From a virus: a stretch of 39,153 nt of DNA. Shown piece after piece: positions 1 to 39,153 of the stretch. The notes under the pieces were generated by a model, which was given only the letters and a program-made list of their open reading frames with translations, made no database searches and had not been told where the DNA came from. A program made the position numbers and the translations under genes. Every line of letters begins with the position of its first letter. Position 1 is the first letter of the stretch. Location: positions 1 through 39,153 of IMG/VR virus record IMGVR_UViG_3300035698_007125; one strand, 5' to 3'.

Positions 1-25
1 GAGGGTTCGAATCCTTCCATCTAGA
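1..25 (+). tRNA. 3' part of a tRNA gene cut by the window edge
   Basis: The first 17 bases fold as a T arm (GAGGG, loop TTCGAAT, CCTTC). They are followed by a 7-base acceptor strand and a discriminator A at 25. No CCA is encoded, as in the other tRNAs here. The anticodon lies outside the window, so the isotype is unknown. Confidence 0.75.
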
Positions 26-57
26 CTTTTACAATTTTGAAAAGGATATACATTACT

Positions 58-333
58 ATGGGCTGCTTATACGATGATTGGGTAGACTCTAAAATCCCGG
101 AACGAAAACCCAAAGTGGTAAAGGAAAAGGTTGATCCAGACAACTGGCGACACCCGGCACTCCCACCTATTCCTGATGTCGAATCTGATAATGAGATAAT
201 CGCTCGGCTGGAAATTGAAGTTGCGTTCTGGAAAAACGAAGCGGAAGAATGGCAAGACTCCGCGAACAACTCTGCTGCTGAAGCGATGACATGGGAAATG
301 AAGTGTCACCAGATGATGAAAAACTATAACTAA
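58..333 (+). CDS. Small hypothetical protein between tRNA genes
   Basis: This is a 91-residue protein of unknown function. I chose the ATG at 58 because a purine-rich AAAAGGA lies about 12 bases upstream, as in other genes of this region; an in-frame TTG at 37 would overlap that site. The N-terminal half is Pro/Lys/Asp rich. The C-terminal half (from about residue 45) is Glu/Ala/Trp/Met rich and probably forms one long amphipathic or coiled-coil helix. It sits in a gap between tRNA genes and ends 7 bases before the next tRNA, so it is probably co-transcribed with them. No family recognised. Confidence 0.6.
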   Translation: MGCLYDDWVDSKIPERKPKVVKEKVDPDNWRHPALPPIPDVESDNEIIARLEIEVAFWKNEAEEWQDSANNSAAEAMTWEMKCHQMMKNYN

Positions 334-340
334 ACAACAC

Positions 341-413
341 GCTTCCATAGCCCAACGGCAGAGGCACAACATTCAAATTGTTGTAAGTGAAGGTTCGAAT
401 CCTTCTGGAAGTA
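341..413 (+). tRNA. tRNA with CAA anticodon (Leu by anticodon), short variable loop
   Basis: A 73-nt cloverleaf. Acceptor 341-347 pairs with 406-412 (one G-U). Anticodon stem 367-371/379-383 has loop TTCAAAT, so the anticodon is CAA at 374-376. T arm is 389-405; discriminator A413. The variable loop is only 5 nt (384-388), whereas bacterial tRNA-Leu has a long class II arm. The fold is clear, but the amino acid charged is uncertain. Confidence 0.85.
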
Positions 414-464
414 CTTACCTAAATATACAATGTACAACTTTACAATTTCCCGAAAGGAAACAAC

Positions 465-686
465 ATGCCAATTCCCGATTGCGATAAATTCCCCGGTCGA
501 AAACCTTCTAAGCCCAAGTCCAAGAAGAAAGCAAAGCGAGCCCCGAGAAAGTCGGCGGTCATCGATCCGCCTATGTCTGAACGTGTTGTAGAAGCCCCGC
601 CGATTGTAGGGCTCCAAACATCTGAATCTGAAGTTATTGTAGAAGACAAGCCTAAGCGTGGATGGTTCGGCAAAGACAAGAAGTAA
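465..686 (+). CDS. Lys/Pro-rich small basic protein
   Basis: A 73-residue hypothetical protein with a good ribosome binding site (GAAAGGA) 8 bases before the ATG. Residues 13-30 are strongly basic (many Lys and Arg, with PRKS and KKAKR patches). The middle is acidic and hydrophobic, and the end is basic again (KPKRGWFGKDKK). It is low-complexity and probably disordered. The next gene (702) encodes an extremely acidic protein, so the two form a basic/acidic pair; whether they interact is speculation. No family recognised. Confidence 0.6.
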   Translation: MPIPDCDKFPGRKPSKPKSKKKAKRAPRKSAVIDPPMSERVVEAPPIVGLQTSESEVIVEDKPKRGWFGKDKK

Positions 687-701
687 AAAGGCGTATACAT
701 T

Positions 702-860
702 ATGATATTTGGCACTGACGATTTTAGTGGATATGCATGGGACGATGGATTGAATCCTATCGATGAGGGTTGTTACGATGATCTAGAAGAAGAAGATATC
801 ATCGACCAATTGTATGATACTGAAGATGAATATCAGGATGACTCCGATCCTGATTGGTGA
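702..860 (+). CDS. Extremely acidic 52-residue protein
   Basis: This short reading frame runs from the ATG at 702 to TGA at 858-860. It is preceded by AAAAGG at about 686-691, the usual spacing for this region. Of 52 residues, 21 are Asp or Glu, and there is no Lys, Arg or His. Tyr, Trp and Phe are scattered among the acids. Such composition is typical of DNA-mimic or nuclease-inhibitor proteins (for example T7 Ocr), but there is no sequence match I recognise. It follows the basic protein at 465 and precedes tRNA-Met. The coding call rests on ribosome binding site, frame and composition bias. Confidence 0.6.
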   Translation: MIFGTDDFSGYAWDDGLNPIDEGCYDDLEEEDIIDQLYDTEDEYQDDSDPDW

Positions 861-871
861 ATGAAAATGAC

Positions 872-945
872 AGACTCGTAGCTGAGTGGTTTAGCGGCAA
901 ACTCATAATTTGCGGTCTACGTTGGTTCGAATCCAACCGGGTCTA
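872..945 (+). tRNA. tRNA-Met(CAT), or Ile2-type CAT
   Basis: Acceptor 872-878 pairs fully with 938-944. Anticodon stem 897-901/909-913 has loop CTCATAA, giving CAT at 904-906. T arm is 921-937; discriminator A945. The first pair is A-T, not the mismatch of initiator tRNA, so it is an elongator Met or a lysidine-modified Ile tRNA. The variable loop is about 7 nt. Confidence 0.85.
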
Positions 946-951
946 TTATAT

Positions 952-1023
952 GTTCTCGTAGTTCAACGGATAGAACACCGGTCTTCTAAACCGGTCATGT
1001 GGGTTCGATTCCTACCGGGAATA
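952..1023 (+). tRNA. tRNA-Arg(TCT)
   Basis: Acceptor 952-958/1016-1022. Anticodon stem 978-982/990-994 is a perfect CCGGT/ACCGG with loop CTTCTAA, so the anticodon is TCT at 985-987. T arm 999-1015; discriminator A1023. It is 6 bases downstream of tRNA-Met, so the two are probably processed from one transcript. Confidence 0.93.
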
Positions 1024-1050
1024 CTTTTTTACAAAATACTGAGATTTCTC

Positions 1051-1078
1051 TTGACATGCAGGGAATACATGGTATTAT
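1051..1078 (+). promoter_or_regulatory. Sigma70-like promoter for the tRNA cluster
   Basis: TTGACA at 1051-1056, a 16-bp spacer, then TATTAT at 1073-1078, preceded by ATGG. This matches the family seen at 5448, 6077, 12608, 20560, 33629 and 34168. The predicted start (about 1085) lies just before the tRNA at 1087. Confidence 0.75.
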
Positions 1079-1086
1079 ATACATAT

Positions 1087-1159
1087 GGTCTTGTAGCCCA
1101 ACGGCAGAGGCGATGGATTTAGAATCCATACAGTGAAGGTTCGAATCCTTCCAAGACTA
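1087..1159 (+). tRNA. tRNA with TAG anticodon (Leu by anticodon), short variable loop
   Basis: Acceptor 1087-1093/1152-1158. Anticodon stem ATGGA/TCCAT has loop TTTAGAA, giving TAG at 1120-1122. T arm 1135-1151; discriminator A1159. D arm and T arm are nearly the same as in the CAA tRNA at 341, so the two are probably duplicates with changed anticodons. The variable loop is 5 nt, unlike normal tRNA-Leu. Confidence 0.87.
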
Positions 1160-1161
1160 CT

Positions 1162-1254
1162 TTCTTCGTGGCGAAACTGGCAAACGCGGGATGCTCAATA
1201 TCCTGCTACCCCTGAGCAAACGGTAGTGTGTAGGTTCGAATCCTGCCGAAGAAG
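1162..1254 (+). tRNA. Class II tRNA, probably Leu(CAA), with irregular anticodon loop
   Basis: A 93-nt element with acceptor 1162-1168/1247-1253, T arm 1230-1246 (GTAGG/CCTGC), a long variable arm, and a D arm typical of tRNA-Leu. The anticodon stem 1187-1191/1201-1205 closes a 9-nt loop TGCTCAATA instead of 7. By position after a T, the anticodon would be CAA; by centring, it would be TCA. The 5' base is T, which is rare. It may be a variant or a decaying gene. Confidence 0.65.
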
Positions 1255-1261
1255 TTTACTA

Positions 1262-1337
1262 GTATCGCTCTCTGCCAGTGGCAGATAGTCTAAAAAGGGT
1301 TTCTCGTTGTCCCGGTCTGATTCGAAACAACGATACA
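1262..1337 (+). ncRNA. tRNA-sized stem-closed RNA, possible tRNA remnant
   Basis: The segment is 76 nt, closed by GTATCG (1262-1267) and CGATAC (1331-1336), with an A after the stem as in a tRNA. A hairpin TCTGCC/GGCAGA (1271-1285) occupies the D-arm position, and TTCGAAA occurs at the T-loop position. No standard anticodon or T arm can be drawn. The alternative stem CGTTGT/ACAACG (1305-1310/1327-1332) overlaps the acceptor. It lies between two tRNAs with 3-8 nt gaps. Confidence 0.35.
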
Positions 1338-1339
1338 TT

Positions 1340-1410
1340 AACCTGATGGTGTAACGGAAGCACAACAGACTTTGAATCTGTCAGTCTAAGTTCGAACCTT
1401 AGTCGGGTTG
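1340..1410 (+). tRNA. tRNA-Gln(TTG)
   Basis: Acceptor 1340-1346/1403-1409. Anticodon stem ACAGA/TCTGT has loop CTTTGAA, giving TTG at 1372-1374. T arm 1386-1402; discriminator G1410, the usual identity base for tRNA-Gln. Confidence 0.92.
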
Positions 1411-1426
1411 TTTAGAAAGGAATATT

Positions 1427-1702
1427 ATGAAAACCTGTGGATATGATAAAGGCTATGCGGGAAAGTGTACACAGCCTGCATCAACTGATACCAAGGGGAT
1501 GAGTATAGGGTTTTGTACAGAACACAAAGACACAAAATGTGTTTCGTGTAAAAATCCAGCGACACATGAATGTTGCTATTGTGGGCAGTTTGTTTGCGGG
1601 GCTCCCCTGTGTGACGAATGCGAAGGATGGAATGATCGGCTGAAAGAAGCTGGCGGGTGGGGATTCTTGAATCACTCTCACCGAACGAAGAAGACAGAAT
1701 AA
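1427..1702 (+). CDS. Cys-rich zinc-binding small protein
   Basis: A 91-residue protein with a clear ribosome binding site (GAAAGGA) just before the ATG. It contains Cys4, Cys14, C-T-E-H at 29-32, CVSC at 37-40, CCYC at 49-52, then Cys57 and CDEC at 62-65. This is enough for two to three zinc knuckles, and the central CVSC...H..CC.C..F.C looks like a B-box or ribbon-type zinc finger. No specific family assigned. It lies between tRNA-Gln and tRNA-Ala, only 7 bases before the latter. A role in nucleic-acid or protein binding is inference. Confidence 0.65.
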   Translation: MKTCGYDKGYAGKCTQPASTDTKGMSIGFCTEHKDTKCVSCKNPATHECCYCGQFVCGAPLCDECEGWNDRLKEAGGWGFLNHSHRTKKTE

Positions 1703-1709
1703 TATATGC

Positions 1710-1781
1710 GGGGTTGTGTAACGGGATTACAGAGGTCACTTGCAATGACCTTTTCGTGGGGTTCGACTCCCCCCGGCTCCA
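1710..1781 (+). tRNA. tRNA-Ala(TGC)
   Basis: Acceptor 1710-1716/1774-1780. The third pair is G1712-T1778, the G3-U70 identity element of tRNA-Ala. Anticodon stem GGTCA/TGACC has loop CTTGCAA, giving TGC at 1741-1743. Discriminator A1781. Confidence 0.92.
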
Positions 1782-1797
1782 TTGTTTTATAAATAAA

Positions 1798-1870
1798 CGT
1801 CCCGTAGCACAGTGGCAAGTGCGGCAGTGTTACATACTGTAGGTCGCTGGTTCGAATCCAGCCGGGATGA
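1798..1870 (+). tRNA. tRNA-Val(TAC)
   Basis: Acceptor 1798-1804/1863-1869. Anticodon stem 1824-1828/1836-1840 has loop GTTACAT, giving TAC at 1831-1833. T arm GCTGG/CCAGC at 1846-1862; discriminator A1870. Confidence 0.9.
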
Positions 1871-1892
1871 TTTTGTTGGAAGGATATAGATT

Positions 1893-2120
1893 ATGAAATA
1901 CAAAACTATGAAGGTCTTTGATTGTCAACACATGCCAGAAGACATTAAGGATTTGTTTTTTGATGTCACCGATCATGTTTCAGGAAACGACGTTTTTATT
2001 GAGTGGCATACGACAGATCAAAAGTTTGCTGACGCAGAGGATCGAGACAAGGTTGATGAATGGCTCTGTGAAAACGGAGCCGAACACGGTGATGAAATTC
2101 TTGTCAGTCGGTGGTGGTGA
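1893..2120 (+). CDS. Hypothetical acidic protein
   Basis: A 75-residue protein with ribosome binding site GAAGGA upstream of the ATG. It is acidic and rich in Asp and aromatic residues. The pattern is a short beta-like start (MKVFDC), a helix-like middle, and a C-terminal ILVSRWW. It resembles the many small soluble hypothetical proteins of T4-like tRNA regions, but no family or function is recognised. It begins 23 bases after tRNA-Val and is followed closely by 2126. Confidence 0.6.
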   Translation: MKYKTMKVFDCQHMPEDIKDLFFDVTDHVSGNDVFIEWHTTDQKFADAEDRDKVDEWLCENGAEHGDEILVSRWW

Positions 2121-2125
2121 ATACA

Positions 2126-2452
2126 ATGGACAAACATACATATGGTGGCGAACCGGCTGATGAATGTCTCGCGGAAATTCTCGCAGACGATCCGAAGATT
2201 CGGGGTCGGGTGAAACACTTTCTTGAAAAGTACGATGCTCATCTGAATGTCGTTTGGAGAGTGACCGTAAAAAAAGATCGTGATTATCTTGTCGGTCTGG
2301 TGTGTAATGATTATATGATTCGGGCTGATGAAAGATGGTACACTCATGTATGCTTGTCTTTCGTACAGAATCACATCAAGCGTAAGGCGAGAGCCATGCG
2401 AAGAAGCAAGACGGATTTTACGAAACCACCGTTTGTATATCGGGGTGTGTAG
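2126..2452 (+). CDS. Hypothetical protein
   Basis: A 108-residue protein. I chose the ATG at 2126; GTG codons at 2111 and 2114 would overlap the previous gene and are possible alternative starts. Residues 20-60 look alpha/beta (DDPKIRGRVKHFLEKY then VVWRVTVKKD). The C-terminal third is basic (KRKARAMRRSK), suggesting nucleic-acid contact. No family recognised. It ends 11 bases before tRNA-Ile. Confidence 0.55.
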   Translation: MDKHTYGGEPADECLAEILADDPKIRGRVKHFLEKYDAHLNVVWRVTVKKDRDYLVGLVCNDYMIRADERWYTHVCLSFVQNHIKRKARAMRRSKTDFTKPPFVYRGV

Positions 2453-2463
2453 TACAAAAAGAC

Positions 2464-2535
2464 TGGATTGTAGCTCATCGGTAGAGCGTTCCCCTGATAA
2501 GGGAAGGGTAGTAGGTTCGATTCCTACCAGTCCAA
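2464..2535 (+). tRNA. tRNA-Ile(GAT)
   Basis: Acceptor 2464-2470/2528-2534 (first pair T-A). Anticodon stem TTCCC/GGGAA has loop CTGATAA, giving GAT at 2496-2498. T arm GTAGG/CCTAC at 2511-2527; discriminator A2535. Confidence 0.9.
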
Positions 2536-2540
2536 TTTTA

Positions 2541-2614
2541 CGCTGTGTAGCTCAGTCCGGTAGAGCGTCATCCTGAAAAGGTGAGCGTCACAGGTTCGAA
2601 CCCTGTTGCAGCGG
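2541..2614 (+). tRNA. tRNA-Phe(GAA)
   Basis: Acceptor 2541-2547/2607-2613. Anticodon stem 2568-2572/2580-2584 has loop CTGAAAA, giving GAA at 2575-2577. T arm ACAGG/CCTGT. The discriminator is G2614, where bacterial tRNA-Phe normally has A. Confidence 0.88.
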
Positions 2615-2648
2615 CTTTTACAATTTTCACTTTAGGATGAAACACAAC

Positions 2649-3800
2649 ATGATGCACCTTCCCACACTCTACAAACAACGTACAGACGGAACACTCCAAC
2701 ACTGGACGATTGAAGTAGACGAAGATAGTCACCGAACCGTTTCGGGCAAAGAAGGCGGGAAGAACATTGCGTCTAAATGGACGGTAGCCAAGCCGAAGAA
2801 TGTAGGCAAGGCAAACGAAACATCCCCTGATGTACAAGCCTTGATCGAAGCAAAGGCAAAATGGAAAAAGAAATCAGAAGGTGAATACGGGACGAAAGAA
2901 GAAGCGATGGCTAAAGGTGGTGCGGCTGCTTTCATCAAACCGATGCTCGCTCTACACTATTCTGATAAGAACCGCAAGAAAGAAATCCTTGCGACGTTCG
3001 GACAGGAAATGATTTTCGGACAGCCGAAGCTGGACGGGATGCGGTGTATTGTTTCTAAGGATGGTATGCAATCCCGCAAGGGGAAACCTATTGTTTCGGC
3101 TCCGCATATCTTCAAGGCACTGAAACCATTCTTCAAGAAACATCCACATGTAATCTTTGACGGAGAGTTGTATTCACACGACCTGTCCCAAGACTTCAAC
3201 CGTATTATCGAATTAGCCAAGAAGACAAAGCCGACCGCACAAGACCTGATTGAATCAGAAGAAACTTTGCAGTATTGGGTATACGATCTTGTTCCGGAAG
3301 ACGAAGATTGCCCGGTCAAATTTGTAGGTCGCGACATCTTGCGTACACAATTTGTAGTCGAATTAGATTACAAGATGATCGTCAACACACCGACGTTCCG
3401 GATCGACGGCGAGGCAGACCTTGAAACCAAGTATCAGAAGATTCTTGATGATGACTATGAAGGGATGATGATCCGTCGTGGTGATCTTCCCTACATGCGG
3501 AAGAAGTGCAAAGCCCTTCTGAAGTATAAGCCGTTTGATGACGATGAATATGTCATCCTTGATGTCATCGAAGGAAAAGGAAACGGTTCGGGCAAGGCGG
3601 GAGCCTGTGTCATGCAGAACCGAAACAGCAAGGTAGACACATTCAATGCTAGACCCAAAGGATCATGGGCATTCTTGACACGGTTGTTAGAAGACAAGGA
3701 AAACGTCATCGGCTGTGAAGGTACGGTACGATACAACGGGTTGACTCCGGACGGTGTTCCACGATTCCCCCGCATCATTGAAATCAGGGACTACGAATAG
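2649..3800 (+). CDS. ATP-dependent DNA ligase with N-terminal WGR-like domain
   Basis: Seals nicks in duplex DNA through a ligase-adenylate intermediate, probably in phage replication and repair. I prefer the ATG at 2649 because an AGGA lies 11 bases upstream; an in-frame ATG at 2637 overlaps that site. Counting from 2637 (387 aa), residues 7-90 form a WGR-like domain (LYKQRTDG...QHWTI..., SKWTVAKPKN). Nucleotidyltransferase motif I is KLDG (Lys131 the adenylated lysine), motif IV is EGMMIRR, and motif V is LLKYKP, followed by an OB-fold region. T4 ligase gp30 is longer (487 aa). This is the first long gene after the tRNAs, with tRNA-Cys directly downstream. No missing catalytic motif seen. 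Confidence 0.93.
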   Translation: MMHLPTLYKQRTDGTLQHWTIEVDEDSHRTVSGKEGGKNIASKWTVAKPKNVGKANETSPDVQALIEAKAKWKKKSEGEYGTKEEAMAKGGAAAFIKPMLALHYSDKNRKKEILATFGQEMIFGQPKLDGMRCIVSKDGMQSRKGKPIVSAPHIFKALKPFFKKHPHVIFDGELYSHDLSQDFNRIIELAKKTKPTAQDLIESEETLQYWVYDLVPEDEDCPVKFVGRDILRTQFVVELDYKMIVNTPTFRIDGEADLETKYQKILDDDYEGMMIRRGDLPYMRKKCKALLKYKPFDDDEYVILDVIEGKGNGSGKAGACVMQNRNSKVDTFNARPKGSWAFLTRLLEDKENVIGCEGTVRYNGLTPDGVPRFPRIIEIRDYE

Positions 3801-3809
3801 TCCCCTAAC

Positions 3810-3882
3810 GGTCGGATGCCCGAATGGTTAAGGGTGCGGATTGCAACTCCGTTATTTGTCGGTTCGATCCCGACTCCGATCT
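3810..3882 (+). tRNA. tRNA-Cys(GCA)
   Basis: Acceptor 3810-3816/3875-3881. Anticodon stem 3836-3840/3848-3852 has loop TTGCAAC, giving GCA at 3843-3845. T arm GTCGG/CCGAC. Discriminator T3882, the expected identity base for tRNA-Cys. Confidence 0.92.
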
Positions 3883-3906
3883 TTTCTTTTGAAAGAAAAT
3901 TACACT

Positions 3907-4073
3907 ATGATCGACCGTGAACAAAATGAAGACCTGTACTGGATCGTCGGAGGGATTTTCATTCCCAAAATTTCATGACCTGTTTCATGAAGCGAGCGAT
4001 GACCAACGAAGAAAACTTCGCCATTGTAGATTGGCTAGAACAAAAAGGATATAAAGAAGATGAGCAAGACTAG
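3907..4073 (+). pseudogene. Small conserved-looking protein split by a one-base shift
   Basis: The ATG at 3907 opens a frame of 23 codons ending at 3976-3978. The frame one base back stays open from about 3945 to TAG at 4071-4073. Joining them at the GGG run (about 3952-3954, as if one G were missing) gives a coherent protein of about 56 residues: MIDREQNEDLYWIVGG, then DFHSQNFMTCFMKRAMTN, then EENFAIVDWLEQKGYKEDEQD. The second half has its own ATG at 3975 (32 codons), so two separate mini-genes with an ATGA overlap are also possible. The 3' end overlaps the next gene's start at 4060. Function unknown. Confidence 0.45.
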
Positions 4074-4566
4074 AATAAACGCACTACTCTGTAACACCTG
4101 TGGCGATGTAATCTTTTCTAGAGCAAGACACGATTTTCATTGGTGTTCATGTAAGCAACAGGACGATGGGGATGACACTTCAATTTTCGTAGACGGTGGA
4201 TTCGACTACATGCGATGTGGTGCAGGGATCAAGGCTGACTTCGAAAACATTACATTCATGGTGGAACAGACTGAAGAAGAATTGTATCAGGATTGGAATC
4301 ATCACCGGGATAAGTACGGAACAATCAAAGAAAAAGATTGTCGGGTCATTTTTGACGATGAAAATTTTCTAGCTGAACAGCTTGTCCATCAGGTTTGTGG
4401 AACGATGCATCTGGCTGATGCTGAAATCTCTGATGAACATCGTGAACGAATGGTGTCAGACACAGCCGACTATCTAAAAAGAAAATGTATCCGTGCAGAA
4501 AAGAAGACATCCCCGAAACGTAAGGTATACCAAGACCTTGAAAATAACATGCACTACCAAGACTAA
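4060..4566 (+). CDS. Conserved phage zinc-ribbon protein
   Basis: A 168-residue protein preceded by AAAGGAT 10-15 bases upstream of the ATG. Residues 10-55 carry CNTCGD, then HDFHWCSC, then VDGGFDYMR. This is a pattern I associate with a common small hypothetical family of T4-like phages, with two CxC/CxxC-type pairs that probably bind zinc. The remaining 110 residues are helical and charged, with a C-terminal extension rich in Lys/Arg. Its stop shares a base with the next start (TAATG), so translation is coupled. Function unknown. Confidence 0.7.
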   Translation: MSKTRINALLCNTCGDVIFSRARHDFHWCSCKQQDDGDDTSIFVDGGFDYMRCGAGIKADFENITFMVEQTEEELYQDWNHHRDKYGTIKEKDCRVIFDDENFLAEQLVHQVCGTMHLADAEISDEHRERMVSDTADYLKRKCIRAEKKTSPKRKVYQDLENNMHYQD

Positions 4567-4832
4567 TGATAATGAGCGAACGAATATTTCATGACATTTG
4601 GGAAGACTATGAAACAGGTCCGGACACTTGGGTTCGGACCTGTCCTATTTGTACCAGAGAGTTTGAGTTGCTTGATGCGTATGCACAGCAACGGTGTATC
4701 CCCTGTCAGATTCTAAGACGGAAGACACAGACCGAAGATGATCGTCATAGTGAGTACTTGGCAATAGGGCACAGAGTACGATTCCCACACAACGGAATCA
4801 TATCAAATTTTATAATGAATGGAGTAAAATGA
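4566..4832 (+). CDS. Small zinc-ribbon protein
   Basis: An 88-residue protein; the ATG at 4566 overlaps the previous stop, and an in-frame ATG at 4572 is the alternative. Residues 26-49 hold CPICTREFELL and CIPCQ, a CxxC-x18-CxxC zinc ribbon. The rest is charged and soluble. It ends as GTA AAA TGA, where the ATG at 4829 starts the next gene in the same ATGA overlap typical of this genome. Function unknown. Confidence 0.65.
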   Translation: MIMSERIFHDIWEDYETGPDTWVRTCPICTREFELLDAYAQQRCIPCQILRRKTQTEDDRHSEYLAIGHRVRFPHNGIISNFIMNGVK

Positions 4833-5407
4833 AATCACTAAAAACATATGTAACGGAATCGTTTGATGAATTAAATGACAAAAGGAAAATTGTGCGCCTC
4901 TGCCAACGAAATCATACAAATTGATTGGATAAATAAAAATACACGATTGCGGGTTAAAGGGGAAGATGTTGCAGGATACGATATTATCACCAAAAATCGT
5001 CGGATGAAAATCCAAGCAAAGTTAAGAGCCAGCTCCTTACATTTTGAAAATACCCGCCGAAATTCCGGAAAGAACATTGGAAAACAAAATGACACCGGGC
5101 ATGTCGCCTACAAAATTACAGAATTTGATGCTGTCATGTTTTCTCGACCAGACATCAATGATTATAAAAATATCAACAAATGGGAATTTCTTGTTATTCC
5201 CGGCAGAGACTTAGAAGACCCAAACAATAAAGGATATTGCATGACGCGAATCCCGATTGGACTTCAAAAAAAGTATCACAAGCAAAAGTCCTAAATTTTT
5301 ATGAGCAACTAATAGCCGGTGGTGTTTCTGCACAGGACACCAATCAGATTATCGGACGGTTGCTACGAGATGGAGACATCCCAAACTATTTTCTGTCCGT
5401 CCGATAA
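4829..5407 (+). CDS. Restriction-endonuclease-like (PD-(D/E)XK) protein with CTS-like leader; two apparent frameshifts
   Basis: The longest uninterrupted frame is 4875-5294 (139 aa). It contains DVAGYDIIT...MKIQAKLRAS, the Asp-x(11-13)-Gln-x-Lys pattern of PD-(D/E)XK nucleases. The gene probably starts at 4829, in an ATGA overlap with the preceding gene. That frame encodes MKSLKTYVTESFDELNDK, like the internal-protein leaders of the array at 29-39 kb (V-T-E being a potential prohead-protease site). It joins the nuclease frame by a +1 shift at AAAA (about 4885-4888). At the 3' end, frame 0 reads CAA AAA AAG (5265-5273) and stops at 5292. A -1 shift at A-AAA-AAG continues for 44 coherent residues (VSQAKVLNFYEQLIAGG... 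to NYFLSVR), ending at 5405-5407. The full product would be about 192 aa. DNA cleavage is inference. Confidence 0.6.
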
Positions 5408-5447
5408 AAGAAAATGAACAATATCAGATGATAACTCCCAACGGACC

Positions 5448-5475
5448 TTGCCATTGCTCCCCAGTATGGTATAAT
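5448..5475 (+). promoter_or_regulatory. Sigma70-like promoter
   Basis: TTGCCA at 5448-5453, a 16-bp spacer, then TATAAT at 5470-5475, preceded by TATGG as in the other members of the family. It would drive the small lipoprotein gene at 5532. Confidence 0.7.
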
Positions 5476-5531
5476 TCATATGTTGAGTCGGCGTCGTGTC
5501 GGCTCTGAAATATGTCTCGGAGTATTATCCT

Positions 5532-5687
5532 ATGTTCCGTATCTTGTATCTGGTCGTGATCGTTGCTTTGCTTATGTCGATGATCGGCTGTCAGGGAACC
5601 GTGTCGTATGGTTTTCAGCCTAACATCGATGGGCAGGCAAACACAATGGATTCGTCTGTTGGATTCACTGGCATGGGGAACAAATAA
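5532..5687 (+). CDS. Small lipoprotein with lipobox
   Basis: A 51-residue protein. I chose ATG 5532 because GGAG lies 9 bases upstream; an in-frame GTG at 5496 is weaker. The N-terminus MFRILYLVVIVALLMSMIGC is a lipoprotein signal peptide with lipobox M-I-G-C, so Cys20 would be lipidated. The mature part is about 31 residues, Gly/Asn/Ser rich and without charge clusters. Small outer-membrane lipoproteins of this size occur as o-spanins in lysis, but no i-spanin partner is recognised next to it. The next gene (5687) overlaps its stop and encodes a single-TM protein, so the two may form a membrane pair. Confidence 0.65.
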   Translation: MFRILYLVVIVALLMSMIGCQGTVSYGFQPNIDGQANTMDSSVGFTGMGNK

Positions 5688-5839
5688 TGTTTGATATAAT
5701 CTCACAGCATTTTATCAATGTTCGCGGAATCGAAGGTGGTCTTCAATTCAATGTTGGGTTCGCCGGTCTGGTCATCGTTATCGGACTGATTTGGAATTGG
5801 GTCAATAAGCGGTTCGGACCCAAAAGACAGGGAGCCTAA
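5687..5839 (+). CDS. Single-pass small membrane protein
   Basis: A 50-residue frame starting in a TAATG overlap with the lipoprotein gene. Residues 22-40 (NVGFAGLVIVIGLIWNWV) form one transmembrane helix, followed by a basic tail (NKRFGPKRQGA) that should face the cytoplasm. It may be a lysis-related or superinfection-type membrane peptide; the sequence gives no firm clue. It is followed by a GNRA-loop hairpin at 5880-5897. Confidence 0.55.
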   Translation: MFDIISQHFINVRGIEGGLQFNVGFAGLVIVIGLIWNWVNKRFGPKRQGA

Positions 5840-5943
5840 CGGAACCCTAACAGAAATCTGAATAGCTGATCTGCTGACCGGGGCTAGAAATAGCCCCTGT
5901 TGGCTTTGTAGGGCGGGCTGTATGCCCCTGTGAGCCGTTTGGG

Positions 5944-5971
5944 GCTCAGGCAGGTACGATAGGATGGGGGA
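5944..5971 (+). repeat. 28-bp intergenic element, copy 1
   Basis: Begins GCTCAGGCAGGTACGATAG and ends ATGGGGGA. It matches 20365-20392 at 27 of 28 positions. In this copy it sits in the loop of the 17-bp stem 5922-5939/5978-5994. Downstream similarity to the second copy continues in patches (GAACGGCT, TAGGGGCT). Confidence 0.8.
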
Positions 5972-6076
5972 ATCTGGAACGGCTCACAGGGCATTCTAGG
6001 GGCTATTCCATATGTCCTGTCCTATCAAGGGGTTATAAAAATGTGAGAAATATTCACGGAAAGTAGTCAAAAGGGG

Positions 6077-6105
6077 TTGACTTTACCCTGAATCTATGGG
6101 ATAAT
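6077..6105 (+). promoter_or_regulatory. Sigma70-like promoter
   Basis: TTGACT at 6077-6082, a 17-bp spacer, then GATAAT at 6100-6105, preceded by CTATGG. It is almost the same layout as the promoter at 20560 (GATCTATGG then GATAAT). Confidence 0.72.
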
Positions 6106-6116
6106 ACTATTGTCGG

Positions 6117-6153
6117 GTCGGGGAAAAACGTTCCCTGTAATCCCCGGCTTTTT
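6117..6153 (+). promoter_or_regulatory. 5' leader hairpin with T-run, possible attenuator
   Basis: Eight pairs, GTCGGGGA (6117-6124) with TCCCCGGC (6141-6148), are followed directly by TTTTT. This is the form of an intrinsic terminator, yet it lies between the promoter's predicted start (about 6112) and the next gene (6166). Its sequence ends where the ribosome binding site AAGGA begins. A very similar hairpin follows the promoter at 34168. Confidence 0.65.
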
Positions 6154-6165
6154 CAAGGAATCAAA

Positions 6166-6366
6166 ATGGCAATGCTCGCATCTACTTTAGGAATGGAAGA
6201 CTTCAATGCCGGAAAGCGGCAGACTCATAATCCATTTTCTAAGACTAAGAATCCCGATGAAGCGGCTGATTGGAATCTCGGATGGCTCCGAGCGTTCAAG
6301 TCTCTCACTGGCAACGATGCTATGGCTGATACACTTTCTGAACCTCTCTTTGCAGGGAACCGATAA
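6166..6366 (+). CDS. Ribosome-modulation-factor-like small protein
   Basis: A 66-residue protein with ribosome binding site AAGGA. Residues 11-45 read EDFNAGKRQTHNPF...EAADWNLGWLRAF. This resembles the core of bacterial RMF (A-G...G.....CPY......SQWLGGWREA), which binds and dimerises 70S ribosomes in stationary phase. Related short phage proteins with NP(F/Y)...W..GW are common. Function in ribosome control during infection is inference, and the match is from memory of the motif only. It is the first gene after the promoter and hairpin leader. Confidence 0.6.
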   Translation: MAMLASTLGMEDFNAGKRQTHNPFSKTKNPDEAADWNLGWLRAFKSLTGNDAMADTLSEPLFAGNR

Positions 6367-6367
6367 T

Positions 6368-6805
6368 ATGCCCAAGGCATTACTGACACTGACTGATGAA
6401 TCGACCGGAAAAGAAAGCGTGGTCTTCCGTATGTCTTCACGGAAACCACGTTGGGCGAAGACTGGAACCCGTAACGAATTCGTGCAGGTTTTACTGAAAG
6501 ATGAATCATGGTCCGACCCGATTTTCCAATCGTCAAGCCAGTTAGATTTTCTTGAGGAAATCGAAAACATCCATCCCTTAGCGTTGGAACACATCCCGTC
6601 GTATTTGGATACTAAACAAATGACTGAAGCAGAAATCAAACTCAAAGACCTTGCCTTGCGGATCATCTATGACGAAGACCCCGGCACATCCTACGGATAC
6701 GGCAGGTCATACGAACAAGATAAGTATCAGGGAAAAGAATCCGTCGCCTACGAAATCCTTGAAGTCCTGAACATCGACGAATGGACCGGAAAAGAAAAAG
6801 TATAA
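6368..6805 (+). CDS. Hypothetical protein
   Basis: A 145-residue protein. The frame is open further upstream, but that stretch overlaps the RMF-like gene. ATG 6368, one base after its TAA, is the natural start (GGGAA upstream). Residues 1-60 look beta-rich (ALLTLTDES...VVFRMSSRK). The middle is helical, and residues 108-120 contain a Gly/Tyr-rich turn (GTSYGYGRSYEQ). No family recognised. A late promoter lies within its last codons. Confidence 0.6.
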   Translation: MPKALLTLTDESTGKESVVFRMSSRKPRWAKTGTRNEFVQVLLKDESWSDPIFQSSSQLDFLEEIENIHPLALEHIPSYLDTKQMTEAEIKLKDLALRIIYDEDPGTSYGYGRSYEQDKYQGKESVAYEILEVLNIDEWTGKEKV

Positions 6806-6808
6806 ATA
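6801..6808 (+). promoter_or_regulatory. T4-type late promoter
   Basis: TATAAATA, the exact T4 late -10 consensus, 16 bases before the ATG at 6817. Transcription would start at about 6814, leaving a 5' leader of only a few bases. Confidence 0.6.
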
Positions 6809-6816
6809 GAGATATC

Positions 6817-7062
6817 ATGGCAAAGCAAAAACCTAAATCTTGGTCTATGGACTATCTCAAAAAGCGTATCGCTAAAGTCCGTAAACGCTCTGCCGCCGAT
6901 CCCGCATGGAAAAAGAAGTTTGGCGATGCCGTAGAAAAGCGGCACAAAGAAGTCACGACGCCACGGCACAAAAAGCTGATGGCAGACATCGAAGCAGGTC
7001 GGGGCAAACCGGGACGCGAAAACCGGATGGACATGATCAACAAACAAAAGAAAAATAAATAA
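6817..7062 (+). CDS. Small very basic protein
   Basis: An 81-residue protein. An in-frame ATG at 6781 is possible but lies before the late promoter, so I prefer ATG 6817. It is extremely rich in Lys and Arg (KQKPKSW, KKRIAKVRKR, RHKKLMADIEAGRGKPGREN), with helical spacing and no Cys, and is probably a nucleic-acid-binding or virion-associated peptide. The late promoter suggests expression with structural genes. It ends 5 bases before tRNA-Lys. No family recognised. Confidence 0.6.
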   Translation: MAKQKPKSWSMDYLKKRIAKVRKRSAADPAWKKKFGDAVEKRHKEVTTPRHKKLMADIEAGRGKPGRENRMDMINKQKKNK

Positions 7063-7067
7063 CACAC

Positions 7068-7141
7068 GGTTCTCTCGTATAACGGCACATTATACCTCAC
7101 TCTTAATGAGGATGATATAGGTTCGAATCCTATGGGAACCA
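7068..7141 (+). tRNA. tRNA-Lys(CTT)
   Basis: Acceptor 7068-7074/7134-7140. Anticodon stem CCTCA/TGAGG has loop CTCTTAA, giving CTT at 7102-7104. T arm ATAGG/CCTAT; discriminator A7141. Confidence 0.92.
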
Positions 7142-7147
7142 CTTTAC

Positions 7148-7233
7148 GGTTTCGTTGTCCAGCCCGGTCGAAGACACCAGACTTTTAATCTGGAGGCTAA
7201 CGCCCATCGTAGGTTCGAATCCTACCGAAACCA
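7148..7233 (+). tRNA. tRNA-Lys(TTT) with class II variable arm
   Basis: An 86-nt cloverleaf. Acceptor 7148-7154/7226-7232. Anticodon stem CCAGA/TCTGG has loop CTTTTAA, giving TTT at 7184-7186. T arm GTAGG/CCTAC; discriminator A7233. The variable arm is 15 nt and contains a GGC/GCC hairpin, the form found in Ser, Leu and Tyr tRNAs, not in Lys. Confidence 0.85.
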
Positions 7234-7252
7234 CTTTTGAAGGGAATATATT

Positions 7253-7429
7253 ATGTGGGTATTACGAAAAAATGAAAATAATTGGTACGTTGCTGACAAT
7301 CGAAAATGTAACGGCTCATATACTAATGATGTACTCAAGGCACAGAAGTTTACATCGAAAGAACAAGCCATAAGAAATTCATGTGTTGAAAGCGAACACC
7401 CTGTATCTGTTTATGAGCTATTGTACTGA
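7253..7429 (+). CDS. Hypothetical protein, 58 residues
   Basis: Starts at ATG 7253 with GAAGGGA 8 bases upstream, and ends at TGA 7427-7429, where the next gene starts in a TGATG overlap. The sequence (MWVLRKNENNWYVAD, then KAQKFTSKEQAI) has the beta-beta-helix look of small phage proteins that begin with a W-x-(L/V) strand. Function unknown. Confidence 0.6.
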   Translation: MWVLRKNENNWYVADNRKCNGSYTNDVLKAQKFTSKEQAIRNSCVESEHPVSVYELLY

Positions 7430-7695
7430 TGACAAAAGAAAACACACAAATGAAATGGTATGTAGTCTTCGATTCCCTGACGGGTGCGAGATTATGTAAA
7501 GATGGCAGGCTCCGGACGATGGCAAACTTCGGAACATTCAAATCGTGTGTTCGGGTTTACAAGTTGTGGGGTGCAGCCTCTAATGCGGTTCGCAAGTTGA
7601 ACCGATCACACGATGAAAAACGGTTCAAGGTTCTGCCACTGGCGAACGATGAATCAATGGACGCTTCAGGAAAAATTGAAAAGGTAGACGTATAA
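7429..7695 (+). CDS. Hypothetical protein
   Basis: An 88-residue protein coupled to the previous gene. An internal ATG at 7450 (MKWYVVFDSLTG) is another possible start and resembles the W-strand start of the 7253 product, so the two may be distant paralogs. The core is MKWYVVFDSLTGARLCKDGRLRT, then a helix with AASNAVRKLNRS. No family recognised. It ends one base before the HD-protein gene. Confidence 0.6.
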   Translation: MTKENTQMKWYVVFDSLTGARLCKDGRLRTMANFGTFKSCVRVYKLWGAASNAVRKLNRSHDEKRFKVLPLANDESMDASGKIEKVDV

Positions 7696-7696
7696 T

Positions 7697-8227
7697 ATGA
7701 ATCCCCTATCACGAATGATTGAGATTGCGACGAACGCTCACGCTGGATGGCTTGACAAGAACGGGATGCCGTATATTTTACATCCGTTGCGGGTGGCGTC
7801 TACTCTTGCGGCTGACGGGCATATGGTCTATACGCAGATGGTGGGCGTGGGGCATGATATTTTAGAAGACACCAACATCCCATATTCGGATTTAGTGAGC
7901 ATGGGCATTCCGGTATCTGTTGCGAGGGGAACCGAAATCCTGACACGCATCGATGGCGAATCATACGAAGACTATATCAAGGCAATCAAGGCGAATTCGA
8001 ACAGCCACGATAGTAAGGTAGTTGATGTTATTGCCGTGAAACTGGCAGACCTGAAAGACAATCTTGACCCGAACCGACTCACACAGGTCGGACACAAAAA
8101 GTTTGAGTTGCCTCACCGGACGCGAGTAAAGTATATTCTTGCTCACGAATACCTGATGGGGAAGATGGACGGACAGACTTACGATTACTTTACAAACATC
8201 AACGAAGGGAAGTATACAATACTATGA
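7697..8227 (+). CDS. HD-domain (p)ppGpp hydrolase-like protein (SAH/MESH1 type)
   Basis: A 176-residue single-domain protein that resembles the hydrolase half of RelA/SpoT and the free-standing MESH1 enzymes. Motifs: AHAGWLDKNGMPYILHPLRVA (His29 the first metal ligand), GHDILEDT at 52-59 (His53-Asp54, with Glu57 and Asp58), and VKLADLKDN near residue 115-123 (metal Asp). All metal-binding and general-base positions look intact. There is no synthetase domain. Known enzymes of this group remove the 3' pyrophosphate of ppGpp, or act on NADPH. A role in cancelling the host stringent response is inference. It overlaps the next gene by ATGA. Confidence 0.8.
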   Translation: MNPLSRMIEIATNAHAGWLDKNGMPYILHPLRVASTLAADGHMVYTQMVGVGHDILEDTNIPYSDLVSMGIPVSVARGTEILTRIDGESYEDYIKAIKANSNSHDSKVVDVIAVKLADLKDNLDPNRLTQVGHKKFELPHRTRVKYILAHEYLMGKMDGQTYDYFTNINEGKYTIL

Positions 8228-8411
8228 TTACTGAAATTGATACAGATTTTTACTGACGCCCGAAGAATTGCACAGACTGGCAGACTGGTTCGACATGTAT
8301 GATGCCGACTATGTTCGCAGGACAGGCAATACGCGGGGGAATGGTGTACAAAAGGATTTGCGTCGATGTGCCGCATACCTTGAAATCGTAACAAAGAAAG
8401 CAGCTAAATAA
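8224..8411 (+). pseudogene. Small protein split by a one-base shift in a T run
   Basis: The ATG at 8224 overlaps the preceding stop (ATGA), but the frame stops after ten codons (MITEIDTDFY). Reading one base back from the TTTTT run (8247-8251) gives an unbroken continuation, LLTPEELHRLADWFDMYDAD... to TKKAAK. It ends TAA at 8409-8411 in a TAATG overlap with the next gene. Perfect spacing at both ends shows this is one gene of about 61 codons. The break may be a missing T or a real mutation. Function unknown. Confidence 0.55.
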
Positions 8412-8695
8412 TGAGCAAAAAGCGAAACCCAAATCCGAAGCCTGACAGCATGAACGGTCGGCGCGTCAATGGTTCGAACGTCAAGCGGGCTGAATGGACG
8501 GAACAGAAGCAGACCGAAGCGGCTGAACGTCAATCCTATTGGGATGGCGTGTCACTTAAAGATAAGGTTCTTGATTTGAGGGGGCGGCGGGGAGCAAGTC
8601 GAAAGCAGATTGACCGGATTGCCGATCAACTGTATTTTGAGGCAGAGGAAAAAGAAGAACGAAAAGCCGAAGAAGAAAAAGAAGAAAGTTACTAA
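8411..8695 (+). CDS. Charged hypothetical protein
   Basis: A 94-residue, strongly charged protein, starting in a TAATG overlap. The first 35 residues are basic and Asn/Pro rich. Residues 40-75 could form a small helical domain (WDGVSLKDKVLDLRGRRG, then RKQIDRIADQLYFEAEE). The end is an almost pure Glu/Lys helix. No family recognised. Confidence 0.6.
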   Translation: MSKKRNPNPKPDSMNGRRVNGSNVKRAEWTEQKQTEAAERQSYWDGVSLKDKVLDLRGRRGASRKQIDRIADQLYFEAEEKEERKAEEEKEESY

Positions 8696-8741
8696 ATAAC
8701 AGTCTGCACAGAAGGATAGATTCTATCCCTTTATGCAAAAC

Positions 8742-8814
8742 GCTCTGTAAACATTTATTGGATGATGCCCTGTCTTGTAAACAGGAGAATTCGGCTCGAT
8801 TCCGAAACGGAGCT
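8742..8814 (+). tRNA. tRNA-Thr(TGT)
   Basis: Acceptor GCTCTGT (8742-8748) pairs with ACGGAGC (8807-8813). Anticodon stem CCTGT/ACAGG has loop CTTGTAA, giving TGT at 8776-8778. The D stem is only 3 pairs, and the T loop is CTCGATT, with C instead of the near-universal T54. The discriminator is T. A short hairpin GGATAG/CTATCC (8714-8728) lies upstream. It may be a weak or decaying gene. Confidence 0.75.
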
Positions 8815-8862
8815 TTTCACGAAACAACACACACTTTACCCTATGAAAAGGAATGACTCACG

Positions 8863-9447
8863 ATGAAAGCAAACATATTTGTACAGACCGTAACACAGAC
8901 TCCCGAACAACGCGGCGGTGTTTTAGGTTGTCTTACCACATTCGAAACGGAAAAACGGGCTATCTATTTGCCTGACAAGGGCGTGATTATCGAATACATC
9001 CGTGACAATAAAAATAACCCTGTCGGCGTGATGCTCGCGATGAAGCCTACCGACGAATGGGAAGAAATGTTTCAGGGTGTTTGTCTGCCGAATCAATATC
9101 TTGTCGGGTGGTCGTTGTGTAATGTAAACGCCGGGGACAAGTTTGACAAGGCAGAAGGTATCGGCATGGCGGCTGAACGTGCTATGAATCTGTTCAGTCT
9201 TGCGGTCGATGTTCCGGAGACTATCGAAAATCGGATTGATGTATTTCTTGATCGGGCACAACTCTACTTCAAGGATTGTTCCTGTGGGGTTCAATGTGAG
9301 AGTAATCCTAGGAAAACCGAAAAACTGGAATTCCATGAACGGGCGACGATGGCGCATCTTGCTATTGATGCTGAAGAAGCTCGGCGCGAACAGGCATTGG
9401 ACGAAATCGAAAACATGATCGGTGATCTTTCTCCGGTTGGTGCATGA
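8863..9447 (+). CDS. Hypothetical protein
   Basis: A 194-residue soluble protein with ribosome binding site AAGGAATG 12 bases upstream. The first 100 residues look alpha/beta. Residues 137-150 hold CSCGVQC (three Cys that could bind a metal). The C-terminal 50 residues form an acidic helix (AEEARREQALDEIENM). No known family. It begins the tightly packed metabolic cluster, and the next gene starts two bases after its stop. Confidence 0.65.
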   Translation: MKANIFVQTVTQTPEQRGGVLGCLTTFETEKRAIYLPDKGVIIEYIRDNKNNPVGVMLAMKPTDEWEEMFQGVCLPNQYLVGWSLCNVNAGDKFDKAEGIGMAAERAMNLFSLAVDVPETIENRIDVFLDRAQLYFKDCSCGVQCESNPRKTEKLEFHERATMAHLAIDAEEARREQALDEIENMIGDLSPVGA

Positions 9448-9448
9448 G

Positions 9449-9679
9449 ATGGTAACTCTCTCGACTCTACGAAAGAAAGCGTATGCCTTGGATGACATGG
9501 CAGAGACACAGGACCAATACCGGGATGACAAACCGGTACGGTTTCTCGGGCTCTGGTTCGGTTCATCCAAGGCGGCAAAGGCAATGGAAATGTATGCTCT
9601 CGACCGTGGGCATATTACTTCCGAACCATATCTGACCGGTAACGGTCTTTGGAATATGAAAGTCCAGTATACAAAATGA
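9449..9679 (+). CDS. Hypothetical protein
   Basis: A 76-residue protein. The frame is open upstream, but those codons overlap the previous gene; ATG 9449 directly follows its TGA. Residues 25-50 (KPVRFLGLWFGSSKAAKAMEMYALDRG) suggest a strand-turn-helix. It ends AAA TGA, overlapping the next ATG at 9676. Function unknown. Confidence 0.55.
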   Translation: MVTLSTLRKKAYALDDMAETQDQYRDDKPVRFLGLWFGSSKAAKAMEMYALDRGHITSEPYLTGNGLWNMKVQYTK

Positions 9680-9903
9680 CCTCTGACTCACAATACGTTG
9701 ACATGTCAACCCGATACGAACAAGCGACAAAGGATATCAAATATCTATTGTCATTTGTTCCTGATTGGGCAAAACACGAACCCTGCTATTGCGACGATCC
9801 TACTATGTACGGGACCGGAACATGTGACGGTGATCGGGCAGTAAAAAAAATGGTCGATGAGATTGTGGAACGAAACAAAGAAATAAAATGGATCGAAAAA
9901 TGA
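9676..9903 (+). CDS. Hypothetical protein
   Basis: A 75-residue protein starting in an ATGA overlap. Residues 38-55 contain CYCDDP...GTGTCDGD (three Cys and several Asp, a possible metal site). The rest is charged and helical. Its 3' end overlaps the start of the RNA ligase gene. Function unknown. Confidence 0.55.
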   Translation: MTSDSQYVDMSTRYEQATKDIKYLLSFVPDWAKHEPCYCDDPTMYGTGTCDGDRAVKKMVDEIVERNKEIKWIEK

Positions 9904-11069
9904 TTGACACATATCTACTACAACACATCGAAGGTCAGCATCCAGCACGACGGATGGACTACAATACTCTATACATGGGATTGATGGATCAAGTACGGCT
10001 TGGCAACATCAAGATGGCGACACTCGGTACTCGGGTGCTGTTCAACTATTCCAGAAAGTGTACATACGATCAAGCGTGGAACATCTTCACATTGATTGCT
10101 CGGGGACTAATCCTTGATGTCAAGTACAAAGAAGTTGTAGCGACTCCGTTTCCTAAGTTTTTCAATTGGGAATCAGAAACAGACTACGTTCCTGACACAG
10201 TGTTTACTGTACATGAAAAGATTGACGGTTGCTTAGGTGTCATCTACTTCTATAATGGCAAGTGGCGAATCTCGTCGCGGGGGTCGCTGTCTTCTGACGT
10301 TGCGGCTGTCGGTCAAGAAATGTTAGACAAGACCTCTGCGAGCGAAATGCTTATCGAAGGGCACACATATATCTGCGAAATCGTACACGAAGATTTCCGT
10401 ATCGTTGTTCCTTATGTCCATAACGCATTATATATTCTTGGTTGCTACAGTGACCAAGGGTACGAAACTGAATTCAACAAAGATGTTTTCGAAGTTGCTG
10501 GATTCCGTATGGCAAAATCATTCGGTGATATTACAGACCTTAACAATCTGACACAAATCATCCGGTCATGGGACTATAAAAAAGAAGGGGTTGTCATTAG
10601 ATTCCCGAACGGTCATCGGATGAAAATCAAGTCTACGGATTACATGAACATGCATCGGCTTGTCTCGGACTTCTCACCTTTGCGGGTGTGGAATATCCTG
10701 ATGGACGAAGATACTGAATCTATCATCGACTCACAGGGTAAGTTGCCGGAACCATACAAGTCGCAATTCAATGAATTGGCAAACGGGTTCGAACAGACAT
10801 TTGTACAGAAGTTAGAAAGATTGCGGGAAGTAACATCTGATACTAATCATATGACTAATCAAGAATTGAATATCTGGATGAATGAATATTCAGACCCGTA
10901 TGCGATCAAACGATTTATCTTCCCATTGAGAAATCAGGGAAATAAGTTTATTGACAATGCATACACAGAAGGAACGAAGACACGACGTAACATCTTCAAG
11001 ACTTTCCGACCGGACAACAATGTCATGGACGGTGTGAATCTATTGAACCTAAAAGAAAAGGCTATTTGA
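9888..11069 (+). CDS. rnlA: T4 Rnl1-like RNA ligase
   Basis: ATP-dependent RNA strand ligase of the T4 Rnl1 family. In T4 it repairs tRNA anticodon loops cut by host PrrC. From ATG 9888 it is 393 aa (T4: 374). An in-frame ATG at 9900, in an ATGA overlap, is an equally good start. ARGLILDV...VATPFPKFFNW (71-93) and KIDGCLG (Lys111, the AMP-accepting lysine) are the family hallmarks. RISSRGSL, then EGVVIRF (motif IV) and MKIKS (motif V), follow. The C-terminal 130 residues are the Rnl1-specific helical domain. With so many phage tRNAs nearby, a tRNA-repair role is plausible. I see no polynucleotide kinase gene in the window. Confidence 0.9.
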   Translation: MDRKMIDTYLLQHIEGQHPARRMDYNTLYMGLMDQVRLGNIKMATLGTRVLFNYSRKCTYDQAWNIFTLIARGLILDVKYKEVVATPFPKFFNWESETDYVPDTVFTVHEKIDGCLGVIYFYNGKWRISSRGSLSSDVAAVGQEMLDKTSASEMLIEGHTYICEIVHEDFRIVVPYVHNALYILGCYSDQGYETEFNKDVFEVAGFRMAKSFGDITDLNNLTQIIRSWDYKKEGVVIRFPNGHRMKIKSTDYMNMHRLVSDFSPLRVWNILMDEDTESIIDSQGKLPEPYKSQFNELANGFEQTFVQKLERLREVTSDTNHMTNQELNIWMNEYSDPYAIKRFIFPLRNQGNKFIDNAYTEGTKTRRNIFKTFRPDNNVMDGVNLLNLKEKAI

Positions 11070-11073
11070 TATT

Positions 11074-11658
11074 ATGGGAAGACCCAAGGGTAGTACAAAC
11101 AAGAAGAAGAAAATTGCCAAGAAGAAAACTACTGGCACAAAGAACCGTGAAGGGTATCGTGTAGTCGCAAAGCGGGCTGAAGAACCCAAAACATATAATC
11201 TATCCTACGGCAAGGCATCTAAGAAGTTAGAGGATGTCTTGTCGTTCAACGGTAAGCTGTGGGAAACTGCGGAGTTTCCTATCCCGGTCAAGTACAAACT
11301 GAAGCGGGACGCTCTAGCGGCATGGGGAAAAATCGCCAAGGGAGCATACGAAAACAACGGTGTCGCTGCAACGCTCCCGGTCGATGAAGACATCGAAACG
11401 TCATTCGGCACTGCCGGTGGGATGATGGATAGTTGCACTGGCTATCTTACACGCGATGCGTCTGCCCCTGTTGCGGGATGGGACGAAGAAGATGCTGCGG
11501 CTGATCCGCCAACACCAACGACACCGATTGAGGCATTGTATGATATTATGATGCTATTGAAAAACTTTCGGACGTTCCGTGAATCTATGCAGTTCGGCGT
11601 GGCAAAACGTGTGCTTGAACGAAATGGTATGAAACTCGAAAAGGGATACGGAGAATGA
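11074..11658 (+). CDS. AT-hook N-terminal hypothetical protein
   Basis: A 194-residue protein. It opens MGRPKGSTNKKKK, an AT-hook core (GRPKGS) with a Lys-rich tail, so the N-terminus should bind the minor groove of AT-rich DNA. Residues 40-95 contain an alpha/beta stretch (PIPVKYKLKRDALAAWGKIAKGAYENNG). A Pro/Ala/Asp-rich linker comes next, and the last 45 residues are helical (ALYDIMMLLKNFRTF...). It is another member of the AT-hook set with the protein at 14793. No enzyme signature is seen. It overlaps the next gene by 4 bases. Confidence 0.7.
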   Translation: MGRPKGSTNKKKKIAKKKTTGTKNREGYRVVAKRAEEPKTYNLSYGKASKKLEDVLSFNGKLWETAEFPIPVKYKLKRDALAAWGKIAKGAYENNGVAATLPVDEDIETSFGTAGGMMDSCTGYLTRDASAPVAGWDEEDAAADPPTPTTPIEALYDIMMLLKNFRTFRESMQFGVAKRVLERNGMKLEKGYGE

Positions 11659-11978
11659 TTTATTATTGGTGGATCATCCCGCTGCTCGGCATCTATTGGG
11701 TGTACGGATGGCTCTCATATGAAGTGAACCAAGCGGGCAAGTTGGGGACATACTCGCTGGTGATGTGGCTCATGGGATTGTTAGCCTTGTGGACACTCGT
11801 TGCTCCGTACTCCAAGCGTCTTGTATTCGATGCCGTATTATATGACACACTCATGGTGGTCGGGACATACGGGGCACTGGTCTATTGCGGAGCTACATTG
11901 AAGTTTGGATTTATACAATACGCAGGGATGGCAATGGTACTCATCGGAATCCTATTAGTAAAGACAGCAGAAGCATAA
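11655..11978 (+). CDS. Multi-pass membrane protein
   Basis: A 107-residue, highly hydrophobic protein starting in an ATGA overlap. Four transmembrane segments can be drawn at about 3-20, 34-51, 59-80 and 85-103, separated by short loops (YEVNQAGKLG, SKRLVF). The size and four-helix layout recall small transporters or DUF-type membrane proteins, but I cannot assign a family. Expressed within the metabolic cluster. Confidence 0.65.
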   Translation: MIYYWWIIPLLGIYWVYGWLSYEVNQAGKLGTYSLVMWLMGLLALWTLVAPYSKRLVFDAVLYDTLMVVGTYGALVYCGATLKFGFIQYAGMAMVLIGILLVKTAEA

Positions 11979-11989
11979 GGAACAATATT

Positions 11990-12232
11990 ATGTCAAAACG
12001 AGCAGAGCTATTTCAGAAAACAACAGAGACACGGAACGCCGCCGCCGAGACTATTTTCACTGAATGTATGTCGGAAGCGGAAGACGGAAATTTTACATGT
12101 ACTCATAAATTTGATAAGGCAGACAAAAAATATTATGAAGACATCGGGGAGATACTACAAGAAGAACCATACAATCTCTCTGTGACGTTTTACGATGTCA
12201 GCATTGTGATTTCATGGAACGACGGAGAATAA
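11990..12232 (+). CDS. Hypothetical protein
   Basis: An 80-residue protein with ATG 11990 preceded by AAGGAAC. The open frame further upstream lies over the membrane-protein gene, so I rejected that part. It is acidic, with an N-terminal helix (KRAELFQKTTETRNAAAETIF) and a C-terminal strand region (LSVTFYDVSIVISWN). No family recognised. It overlaps the next gene by 19 bases. Confidence 0.55.
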   Translation: MSKRAELFQKTTETRNAAAETIFTECMSEAEDGNFTCTHKFDKADKKYYEDIGEILQEEPYNLSVTFYDVSIVISWNDGE

Positions 12233-12714
12233 AAATCAGTACTAATAGCATAGAAAATATTTGGGTTTGTGGTGAGCTTCAGCCCGGCTTCCAAGAAACC
12301 ATTGACAACATCGATGTCCCGTTCGCGTGGATCACGATTACACAACCGCCCTACCGTGGGTGTTTCTGTGCCAACAAAAATATGGTCGATGGGATCAAGA
12401 TGAAGTTTCATGACTTCGACATGCTCGGAGGGCTTGGGGGGATGAAGGCAAACAAGACACCATTCAACAGGGCGATGGCGATCCAGATTGTACGGTTTCT
12501 GAAAAAGATACAAAACAATGATACAATCAAGCTGTTGGTGATCAACTGCTTCATGGGTCAGTCCAGATCGGCGGCGGTCGCAAAAGCGGCAAATGAAATA
12601 TTGGGGCTTGACAAACCGGGTGATGTATGGTATAATCCTATTGTATGTAAGGATAAAGAAACCAATCCGTCCATCGAAATCTATAGGATGATTATGAAGG
12701 AATACAATGCTTGA
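12214..12714 (+). CDS. Dual-specificity/tyrosine phosphatase-like protein
   Basis: A 166-residue protein with the cysteine-phosphatase signature at residues 112-118 (C-F-M-G-Q-S-R, a C-x5-R loop preceded by hydrophobic LLVIN and followed by a helix). Upstream, FAWITITQP and DFDML resemble the short strands and the acid-bearing loop of DSP folds; Asp67 or Asp69 may be the general acid. Similar short phosphatase-like proteins occur in many T4-like phages. Substrate unknown. Starts inside the end of the previous gene and carries a promoter in its last third. Confidence 0.75.
   Translation: MERRRIKISTNSIENIWVCGELQPGFQETIDNIDVPFAWITITQPPYRGCFCANKNMVDGIKMKFHDFDMLGGLGGMKANKTPFNRAMAIQIVRFLKKIQNNDTIKLLVINCFMGQSRSAAVAKAANEILGLDKPGDVWYNPIVCKDKETNPSIEIYRMIMKEYNA
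12608..12636 (+). promoter_or_regulatory. Consensus sigma70-like promoter inside a gene
   Basis: TTGACA (12608-12613), 17-bp spacer, TATAAT (12631-12636), preceded by TATGG. It lies within the 3' part of the phosphatase gene and would drive the HELAH protein at 12707 and the genes after it. Confidence 0.75.
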
Positions 12715-13363
12715 AGTTGAAATGCCCTACGACAATGTAATCCAGATACGCTTTGATTCTAATTGGGAAGCGTGTTTCTCTATGTGCCGTGTGCAGGAAT
12801 ACTACGAAGCACCGGACCCGAACATCAAGAACAGTGCATTCAGCTTTGAGGATTTGTTTCACTCGCTCGGCAAACAGAACGGGAAACTTTCCTATGTTTG
12901 GCATGGGTTCAACGTTCCCGGCGTGATTGTCGATAAGTTTATGAAAGAACAATATTCTCTCCGACCCTGTGAAAAAGAATGGTGGGATCGGGTCAAGAAA
13001 GATAAATCAGCAGACCCTCATCGGATGTGGTATCTGATTGGGACATCAAAAGAAAACCTGAACATCGAAAAACAAACACTGAAACATGAGTTGGCTCACG
13101 CCTTCTGGTATATGGACCCGGTGTATTGTGATGAAGCGAAACGTTTGCTTGATGGTAGGATGACAGACGAAACCCGCAACGGCATCTACAAGAAACTGAA
13201 ACAGCTTGGGTATTGTATCTCCGTGATAAGCGACGAAGCTCATGCCTATCTCGCTACATCTACTGACCATGAAATCGAATGTCTGTTCGGGATTGAAAAT
13301 CCGATTGCCTTGTGCAGACCATTCAGAAATCTGTTCCGAAAACAGAAAAGGAAAATGCAATGA
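12707..13363 (+). CDS. HExxH metalloprotease-like protein
   Basis: A 218-residue protein with H-E-L-A-H at 127-131 in a helix (TLKHELAHAFWYMD), the zinc-binding and catalytic motif of gluzincin/metzincin-type peptidases. Downstream, DEAHAYLATSTDHEIE (about 185-200) could supply a third ligand. The C-terminus is basic (PFRNLFRKQKRKMQ). I recall similar HELxH proteins of unknown role in T4-like phages. Protease activity is inferred from the motif only. The gene overlaps its neighbours by 8 bases upstream and 4 bases downstream. Confidence 0.7.
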   Translation: MLEVEMPYDNVIQIRFDSNWEACFSMCRVQEYYEAPDPNIKNSAFSFEDLFHSLGKQNGKLSYVWHGFNVPGVIVDKFMKEQYSLRPCEKEWWDRVKKDKSADPHRMWYLIGTSKENLNIEKQTLKHELAHAFWYMDPVYCDEAKRLLDGRMTDETRNGIYKKLKQLGYCISVISDEAHAYLATSTDHEIECLFGIENPIALCRPFRNLFRKQKRKMQ

Positions 13364-13872
13364 TTGGCACACTCGCACACATCCCGAACGACCCGCCAGT
13401 ATGGGTTTGTATTATTATGGTTATATCAATGCTTATCGGGGTGGTGGTTTTTATTGTTGCGGCTGCGATAGGTGTTGCCGGTATATGTGTCTATATCGCT
13501 GGCTGGCGAAAGAAGCGAAGGGCAGCAAAGATTCTGCGGGAACACGCGAAGCGGAAGCGGAAGGCATATCTGGCATCACCAAAATGTGTCATAGATACGT
13601 TCCAAGAGAACAAATACAAACAGGGAAAGCGTGAAGACGAACAATACGCCGAAGTGTTGGCATGGCTCAAACAGCGAGCGAAGAATGGATACAAGTCCGG
13701 TGTGTATCAAACACGGCATAGGTTGTATGACTTCACAATAGAAATGCTGGAAAAGGATTTCTGTGTCTTCAAGGCGAATCCGTGTGTGATTACTAAATGT
13801 ACTAAGGTCGGTCCATACAAATACGGTGGATTTGAATACAAGATGTTCGTCCGAACACAAGGAAAGAAATAA
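13360..13872 (+). CDS. Membrane-anchored hypothetical protein
   Basis: A 170-residue protein starting in an ATGA overlap; the open frame upstream lies over the preceding gene. Residues 12-46 form one long or two short transmembrane helices (PPVWVCIIMVISMLIGVVVF then AAAIGVAGICVYIA). A very basic stretch (GWRKKRRAAKILREHAKRKRK) sets the inside orientation. The remaining 110 residues form a soluble cytoplasmic domain with four Cys. No family recognised. Confidence 0.65.
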   Translation: MIGTLAHIPNDPPVWVCIIMVISMLIGVVVFIVAAAIGVAGICVYIAGWRKKRRAAKILREHAKRKRKAYLASPKCVIDTFQENKYKQGKREDEQYAEVLAWLKQRAKNGYKSGVYQTRHRLYDFTIEMLEKDFCVFKANPCVITKCTKVGPYKYGGFEYKMFVRTQGKK

Positions 13873-13874
13873 CA

Positions 13875-14792
13875 ATGGCTGTACTAATAGACTTCCAACA
13901 GGTTCTAATAGCAAACGTGATTGTCCAGTTGACCTACCCACCGAAGAACGATCCCGGTGTGAAGGGTCGATCACCTACCGATCTGTGTCGGCACATCGTC
14001 ATGTCACAACTAAAAAACTATCGTCGGATGTTTCCCCAAAGAGACTACGGCGAAATCATCTTGTGTCTGGATGGTGGCGACCTGTGGAGAAAAGATACGT
14101 TCCCTTACTACAAAGCACTTCGCAAGGCACAGAAAGATGCGTCAAACAAAGATTGGGATAAGATTCACGACATCTGCGACACGATCAAAGACGAATCTAA
14201 AAAGTACTTTCCCTATCCGGTCGTACATGTAAACAAGTGTGAAGCCGATGATGTCATTGCAATCATGCTCCGAGAAATCCGCAAGACATCGGATGAATCA
14301 ATGGCGATCATTTCTTCTGATGGAGACTTCTATCAGCTACATTCATACGGGGATGTAAAACAATACAGCCCGGTAAAGAAAAAGTTTATCAAACCGGACA
14401 TCAATCCCAAGGCATATCTTTTGGAACACATCCTGACCGGCTGTTCGGGTGACGGTATTCCGAACGTCCTGTCTGACGATGATACGTTTGTGAATCCGGA
14501 TAAGAAGTCCAAGACAATGACGAAGGGGCGGATCGCATCTCTTATCCAGAATCAGACCTGTGAATGTCCCGGCATGACCACAAAGAAGATCAAAAAGAAC
14601 ATCCACCGTAACATGCGGTTGATCAATCTTATGAATGTTCATAAGTACATGCCAGAAGACCTGCATACGAAAGTACTAAATAAGTATGCTGTGGCACATG
14701 AAAAGGCTGAACAGCGTGGAAGATCGTGCTTGTTGCCATACTTCCAGAAAATGAACATGAGACTACTATTGGATTCCATTGGAGAATTTTGA
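13875..14792 (+). CDS. rnh: T4-type RNase H (FEN-1 family 5'-3' exonuclease)
   Basis: Removes RNA primers and flaps from lagging strands in phage replication. The length (305 aa) equals T4 RNase H. Asp6 in LIDFQQ, DGGDLWRKDTFP-YYKALR (about 65-81, the family's metal-site and basic region), EADDVIAIML, SSDGDFYQL, and the helix-hairpin-helix region SGDGIPNVLSDDDTF are all present, so the two-metal site looks intact. A Thr/Lys-rich insert and a Cys-containing loop follow, then a helical C-terminus. Its start lies 2 bases after the previous stop. Confidence 0.93.
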   Translation: MAVLIDFQQVLIANVIVQLTYPPKNDPGVKGRSPTDLCRHIVMSQLKNYRRMFPQRDYGEIILCLDGGDLWRKDTFPYYKALRKAQKDASNKDWDKIHDICDTIKDESKKYFPYPVVHVNKCEADDVIAIMLREIRKTSDESMAIISSDGDFYQLHSYGDVKQYSPVKKKFIKPDINPKAYLLEHILTGCSGDGIPNVLSDDDTFVNPDKKSKTMTKGRIASLIQNQTCECPGMTTKKIKKNIHRNMRLINLMNVHKYMPEDLHTKVLNKYAVAHEKAEQRGRSCLLPYFQKMNMRLLLDSIGEF

Positions 14793-15608
14793 ATGACACT
14801 TTACCTTAGCGAAATAATGAAGATGATCGGGGAAGCACCGTCCGATGCAGCAAGAATACATCTGTTACGGAAACACAACACAGCCGAGCTACGGGTACTT
14901 TTGATGTACGCCTTCCGAGCCGACTACCGGCTATACGGATACGGGGCGGTCTGCCCGAACCGGGGCTGTGACAACGGACCTATCGACAACGCACCGTCAC
15001 ATCTATTCAAGGTGTTGCGGTCGCTTCATGTTTGTAAAGACTCATATCCTATCCCCGCCATCAGGAAAGAAAACATCCTATGTAACTTTCTTGAATCACT
15101 GGCGAAAGAAGAATACAAGGTTCTGGAAGAAGTGTGCAAGGGAACTTTCTGCTACGGGCTGACACCGAAGCTAATCAACCAAGTCTTCCCCGGCATGATT
15201 CCGGAAAAGCATCAGAAGAAACTTGAGTTGGATGAAGTGGACAAGAAAGCAGTGGCAACAGAAGAAGTTGTCATTGAAGACATCATCATGCCGACCCAAG
15301 TTGTCGAACCAGATTTTGCTGGCGAGCCACAACCCGAATACACGGTAGACTCACTGAAGGATGATGATTCTGCCGGGACACCCGAACCGATTGTCGAAGA
15401 ACCGATCGTGGTCAAGAAGAAGTCTAAAGGCGGTCGTCCACCGGGAAGCAAGAACAAACGTAAGCCGGGGCGACCCAAGAAAAAGGGAAGCAAGAAGAAG
15501 ACCACAAAGAAGACAACTAAAAAGTCTGGTTCTAAAAAGAGAGTAGTCAAACCCTCAGAAACCGAAGAAGTACAAGAGGAAATAAATGGGGATTCAACTT
15601 CCGTATGA
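14793..15608 (+). CDS. DUF6433-like protein with C-terminal AT hooks
   Basis: A 271-residue protein, starting right after the RNase H stop. Residues 1-130 (MTLYLSEIMKMIGEAP, RIHLLRKHNTAELRVLLMYAF) resemble the helical N-terminal domain found in many T4-like phages next to rnh, which I recall as DUF6433. An acidic linker covers 145-205. Two AT hooks follow, GGRPPGS (213-218) and PGRPKKK (225-231), and then a Lys/Thr/Ser tail. AT hooks bind the minor groove of AT-rich DNA, so it may coat or organise phage DNA; this is inference. The next gene starts inside its last codons. Confidence 0.75.
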   Translation: MTLYLSEIMKMIGEAPSDAARIHLLRKHNTAELRVLLMYAFRADYRLYGYGAVCPNRGCDNGPIDNAPSHLFKVLRSLHVCKDSYPIPAIRKENILCNFLESLAKEEYKVLEEVCKGTFCYGLTPKLINQVFPGMIPEKHQKKLELDEVDKKAVATEEVVIEDIIMPTQVVEPDFAGEPQPEYTVDSLKDDDSAGTPEPIVEEPIVVKKKSKGGRPPGSKNKRKPGRPKKKGSKKKTTKKTTKKSGSKKRVVKPSETEEVQEEINGDSTSV

Positions 15609-15990
15609 AACTAAGATAGGCGTATTGAAAAGAGAGTTTTGGAATCTCAACCATCTTCTATTTGATGGTGAGCTTCCGAGAGGATGCCATGAGTTTTCAA
15701 TCATGCAGAAGAAAAGTGTATGGGCACACTATATTCCGTGTGACCGGAAACTAAAGTCTGGAATCGTAAAACGATGTGGGCTGTTCGAAATCCACGATCA
15801 CTTTATATCAAAACAATATCTGCGAGATACGCTCGCCCACGAAATGATTCATCACTATCAATGGACAGTTGAAGAAGTAGACCCACACCACGGACAGACG
15901 TTCAAGGATTGGGAAGACACATTTACAAAACACGGAATCTCATTGTTCGAAAGATTAGATTCTCCGTATAAAAAAGGTCGTTTGGAATGA
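15586..15990 (+). CDS. SprT-like zinc metalloprotease-domain protein
   Basis: A 134-residue protein matching the SprT-like/Spartan family pattern: FWNLNHLLFDGELP at 18-31, LRDTLAHEMIHHYQ (His85, Glu86, His89), and DPHHGQTFKDWE (His102, the third zinc ligand). Spartan proteins cut DNA-protein crosslinks; phage versions have no proven role. The zinc ribbon of cellular SprT is missing, since only two Cys are present (Cys34, Cys64). It overlaps the AT-hook gene, which fits a DNA-linked job. Confidence 0.82.
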   Translation: MGIQLPYETKIGVLKREFWNLNHLLFDGELPRGCHEFSIMQKKSVWAHYIPCDRKLKSGIVKRCGLFEIHDHFISKQYLRDTLAHEMIHHYQWTVEEVDPHHGQTFKDWEDTFTKHGISLFERLDSPYKKGRLE

Positions 15991-16199
15991 ATACAAACAA
16001 ACAATTCAGGGCAGTGTCATGGGACAACGGGGTTGGTGTGGGCGACAAAATGTTCCCGGCGGTTGATACCCCGGAACAGGCATCCGAACAATTGAAAGAA
16101 CACTTCAACGCATACCCGAAAAATCTCGGCAAAATTGAACGATGGAATCCATTCACTTCATTATGGGAAACATACACCGATGAACGAAAAGTCCTGTAA
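15987..16199 (+). CDS. Hypothetical protein
   Basis: A 70-residue protein starting in an ATGA overlap. It has a strand-rich start (NKQFRAVSWDNGVGVGDK), a short helix (PEQASEQLKEHFNAY), and an end with aromatic residues (WNPFTSLWETYTDE). The next gene overlaps its last 20 bases. No family recognised. Confidence 0.55.
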   Translation: MNTNKQFRAVSWDNGVGVGDKMFPAVDTPEQASEQLKEHFNAYPKNLGKIERWNPFTSLWETYTDERKVL

Positions 16200-16506
16200 A
16201 AAAAAGAAACCCGATGCCAAGCCTGAATACGTTGGTGGCGAAGCGATCCGGAAAGCCGTAAAGAAACTATGGTCGCCGGTCGTGCGGGGCATCACCAATA
16301 TCGACATCAAGCATCTCTACATGACGAACGGGCTCCGAGCCTACCGTATGAATGTGGGTGTCAAAGATAATCCCGGTGCGGAATCATACTTCATAAAGTT
16401 TGATCCTGTGCGGGAGAAAATCATAATGGTCGATCCACCCTTCCCACCGCTTCCAAAGAAAAAGAAGAAGCGTCAAGCCAAGAAAAGAAAGACAGCTAAA
16501 ACATGA
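16180..16506 (+). CDS. Basic hypothetical protein
   Basis: A 108-residue protein. I chose ATG 16180 because the earlier in-frame ATG (16135) overlaps the previous gene heavily. Both ends are Lys-rich (CKKKKPDAK; PKKKKKRQAKKRKTAK). The centre (residues 20-85) looks like a compact alpha/beta domain. It may bind nucleic acid. The last codons overlap the next start by ATGA. Confidence 0.55.
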   Translation: MNEKSCKKKKPDAKPEYVGGEAIRKAVKKLWSPVVRGITNIDIKHLYMTNGLRAYRMNVGVKDNPGAESYFIKFDPVREKIIMVDPPFPPLPKKKKKRQAKKRKTAKT

Positions 16507-16682
16507 ATGATAATGAAACATGGATGACCGAAGTAGATGTTCGTATGAAGTTTGCTAAAAATGTGCATCCTGAAATAGAACAACGGGAACAAACCCAACT
16601 AAACATTCTGTATCAATTGCTTCTGTTGAACAAGAAGTTAGACAAGCCCATGCTTATGCCGACTTACGGGGGACCGCGATAA
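16503..16682 (+). CDS. Hypothetical protein, 59 residues
   Basis: Short frame from the ATGA overlap at 16503 to TAA at 16680-16682, filling the gap between two coupled genes. Residues 26-47 form an amphipathic, Leu-rich helix (EQREQTQLNILYQLLLLNKK) suited to coiled-coil dimerisation. Followed two bases later by the zinc-ribbon gene. Function unknown. Confidence 0.55.
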   Translation: MNDNETWMTEVDVRMKFAKNVHPEIEQREQTQLNILYQLLLLNKKLDKPMLMPTYGGPR

Positions 16683-16684
16683 TC

Positions 16685-16951
16685 ATGCCATGCTATCAAT
16701 ACCAATGCTCTGAATGCGAACACTACTTTGAGCTTCCAACAGCACCGTGGAGTAGCAGCGAAGATGACGAACAGCTAAAAGAGCCATGCCCTGAATGTGA
16801 TTGTGTCGGAACCGTGGAGCGTGTGCTTTCTAAACCGGCGATCATGGAAGGGCTGAGTAAGAAGAAACGAATCAGTAGCCAAGGCTGGAAAGATACACTT
16901 CAACGGATTCAACACCACCACCCGCGAGCCAAAGGCATCAAAGGAATATAA
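16685..16951 (+). CDS. FmdB-family zinc-ribbon protein
   Basis: An 88-residue protein. MPCYQYQCSECEHYFE at the start, then PCPECDCVGTVERVLSKPA, is the typical FmdB-type putative regulatory zinc ribbon (CxxC...CxxC, here Cys8/Cys11 and Cys35/Cys38). Family members are linked by annotation to transcription control but have no proven activity. The remaining 35 residues are basic with HHHPR. Tightly packed with neighbours. Confidence 0.75.
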   Translation: MPCYQYQCSECEHYFELPTAPWSSSEDDEQLKEPCPECDCVGTVERVLSKPAIMEGLSKKKRISSQGWKDTLQRIQHHHPRAKGIKGI

Positions 16952-16952
16952 A

Positions 16953-17294
16953 ATGAGAGAAGACCCCCAATCACCAATAGGCATAACGTCCCAACCGTGT
17001 ATGAGAGAATTACTGCATCGGAAAACCGAAGCCGCATATAAAGAAAAGAATGCAGCCCTTATTCAAGCGGCTGATGACTTTATCAACGACATCTGTATAC
17101 CCGATTGTGAAAAGTCAGCCAGCAATGGATTAGATGAACGCAAGATTTATCTTGAAGGAATTTTTCGGGATGCCTCCGAATTTATCATACAAAAGTTGAC
17201 GGACAAAATGGGAACGTATAGATTAGATGTACAATACAATGCCGAACGAATGCCACACGGGAAAGCATGGCTCATTATAAAATGGGATGACTAA
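16953..17294 (+). CDS. Hypothetical protein
   Basis: A 113-residue, soluble protein. The start at 16953 follows the preceding stop by one base; an in-frame ATG at 17001 is another option. Residues 20-80 form a helical region. The end is a strand pair (YRLDVQYNAERM and KAWLIIKWDD). No family recognised. It overlaps the next gene by 8 bases. Confidence 0.55.
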   Translation: MREDPQSPIGITSQPCMRELLHRKTEAAYKEKNAALIQAADDFINDICIPDCEKSASNGLDERKIYLEGIFRDASEFIIQKLTDKMGTYRLDVQYNAERMPHGKAWLIIKWDD

Positions 17295-18000
17295 GATGAG
17301 TTTCGCAGACCTGAAGAAACCAAAGACGAAAAAGTTTACACATGTCTATCCACCCTATGTGGAGTTGCTTTCTGATCTTGTGTGTGAGACAACGGAAACC
17401 GGAAGACGGTATCAGACCCTTGAAGGAAACTGGTATCCGTCCATTACGACTGTCCTACAAGAGAAGAAAAAGAACAACGCCACATTGAAGAAGTGGAACC
17501 GCGACAATCCCGGTGCGTTAGCCAAGGCTGGTACTCGGGGTGATCGTGTACATACACTGATTGAAAACATGCTCGACAACGAACCGCTAAAGAACATCGG
17601 TCCAGACCGGATGATGATTGATCTTTTCCGGAAAGTCCTGTCTGAACATGTAGACAACATCGAAGCACAAGAAGTGATGCTATATTCGGACCAGTTAGGA
17701 ATCGCCGGTCGCTGTGACCTGATTGCCGAATGGAACGGGACAAGAGCGATCATCGACTTCAAAACATCCACCAAGAAAAAGAAACTTCGATTCCTTGGCG
17801 ACTACCAAAAGCAGATGGCGGGCTATACCAAGATGCTCGATGAGCTTGTGGGTCAGCGTGTCGCTCTCGCGGTCAACGTGATCGTCACGGATGCCGGGGA
17901 TATCCAGACGTTCGCAATCAATCCATGGGATCATCTGGACGATCTTGAGGATGACATCAAACATTTCTATAGAGTAAACAAGTCTTTAGCCTTGACATGA
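17287..18000 (+). CDS. RecB/Cas4-type PD-(D/E)XK exonuclease
   Basis: A 237-residue nuclease-like protein. It has the full set of PDDEXK_1-type motifs: RGDRVHTLIE (His89, the metal-coordinating His), EVMLYSDQLGIAGRCDLIAEW (Asp144), AIIDFKTS (Asp157 and Lys159), and QKQMAGY (the QxxxY motif, 174-180). There are no four Cys for an iron-sulfur cluster, so it is Cas4-like only in the nuclease core. It probably degrades or processes DNA ends in recombination or host-DNA breakdown. The start at 17287 overlaps the previous gene; ATG 17296 is also in frame. Confidence 0.85.
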   Translation: MTKMSFADLKKPKTKKFTHVYPPYVELLSDLVCETTETGRRYQTLEGNWYPSITTVLQEKKKNNATLKKWNRDNPGALAKAGTRGDRVHTLIENMLDNEPLKNIGPDRMMIDLFRKVLSEHVDNIEAQEVMLYSDQLGIAGRCDLIAEWNGTRAIIDFKTSTKKKKLRFLGDYQKQMAGYTKMLDELVGQRVALAVNVIVTDAGDIQTFAINPWDHLDDLEDDIKHFYRVNKSLALT

Positions 18001-18014
18001 TACAAAATGTCGTG

Positions 18015-18022
18015 TATAAATA
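18015..18022 (+). promoter_or_regulatory. T4-type late promoter (with a -35-like TTGACA)
   Basis: TATAAATA at 18015-18022 matches the T4 late consensus. TTGACA also lies 17 bp upstream (17992-17997), so a host-type polymerase could use the site too. The start would fall at about 18028, on the ATG of the next gene. Confidence 0.6.
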
Positions 18023-18027
18023 CATAC

Positions 18028-19026
18028 ATGGCTACAATGAAAGGCAAAACTACAGCGGGCGTTCCAGCATGGGATATCTATGTGAAGAAGAATCCTGTAT
18101 TCAAAACGGTTGACTTCGAAATAGAACACGGCATGTCTGCTCCCCTGATGGTCAAAAAAGGTCCGAACCTTTCGGCTAAAAAGGTTCTGCCTGAAAAGAC
18201 GAAGTTTCATATCACCGAAACCAAACTACACAAAATGAATAAACTTGAGTTTGCCAAGGTGAAAGCCGGGTCGATAAACGGATTCATTCAGATCAATCGG
18301 ATACGGAAACCCACCGGGATCGAAACCACAACCGGTGACGAAGACCGGGCTTTAGCTTCTCTTGATAAAATGATTAAGAAGAACAAGGCTCCCATGACCA
18401 TCATCCTCAAGAATGGTTCGACCATCATAGGCAAATACAAAAATATTGTCGGAGCCCGAACAATTTCCGGGACACCAAAGGCTGACTTTGCGTGTTACGA
18501 TAAAGCCAAAAAGAATATCATTTTCATCTCACACAAAAAGGCTGGCGGTGCAGCATCGTTCCAACAGTATTCCGGAGTGACCGCCGGTGCGGGCGATCCG
18601 ATCCATCTTCATCCAGAAGTCCAAGACTTTCTACGTTCCGTCACAGCCTACATCAAAAAAGGAAAGTTGGTTCATGCTGTGTATCGTAAGGTCCGATCTA
18701 AGAAGCTAAAGAATCTTGCGATCTATGGACCGGATTGGAAGAATAGTAAAACCGGATTCGGACCTGAGCATTGTCAATTCATCGGGCAAGGAAACCCAAT
18801 ACTAAAGAAGACTAAAAAAGATAATGTATATGAGTTGACGTTCACAGAGCATGTAGGATTCTCGGGCGACGTATCGACATTCAAAGGCGGGCTGGATGTT
18901 GTACTCGGTGCGACCTATCGGGCAGGTAGAGGATTTGAAGTTGATGAAAAAAGATACAGTGGAGCCAGAATAGGCATCATGCCATTGTCACTTATTCACC
19001 GTCGATCCGGAGCGACTGAAATATAA
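18028..19026 (+). CDS. Conserved phage protein with ISHK motif, possible PD-(D/E)XK fold
   Basis: A 332-residue protein. An in-frame ATG at 18007 lies inside the promoter, so I prefer ATG 18028. Residues 148-183 read GTPKADFACYD...IIFISHKKAG...FQQYSG. This combination (K-x-D-F, then I-S-H-K, then FQQYSG) recurs, as I remember it, in conserved T4-like and cyanophage proteins of unknown role. Asp153, Lys170 and Gln179-180 would suit a PD-(D/E)XK core, but that is inference. Two TTG/TTGxE stretches and a basic tail flank it. The late promoter suggests a virion or late packaging role. Confidence 0.65.
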   Translation: MATMKGKTTAGVPAWDIYVKKNPVFKTVDFEIEHGMSAPLMVKKGPNLSAKKVLPEKTKFHITETKLHKMNKLEFAKVKAGSINGFIQINRIRKPTGIETTTGDEDRALASLDKMIKKNKAPMTIILKNGSTIIGKYKNIVGARTISGTPKADFACYDKAKKNIIFISHKKAGGAASFQQYSGVTAGAGDPIHLHPEVQDFLRSVTAYIKKGKLVHAVYRKVRSKKLKNLAIYGPDWKNSKTGFGPEHCQFIGQGNPILKKTKKDNVYELTFTEHVGFSGDVSTFKGGLDVVLGATYRAGRGFEVDEKRYSGARIGIMPLSLIHRRSGATEI

Positions 19027-19046
19027 ACAATGAAAGATTTTTTACA

Positions 19047-20222
19047 ATGAACATCTTGGTACTCGCAACAGATTCTCCCTCTAATCCTCTTGGCGGTCTT
19101 GCCGTAAGACTACTGAACCTTATGGAAGGAATGCCCGAACACAACTTTCTCGTTGTGGGGATGCAATACAACTCAAAAAAACTGCGGTCAGGAAAAAACT
19201 GGGAGTTTGTACGATTTTCCAATCTCAATGGATGTGCTACGGACACCGATCCGATCAAGTACTGGCTACTATCACAACTTGATATCGCGATGTGTACTAT
19301 CGAAGCTGTCCGGTCGCGGGGATTCAAAGTAGACATTGTGCAGGCAACAGATGGGTTTGTGTTTCGTGCGGGGCAACACCTGTCCCGCCACTACAAGGCT
19401 CCCTTTATTGCCGAGATGCAGTTGAGCCTTCCAGCAATACACTCAAAAAAACGAATCACCTGTTCCAAAGATATGAAGGAAGCATCATGGATGAACATAC
19501 AGAAAGTATACGAACATCGTGGGCTAATGTTTTCCGATGCAGCCATCCATGTATCTGAGGCATACTCCAAATACTTCGCAACGAACAACCACACAGAAGT
19601 TATCGCGAATGGTGTAGACACAGAAGCGTGGAACAAATATACAGAAATCCCACCATACAAACTCCCCGGTGGTCCGGACCACCTAAAGATTCTATACATA
19701 GGGCGATGGTCGCCTATGAAAAATATGAACGCTCTGCTTGAGGCAGACTTGCCATCCAATGTCGATCTGTTGTTGGTAGGTGAATCATATATCCCTAAGT
19801 GCGATAGAAAAAATAACAACAATGTATATGTGATGGGAAAGATTTGGGATTCACAAGAGAAGATTGACTTGATGCATTCTGTCGATGCGGTAATCATCCC
19901 TTCGACCCATGAGCCATTCGGTATTGTTGGTCTAGAAGCAATGATATCAAAATGTCCTGTCTTGACTTCGGGGGTTGATGGGTTGGCTGAATGTATCCCG
20001 GCAGATGTCGGTATCAACTGCGGCACATCTCCGGAATCAATCAGCGATGCGGTTCAATCACTAATGGATATGCCTGCGAGAGAAGTGCATAGACGGATTG
20101 ACAAAGGATATGATTTTGTAATGAACAATCATGATTGGCAGAAACATATCATTCCAAAATTCCTAAGTTTGTATGAACGGATGGCGACCCTAACAAATCC
20201 CGTATGTCTCAAACCTATGTAA
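19047..20222 (+). CDS. GT-B fold glycosyltransferase (family 4 type)
   Basis: A 391-residue, two-Rossmann-domain sugar transferase. The N-terminal domain has NPLGGLAVRLLNLMEGM and VDIVQATDGFVFRAG. The linker has VIANGVDTEAWNKY. The C-terminal nucleotide-sugar domain has KILYIGRWSPMKNMNALL and EPFGIVGLEAM (E-x7-E, the donor-binding acidic pair). Phage enzymes of this type modify DNA bases, virion surface or host glycans; which one is not shown here. The start codon is preceded only by a weak site. Followed by the long noncoding region. Confidence 0.85.
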   Translation: MNILVLATDSPSNPLGGLAVRLLNLMEGMPEHNFLVVGMQYNSKKLRSGKNWEFVRFSNLNGCATDTDPIKYWLLSQLDIAMCTIEAVRSRGFKVDIVQATDGFVFRAGQHLSRHYKAPFIAEMQLSLPAIHSKKRITCSKDMKEASWMNIQKVYEHRGLMFSDAAIHVSEAYSKYFATNNHTEVIANGVDTEAWNKYTEIPPYKLPGGPDHLKILYIGRWSPMKNMNALLEADLPSNVDLLLVGESYIPKCDRKNNNNVYVMGKIWDSQEKIDLMHSVDAVIIPSTHEPFGIVGLEAMISKCPVLTSGVDGLAECIPADVGINCGTSPESISDAVQSLMDMPAREVHRRIDKGYDFVMNNHDWQKHIIPKFLSLYERMATLTNPVCLKPM

Positions 20223-20279
20223 GTCAAGGCTCCGTAAAGGGTTAGATACAAGTCTAGTAATAACAAGCACTTATGAGAA

Positions 20280-20320
20280 GTGGAAGTTGAGGCTCCGATT
20301 GGTGGAAGATCAACTTCCAC
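20280..20320 (+). ncRNA. 11-bp hairpin with 19-nt loop
   Basis: GTGGAAGTTGA (20280-20290) pairs perfectly with TCAACTTCCAC (20310-20320). There is no T-run after it, so it is not a typical terminator for the glycosyltransferase gene; a protein site or RNA structure is likelier. Confidence 0.55.
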
Positions 20321-20364
20321 ATTTCGATTCTAAGGGCTCTAGGATCGTCTGTGTGTCGTTTCAT

Positions 20365-20392
20365 GCTCAGGCAGGTACGATAGCATGGGGGA
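20365..20392 (+). repeat. 28-bp intergenic element, copy 2
   Basis: 27 of 28 bases match 5944-5971; the one difference is C for G at position 20. It is followed by GAACGGCT and TAGGGCTCAT, which also recall the first copy. GCTC at its start could pair with GAGC just after it. Confidence 0.8.
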
Positions 20393-20559
20393 GCTTAGAA
20401 CGGTTTAGAACGGCTTGTATAGGGCTCATGACCGTACATTCATATCTATAGCGTTACCAAGCACTTACAGACCCCGAGTTGCCAGTCAAATAGCAAGTCC
20501 TTATCCAGTAAGGGTTTATAACAAAGTATACTTTTTTTCAGAATTCCAGTCAAATAGGG

Positions 20560-20588
20560 TTGACAAATGCCCCGATCTATGGGATAAT
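20560..20588 (+). promoter_or_regulatory. Sigma70-like promoter
   Basis: TTGACA (20560-20565), a 17-bp spacer, then GATAAT (20583-20588), preceded by CTATGG. Downstream GTGAGTCGGGGACGGA almost equals the start region after the promoter at 34168. It would transcribe the structured RNA region, the tRNA-like element and the HNH gene. Confidence 0.75.
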
Positions 20589-20756
20589 ATACTTGTGAGT
20601 CGGGGACGGAGCCTGATTCACCTTCTGAAAACTTCATAGTGGCGACGGGACGGACAGACAAGATCACCTACCCCATAACGCCACCGGGATCGATGCCCGA
20701 TCTTTTCTCTTTTGAGGATTATAAAATTGCCCGAGCGACTTTTCCCACCCTAGCGA

Positions 20757-20822
20757 CGGTAAGGGTTGACCGGCATGTGTTTCCCTAATGCCGGGAGAAT
20801 ATTTCCAATGAACCCCTTACCG
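20757..20822 (+). ncRNA. Two-stem structured RNA
   Basis: The outer arms CGGTAAGGG-TT (20757-20767) and AACCCCTTACCG (20811-20822) pair with a one-base bulge. Between them CCGGCAT (20770-20776) pairs with ATGCCGG (20788-20794). This leaves an apical loop of 11 nt and an internal A-rich loop. No T-run follows. Confidence 0.5.
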
Positions 20823-20907
20823 GAAAGTTGGCACTAAAATGTTCAGTGATTAAAACCACACACAACCAAAACATCTTCGGGTCGGTTTAGCGACCGGCTC
20901 GAAATTT

Positions 20908-20980
20908 GAGTTAGTCGTATAACGGTATATTATGCGTCGGGTATCCCGGCGAGATGCAGAGTCGATGCCTGCCTAACTCA
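20908..20980 (+). tRNA. tRNA-like element with TAT anticodon position (degenerate)
   Basis: The acceptor GAGTTAG/CTAACTC is perfect (20908-20914/20973-20979) with discriminator A. The D arm is like that of tRNA-Lys(CTT). The anticodon stem 20935-20939/20947-20951 has loop GGTATCC, giving TAT (Ile) at 20942-20944, but position 33 is G and two further G-C pairs would close the loop. The T arm has one mismatch and loop GTCGATG without TTC. It is likely a decayed or repurposed tRNA. Confidence 0.5.
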
Positions 20981-21006
20981 TTCCCCTATTGGAGTAGGAT
21001 TCACGA

Positions 21007-21297
21007 ATGGCAACGAAACAGAAAAAGAAATCTCTCGACCGCAAGACCGCGATGTACTCGCGTGTTCGGCGTCGAAATGAATTTTTGATGTGGGCACTTC
21101 GGGAGCTTGACGCTCGCTGCGAACATTGCGGTAAAGCAGTTGACATCGAAGAATTTTTCGGTTGGCGAGATAGCGTCACGCTCCATCATGTGAACGAAGA
21201 CCGATCTAAGAATCTCCGCGATGACATCAGGGATGACAAAGAACTGGTCATCATGCATCGGGGCTGTCACCGCAAACATCATCAAGGAACGAAATAA
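21007..21297 (+). CDS. HNH endonuclease-like protein
   Basis: A 96-residue protein with Cys38-x2-Cys41 (CEHC), SVTLHHVN (His60-His61), Asn69, and HRGCHRKHH (Cys87, His88, His91). This is the zinc-ribbon HNH layout (C-x2-C ... H-H ... N ... C-H-x2-H). The N-terminus is very basic (KQKKKSLDRKT). It lies downstream of a long structured gap, as free-standing homing endonucleases often do, though it is smaller than most. Cutting activity is inference. It shares one base with the next gene (TAATG). Confidence 0.75.
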   Translation: MATKQKKKSLDRKTAMYSRVRRRNEFLMWALRELDARCEHCGKAVDIEEFFGWRDSVTLHHVNEDRSKNLRDDIRDDKELVIMHRGCHRKHHQGTK

Positions 21298-21569
21298 TGT
21301 TCAAGAACGTATACGGAAAAATTGGTAACATGCGTAAGGATGTCGATTGGACGGTCTATGAGGGAGTAGACACGGATGGAAACGTAACCATTCAGTCTAA
21401 CGCTCGCATTGCCGCAATCAATCTAAAAACCGGTCAGGGCGTCTTATCAAAGGCTTGCCCGTCCGGTGCTTATTTTATGCACCTGAATTCGTACATGGGT
21501 GCAAAGCCTGTGTGTGTCCTAGAGACTACGGTACTCGGTGATCTTCGAACGCTCTTTGAGGGAAAATAA
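21297..21569 (+). CDS. Hypothetical protein
   Basis: A 90-residue protein starting in a TAATG overlap. It is largely beta by pattern (KIGNMRKDVDWTVYEGVDTDGNVTIQ, then LSKACPSGAYFMHL). There are two isolated Cys. No family recognised. It ends three bases before the next ATG. Confidence 0.55.
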   Translation: MFKNVYGKIGNMRKDVDWTVYEGVDTDGNVTIQSNARIAAINLKTGQGVLSKACPSGAYFMHLNSYMGAKPVCVLETTVLGDLRTLFEGK

Positions 21570-21572
21570 AAG

Positions 21573-22124
21573 ATGGCAACCGAACCGAGAAAAGTTACTG
21601 TGTATCGGGAAGAATCTCGAAACTATGAAGACCAGTACGGTTTCAAACACACAGCGAATTTTATTACTGAAACAAAAGAGTTGACATATACGGACGAAAC
21701 ATACCCATACAAGTATTATACAGATGTATGCAATACACCGATTGCGGTTGATGAAGACGGAAACAAATTTTGGCGATCAGTACAAACAGATTATGGACCG
21801 GGCTGCACAACTTGGGGTCGGATGAATCCGGATAACACAGTAACCGAATATGATCCAAAACAAAAAACGTGGTATGAAAATTTTTCATATGAGAATCGTC
21901 CTAGATGGAAAAGGTATGATATTATGAACGAAGAATTTATTTTTGAAGATGCACAGGGTCGGAAGTGGACGATTGCTATGGAGCAAGATTTCGAAGACGA
22001 TAACGTAAAGCAGTTTTACACTGTGACGAACAGCGACACCGGGGAAGAAGTTACTATTGATGGCGTATCGCCTTACACCGACACATGGCGTGTTGAAATC
22101 GAAAACTTTTTGGATAGGATGTAA
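21573..22124 (+). CDS. Hypothetical acidic protein
   Basis: A 183-residue protein, rich in Tyr, Asp, Glu and Thr, with strand-type repeats such as FITETKELTYTDETYPYKYYTD, WRSVQTDYGPG and KQFYTVTNSDTGEEV. The pattern suggests a beta-rich soluble protein. The genes around it are small and co-directional. No family recognised. Confidence 0.6.
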   Translation: MATEPRKVTVYREESRNYEDQYGFKHTANFITETKELTYTDETYPYKYYTDVCNTPIAVDEDGNKFWRSVQTDYGPGCTTWGRMNPDNTVTEYDPKQKTWYENFSYENRPRWKRYDIMNEEFIFEDAQGRKWTIAMEQDFEDDNVKQFYTVTNSDTGEEVTIDGVSPYTDTWRVEIENFLDRM

Positions 22125-22129
22125 ATACT

Positions 22130-22273
22130 ATGAGCGATGACATTGTTCGATATAATTCGGGTGATGCGATATTCGTGACCGGAGTTTTCGCGATGATTAC
22201 AATCCTCGTGGTTCTGTTTGCGGGCGAGCCTGATTTGCTTGAAACTATTGTTGCTTGGATCGGGAGACACTAA
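22130..22273 (+). CDS. Single-pass small membrane protein
   Basis: A 47-residue protein (start 5 bases after the previous stop). Residues 12-31 (AIFVTGVFAMITILVVLFAG) are one transmembrane helix, and the tail ETIVAWIGRH is amphipathic. It may be a membrane peptide affecting host envelope or superinfection; there is no direct evidence. Confidence 0.55.
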   Translation: MSDDIVRYNSGDAIFVTGVFAMITILVVLFAGEPDLLETIVAWIGRH

Positions 22274-22274
22274 T

Positions 22275-22598
22275 ATGGCAAATGACCAACCAGCACAATT
22301 TCATCCAAAGGTCGGCATGGGTGCGACTGGCTCATGGTGGTCTGACCGTCACGCATTCACGGTGATTGAAATCAAGTCGCCTAAATGTATCATGGTTCAA
22401 GAAGATACATCGAAGCGAACCGACAAGAACGGGATGTCGGAAAGTCAATCATACGACTTTACTCCGAATCCGGAAGGTCGGACCTACGAAGTGACGCTAC
22501 GCAAAAACAACTATTGGATTCCGCGTGGGCAGGACAAAAATTCTACCCCACGATTTTCTCTCGGGACTCGCTCAGAATACTACGATTACTCATACTAA
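22275..22598 (+). CDS. Hypothetical protein
   Basis: A 107-residue protein with ATG 22275, one base after the previous stop; an open stretch upstream overlaps the preceding gene. The sequence GMGATGSWWSDRHAFTVIEIKSPKCIMVQED, then EVTLRKNNYWIP, looks like a small beta barrel. The pattern G-x-x-W-S-D-x-x-x-x-T-V recurs, as I remember it, in phage hypothetical proteins. Function unknown. Confidence 0.6.
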   Translation: MANDQPAQFHPKVGMGATGSWWSDRHAFTVIEIKSPKCIMVQEDTSKRTDKNGMSESQSYDFTPNPEGRTYEVTLRKNNYWIPRGQDKNSTPRFSLGTRSEYYDYSY

Positions 22599-22606
22599 GG
22601 AATGCC

Positions 22607-22873
22607 ATGAGCAATAAACTTGAACCATGCCCGAACGGATGCAGCACATATGCCGGTGTGCATCTATGGGAAGATGCCGGATCGGATACCGGGATGACAA
22701 ATGCCGAGGGCATCTACGATGAACAGCAACACATCGAAGAATGTAAAGAGTGTGGATGCGAACGATTCAAATGCGTACAACAGATCATGGAAGAAGATAA
22801 CAACCGACAAGTAACTTACTACGGTAAGTGGTCGAAAACTCCGAACGATTTATCACAAATGATGGGACTCTAA
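22607..22873 (+). CDS. Small Cys-rich protein
   Basis: An 88-residue protein with ATG 22607 preceded by AAGGAATG. CPNGC at 8-12 and CKECGCERFKC at 46-56 are a possible zinc site; the middle is acidic. The open frame further upstream lies over the previous gene, and I leave that part out. Ends one base before the PEP-CTERM gene. Confidence 0.6.
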   Translation: MSNKLEPCPNGCSTYAGVHLWEDAGSDTGMTNAEGIYDEQQHIEECKECGCERFKCVQQIMEEDNNRQVTYYGKWSKTPNDLSQMMGL

Positions 22874-22874
22874 A

Positions 22875-23363
22875 ATGAAATTTATTACTTGGACACTGTT
22901 ACTCTGTATGTTTATGTTTTTCTCTGTGAAGACCGCGACCGGATCGGTGAATCTGTGGCTGTTGTCTGAAGCTGTGCCTGTTGTTTCGGTAGAGTATTCA
23001 GATACAAATGTGTGGGTAAACACATCTCTGGTCGCAGATCATTACGGCGACGGGATGTTTACCGTATGGACCCACGAAGATGTTCCATACGCTCCATTCA
23101 ATATCCGACTCAATGAAGACGATGCATACACATATCATATTGCGAACCCTGATATGGTTCTTAGTGATGTACAAAAATTTGAAGCGTATGTTATTCAGGG
23201 ACTTGATGGGCTAACATATCTCGACTTCACGGCTCGGAATGATGACATTACTTTGCAGGGCGTGGTTCGCGGAGAAGCTGTACCAAGCATTCCCGAACCG
23301 TCTACCCTATTGTTGTTCGGCATTGGAACATTCTGTCTACTCTCGGGAAGGAAAGTTGACTGA
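22875..23363 (+). CDS. Secreted PEP-CTERM sorting-signal protein
   Basis: A 162-residue exported protein. The N-terminus MKFITWTLLLCMFMFFSV is a Sec signal peptide, with likely cleavage near A21-T-G. The mature part (about 110 residues) is beta-rich and acidic, with no enzyme motif seen. The C-terminus is a textbook PEP-CTERM signal: IPEPSTLLLFGIGTFCLL then S-G-R-K. That signal has the PEP motif, a hydrophobic helix and a basic end, and is processed by exosortase in EPS-making Gram-negative bacteria. A phage-encoded copy implies a host with exosortase and a protein displayed or released at the infected cell surface. It could have been captured from a host. Coupled to the next gene by one base. 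Confidence 0.8.
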   Translation: MKFITWTLLLCMFMFFSVKTATGSVNLWLLSEAVPVVSVEYSDTNVWVNTSLVADHYGDGMFTVWTHEDVPYAPFNIRLNEDDAYTYHIANPDMVLSDVQKFEAYVIQGLDGLTYLDFTARNDDITLQGVVRGEAVPSIPEPSTLLLFGIGTFCLLSGRKVD

Positions 23364-23602
23364 TGATGACTGACCCAACACCCCTATTACCGATTGTCTC
23401 TCTTGATTGCCGATACTTCAAGGCGACCGGCAAACCACGGAAAAAGTATCTCAATGTCGTATCTATCCTTGCGGAGACACTCAAGCAGACCGATATGTCT
23501 CTGGAAGAATCAGAGGCGTTGATCGAAAAATGTAGACGATGCAAGAAACATAACACGTTGCTTATGATTCTTGACGAACGATTTGAGTATATGAGAGTAT
23601 AA
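23363..23602 (+). CDS. Hypothetical protein
   Basis: A 79-residue protein whose start overlaps the preceding stop (TGATG). It is mainly helical (SILAETLKQTDMSLEESEALIEK), with CRRCKKHN at 57-64, a single CxxC pair. Function unknown. Confidence 0.55.
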   Translation: MMTDPTPLLPIVSLDCRYFKATGKPRKKYLNVVSILAETLKQTDMSLEESEALIEKCRRCKKHNTLLMILDERFEYMRV

Positions 23603-23616
23603 AAGGAAAACAGAAA

Positions 23617-23790
23617 ATGACAACTAAGATTCTAACGTGTTCATGTAACCACAAATTTCAGGACGAAACCTACGGTGTGAACAAGCGTGTTCATAATGTC
23701 GGCGGTACAGACGGATCGAAGTACAAGTGTACGGTCTGTTCGCGTGTCCGTGAAGGGAAGCCCGAAAAGGGAAGCAGAGGAAAGAAGTAA
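23617..23790 (+). CDS. Small zinc-ribbon protein conserved in T4-like phages
   Basis: A 57-residue protein with AAAGGA upstream. It has CSC at 8-10, FQDETYG at 14-20, HN at 26-27 and YKCTVC at 36-41. The pattern C-x-C...F-Q-D-x-x-Y-G...H-N...C-T-V-C is one I know from very small conserved T4-like phage proteins of unknown role. The tail is Lys/Gly rich. Ends just before a strong terminator. Confidence 0.65.
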   Translation: MTTKILTCSCNHKFQDETYGVNKRVHNVGGTDGSKYKCTVCSRVREGKPEKGSRGKK

Positions 23791-23814
23791 AACCACAACA
23801 ATGATTCTCATCCT

Positions 23815-23847
23815 ACCCCATGCCCGTCAAACGGTGTGGGGTTTTTA
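23815..23847 (+). terminator. Intrinsic terminator at the convergence point
   Basis: ACCCCATGCC and GGTGTGGGGT form a 10-pair stem (two wobbles) with an 8-nt loop, followed by TTTTTA. It ends rightward transcription from the 21-23.8 kb genes just before the leftward baseplate operon's last codons. Confidence 0.8.
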
Positions 23848-23848
23848 T

Positions 23849-24979
23849 TTACCTAACAACGCCATGCTGTGTCGGTCCATTCAACCGGACCTTTGTGGCA
23901 GATGTGATTGTGATATTAGCCCCGGCATTCATAGAGATAGAACCACCGGCTGTCATGTTGATATTGTTCGCGGCGGTGATCCGCGTCCCGCTTCCGGAGT
24001 TGATGACCGTATCATCCCCCGATGTGATATTCACTTTCGAAGAAGCGGTTGTGTTGATCGATGCGGAAGATATGATATTGATCTTACCGTCACCAAGAAT
24101 ATTTGTGATTCCATCTGTATCGAATCTTACATTTCCTGACGTAATGAAACTTACATTTTTCGTTGTATTGAATATTACACTCTTGTCTGCCTTGACCGTG
24201 ATATTTTTCTTGCTGTATACATTAGTCTCGCCATCGACGGTGATATTCACTGTGCCTTCCACATAGACATAATCGTGCCCGGCAATAAGTGTATAGTTTT
24301 TCCCTTGGACTTTTACAACCCTGTCTCCGTTGGGATGGATTTCCTTGAACGTCCCTGACCGATGATACTCATGGATGCGTTCTGCTCCCGGTGTGTCATC
24401 GACTTCAAAGACATGCCCCGACTCAGATTCGTATACATGGTTCTTCGGATACACCGCAGCATACGGTACATCCGGTTCGCCCCATCCGGTTTCTTTTGCT
24501 GTTGGCACTACAAGTTTTTGATTTAGTTGTTTGTCCCATAGGATAGTAGAATCGGTTTTCTCGTTTCGTGCAAGACGGTTTACGTCTGGTTCATTTAGAT
24601 ATTCGTCGCCGGGATATATTCCGTCCGGATCGTGAAAGCCGATGGCATCATCTACCCCGGCTGAATCCGTAGGCTTCCCCGGCAGACATCCCATCACGAT
24701 AGGGTCTTGGGCGTCTTGACCGTCACGGAAAAACCCGACTACCCACGTTCCCTGTACGAGCCCTGAATGGCTTGTGCCGATCCCGTTCATAGCCGTGTCA
24801 GTGACCGGCAACATGATTGTAGCCCACGGTAGGGCGGCTGTGGGGATGTCAATCTTGTTCTCGGTGTGATAGCCAAAGCATCGGACCTGTACACGACCAC
24901 ACTTCATAGGATCGATATTGTTTTCCACAACACCGGTATACCATACCATCCCGTTTTGTCCAAGTATATTATTCTGCAT
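23849..24979 (-). CDS. gp5-like baseplate spike protein without lysozyme domain
   Basis: Central tail spike of a contractile tail. The 376-residue protein starts with an OB-fold segment like T4 gp5 (VENNIDPMKCGRVQVRCFGYH, ALPWATIMLPVTD, TWVVGFFRDGQDAQDPIVMG). A linker follows, and then a trimeric beta-helix made of about fifteen short repeats of the V-x-V-x-G/N type (NITVDGETNVYSKK, VKADKSVIFNTT, INMTAGGSISMN, ITITSATKVRLNG). T4 gp5 (575 aa) carries a lysozyme domain between these parts; here nothing with its E...D/T pattern is present, so cell-wall piercing must be by another protein or host route. It is last in the leftward operon and overlaps the gene before it by one base. Confidence 0.85.
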   Translation of the reverse strand: MQNNILGQNGMVWYTGVVENNIDPMKCGRVQVRCFGYHTENKIDIPTAALPWATIMLPVTDTAMNGIGTSHSGLVQGTWVVGFFRDGQDAQDPIVMGCLPGKPTDSAGVDDAIGFHDPDGIYPGDEYLNEPDVNRLARNEKTDSTILWDKQLNQKLVVPTAKETGWGEPDVPYAAVYPKNHVYESESGHVFEVDDTPGAERIHEYHRSGTFKEIHPNGDRVVKVQGKNYTLIAGHDYVYVEGTVNITVDGETNVYSKKNITVKADKSVIFNTTKNVSFITSGNVRFDTDGITNILGDGKINIISSASINTTASSKVNITSGDDTVINSGSGTRITAANNINMTAGGSISMNAGANITITSATKVRLNGPTQHGVVR

Positions 24980-26391
24980 TATGCAAGTGCCGTTTCTCCA
25001 AGCCCGAAGTCTGATGGTGACGGGACTTGGGTTGGTGTTTCAATTTCCAATGTTCGGATATCTGGAAGCGGAGAATGGAACGAATCTTTTCTAAGCTGTA
25101 CATAGGTCTTGTAATCTTGTCTTCGGATTCTGTGTCTTACTGCTGTAACCAATGCTCTGCCCGAATACCATCTCTCAAACTTATCTTCGCTTCCGACCAC
25201 CAACAGGGTAGATGGAAGATTTACTGAGATGACATTGCCTACTGAAATCGCGGGCGTCCCCGGTATCGCAATATTTAGTACAATCTGTTCCCACTGCGAC
25301 ATGTATGAATTTCTATTTGTCAATCCTGCGTGGTCATCATGTCTCTGTGTATTCTCGCCATACAGGTCTGTGTGGTTTGTTGTGTAATATTGTTTCGTAT
25401 TTTTTATGGCATCTATATTCGTATACTTGTATGCAAGATCGTAATAGTTGGCGGTGTCTTCTACGGGATTTCGTCTGATGAGTTGATGTGCCCCACCGGG
25501 TTCTCCGCTGCCCGGTTCAAGGTGGACTATCTTATTGTATTGTGCAAGATAAGAAAAGGGAGAGACACGGATATTCTTATTCATAACATCGTGTTGGTAT
25601 GTGATCGCCGCGTAGCGACCGTCATTGATTCCTTCTAGCGTGTCTATGGTAGACCCAAACTCAAACGCAATAATGTTTGTCATCCGAGCGTGTATTGGTA
25701 CTACGTCTTCAGAAGATACAGCATCAGAGAAAAAGTATTCTCCCTGTGTCGGTCCAGCCGCGAGCTTAGAAAGAGACTTCAGAAACGCCCCTTTGGTTAT
25801 AGTCTCATACATCAACAGATCGGATATTCCGTTTTCTTCATCTGTTATCGCCTTACTACAAATCCAGTGCATCGCCGGGATGGGTTTCATGTTGGGGACG
25901 ATAAGATTATAGTCGCCCACGGTTTCATCACGCTCTGTCCAGTTGCGATAAATACCAGACTCAAACGCAATCTGTTCGATCATTTTAGAATGTGTCTTGC
26001 CTGTGTACGCTTTAGAAACAGATTGAAGCTGTGATTCAACGAACGCATTGGAGATGAAGTGAAGTGTATAGGTTTCTTTCTTTCCTGTATACGCCTTGCG
26101 GTCTGTGACAGAATAAATCCAGAAGTGGCGGCTGATAGTCTGCCCGGCGATGGCTGCTATCTCAATATACACTTCTTCTTGTCCGGTGAATGGAATCAAC
26201 TCTGACATGCCGACAGCATCAGCGACAACGATGTTACCGTAGGCACATCCATGTTCTGAAAACATATTTTCATACAGATTGATTTCCATCGTCTGACTAA
26301 GAATAGATTGCCAGTCGGTAGAACCGGGGAGCCTAACATCCACGGCAACGATATCGACACTACCGGGTTCTATCATTTGTTTATCAGCCAT
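24979..26391 (-). CDS. Baseplate hub protein (gp27-like)
   Basis: A 470-residue protein (T4 gp27: 391). The start VDIVAVDVRLPGSTDWQSILSQTMEI, then NMFSEHGCAYGNIVVADAVGM, IPFTGQEEVYIEIA, KKETYTLHFIS and RKDSF is the order of segments I associate with T4-like hub subunits that form the trimer holding gp5. The location directly before the gp5-like gene supports it. The assignment rests on family recall and context, not on a precise catalytic motif. Confidence 0.7.
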   Translation of the reverse strand: MADKQMIEPGSVDIVAVDVRLPGSTDWQSILSQTMEINLYENMFSEHGCAYGNIVVADAVGMSELIPFTGQEEVYIEIAAIAGQTISRHFWIYSVTDRKAYTGKKETYTLHFISNAFVESQLQSVSKAYTGKTHSKMIEQIAFESGIYRNWTERDETVGDYNLIVPNMKPIPAMHWICSKAITDEENGISDLLMYETITKGAFLKSLSKLAAGPTQGEYFFSDAVSSEDVVPIHARMTNIIAFEFGSTIDTLEGINDGRYAAITYQHDVMNKNIRVSPFSYLAQYNKIVHLEPGSGEPGGAHQLIRRNPVEDTANYYDLAYKYTNIDAIKNTKQYYTTNHTDLYGENTQRHDDHAGLTNRNSYMSQWEQIVLNIAIPGTPAISVGNVISVNLPSTLLVVGSEDKFERWYSGRALVTAVRHRIRRQDYKTYVQLRKDSFHSPLPDIRTLEIETPTQVPSPSDFGLGETALA

Positions 26392-26395
26392 TATG

Positions 26396-27367
26396 TTAGT
26401 TACCTAATATTGTCAGTATTTCGTTCATAGCCAAAGAAACATATCGTGGCTTCAGAAGTTTGATGGTTCGCTTGTTATCGTTTGTGGTTTCTTCAAACTG
26501 AGCATTGGTCACAACCCCGTCCGGTTCTTGTTCGCTTCCGGTCAGTGAGTTTATATATCCACCGACTCTAGTATCTTCCAGAGGATCAAGCCACAGGTTG
26601 CCCGATGAATCTTCGAAGTGATGGAGTGCGGCAACGTTCAACACTTTTCCTTCGGCGGTTGTAGATATAGATGTAGAGGCTGAATCTGTATACATCGCGA
26701 TGGCAACACCACCGGCATCCCTAAACTCTTGGGTCGAATCTCCCGCAGAATCCTGATCATCACCTAAAACATATACAGCCGACAGACGGATAGGCGATGC
26801 CTGATTCGCTGTCAGTTTGGTGTGGAGTAGATTATCTTCTTCTGTGATAGACTCGACTACCAGTTTTCTTTGTGTCCGGTTCCAATCAACTACGTTCACC
26901 AACTGACGGTCTACCAGAAGATCGATGTTTTCAGCTACAGAAATCGAAGTTTGATTCCCGGCAATGTTTAGATTTTCTAATTCCGAAAGTGTCATTGCTT
27001 CGTAATCGTCTTTGGTGATCGATGTGATGCCCGATGAAGCAAGGTCTTTCAGGAACAGGGCAGACCCACGGTGCTTATCATATGTGTACTTTTCTAGCTT
27101 GCGTGAAGACATAGGCATATCATAGTACGGATTGATGATGTCATTCATCATCCAGACAACCCAATGAAGTTTCGAATTATCGTATAGTTTGTCTGCGATG
27201 ATTTCTGCGGTGTCGCCGTCCTGTGTATTGTACTCTACGAACACGCCGCCGTTATTCTTTATGGACTCTCGGATAATGACGCGCCGCAAAAGGTTGCGAA
27301 CAACCTTATATGAAGCCTTATTGTCAAGCGAGTATCCGAGCGTAGGAAAATTTGAGAAGTATGACAT
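26396..27367 (-). CDS. Baseplate wedge protein gp53-like
   Basis: A 323-residue protein. The opening MSYFSNFPTLGYSLD and residues 40-90 (VFVEYNTQDGDTAEIIADKLYD, LHWVVWMMNDIINPYYDMPM) match the start of T4 gp53 (196 aa), which joins baseplate wedges around the hub. The remainder is a longer, Ser/Thr/Asp-rich extension common in marine relatives. It lies between the cap and hub genes, as fits the T4 order 53-5. No missing parts noted. Confidence 0.85.
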   Translation of the reverse strand: MSYFSNFPTLGYSLDNKASYKVVRNLLRRVIIRESIKNNGGVFVEYNTQDGDTAEIIADKLYDNSKLHWVVWMMNDIINPYYDMPMSSRKLEKYTYDKHRGSALFLKDLASSGITSITKDDYEAMTLSELENLNIAGNQTSISVAENIDLLVDRQLVNVVDWNRTQRKLVVESITEEDNLLHTKLTANQASPIRLSAVYVLGDDQDSAGDSTQEFRDAGGVAIAMYTDSASTSISTTAEGKVLNVAALHHFEDSSGNLWLDPLEDTRVGGYINSLTGSEQEPDGVVTNAQFEETTNDNKRTIKLLKPRYVSLAMNEILTILGN

Positions 27368-27373
27368 ATCTGA

Positions 27374-28504
27374 TTACATTCCTTTGGCGATGTCTTCTCT
27401 GGTGAGCAGAGATATTTCTTTGAACCCTAAAGTAAGATTGACTTCGGTAGTCGGAGCCCCGCTGATTCCACCATCTCTGCCTTCACCGTATCCAGAATAT
27501 CCTTGTCGTTGTGATGTGGGTCTGAACGATGAGAATCCGTTGGGTGAATAATCTACAGCAAGACTTTCAAGAACACACGTTCCGATGCGGTTGATCCATC
27601 TATTTTCTGATGTCGAATACACATAATGAATATCGAAGTTTGACGGGACAAGATAGAAGTGCCCACCGGCTGAAAGCTCGGGGTGCATATGTTCCTTGAA
27701 CGTCTGGATGATGGCTTGCACACGCCCAACTTCATCGGGGTCGCGTGGTCTAAACTTGAATTCGAATGTGAATGTTCGTGGTGATGTCGCCTTGAAAAGA
27801 AATTCGGTGTGTGGGTTGGGGACCGCACCGACGATTCCCGATACCGCTTTCATGGCGTCCGGAGCAATCGCCCCTAATGTTGTCATCCCCATTGCTACAA
27901 CCAACTCGGGCATGTTCTGTGTCGCTTCATTGATAGCATTCTTCAACATGTTAGAAAGACCGCCGCCGGTTTTATCCTGCAATCCCCGCATGAACCCCTG
28001 AACCAACGCACCGTTATCAAAACTTTCGTAGTTGGCTGTATATGATGCTGTTGGTATATTGTCGGGCATGCCCAAGACGATAGCATTAGATGATCGTTTC
28101 TTTGGTGAGTTGATCTTTTCTTTTGTGATTACATACTGCCCCGGCTGTACAGCATTTAGTGTTGGATCGACCACAGCATCATTTCGCTTTGCTCCCTCTG
28201 CCCGCAAAGACTCTAAAGTAGAATGAAGCGTTGTCATAAGGGTTGATTGGTTTGGATCGACTTCGCCTTCTTCTACTTCATCGCCCAATCCCGCTACTCC
28301 ATCAGAAAAGTTTTGTGATATGTCGCCAAGGATGGATTCGGTTTCATTGACATAGAACACAATAGCATGAGCCGACGCCGTATTTTCCTCAAGGTCAGCA
28401 GGGTAGACAAGATTTTTTACATTATATCCGTTCGCCGCGAGCTTTTCAAAGATTTTCTTTGTCTCTGATCGGTCGGACACAGGATTTGTTCTGATTATTG
28501 GCAT
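27374..28504 (-). CDS. Tail tube cap / baseplate protein gp48-like
   Basis: A 376-residue protein (T4 gp48: 364) that starts the leftward operon. Helical residues 130-210 (LVQGFMRGLQDKTGGGL...) are followed by the hallmark segment NPHTEFLFKATSPRTFTFEFKF, RPRDPDEVGRVQAIIQTFKEHMHPE, and IGTCVLESLAVDYSPNG. These match T4 gp48/gp54-type proteins that cap the tail tube at the baseplate. The choice of gp48 over gp54 is by length and context. It is driven from the late promoter at 28551-28558 on the same strand. Confidence 0.8.
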   Translation of the reverse strand: MPIIRTNPVSDRSETKKIFEKLAANGYNVKNLVYPADLEENTASAHAIVFYVNETESILGDISQNFSDGVAGLGDEVEEGEVDPNQSTLMTTLHSTLESLRAEGAKRNDAVVDPTLNAVQPGQYVITKEKINSPKKRSSNAIVLGMPDNIPTASYTANYESFDNGALVQGFMRGLQDKTGGGLSNMLKNAINEATQNMPELVVAMGMTTLGAIAPDAMKAVSGIVGAVPNPHTEFLFKATSPRTFTFEFKFRPRDPDEVGRVQAIIQTFKEHMHPELSAGGHFYLVPSNFDIHYVYSTSENRWINRIGTCVLESLAVDYSPNGFSSFRPTSQRQGYSGYGEGRDGGISGAPTTEVNLTLGFKEISLLTREDIAKGM

Positions 28505-28550
28505 TTTTTGTAAACCTAAATATATATTGAATATACGAACACTATACCAT

Positions 28551-28558
28551 TATTTATA
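28551..28558 (-). promoter_or_regulatory. T4-type late promoter for the baseplate operon
   Basis: The forward strand reads TATTTATA, so the minus strand is TATAAATA, the exact late consensus. Transcription should start near 28545 and leave a 40-nt leader before the gp48-like gene. It lies only 15 bases from the start of the divergent gp4-like gene. Confidence 0.7.
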
Positions 28559-28572
28559 CGGATGTTCCGCAG

Positions 28573-29019
28573 ATGGCACACAGAGGCAGATATAAAGTAA
28601 AGAACATCAAAAAGTACATTGGTGATCCTCGCAAGGTTATTTATCGATCTTCTTGGGAGCTTCAGGCGTTGAACGCTCTGGACCGTAACCCGGCTGTGTT
28701 GAAATTCGCATCGGAAGAATGCGTAATACCCTATATATCCCCTGTGGATGGTCGCGGGCATCGATACTTTGTAGACCTGTACGCCAAGGTGAGAACAAAA
28801 GACAGAGACATCAAACACTTTTTGATTGAGATAAAGCCGTATAAGCAGACGCTCCCACCGGTCCCACCAAAAAAGAGAAAGTCTCAACGGTATCTCAAAG
28901 AAGTAAAGACGTATGCCGTAAACGAAGCGAAGTGGAAGGCGGCGACACAATATTGTACAAAGCGTGGATGGGAGTTTCTCATCTGGCATGAGAAAAATAT
29001 ACGATTCATAAATGGATAA
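28573..29019 (+). CDS. Head completion protein gp4-like (nuclease fold)
   Basis: A 148-residue protein (T4 gp4: 150). RGRYKVKNIKKYIGD, YRSSWELQALNALDRNP, EECVIPYISPVDG, RYFVDLYAKV, then FLIEIKPYKQT, EVKTYAVNEAKWKAA and FLIWHEKNI are the T4 gp4 signature. They fit a TnsA/PD-(D/E)XK-like core (Glu-Asp-E-x-K: Asp in VDLYAKV, E-I-K). gp4 is needed to finish heads before tail joining. The order here is divergent from the baseplate genes, although in T4 genes 2-4-53-5 lie together. Confidence 0.92.
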   Translation: MAHRGRYKVKNIKKYIGDPRKVIYRSSWELQALNALDRNPAVLKFASEECVIPYISPVDGRGHRYFVDLYAKVRTKDRDIKHFLIEIKPYKQTLPPVPPKKRKSQRYLKEVKTYAVNEAKWKAATQYCTKRGWEFLIWHEKNIRFING

Positions 29020-29027
29020 GGAAAAGC

Positions 29028-29498
29028 ATGAAGCTAAAACTATCAGAAGAATTCCTTGACACGGTGAAAGCCGGTGGTCAACTCATCGATGTATACAAGA
29101 ACCCTACTGCCAAAGAGTATGCGGATTCTCTGTGGACCGATGACGCATGGAAGGCTGATCCCCTGAAGATTCAATCTCGGGGCGTAGTCGATAAGGGTGG
29201 ATTGGGCAACGTCTATATATGGAACACAGGGATGACACATGATGACGGGATGCGGATCGGGCTCAAGGGCGTCCGGTTGTCCGGTGACATTCTGCCGATC
29301 TATATTGTTTCAGGGAACAAGGTCGGTTTTTCTCACTGGTCCCTGAACAATAACTATCGGTTCGCCGGTTCTGAAATGACCGCGACGGAAATGAAAAAAC
29401 AAATCAAAGACTTTTGGGCAAAGAACGTGAAGGGCAATAAGAAGATTACGAGATTCGCTCCCAACTTCAAGGTGCTTGCCAAGGATATTACAATATGA
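29028..29498 (+). CDS. Array paralog 1, putative internal head protein
   Basis: A 156-residue protein with AAGGAAAA upstream. The leader MKLKLSEEFLD has the L-S-E site form. Core motifs: IDVYKNPTAKE (20-30), SRGVVDKGG (50-58), GNVYIWN with His71. The second Gly-Asp pair is Gly-Asn here, so the conserved Asp is replaced. C-terminal motif: KNVKGNKKITRF. It starts the repeated gene family right after the gp4-like gene and overlaps the next by ATGA. Function unknown. Confidence 0.7.
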   Translation: MKLKLSEEFLDTVKAGGQLIDVYKNPTAKEYADSLWTDDAWKADPLKIQSRGVVDKGGLGNVYIWNTGMTHDDGMRIGLKGVRLSGDILPIYIVSGNKVGFSHWSLNNNYRFAGSEMTATEMKKQIKDFWAKNVKGNKKITRFAPNFKVLAKDITI

Positions 29499-29998
29499 TA
29501 GAAACGTTCAAGCAACATCTAGCCGAAAAATATCTCGACATCGTTTCATTCAAAGACGGGAATAGAGATATGGTAGCTGAAGGAAACTATACAGTATACA
29601 AAAATCCTTCTCCGTCAGAGCTAACAAGCCTTGTATCGGAAAGCGAAGGGGCGTGGAGTGGTATCCGCGGATTGGTAAGTAATAACGGAGCCGGTGACGT
29701 TCTCGTTTTCTCTGGTGAGTTTTTTCATAATTCCGCGATCCGTATTCTAAAGAAACACTTCTCAGGCATATCGAAAAATAAACGGGTCATCGGAATCATA
29801 TGGGACTTCAAACATCTAAATCGATTCTATGTAGCCGAAGATACCACCGGCTCCCACTTCCCCGGCATGGACTATGATACGTTTATGGCGTTACACGCCG
29901 ATGATGTGAGAAAAAATATGGCAAACAATCCCCGCCTGAAAACCATCATGCGAAAATGTGGCATCAATGACTACACTCAAATAAGGTACGGATCATAA
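29495..29998 (+). CDS. Array paralog 2, putative internal head protein
   Basis: A 167-residue protein. The leader MIETFKQHLAEKYLD has L-A-E, with the K-Y/W following it as in the others. TVYKNPSPSEL (33-43), IRGLVSNNGAGDVLVF (57-72), His78; C-terminal motif ANNPRLKTIM. It shares extra features with the 38623 protein (EGxYTVxxNPxxSEL, a late F-P-G loop), so those two look like closer relatives. The start lies in an ATGA overlap. Confidence 0.72.
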   Translation: MIETFKQHLAEKYLDIVSFKDGNRDMVAEGNYTVYKNPSPSELTSLVSESEGAWSGIRGLVSNNGAGDVLVFSGEFFHNSAIRILKKHFSGISKNKRVIGIIWDFKHLNRFYVAEDTTGSHFPGMDYDTFMALHADDVRKNMANNPRLKTIMRKCGINDYTQIRYGS

Positions 29999-30669
29999 TG
30001 GCGAAACGAATCAGAGTATCACAGCTTGAAGTAAAAGCACAGATGGAAGCACTAGAAGGTGCAGCCCGAAAGAATCGCTATGACCAGATAGTGACACGGT
30101 TCAATCAGACCGGGCTGGAAAAACAAACTAAAGCCTCACAGCAATGGTTCCTCGCTAATCTACGAAAACTAAAAGGGCTTGACCCCAACTCTCTGTTACG
30201 GAACAAACGCCTACAGGTTGGGAACAGACTTCCATCGAACGATACCCGCCTGATCGGCAACATGTTTATGTATGCCTACGATGCTAAGACAAAGAAGACG
30301 CTTCCCTATTGGGATAAGTTTCCGCTTGTCATGCCGCTTGAAAAATATAAGGATGGAATTCTCGGGATGAACTTCCACTACCTTCCCCCGCGAGTGCGAG
30401 CCCAACTGCTGAATAGATTGCTCGGACGGATCACAGACAATAACTTTGATGAACGGACCCGGTTGATGATTTCGTATGGCATCCTCAACGAAACAAAACG
30501 GTACTCATTCTTCAAGCCGACAGTGAAGCGATATCTGAACAGCCAGATACGATCAAACATAATAAAGATTCCATCTGACGAATGGGAGATGGCTATATTC
30601 TTGCCGACAGAAAAGTTTGTTGGTGCGTCCAAGCTCAAGGTGTGGGCAGATTCAAGAAAGAAGTGGTGA
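29998..30669 (+). CDS. Conserved T4-like head-region protein, possibly gp2-like
   Basis: A 223-residue protein that is not a member of the array family. Residues 95-150 (YWDKFPLVMPLEKYKDG, LGMNFHYLPPRVRAQLL) and 170-215 (YSFFKPTVKRYL, RSNIIKIPSDEW, AIFLPTEKFVGAS) form a pattern I recall from proteins named DNA end protector (gp2) in T4-like marine phages. T4 gene 2 lies next to gene 4, and here only two genes separate this from gp4, which supports the idea. The N-terminus is basic. I am not certain of the name. Confidence 0.5.
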   Translation: MAKRIRVSQLEVKAQMEALEGAARKNRYDQIVTRFNQTGLEKQTKASQQWFLANLRKLKGLDPNSLLRNKRLQVGNRLPSNDTRLIGNMFMYAYDAKTKKTLPYWDKFPLVMPLEKYKDGILGMNFHYLPPRVRAQLLNRLLGRITDNNFDERTRLMISYGILNETKRYSFFKPTVKRYLNSQIRSNIIKIPSDEWEMAIFLPTEKFVGASKLKVWADSRKKW

Positions 30670-30672
30670 TAG

Positions 30673-31128
30673 ATGTTACATTCATTCAGCCAATACATCA
30701 AAGAAAAGTATATAAACTCTATCGTCGGGCGGCACGCGACGGACAGAAAGACCCTTATCGATATATACAAAAATCCAGACCACAAAGAATTCAGGGAGAT
30801 AATGCAAAGCCTGAAGGGCAACCACAAATCTATCCGGCTGCTCATTGAAAAAGAAGGTGGTGGCGATGTGTGGGCGTTCAACGCGGAGTTGCTTCACAAC
30901 GAAGTCATCCGTCATATGAAGATCGATGAAAAAGGATTGAACGTAGTCCATGCCGAATACAAACCCAAACACAAAGTAGTCGCGGCAGACGAACTGTACT
31001 ATACTCATTCATCTATGTTCTCTATCATCAGAGCTATTGAAAAGAATGCCAAGCTGAAGAAGTTTCTCCCGGCAGGATTCAAGGCACATTCGTATGATGA
31101 AATGTACGACTTGGGGATAAGCGAATGA
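30673..31128 (+). CDS. Array paralog 3, putative internal head protein
   Basis: A 151-residue protein. The leader MLHSFSQYIKEKYIN matches the array consensus (S-F-x-x-Y-I-x-E-K). IDIYKNPDHKEF (29-40), IRLLIEKEGGGDVWAFN (54-70), ELLH (His75). C-terminal motif: EKNAKLKKFLP. Predicted prohead-protease cut after Glu11. Overlaps the next gene by ATGA. Confidence 0.72.
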   Translation: MLHSFSQYIKEKYINSIVGRHATDRKTLIDIYKNPDHKEFREIMQSLKGNHKSIRLLIEKEGGGDVWAFNAELLHNEVIRHMKIDEKGLNVVHAEYKPKHKVVAADELYYTHSSMFSIIRAIEKNAKLKKFLPAGFKAHSYDEMYDLGISE

Positions 31129-31589
31129 CACAACACCTAAACGAAAAATGGATTGCGACGGTAAAGAATGCGTACAATAAAAACAAGCCGGTCAACGTCT
31201 ATCTAAATCCGAGCCGCAAAGAATATCTTGACGCAATAGCAGAGTTGGACGATGAGACATCACGGACATATCAGTTTCTCAGAGCTATTGTTACCAAGGG
31301 TGGGATGGGTGATATCTATATCTTCGATTCAGAAATGCTTCATCAACTGGCGTGGAATCAGCTTGGGCGGGTATCAGGAAAAGGCGCGTTGGTTCCGTTG
31401 ACGCTGGAACGGGGAAGAACGTTTTCTATATCCGGTATGTCTATGCAGGGAATGAATGGTGCAAATGCTCCGGACATGCCAAAAGATATGGGGAAGTTTT
31501 ATAAATATTTGAGTACCTTTATTGTCAAGAACCTAAAAGCGAACAAGAAACTACAGAGCCTAACGGCTTGGGGATTCAAAGAAGCATGA
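31125..31589 (+). CDS. Array paralog 4, putative internal head protein
   Basis: A 154-residue protein with a shortened leader, MTQHLNEKWIATV (L-N-E then K-W). NVYLNPSRKEY (24-34), AIVTKGGMGDIYIFDSEMLH (54-73); a Met/Gly-rich segment follows. C-terminal motif KANKKLQSL. A late-type TATAAATA occurs at 31500 inside the gene, probably by chance. The next gene starts 4 bases before its end. Confidence 0.7.
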   Translation: MTQHLNEKWIATVKNAYNKNKPVNVYLNPSRKEYLDAIAELDDETSRTYQFLRAIVTKGGMGDIYIFDSEMLHQLAWNQLGRVSGKGALVPLTLERGRTFSISGMSMQGMNGANAPDMPKDMGKFYKYLSTFIVKNLKANKKLQSLTAWGFKEA

Positions 31590-32080
31590 ACCAACTACTC
31601 CCCGAAGAATGGCATGGAGCGATACGCGGAAAGACTTCGCATGTCTTCAAGAATCCCGGTCCATCTGAAGTCGCGAAAGCGATGGAAGAAAACTACAAGA
31701 ATGCTCCGGATGTCCGGATGATGGTAGACAGGGGCGGGCTCGGGGATTTGTATCTGTGGAACTCAAACGAATCACACACAGATTTTATGAACAAATTCAA
31801 GAAAGACCTGAAGGGTCAGGCAGTGCCGCTGTATTACTACTACCGGACAGCAAACAAAAAGGTGACATGGAGTTTCGATGTCATCGATGAAGCGTTCATA
31901 GATGAATACAACAGCGACGATACCAAAGACCCAAAGAAGTACAAGAAGGATGACTTCCATGCTCTCGGCAAATGGATCATGGAAAACTATGCCAAGAAGT
32001 TTTGGGCAAAGAACCTAAAGAAGAACGTGAACATGAAACGGATTCAGGCAGACAAGCACATCATATGGGACATGTACTAA
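31586..32080 (+). CDS. Array paralog 5, putative internal head protein
   Basis: A 164-residue protein. I chose ATG 31586 in the ATGA overlap rather than an upstream in-frame start at 31568. The leader is weak (MNQLLPEEWHGA, L-P-E). SHVFKNPGPSE (18-28), VRMMVDRGGLGDLYLWNS with His64. It has a lysine-rich, Tyr-rich middle (VPLYYYYRTANKKVTWSF). The C-terminal motif is FWAKNLKKNVNMKR, as in paralogs at 29028 and 37308. Confidence 0.68.
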   Translation: MNQLLPEEWHGAIRGKTSHVFKNPGPSEVAKAMEENYKNAPDVRMMVDRGGLGDLYLWNSNESHTDFMNKFKKDLKGQAVPLYYYYRTANKKVTWSFDVIDEAFIDEYNSDDTKDPKKYKKDDFHALGKWIMENYAKKFWAKNLKKNVNMKRIQADKHIIWDMY

Positions 32081-32621
32081 ATGATACAATCATTCCGCAA
32101 CTATATCATATCTGAAAAGCTCGGTGCAAAGTATTCGTATTCTTCTACTCAGCTTGAATTCCCGGTTCCTATTGCGAAAAAAGGTGATGGCTCTCTCCGC
32201 GCAAATCTCGGACGATGATCTGGCTGACCACGGGCGGGAAGACGATATTCATATCACCGTCAAGTACGGGCTCACACAAAAAGTATCTTTCGATGATGTC
32301 AAAAATGCTGCGGCGGGCTCCGGTCCTATCGATGCTGTATTGGATGATGTGTCTCTGTTTACCCACGAAGACTTTGACGTTGTGAAAATTGGCATAAAGG
32401 ATTGCCCGAAACTTCATGCTCTGAACAAGGCTATATCCAAACTCCCAAACGAAGACAAGTTTCCTGTGTACAAGCCGCATTGTACTATCGCCTACGTCAA
32501 GGCAGGGTCAGGAAAGAAGTATGTACAATCGCTAAACAGTCTTTCCGGAACGAAACTCACATTTTCTTCTCTGACATTTTCACACTACGATGACTCTACA
32601 CGAAAGTCTGTATCCCTATGA
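32081..32621 (+). CDS. 2H phosphoesterase with CTS-like leader; frame broken by one base
   Basis: The start at 32081 abuts the previous stop, and the end overlaps the next gene by ATGA, so this is one gene. The first frame (45 codons, to 32218) encodes MIQSFRNYIISEKLGAKYS, then YSSTQLEFPVPIAKK, the array-type leader plus the start of a 2H protein. A +1 shift at the AAAAAA run (32178-32183, as if one A were extra) gives VMALSAQISDDDLAD, then DDIHITVKYGL and KPHCTIAYVKAG. These contain the two H-x-T motifs of 2H phosphoesterases. Known members include T4 Acb1, which cleaves CBASS signals. The catalytic motifs are intact; activity and delivery are inference. Confidence 0.65.
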
Positions 32622-33568
32622 AAATCCTAAACGAAAAATGGGAAACGTCGAAGACGATGCGTTGGGCTCGCGGGGTAGAATGGACTTTCGATGTCTGGAA
32701 GAATCCAAACAAGAAAGAACTGGACGAAGCCTATGTACAACGGAATCCTGATCGGTCTGTACACTTCTACGCACCGCCGACGAAATCACGGACATGTCGC
32801 GGATTGATATCTAAAGGTGGACGCGGCGATCTATATGTATTCTCAGATGATGCCCTACACAACGACGGGAAACGGGCGTTGGGCTTTGGATACGAATCGA
32901 ACCCGAAGAATTCCGTAGTGCCTATACATTGCTCTCCAAGGGGCGTAGGGCTCGCCTACAGGACGATAGTAGACTTAGACGGCATGGACATGGATTCCCC
33001 GCTGGTGGTCGGCTGGAGCGATGCTGTGGCGTCTAATAAGAACGTAAAGCGGTTGTGGAACAACACCGATCTAAAAGAAGACGCTCTGCATGAACGGATC
33101 GATTCATTCAAGTCGTACATCAGGGAAAAGTGGCTTGCGTCTAAAAAGCTCCCGGCGATGGGGACAAGCCCGGAGTTGATTCTAAACATCTTCAAGAATC
33201 CAACAGAGAAAGAAATCTTCGAAGCATCCGAAGACGGCGATGCCGGGATGGCACAAAACAAAATCAATATTCGTGGATATGTAGACAAGGCAGGAAAAGG
33301 TGATGTCTATATCTTTGGTTCTATGGATGCGATCCACAAAGACGGGCTCGCGATAATCAAACGGACGCTCAAGGGTGTCGGTGTTCCTATCCTGATGAAC
33401 GATTCACGGATGATCGGCATATCGACCGATCCTCAGAGTCAAACACACACAAAAAATGATAATGAAATCTACCGGCTCGCAAACGATGAATGGGAAGGTA
33501 ATATCAAAGCGAACAAAACAATACAAAGAATGACGAAAACCAAGTCTGTTAGGGTATTTTTAGTGTAA
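32618..33568 (+). CDS. Array paralog 6, two fused domains with an internal leader
   Basis: A 316-residue protein. Domain 1: leader MKILNEKWE, FDVWKNPNKKEL (24-35), CRGLISKGGRGDLYVFSDDALH (60-81), ASNKNVKRLW (138-147). Then IDSFKSYIREKW at 161-172, which is an array leader in the middle of the chain. Domain 2: LNIFKNPTEKE (189-199), IRGYVDKAGKGDVYIF (218-233), His240, KANKTIQRM. A cut after Glu170 would release two mature proteins. It looks like a fusion of two neighbouring array genes. It ends before an early-promoter island. Confidence 0.72.
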   Translation: MKILNEKWETSKTMRWARGVEWTFDVWKNPNKKELDEAYVQRNPDRSVHFYAPPTKSRTCRGLISKGGRGDLYVFSDDALHNDGKRALGFGYESNPKNSVVPIHCSPRGVGLAYRTIVDLDGMDMDSPLVVGWSDAVASNKNVKRLWNNTDLKEDALHERIDSFKSYIREKWLASKKLPAMGTSPELILNIFKNPTEKEIFEASEDGDAGMAQNKINIRGYVDKAGKGDVYIFGSMDAIHKDGLAIIKRTLKGVGVPILMNDSRMIGISTDPQSQTHTKNDNEIYRLANDEWEGNIKANKTIQRMTKTKSVRVFLV

Positions 33569-33628
33569 ATCACATCTCCTGTCTGCACAGGCACTTATAA
33601 AAATCTTCGAAATTCCTTCCAAAACCCC

Positions 33629-33656
33629 TTGACAAGCCCTGTATATGTGGTATAAT
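33629..33656 (+). promoter_or_regulatory. Sigma70-like promoter
   Basis: TTGACA (33629-33634), 16-bp spacer, TATAAT (33651-33656), preceded by GTGG. The start would be about 33663, which is the ATG of the next gene. Confidence 0.75.
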
Positions 33657-33662
33657 ATATGC

Positions 33663-33845
33663 ATGACTGAAACGAAAGCCCGATTATATAAGACAGCGTT
33701 TGATCCTGAAAAAGATTGCTATGTCGGTATCAGCCTTAAAGCAGTAGGCAACGGTCCCGGTGGACACGAATTTTGGATATACGATTCAGGCAGAAATCTG
33801 ATCGGTGAGCGTTGGGAATGTCAACTCTGCGATTTTCTACTATGA
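33663..33845 (+). CDS. Hypothetical protein, 60 residues
   Basis: A small protein starting at ATG 33663, 6 bases past the -10 box. An ATG at 33645 is in frame but lies within the promoter spacer. Sequence features: YVGISLKAVGNGPGGHEFWIYDSGRN and CQLC at 54-57, a single Cys pair near the end. It is the first gene of the early-type island inside the late array and overlaps the next gene by ATGA. Function unknown. Confidence 0.55.
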   Translation: MTETKARLYKTAFDPEKDCYVGISLKAVGNGPGGHEFWIYDSGRNLIGERWECQLCDFLL

Positions 33846-34171
33846 AAAATATTACACTCCACGAACTGCGACAAGACGCCGAATCCGTATTGGGCGGGAA
33901 GTATACCGGGATGATTTTTCTCGGTCCTACCTATGGCGTACTTGGCGACACCTATTATCGCTCGGACGGAAATTATGTAATCATGTTCGAACGGATTCCA
34001 GATAAACGGGCGTTCCGTCCGTCTGTACTCCCGCCCTATAGAGAAATGCCGAACGATCTGGATGTATTGGAATTGTGTGAAATATTCGGTGGTGATATAG
34101 ACAATCAGATATTCGTCATCTTGAACGAAAGAAATGAAGAATATTCGGCTCCGACCGAAAATTACTCTTGA
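33842..34171 (+). CDS. Hypothetical protein
   Basis: A 109-residue protein starting in an ATGA overlap. Residues 8-45 (ELRQDAESVLGGKYTGMIFLGPTYGVLGD) and 85-100 (GDIDNQIFVILNERN) suggest an alpha/beta fold; the middle is Pro-rich (PSVLPPYREMPND). The promoter at 34168 overlaps its stop codon. No family recognised. Confidence 0.55.
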   Translation: MKNITLHELRQDAESVLGGKYTGMIFLGPTYGVLGDTYYRSDGNYVIMFERIPDKRAFRPSVLPPYREMPNDLDVLELCEIFGGDIDNQIFVILNERNEEYSAPTENYS

Positions 34172-34195
34172 CATACGCTCCATACATGGTATAAT
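34168..34195 (+). promoter_or_regulatory. Sigma70-like promoter
   Basis: TTGACA (34168-34173), 16-bp spacer, TATAAT (34190-34195), preceded by CATGG. The downstream sequence (CTTGTGAGTCAGGGACGGA) is nearly the same as that after the promoter at 20560. Confidence 0.8.
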
Positions 34196-34205
34196 ATACT
34201 TGTGA

Positions 34206-34241
34206 GTCAGGGACGGAAGCGTTTCGATCCCTGACCTTTTT
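34206..34241 (+). promoter_or_regulatory. 5' leader hairpin with T-run, possible attenuator
   Basis: GTCAGGGA (34206-34213) pairs perfectly with TCCCTGAC (34228-34235), followed by C-TTTTT. It begins a few bases after the predicted transcript start and ends before the gene at 34280. It is the clearer partner of the hairpin at 6117. Confidence 0.7.
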
Positions 34242-34279
34242 AGACGATGAACCCGCAAAACTTGAAAGGTTTTAGCAAA

Positions 34280-34621
34280 ATGAAGGTATTATTCAACGAA
34301 CGAACTAGCGGTACGAAGAATGTCAAGACCGTCCGAACGCCGGTCGCTGTTGTCGATGGTGATGAGAAGGTAGCCAAGGCTATCGCTGCTGGTTATAACA
34401 AGTCGGGCTTTTATAAGCTCGGGAATGTCGTGGTCGGTGAGTTGCCGATCTACGCCAGCGTTGAGGATTTTGAGTCGGTGTTGAAAGACAAGACGAAGGA
34501 CGCTGACGCCAAGGTGCGTATGGCTGCGGGCAAGAAGATTGCCAAGCTGACCGATGCCCAAATGAAGGCGGTCGCTGAAAGTCTCGGCGTCGATGTCTCC
34601 AAGCTGAAGAATCTCGGCTAA
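34280..34621 (+). CDS. Small protein of an early-type transcription unit
   Basis: A 113-residue protein. I prefer ATG 34280 (GAAAGG 11 bases upstream) over ATG 34247, which has no ribosome site. It is highly soluble, Lys/Ala/Val rich, with a strand region at the start (KVLFNERTS...VRTPVAVVDGD) and a C-terminal helical part LTDAQMKAVAESLGVDVSKLK that resembles a small SAP/LEM-like helix-turn-helix. Its promoter, leader hairpin and strong terminator make it a self-contained unit. It is probably expressed early and in quantity. Function unknown. Confidence 0.65.
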   Translation: MKVLFNERTSGTKNVKTVRTPVAVVDGDEKVAKAIAAGYNKSGFYKLGNVVVGELPIYASVEDFESVLKDKTKDADAKVRMAAGKKIAKLTDAQMKAVAESLGVDVSKLKNLG

Positions 34622-34662
34622 AATTGATCTTAGTAAGATGTTGCCACGGCGACTTCCAAACG

Positions 34663-34698
34663 AACCCCTGATGGAACCCCTTCCATCAGGGGTTTTTT
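34663..34698 (+). terminator. Strong intrinsic terminator
   Basis: AACCCCTGATGGAA (34663-34676) and TTCCATCAGGGGTT (34681-34694) form a perfect 14-bp stem with CCCC loop, followed by TTTT. It ends the unit that begins at the promoter 34168. Confidence 0.92.
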
Positions 34699-34703
34699 AT
34701 ATG

Positions 34704-34711
34704 TCTAAATA
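34704..34711 (+). promoter_or_regulatory. Variant late promoter (TCTAAATA)
   Basis: TCTAAATA lies 13 bases from ATG 34717, the same distance as TATAAATA from ATG 18028. It comes just after a strong terminator, so the array that restarts here needs a new promoter. Confidence 0.5.
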
Positions 34712-34716
34712 TAGGT

Positions 34717-35241
34717 ATGGAATCATTCAAGGAACATATGCTCGGTGAAGTGTTTGTGGACTTTGCCAAAGGCGGATACGGGTCAACCCCGATGTCGATC
34801 TTCAAGAACCCGCGATCTTCTGAAGTAGAAGACGCCGCGAACGAAGGCAAGTACCGTGAACTGCGGGGATTCGTGGACCGGGACGGGAAGGGCGATGTCT
34901 ATCTGTGGAACGGCGACATAGAACATATGGAAGCCTACCGAAAACTTTCCGGAAAACTAAAGGGAGACTATGCGGTCCCGGTCTGGTTCTGGATCAAGAC
35001 GAAAAATGATGTAGAGATTTCTAAGTTTTCGATGGCACAGATATACGGGGTCGAAGACCCCGATCAATATTACGATGACGATTGGGGCGATGACGATGAT
35101 GATGACGCCGCACGTTTTCGCGATGACATGGCAGAGGCGAAAGCGATCTATGACATGATGGAAAAGAATCTAAAACGAAACGCAAAAGTAAAAGTAGTTT
35201 TCAAGGGCAAGACCCCCAAAGTATATTCAGGTGGCGTATAA
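34717..35241 (+). CDS. Array paralog 7, putative internal head protein
   Basis: A 174-residue protein. Leader MESFKEHMLGEVFVD (L-G-E). MSIFKNPRSSE (26-36), LRGFVDRDGKGDVYLWNGDIEH (49-70). It has an Asp-rich loop near residue 120 (DDDWGDDDDDDAA) not seen in the others. C-terminal motif MEKNLKRNAKVKVVF. First array gene after the terminator and late promoter. Confidence 0.72.
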   Translation: MESFKEHMLGEVFVDFAKGGYGSTPMSIFKNPRSSEVEDAANEGKYRELRGFVDRDGKGDVYLWNGDIEHMEAYRKLSGKLKGDYAVPVWFWIKTKNDVEISKFSMAQIYGVEDPDQYYDDDWGDDDDDDAARFRDDMAEAKAIYDMMEKNLKRNAKVKVVFKGKTPKVYSGGV

Positions 35242-36084
35242 ATGATAAAATCATTCAACCGCTATATCAAAGAGAAGTGGGTCGATGTCGAACAACGGAC
35301 ATCTGACGGGATGGAGTATATGATGAACATCTATAAGAACCCGTCGCTGAAAGAAGTCCTGTCTCTACCAAAAGAAACAGAGAAGTTTTTCAGTGCCGAT
35401 ACGAACCGGACAATCCGTGGGCTGATAGCGAACGGGGGTAAAGGCGATCTGTTTGTTTTCTCACAAGACCTTCTACACGCCGAAGCGATCAATATTCTCG
35501 GAAGCCGATTGACGATGCCCGCACTCAAGATCATCATCCGTACCGCGAAACTTCCTAAGCTGTTGGTAGTGAAAGCCACGAACAGCTACGGGCAGCCTAC
35601 TAAATTCTCAAAGACGCACACACCGATTGTACAGAAAAACAAGAATCTACAGAACCTTGTTGCTGGTGGTGGGATTCTATTCGTAGAAGAATGGTACAAA
35701 GATGTTGACAAATTCGATGTGCTTTCGCCTATACACAAGAACCCTTCCCGCAAAGAGTATCCGGAGATTGCGAAACTAAACAAGACTTCGATACGGTTCT
35801 GGATCACCGGTTCTGGTGCGGGTGATGTCTATGCATTCCCCGGTCATCTGCTACACGCATACGCCGAGCCCGCTATCAAAGAAGTCAAGTACAACAACAA
35901 AGAACACATCCGGTGCGAGTTTTTTCACTCCGACAAAACACTCATATGGTATACCGATTCGCATGCTCTGGACGCATCGAAGCCCCACCGCGATAAGGTA
36001 GACGGCAATCTGGCAAAGAATAAATACCTTCAACGATTCCTTCCCAACGGCAAATACACTCCAATGAACGGGCAGACTGTATGA
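35242..36084 (+). CDS. Array paralog 8, two fused domains
   Basis: A 280-residue protein, starting right after the previous stop. Leader MIKSFNRYIKEKWVDV (I-K-E). Domain 1: MNIYKNPSLKE (28-38), IRGLIANGGKGDLFVF (58-73), LLH, QKNKNLQNLV (131-140). Domain 2: a reduced leader FVEEWYKD (147-154), HKNPSRKEY (165-173), IRFWITGSGAGDVYAFP (184-200), LLH (His205), AKNKYLQRFLP. Domain 2's start keeps only the E-x-W part of the leader. Confidence 0.72.
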   Translation: MIKSFNRYIKEKWVDVEQRTSDGMEYMMNIYKNPSLKEVLSLPKETEKFFSADTNRTIRGLIANGGKGDLFVFSQDLLHAEAINILGSRLTMPALKIIIRTAKLPKLLVVKATNSYGQPTKFSKTHTPIVQKNKNLQNLVAGGGILFVEEWYKDVDKFDVLSPIHKNPSRKEYPEIAKLNKTSIRFWITGSGAGDVYAFPGHLLHAYAEPAIKEVKYNNKEHIRCEFFHSDKTLIWYTDSHALDASKPHRDKVDGNLAKNKYLQRFLPNGKYTPMNGQTV

Positions 36085-36509
36085 AATCATACAAGCAATA
36101 TATAAACGAGAAATGGGTGAATGACGCCACAGGGTTTCACGGGCATGGAGCGAAAAAAGCGACCATCCCGATCTTTATGAACCCGACAAAGGTTGAATTT
36201 TCTGAGATGATAAAACAGCAAGCCGAATCTCAGGGATTCAAGGAACTGCGTATGCTGGTCCCTAACTCATACTCTAATAAGTCTTCTGATGTGTACGGAT
36301 TCAGCTACAGACTTTTCCATGATGTTGTCATCAAGAAAGAAAATCTCAAGTACGGCGATTGGATACACGCGAAGTTTGCATACCGGACCCCAAACAAACT
36401 ATTCATCAATGTGGCGGATTCGGAAATGGACTTCCTTGTTCCGGTGTTGCGGAAAAATAAAAACCTTGCACGGATCATGGAAATCAAAACCATGACAATC
36501 TGGAACTGA
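36081..36509 (+). CDS. Array paralog 9, putative internal head protein
   Basis: A 142-residue protein. Leader MKSYKQYINEKWVND, the nearest in form to the T4 internal-protein leader (M-K-T-Y-Q-E-F-I-A-E). IPIFMNPTKVEF (29-40), LRMLVPNS...SSDVYGF...LFH (56-80). The Gly residues of the central motif are lost, but Asp-x-Tyr and His remain. C-terminal motif RKNKNLARIM. ATGA overlap upstream. Confidence 0.72.
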   Translation: MKSYKQYINEKWVNDATGFHGHGAKKATIPIFMNPTKVEFSEMIKQQAESQGFKELRMLVPNSYSNKSSDVYGFSYRLFHDVVIKKENLKYGDWIHAKFAYRTPNKLFINVADSEMDFLVPVLRKNKNLARIMEIKTMTIWN

Positions 36510-36510
36510 T

Positions 36511-37311
36511 ATGATAAAAAAGACTTTCGAACAACTCGTACAGGAAAAATGGATTGCGACCGCCATCGACTATTCGAAGCGGTCCCACGACATATTCAAG
36601 AACCCGTCGAAGAAAGAACTGAACGGAGTACTCGCAAAGAGCAAGGCGAGATTTTCGAACATCGGTTCTGTCCGTGGTCTTCTCACAGGGAAGAACGGAA
36701 ACGGCGATCTGTATGTGTTCGATATTTCCTGCCTGCATGCATTCGCACAGAGAGAACTCGGCATAGAGAATACATCGATGCGGATCACAATGAATCCGAC
36801 ACAGAAAAAAATCTTCGTGGTCGATCTGATAATGAACCCGAAAGCCGAAGTCGATCCGGTGGTTGCCGCGATCAACAAGAACAAAAATGTCCTTGCGGTA
36901 ATGGGCGTCCCGAAAGAAATCATATCCGAAAAATTTCTCAAATATGGAATCTCTCCCTACACCTATAACAAGATGCCGATCTTCGAAAACCCGTCCAAGC
37001 GGGAATACGACGAACTGTTTCAGGGGCTCGCCCAAAGAAGCTACAAACAAATCCGATTCATATGTACAGGTGACGGGAAGGGAGCTATCTATGTTTTCCC
37101 TGCCGAGCTTCTACACGATGACGCACACCGCACAATCGGTTCGGCGGTCCTTTCTCCGAGCCCGGTCTACGGGATGATACGGACAGGTAAAAAAATCCAG
37201 TGGTTCTATTCAGAGGGAGAAGCGGATAGCGAAGACATCACGGTGAACCTAGAGAAGAACAAAAACATACGGAACTTTTTGGGAAGCTCCTATAAGGTAG
37301 ACGAAACATGA
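36511..37311 (+). CDS. Array paralog 10, two fused domains
   Basis: A 266-residue protein. Leader MIKKTFEQLVQEKWIATA (V-Q-E). Domain 1: HDIFKNPSKKEL (26-37), VRGLLTGKNGNGDLYVF (54-70), CLH, NKNKNVLAVM (122-131). Domain 2 opens EIISEKFLKYG (136-146), then MPIFENPSKREY (155-166), IRFICTGDGKGAIYVFP (181-197), ELLH, EKNKNIRNFLG. In domain 2 the conserved Asp is Ala. The only gap from the previous gene is one base. Confidence 0.72.
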   Translation: MIKKTFEQLVQEKWIATAIDYSKRSHDIFKNPSKKELNGVLAKSKARFSNIGSVRGLLTGKNGNGDLYVFDISCLHAFAQRELGIENTSMRITMNPTQKKIFVVDLIMNPKAEVDPVVAAINKNKNVLAVMGVPKEIISEKFLKYGISPYTYNKMPIFENPSKREYDELFQGLAQRSYKQIRFICTGDGKGAIYVFPAELLHDDAHRTIGSAVLSPSPVYGMIRTGKKIQWFYSEGEADSEDITVNLEKNKNIRNFLGSSYKVDET

Positions 37312-38225
37312 ATACACTTAGGGAAGACCTATTCAAGAGAGCGAAGTCGATCCATGGATCGAGCATCGAAGTATACAAAAATCCGAACCATTCGGAGATG
37401 ATGTACATGACAAACAACATGAACATGAGTGCGGTGTGGGCGATTGTAGACCGTGGCGGCATGGGTGATGTTTATGTGTGGGCGGCTGGTCAGGGCGTAC
37501 ATCCGGACGGGCATAGGGCTATAAAGTCTGCGGCAAAGGGCGATCTGGTTCCGCTGTATGCCGAAGCCCATGGCGGGCAGTTGAACACTTCGTTTTCTTT
37601 CGATATGCTTTCAGGTGTACCGGCGGGCGTAAACTTCAACGACTACTTCATAGAAAAAGCAGAAAGATTCTGGATAAAGAACCTAAAGAAAAACAAGAAC
37701 ATGAAGGTTTCCGGGCTCTCTAAAAATCTGCACCATGCAATCTACGGAATGAAGTGGGAGTATAAACCCAAAAAGAAGAAAAAAGCCCTACAAGAAAAGT
37801 ATCATGACACGGTGAAGAACCCGGTCTATAAGGATGCCGCAGAAATATACAAAAATCCATCTCCGGCTGAATGGGATATTCTCGTTGACAGCTATTCCGA
37901 ATGTCGCGGGATTATAACAAAAAAGGGAAAGGGCGATTTATACATCTTCCCTGCCCGGCTCCTGCATCAATACGCCTATGATCTTTCTGTGCGAAAATCT
38001 TCCAATAGAGAAATCGTCCCGGTGACGATCAAAGACAAATGGCTCTATTCTATAAGCCTTTCTACAATGAATACTATATGGAACGAAACAGACCGGCTGG
38101 AATATGAAAATCTTGTAGAGCTATTCAATGATGATCTTGTTCCGAGCATAGAGAAAAATCGAAACGTACTGAAACTCGCAGGCGGAAAAGCGGTGCGTTG
38201 CAAAAAATGGGGGGTACGAACATAA
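37308..38225 (+). CDS. Array paralog 11, two fused domains
   Basis: A 305-residue protein. Domain 1 lacks a typical leader (MNTLREDLFKRAK, with L-R-E) and has IEVYKNPNHSE (20-30), VDRGGMGDVYVWAA and a late FWIKNLKKNKNMK. A Lys-rich linker (KPKKKKKALQEKYHDT, 153-168) holds L-Q-E-K-Y, a leader remnant. Domain 2: AEIYKNPSPAEW (178-189), CRGIITKKGKGDLYIFPARLLH (199-220), EKNRNVLKLAG. Domain 1 is closest to the 31586 and 29028 proteins by its tail. Confidence 0.7.
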   Translation: MNTLREDLFKRAKSIHGSSIEVYKNPNHSEMMYMTNNMNMSAVWAIVDRGGMGDVYVWAAGQGVHPDGHRAIKSAAKGDLVPLYAEAHGGQLNTSFSFDMLSGVPAGVNFNDYFIEKAERFWIKNLKKNKNMKVSGLSKNLHHAIYGMKWEYKPKKKKKALQEKYHDTVKNPVYKDAAEIYKNPSPAEWDILVDSYSECRGIITKKGKGDLYIFPARLLHQYAYDLSVRKSSNREIVPVTIKDKWLYSISLSTMNTIWNETDRLEYENLVELFNDDLVPSIEKNRNVLKLAGGKAVRCKKWGVRT

Positions 38226-38227
38226 TA

Positions 38228-38626
38228 ATGCTGAATTCATTCAAACAATACATCAGAGAGAAATGGATCAAAGACATCGGAGCAGCCCCGGTCTTTATCA
38301 ATCCGACCCGGAAAGAATATACAGAACTTCTCAAGCTGGAATCCTATTCTATGCGAATGTGGATACGCAAGAATGGATCGGGCGATGTGATAGTGTTCCC
38401 CGGTGATGTGCTTCATAACGCGGTGGTAAAGTTTGCCGGATTGAATATACGCTACAACTCGACCGACCTTCGTGCGGAATATTTTGTAGACGATCATTCT
38501 ATTAACTTCTATGCGGATAATAAATTCCGGGACGGAAGCGATAGGGTCTTTGTAGAAGACATAGAGAACAACAAGAACCTGAAGCGTTTCCTGCCGAAAC
38601 CAAATTGGGAAGTAGACCTAGTATGA
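38228..38626 (+). CDS. Array paralog 12, putative internal head protein
   Basis: A 132-residue protein. ATG 38228 is chosen because the leader MLNSFKQYIREKWIKD begins there; the frame is open further upstream. APVFINPTRKEY (20-31), MRMWIRKNGSGDVIVFPGDVLH (42-63). C-terminal motif ENNKNLKRFLP. The shortest complete copy in the array, so it may show the minimal domain. Overlaps the next gene by ATGA. Confidence 0.72.
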   Translation: MLNSFKQYIREKWIKDIGAAPVFINPTRKEYTELLKLESYSMRMWIRKNGSGDVIVFPGDVLHNAVVKFAGLNIRYNSTDLRAEYFVDDHSINFYADNKFRDGSDRVFVEDIENNKNLKRFLPKPNWEVDLV

Positions 38627-39135
38627 TGAAAAGCTTCAAGACATACATCAGAGAAAAATACGCTACTACCATAGTGTTCAAGGGGCAGGGCGAACGAAAC
38701 GAAACAGACCGGCACAGGGAAGAAGGCGAATATACGGTTTTCATCAATCCGAACAAATCCGAACTGCTTCAGGCTCTTAAAGAAGTCCCCGGTTCTGCAT
38801 GGGCGGGATTGAGAACGTCCGTCCGATGCCTCATAGAAAAAGAAGGAAAGGGCGATGTCTATATCTTCCCCGGCAATGTCGTACACTGGTCGGGTGGAAA
38901 TAAGCTGGAAAAATCATTGGGGATAACGTTGAAAAAAGCGGTCCCGGTGACGATTGAGATGGTGAAAAAAACATGGCGAATATCAACCGACTATGAGCAT
39001 TCGTTTTTCCCCGGAATTCCCGCGCGCGTTTTCGCAAAGAAGATCGAACTATATAAACAAAACATCATCGACAATCCTAAAGCGTCATCCATTCTTCCGC
39101 ACAAGGATATAGAGCGTGTGGACATAGGAGCATAA
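38623..39135 (+). CDS. Array paralog 13, putative internal head protein
   Basis: A 170-residue protein, starting at ATG 38623 in an ATGA overlap (ATG 38626 directly follows). Leader M-MKSFKTYIREKYATT (I-R-E). YTVFINPNKSEL (38-49), VRCLIEKEGKGDVYIFPGNVVH (67-88), PVTIEMVKKTW. C-terminal motif IDNPKASSILP. Related to the 29495 protein. Another array gene begins one base after its stop. Confidence 0.72.
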   Translation: MMKSFKTYIREKYATTIVFKGQGERNETDRHREEGEYTVFINPNKSELLQALKEVPGSAWAGLRTSVRCLIEKEGKGDVYIFPGNVVHWSGGNKLEKSLGITLKKAVPVTIEMVKKTWRISTDYEHSFFPGIPARVFAKKIELYKQNIIDNPKASSILPHKDIERVDIGA

Positions 39136-39136
39136 A

Positions 39137-39153
39137 ATGAAATCATTCAAACA
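39137..39153 (+). CDS. Start of a further array gene, cut by the window edge
   Basis: ATG AAA TCA TTC AAA CA encodes M-K-S-F-K, the array leader, so the family continues past the window. Confidence 0.6.

Follow-up and report, generated by a model that had tools for sequence, protein, structure and literature searches.

What might an uncultured T4-like phage gain from devoting a long stretch of its genome to many diverged copies of one small protein, and what could those proteins do? The window analysed here, 39,153 bases long, comprises an entire IMG/VR virus record, and the array of copies occupies it from position 29028 to the end of the record. The features discussed are collected in Table 1.

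An array of one diverged domain among late genes

Thirteen complete genes make up the array, together with the first bases of a 14th, and all encode one shared domain. The original prediction had counted 12 complete genes; its figure of 17 domain copies and the further gene starting at the window edge were both found again. Four of the genes (g8, g10, g12 and g13) have two domains, and between most adjacent genes there is either no gap or an overlap of 4 bases, as had been described. The low protein identity that had been reported is equally apparent, with pairwise values of 15–34% (median 24%). The paralogy and the shared motifs are nevertheless easily recovered, since g14 as a single query finds 12 other places in the window with E-values from 1.5e-21 to 8e-5. 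No copy among the 17 lacks N, P, E, H or the C-terminal N, R and the two G are kept in at least 90%, and the common order of motifs is NP...R...GxGD-Y-F/W...H. The predicted mature domains are small (about 14–19 kDa), and the mature proteins are mostly basic, with a median pI of 9.3 compared to 7.8 for other open reading frames; the g9 protein is an acidic exception.

A T4 gp4-like head completion gene directly precedes the array, and a second gene embedded within it had been described as unrelated but conserved. It is indeed conserved, with tblastn matches in 1996 phage records, but its identity with the T4 DNA-end protector gp2 had been overlooked. With gp4 before it and gp2 within it, the array falls in a late region of a T4-like phage, that of the head and tail genes. 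The minus-strand genes beside gp4 and the array are baseplate and tail genes (gp48-, gp53-, gp27- and gp5-like). In phage phiM12, gp48, gp4, gp2, gp19.2 and gp26 are contiguous, with no array-type genes between them. This uninterrupted order, together with the gene order around the array, indicates that the array was inserted into this late region, where it forms a set of accessory genes near virion genes, between gp4/gp2 and the tail genes. No enrichment of T4 late-promoter sequences was found upstream of the array genes.

Table 1. Positions of the array genes and associated features in the window; a slash marks the predicted cleavage site.
Feature	Position	Strand	Remarks
T4 gp4-like head completion/closure gene	28573..29019	+	phrog_218 head closure, E 6.7e-57; directly precedes array
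g1	29028..29498	+	one domain; leader MKLKLSE/E
g2	29495..29998	+	one domain; leader MIETFKQHLAE/K
T4 gp2-like DNA-end protector	29998..30669	+	phrog_429, E 4.5e-52; embedded in array
g4	30673..31128	+	one domain; leader MLHSFSQYIKE/K
g5	31125..31589	+	one domain; leader MTQHLNE/K; predicted structure pLDDT 83.6, pTM 0.82
g6	31586..32080	+	one domain; start chosen at 31586; leader MNQLLPE/E
2H phosphoesterase gene (Acb1/LigT-like)	32081..32621	+	leader MIQSFRNYIISE/K in 32081 frame; 2H frame 32124-32621
g8	32618..33568	+	two domains; complete internal leader SFKSYIRE/K before second
Inserted early unit, three small ORFs	33629..34695	+	sigma-70 promoters and hairpin terminator; outside array family
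g9	34717..35241	+	one domain; leader MESFKEHMLGE/V
g10	35242..36084	+	two domains; leader MIKSFNRYIKE/K
g11	36081..36509	+	one domain; leader MKSYKQYINE/K (aromatics 4 and 7, I8, E10)
g12	36511..37311	+	two domains; leader MIKKTFEQLVQE/K
g13	37308..38225	+	two domains; leader MNTLRE/D, internal site LQE/K
g14	38228..38626	+	one domain; leader MLNSFKQYIRE/K; predicted structure pLDDT 78.7, pTM 0.74
g15	38623..39135	+	one domain; leader MMKSFKTYIRE/K
14th array gene, start only (MKSFK...)	39137..39153	+	cut by record end

The leader and its predicted cleavage site

A typical array protein starts with a sequence resembling MKSYKQYINE/KW; the N-terminus of T4 IPIII is MKTYQEFIAE. Immediately before the domain, the motif [LIV]-x-E is present in all 17 copies, second domains included, and in 15 of these it takes the form L/I-x-E. 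A strict pattern (aromatic-xx-aromatic/H/L-[ILVM]-x-E) matches seven of the 13 array gene starts and none of the 192 other ATG starts in the window. In T4, the ten N-terminal residues of IPIII are enough for packaging, residues 4 and 7 of the leader serve for targeting while residues 8 and 10 govern processing, and the prohead protease cuts after L/I-x-E (PMC9026906). The g11 leader has Tyr4, Tyr7, Ile8 and Glu10 at these positions. Five genes (g1, g5, g6, g8 and g13) have short leaders in which the [LIV]-x-E part alone is retained, followed in g13 by D. Judged by sequence, the array leader resembles the head-packaging signal of T4 in its position, its spacing and its cleavage motif. The original prediction had recognised a leader, but neither this likeness nor its occurrence on the 2H gene.

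In the predicted structures of g14 and g5, the residues before the Glu of the cleavage site are of low confidence, although their sequence is conserved. The first strand of the g5 model begins two residues after this Glu, so that part of the conservation in this region may be structural. The second domain of g8 is preceded by a complete internal leader, which would be expected if two genes had fused and the site were still cut.

The leader is not confined to the array domain. A gene for a 2H phosphoesterase had been thought to interrupt the array; it does lie inside, but is more than an interruption, since the frame that opens with the ATG at 32081 reads an array-type leader (MIQSFRNYIISEK) and then the N-terminal part that is conserved in the 2H family. 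The frame then changes near 32186, at a run of A, through a genuine frameshift or else an error of assembly. Homologues in huge phages span the point of the frame change, and two of them begin with similar leaders, MKLKKYKQFIKES and MIKKYLEFMKES; the array-related domain is absent from five huge phages with 2H homologues. The protein scores above the cut-off for PF13563 (E = 1.7e-9) and below it for Acb1 (PF23474, E = 1.7e-5), and both HxT/S motifs are present as HITV and HCTI. These motifs are shared with the phage 2H/Acb1 proteins (anti-CBASS), from which the gene differs in its frameshift and its Acb1 score under the Pfam cut-off; the 2H protein does not contain the array domain. Found on an unrelated enzyme as well, the leader is portable. 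Head-packaged 2H proteins have been predicted earlier (PMC9503650).

Relatives of the domain in other phages

Searches with profiles of Pfam 2025 and PHROGs v4 returned no significant match for any array copy, and neither the array alignment nor g14 recovered any related locus. When the 17 array copies and the huge-phage copies were compared by tblastn with 50,697 named phage records, no real relative emerged, and 399 genomes of one bacterial phylum yielded one borderline match. Sequence and fold searches of the PDB returned nothing significant, and no solved structure resembles the array domain; Ulp1- and gelsolin-like fold matches were rejected (TM-scores of 0.41 or less). Early matches to a motif pattern, 2OG-oxygenases among them, were due to chance, the spacing in the pattern being three, not four, residues before LH, and carry no information on whether bacterial genomes lack the domain; L093 was likewise rejected as a chance match. 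The models of g14 and g5 share one α/β fold. Two copies thus give one confident fold, where unrelated folds would have spoken against a family, and we found no existing family with another function. The array domain is a new family, with a strategy of a known kind.

The best structural match in a viral library is an uncharacterised protein of 121 amino acids from Rhizobium phage RL2RES_104 (A0A6B9J1Y5; E = 9.2e-4, probability 1.00), with a TM-score below 0.5 that makes it a distant link only. It has RGxF...IHIFDSYxxTH at the same places as the array domain. Unlike the array genes, it is encoded by a single gene away from late genes and has neither the NP motif nor a leader.

A further relationship emerged when other viral contigs were searched with the pattern YxWDAxxATH. 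Four real open reading frames were recovered, all with a V-x-x-NP motif upstream and an Arg between, and were aligned as an NP-R-H domain (alignment A3). Comparison of the array profile with this alignment using hhalign gave an E-value of 3.5e-12. Because the pattern itself had selected ten of the residues, these were masked, which left an E-value of 3.4e-8; in 60 column shuffles the best score was 15, compared to 66 for the real alignment and 46 for the masked one. One of the four frames is an ADP-ribosyltransferase (ART-PolyVal, E = 3.6e-18) with the A3 domain at its C-terminus, and another is close to a DNA-ejection protein (phrog_4287) and a lysozyme. A phage of 607 kb has six copies of the domain, one of them weak, and the array profile finds two of these directly. 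Five of its copies, which the pattern had not selected, were aligned together and compared with the array profile, yielding an E-value of 4.6e-13; one of the five is a second ART fusion. The N, P, R and H residues recur even in relatives as remote as this phage. Here several such domains, together with ART and GNAT genes of the same cluster, have a common leader, MNMRD(L/I)xxLxE, which differs from that of the array. The fusions, the shared leader and the neighbouring genes indicate that the domain accompanies injected-effector enzymes in unrelated phages. Profile PF03420 detects a gp21-type protease in phiM12, in RL2RES and in the 607-kb phage, but has no match in G001; both array-bearing records are fragments, in which no gene for a prohead protease was seen.

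The other array-bearing record is a second uncultured phage (contig IMGVR_UViG_3300035698_005654), with a similar array of at least 11 copies followed by a gp26 homologue (E = 8.6e-35). A tail-tube gp19 match was looked for beside this array and not found, and none of 33 contigs in which a related gp4 occurs has an array. When 27 copies from the two viruses are placed in a tree, they interleave (8 changes, compared to a mean of 8.3 after shuffling), with at least three changes forced by supported branches and one cross-virus pair, g8b-V9b, supported at 96/86. Much of the duplication is therefore older than the split between the two viruses, in line with the old and diversifying family that had been proposed.

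Proposed function and alternatives

We consider it likely, on the evidence of the sequences, that the array encodes internal head proteins that are packaged in the capsid, trimmed by a protease and injected with the DNA, and that these are probably variants directed against the host or its defences. The proteins would be made late, and the short N-terminal capsid-targeting leader would take each precursor into the prohead core; such packaging is strongly indicated. A T4-type prohead protease would cut after the Glu of [LIV]-x-E and remove the leader, and the same protease would probably separate the tandem domains of two-domain precursors. The mature domains would then share the head with the packaged DNA and be injected along with it as infection begins; we infer both this cleavage and this injection. 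Once inside, the variants would probably act on host proteins by binding or modification, with first-response defences as the likeliest targets.

The last step is modelled on T4 Ip1, Ip2 and Ip3, which bear leaders, are injected and each inhibit a different GmrSD enzyme, with only the leader in common (PMC12373910); IPIII acts in the cytoplasm (PMC9391042). The array proteins are like these in having a leader with the same residue spacing and an L/I-x-E site, in being small and mostly basic, and in occurring as more than one variant per phage. They differ in that the T4 proteins, inhibitors of type IV restriction, are unrelated beyond the leader, whereas the array repeats one fold 17 times, partly in tandem fusions. 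T4 thus sets three unrelated internal proteins against a single restriction enzyme in three variants, whereas the array spreads one fold over at least 14 genes in one late locus. By analogy, the many copies may be directed at a defence that itself exists in many variants, and the comparison hints at a counter-defence role with different targets for different copies. Seen from this side, the earlier idea of many versions of one tool fits the leader and the company of injected effectors, while the varied targets are more weakly suggested. The fullest form of the proposal, in which at least 14 diverged versions of the domain are loaded into the head, some as polyproteins cut by the protease, and each disables its own variant of a host defence, we regard as tentative, somewhat short of an even chance. 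If it is true, a single virion brings along an injectable, multiplexed set of counter-defences, all derived from one fold.

Other head-packaged proteins offer a further comparison, namely the polyvalent proteins and T4 Alt, an ADP-ribosyltransferase. Two phages have the related domain as a fusion with ART-PolyVal, the domain shares a leader with ART genes in the 607-kb phage, and the context is one of late genes. The array genes themselves, however, have no ART or recognised enzyme domain, ART being restricted to the distant fusions, and they are not large multidomain genes, since each encodes one or two copies of one domain rather than several unlike domains per polypeptide.

The same features have to be weighed against other readings. 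Internal head proteins might mainly package or condense DNA, with no specific host target and with a copy number that only raises the dose. The basic character of most mature proteins, the leader and the late location would suit such a role, but g9 is acidic, the domain is fused to ARTs elsewhere, and dosage alone leaves the divergence unexplained. Moreover, N, P, R and H persist out to the 607-kb phage, at a median identity of 24% within the array, which suggests a binding or catalytic site and not bulk charge, and we consider a DNA-condensing role unlikely. That N, R and H recur in distant relatives points to a putative site of this kind, for which a host target is worth seeking.

It is also rather improbable that the proteins act late in the cytoplasm without being packaged, for example in superinfection exclusion or takeover, with the leader merely part of the fold. 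Leaders are short in five genes, and in one AlphaFold model (g5) the EKW segment lies in the first strand; against this stand the low model confidence of the conserved residues before the Glu, the same leader on the unrelated 2H enzyme, and the agreement with the signal of T4 in both spacing and cleavage motif. A structural role in tail, neck or baseplate would agree with the position between head-completion and baseplate genes, but phiM12 has no such genes at the same place, and the fast divergence, the many copies and the lack of resemblance to structural families render it very improbable. Under the preferred reading, that of injected internal head proteins, the array provides a concrete set of candidate injected proteins, and its leader could be used to find further injected cargo in uncultured phages.

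One remaining interruption of the array is of a different character. The early island of three genes that had been predicted was confirmed between g8 and g9, with open reading frames in 33645-34621, two perfect sigma-70 promoter sequences (33629 and 34168) and, at its end, a hairpin terminator of 15 pairs at 34662-34695.

Leader-bearing proteins in other large phages

In the 607-kb phage IMGVR_UViG_3300046665_000548, a cluster of genes encodes acetyltransferase (GNAT), ADP-ribosyltransferase and NP-R-H proteins, the last carrying a domain related to that of the array, and all of these share the leader MNMRD(L/I)xxLxE. This pattern matches ten times in the genome in the forward direction and not once in reverse. 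The cluster looks like a candidate set of injected effectors with a targeting signal of a different type. The 2H phosphoesterase proteins of the huge phages LR756502 and LR745206 carry the leaders MIKKYLEFMKES and MKLKKYKQFIKES, and the latter protein appears, by eye, to be fused to a 3'-5' exonuclease-like domain. In the 2H gene of the window, the frame switches around 32186, where the sequence has a run of A; the switch reflects either a real frameshift or an assembly error.

Transcription signals in and beside the array

The early unit is an insertion within the late operon. Both of its promoters, at 33628 and 34167, are perfect (TTGACA-16-TATAAT) and lie in a 32-bp repeat, and its hairpin terminator is strong. 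Beside the array, the T4 late-promoter consensus TATAAATA is found at 28558 on the minus strand, ~50 bases upstream of the gp48-like baseplate/tail gene.

Other genes of the window

The window encodes a selenocysteine tRNA; it would be unusual for a phage to use this amino acid. The PEP-CTERM-like tail of a small secreted-looking protein hints at a host with an exosortase.

Coordinates of the features discussed
Feature	Location	Details
tRNA-SeC	window 1161-1255	anticodon tca; one among 14 phage tRNA genes
Two ligase-like genes	window 2637-3800 and 9888-11069	ATP-dependent DNA ligase and RNA ligase; by eye
Glycosyltransferase-like phage gene	window 19047-20222	by eye
Small secreted-looking protein	window 22875-23363	PEP-CTERM-like tail SIPEPSTLLLFGIGTFCLLSGRK at end; by eye
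2H phosphoesterase gene	window 32081-32621	array-type leader and 2H domain in different frames
Early unit	window 33629-34695	three small ORFs, two promoters, hairpin terminator
Cluster with common leader	IMGVR_UViG_3300046665_000548 (L123), 10686-17137
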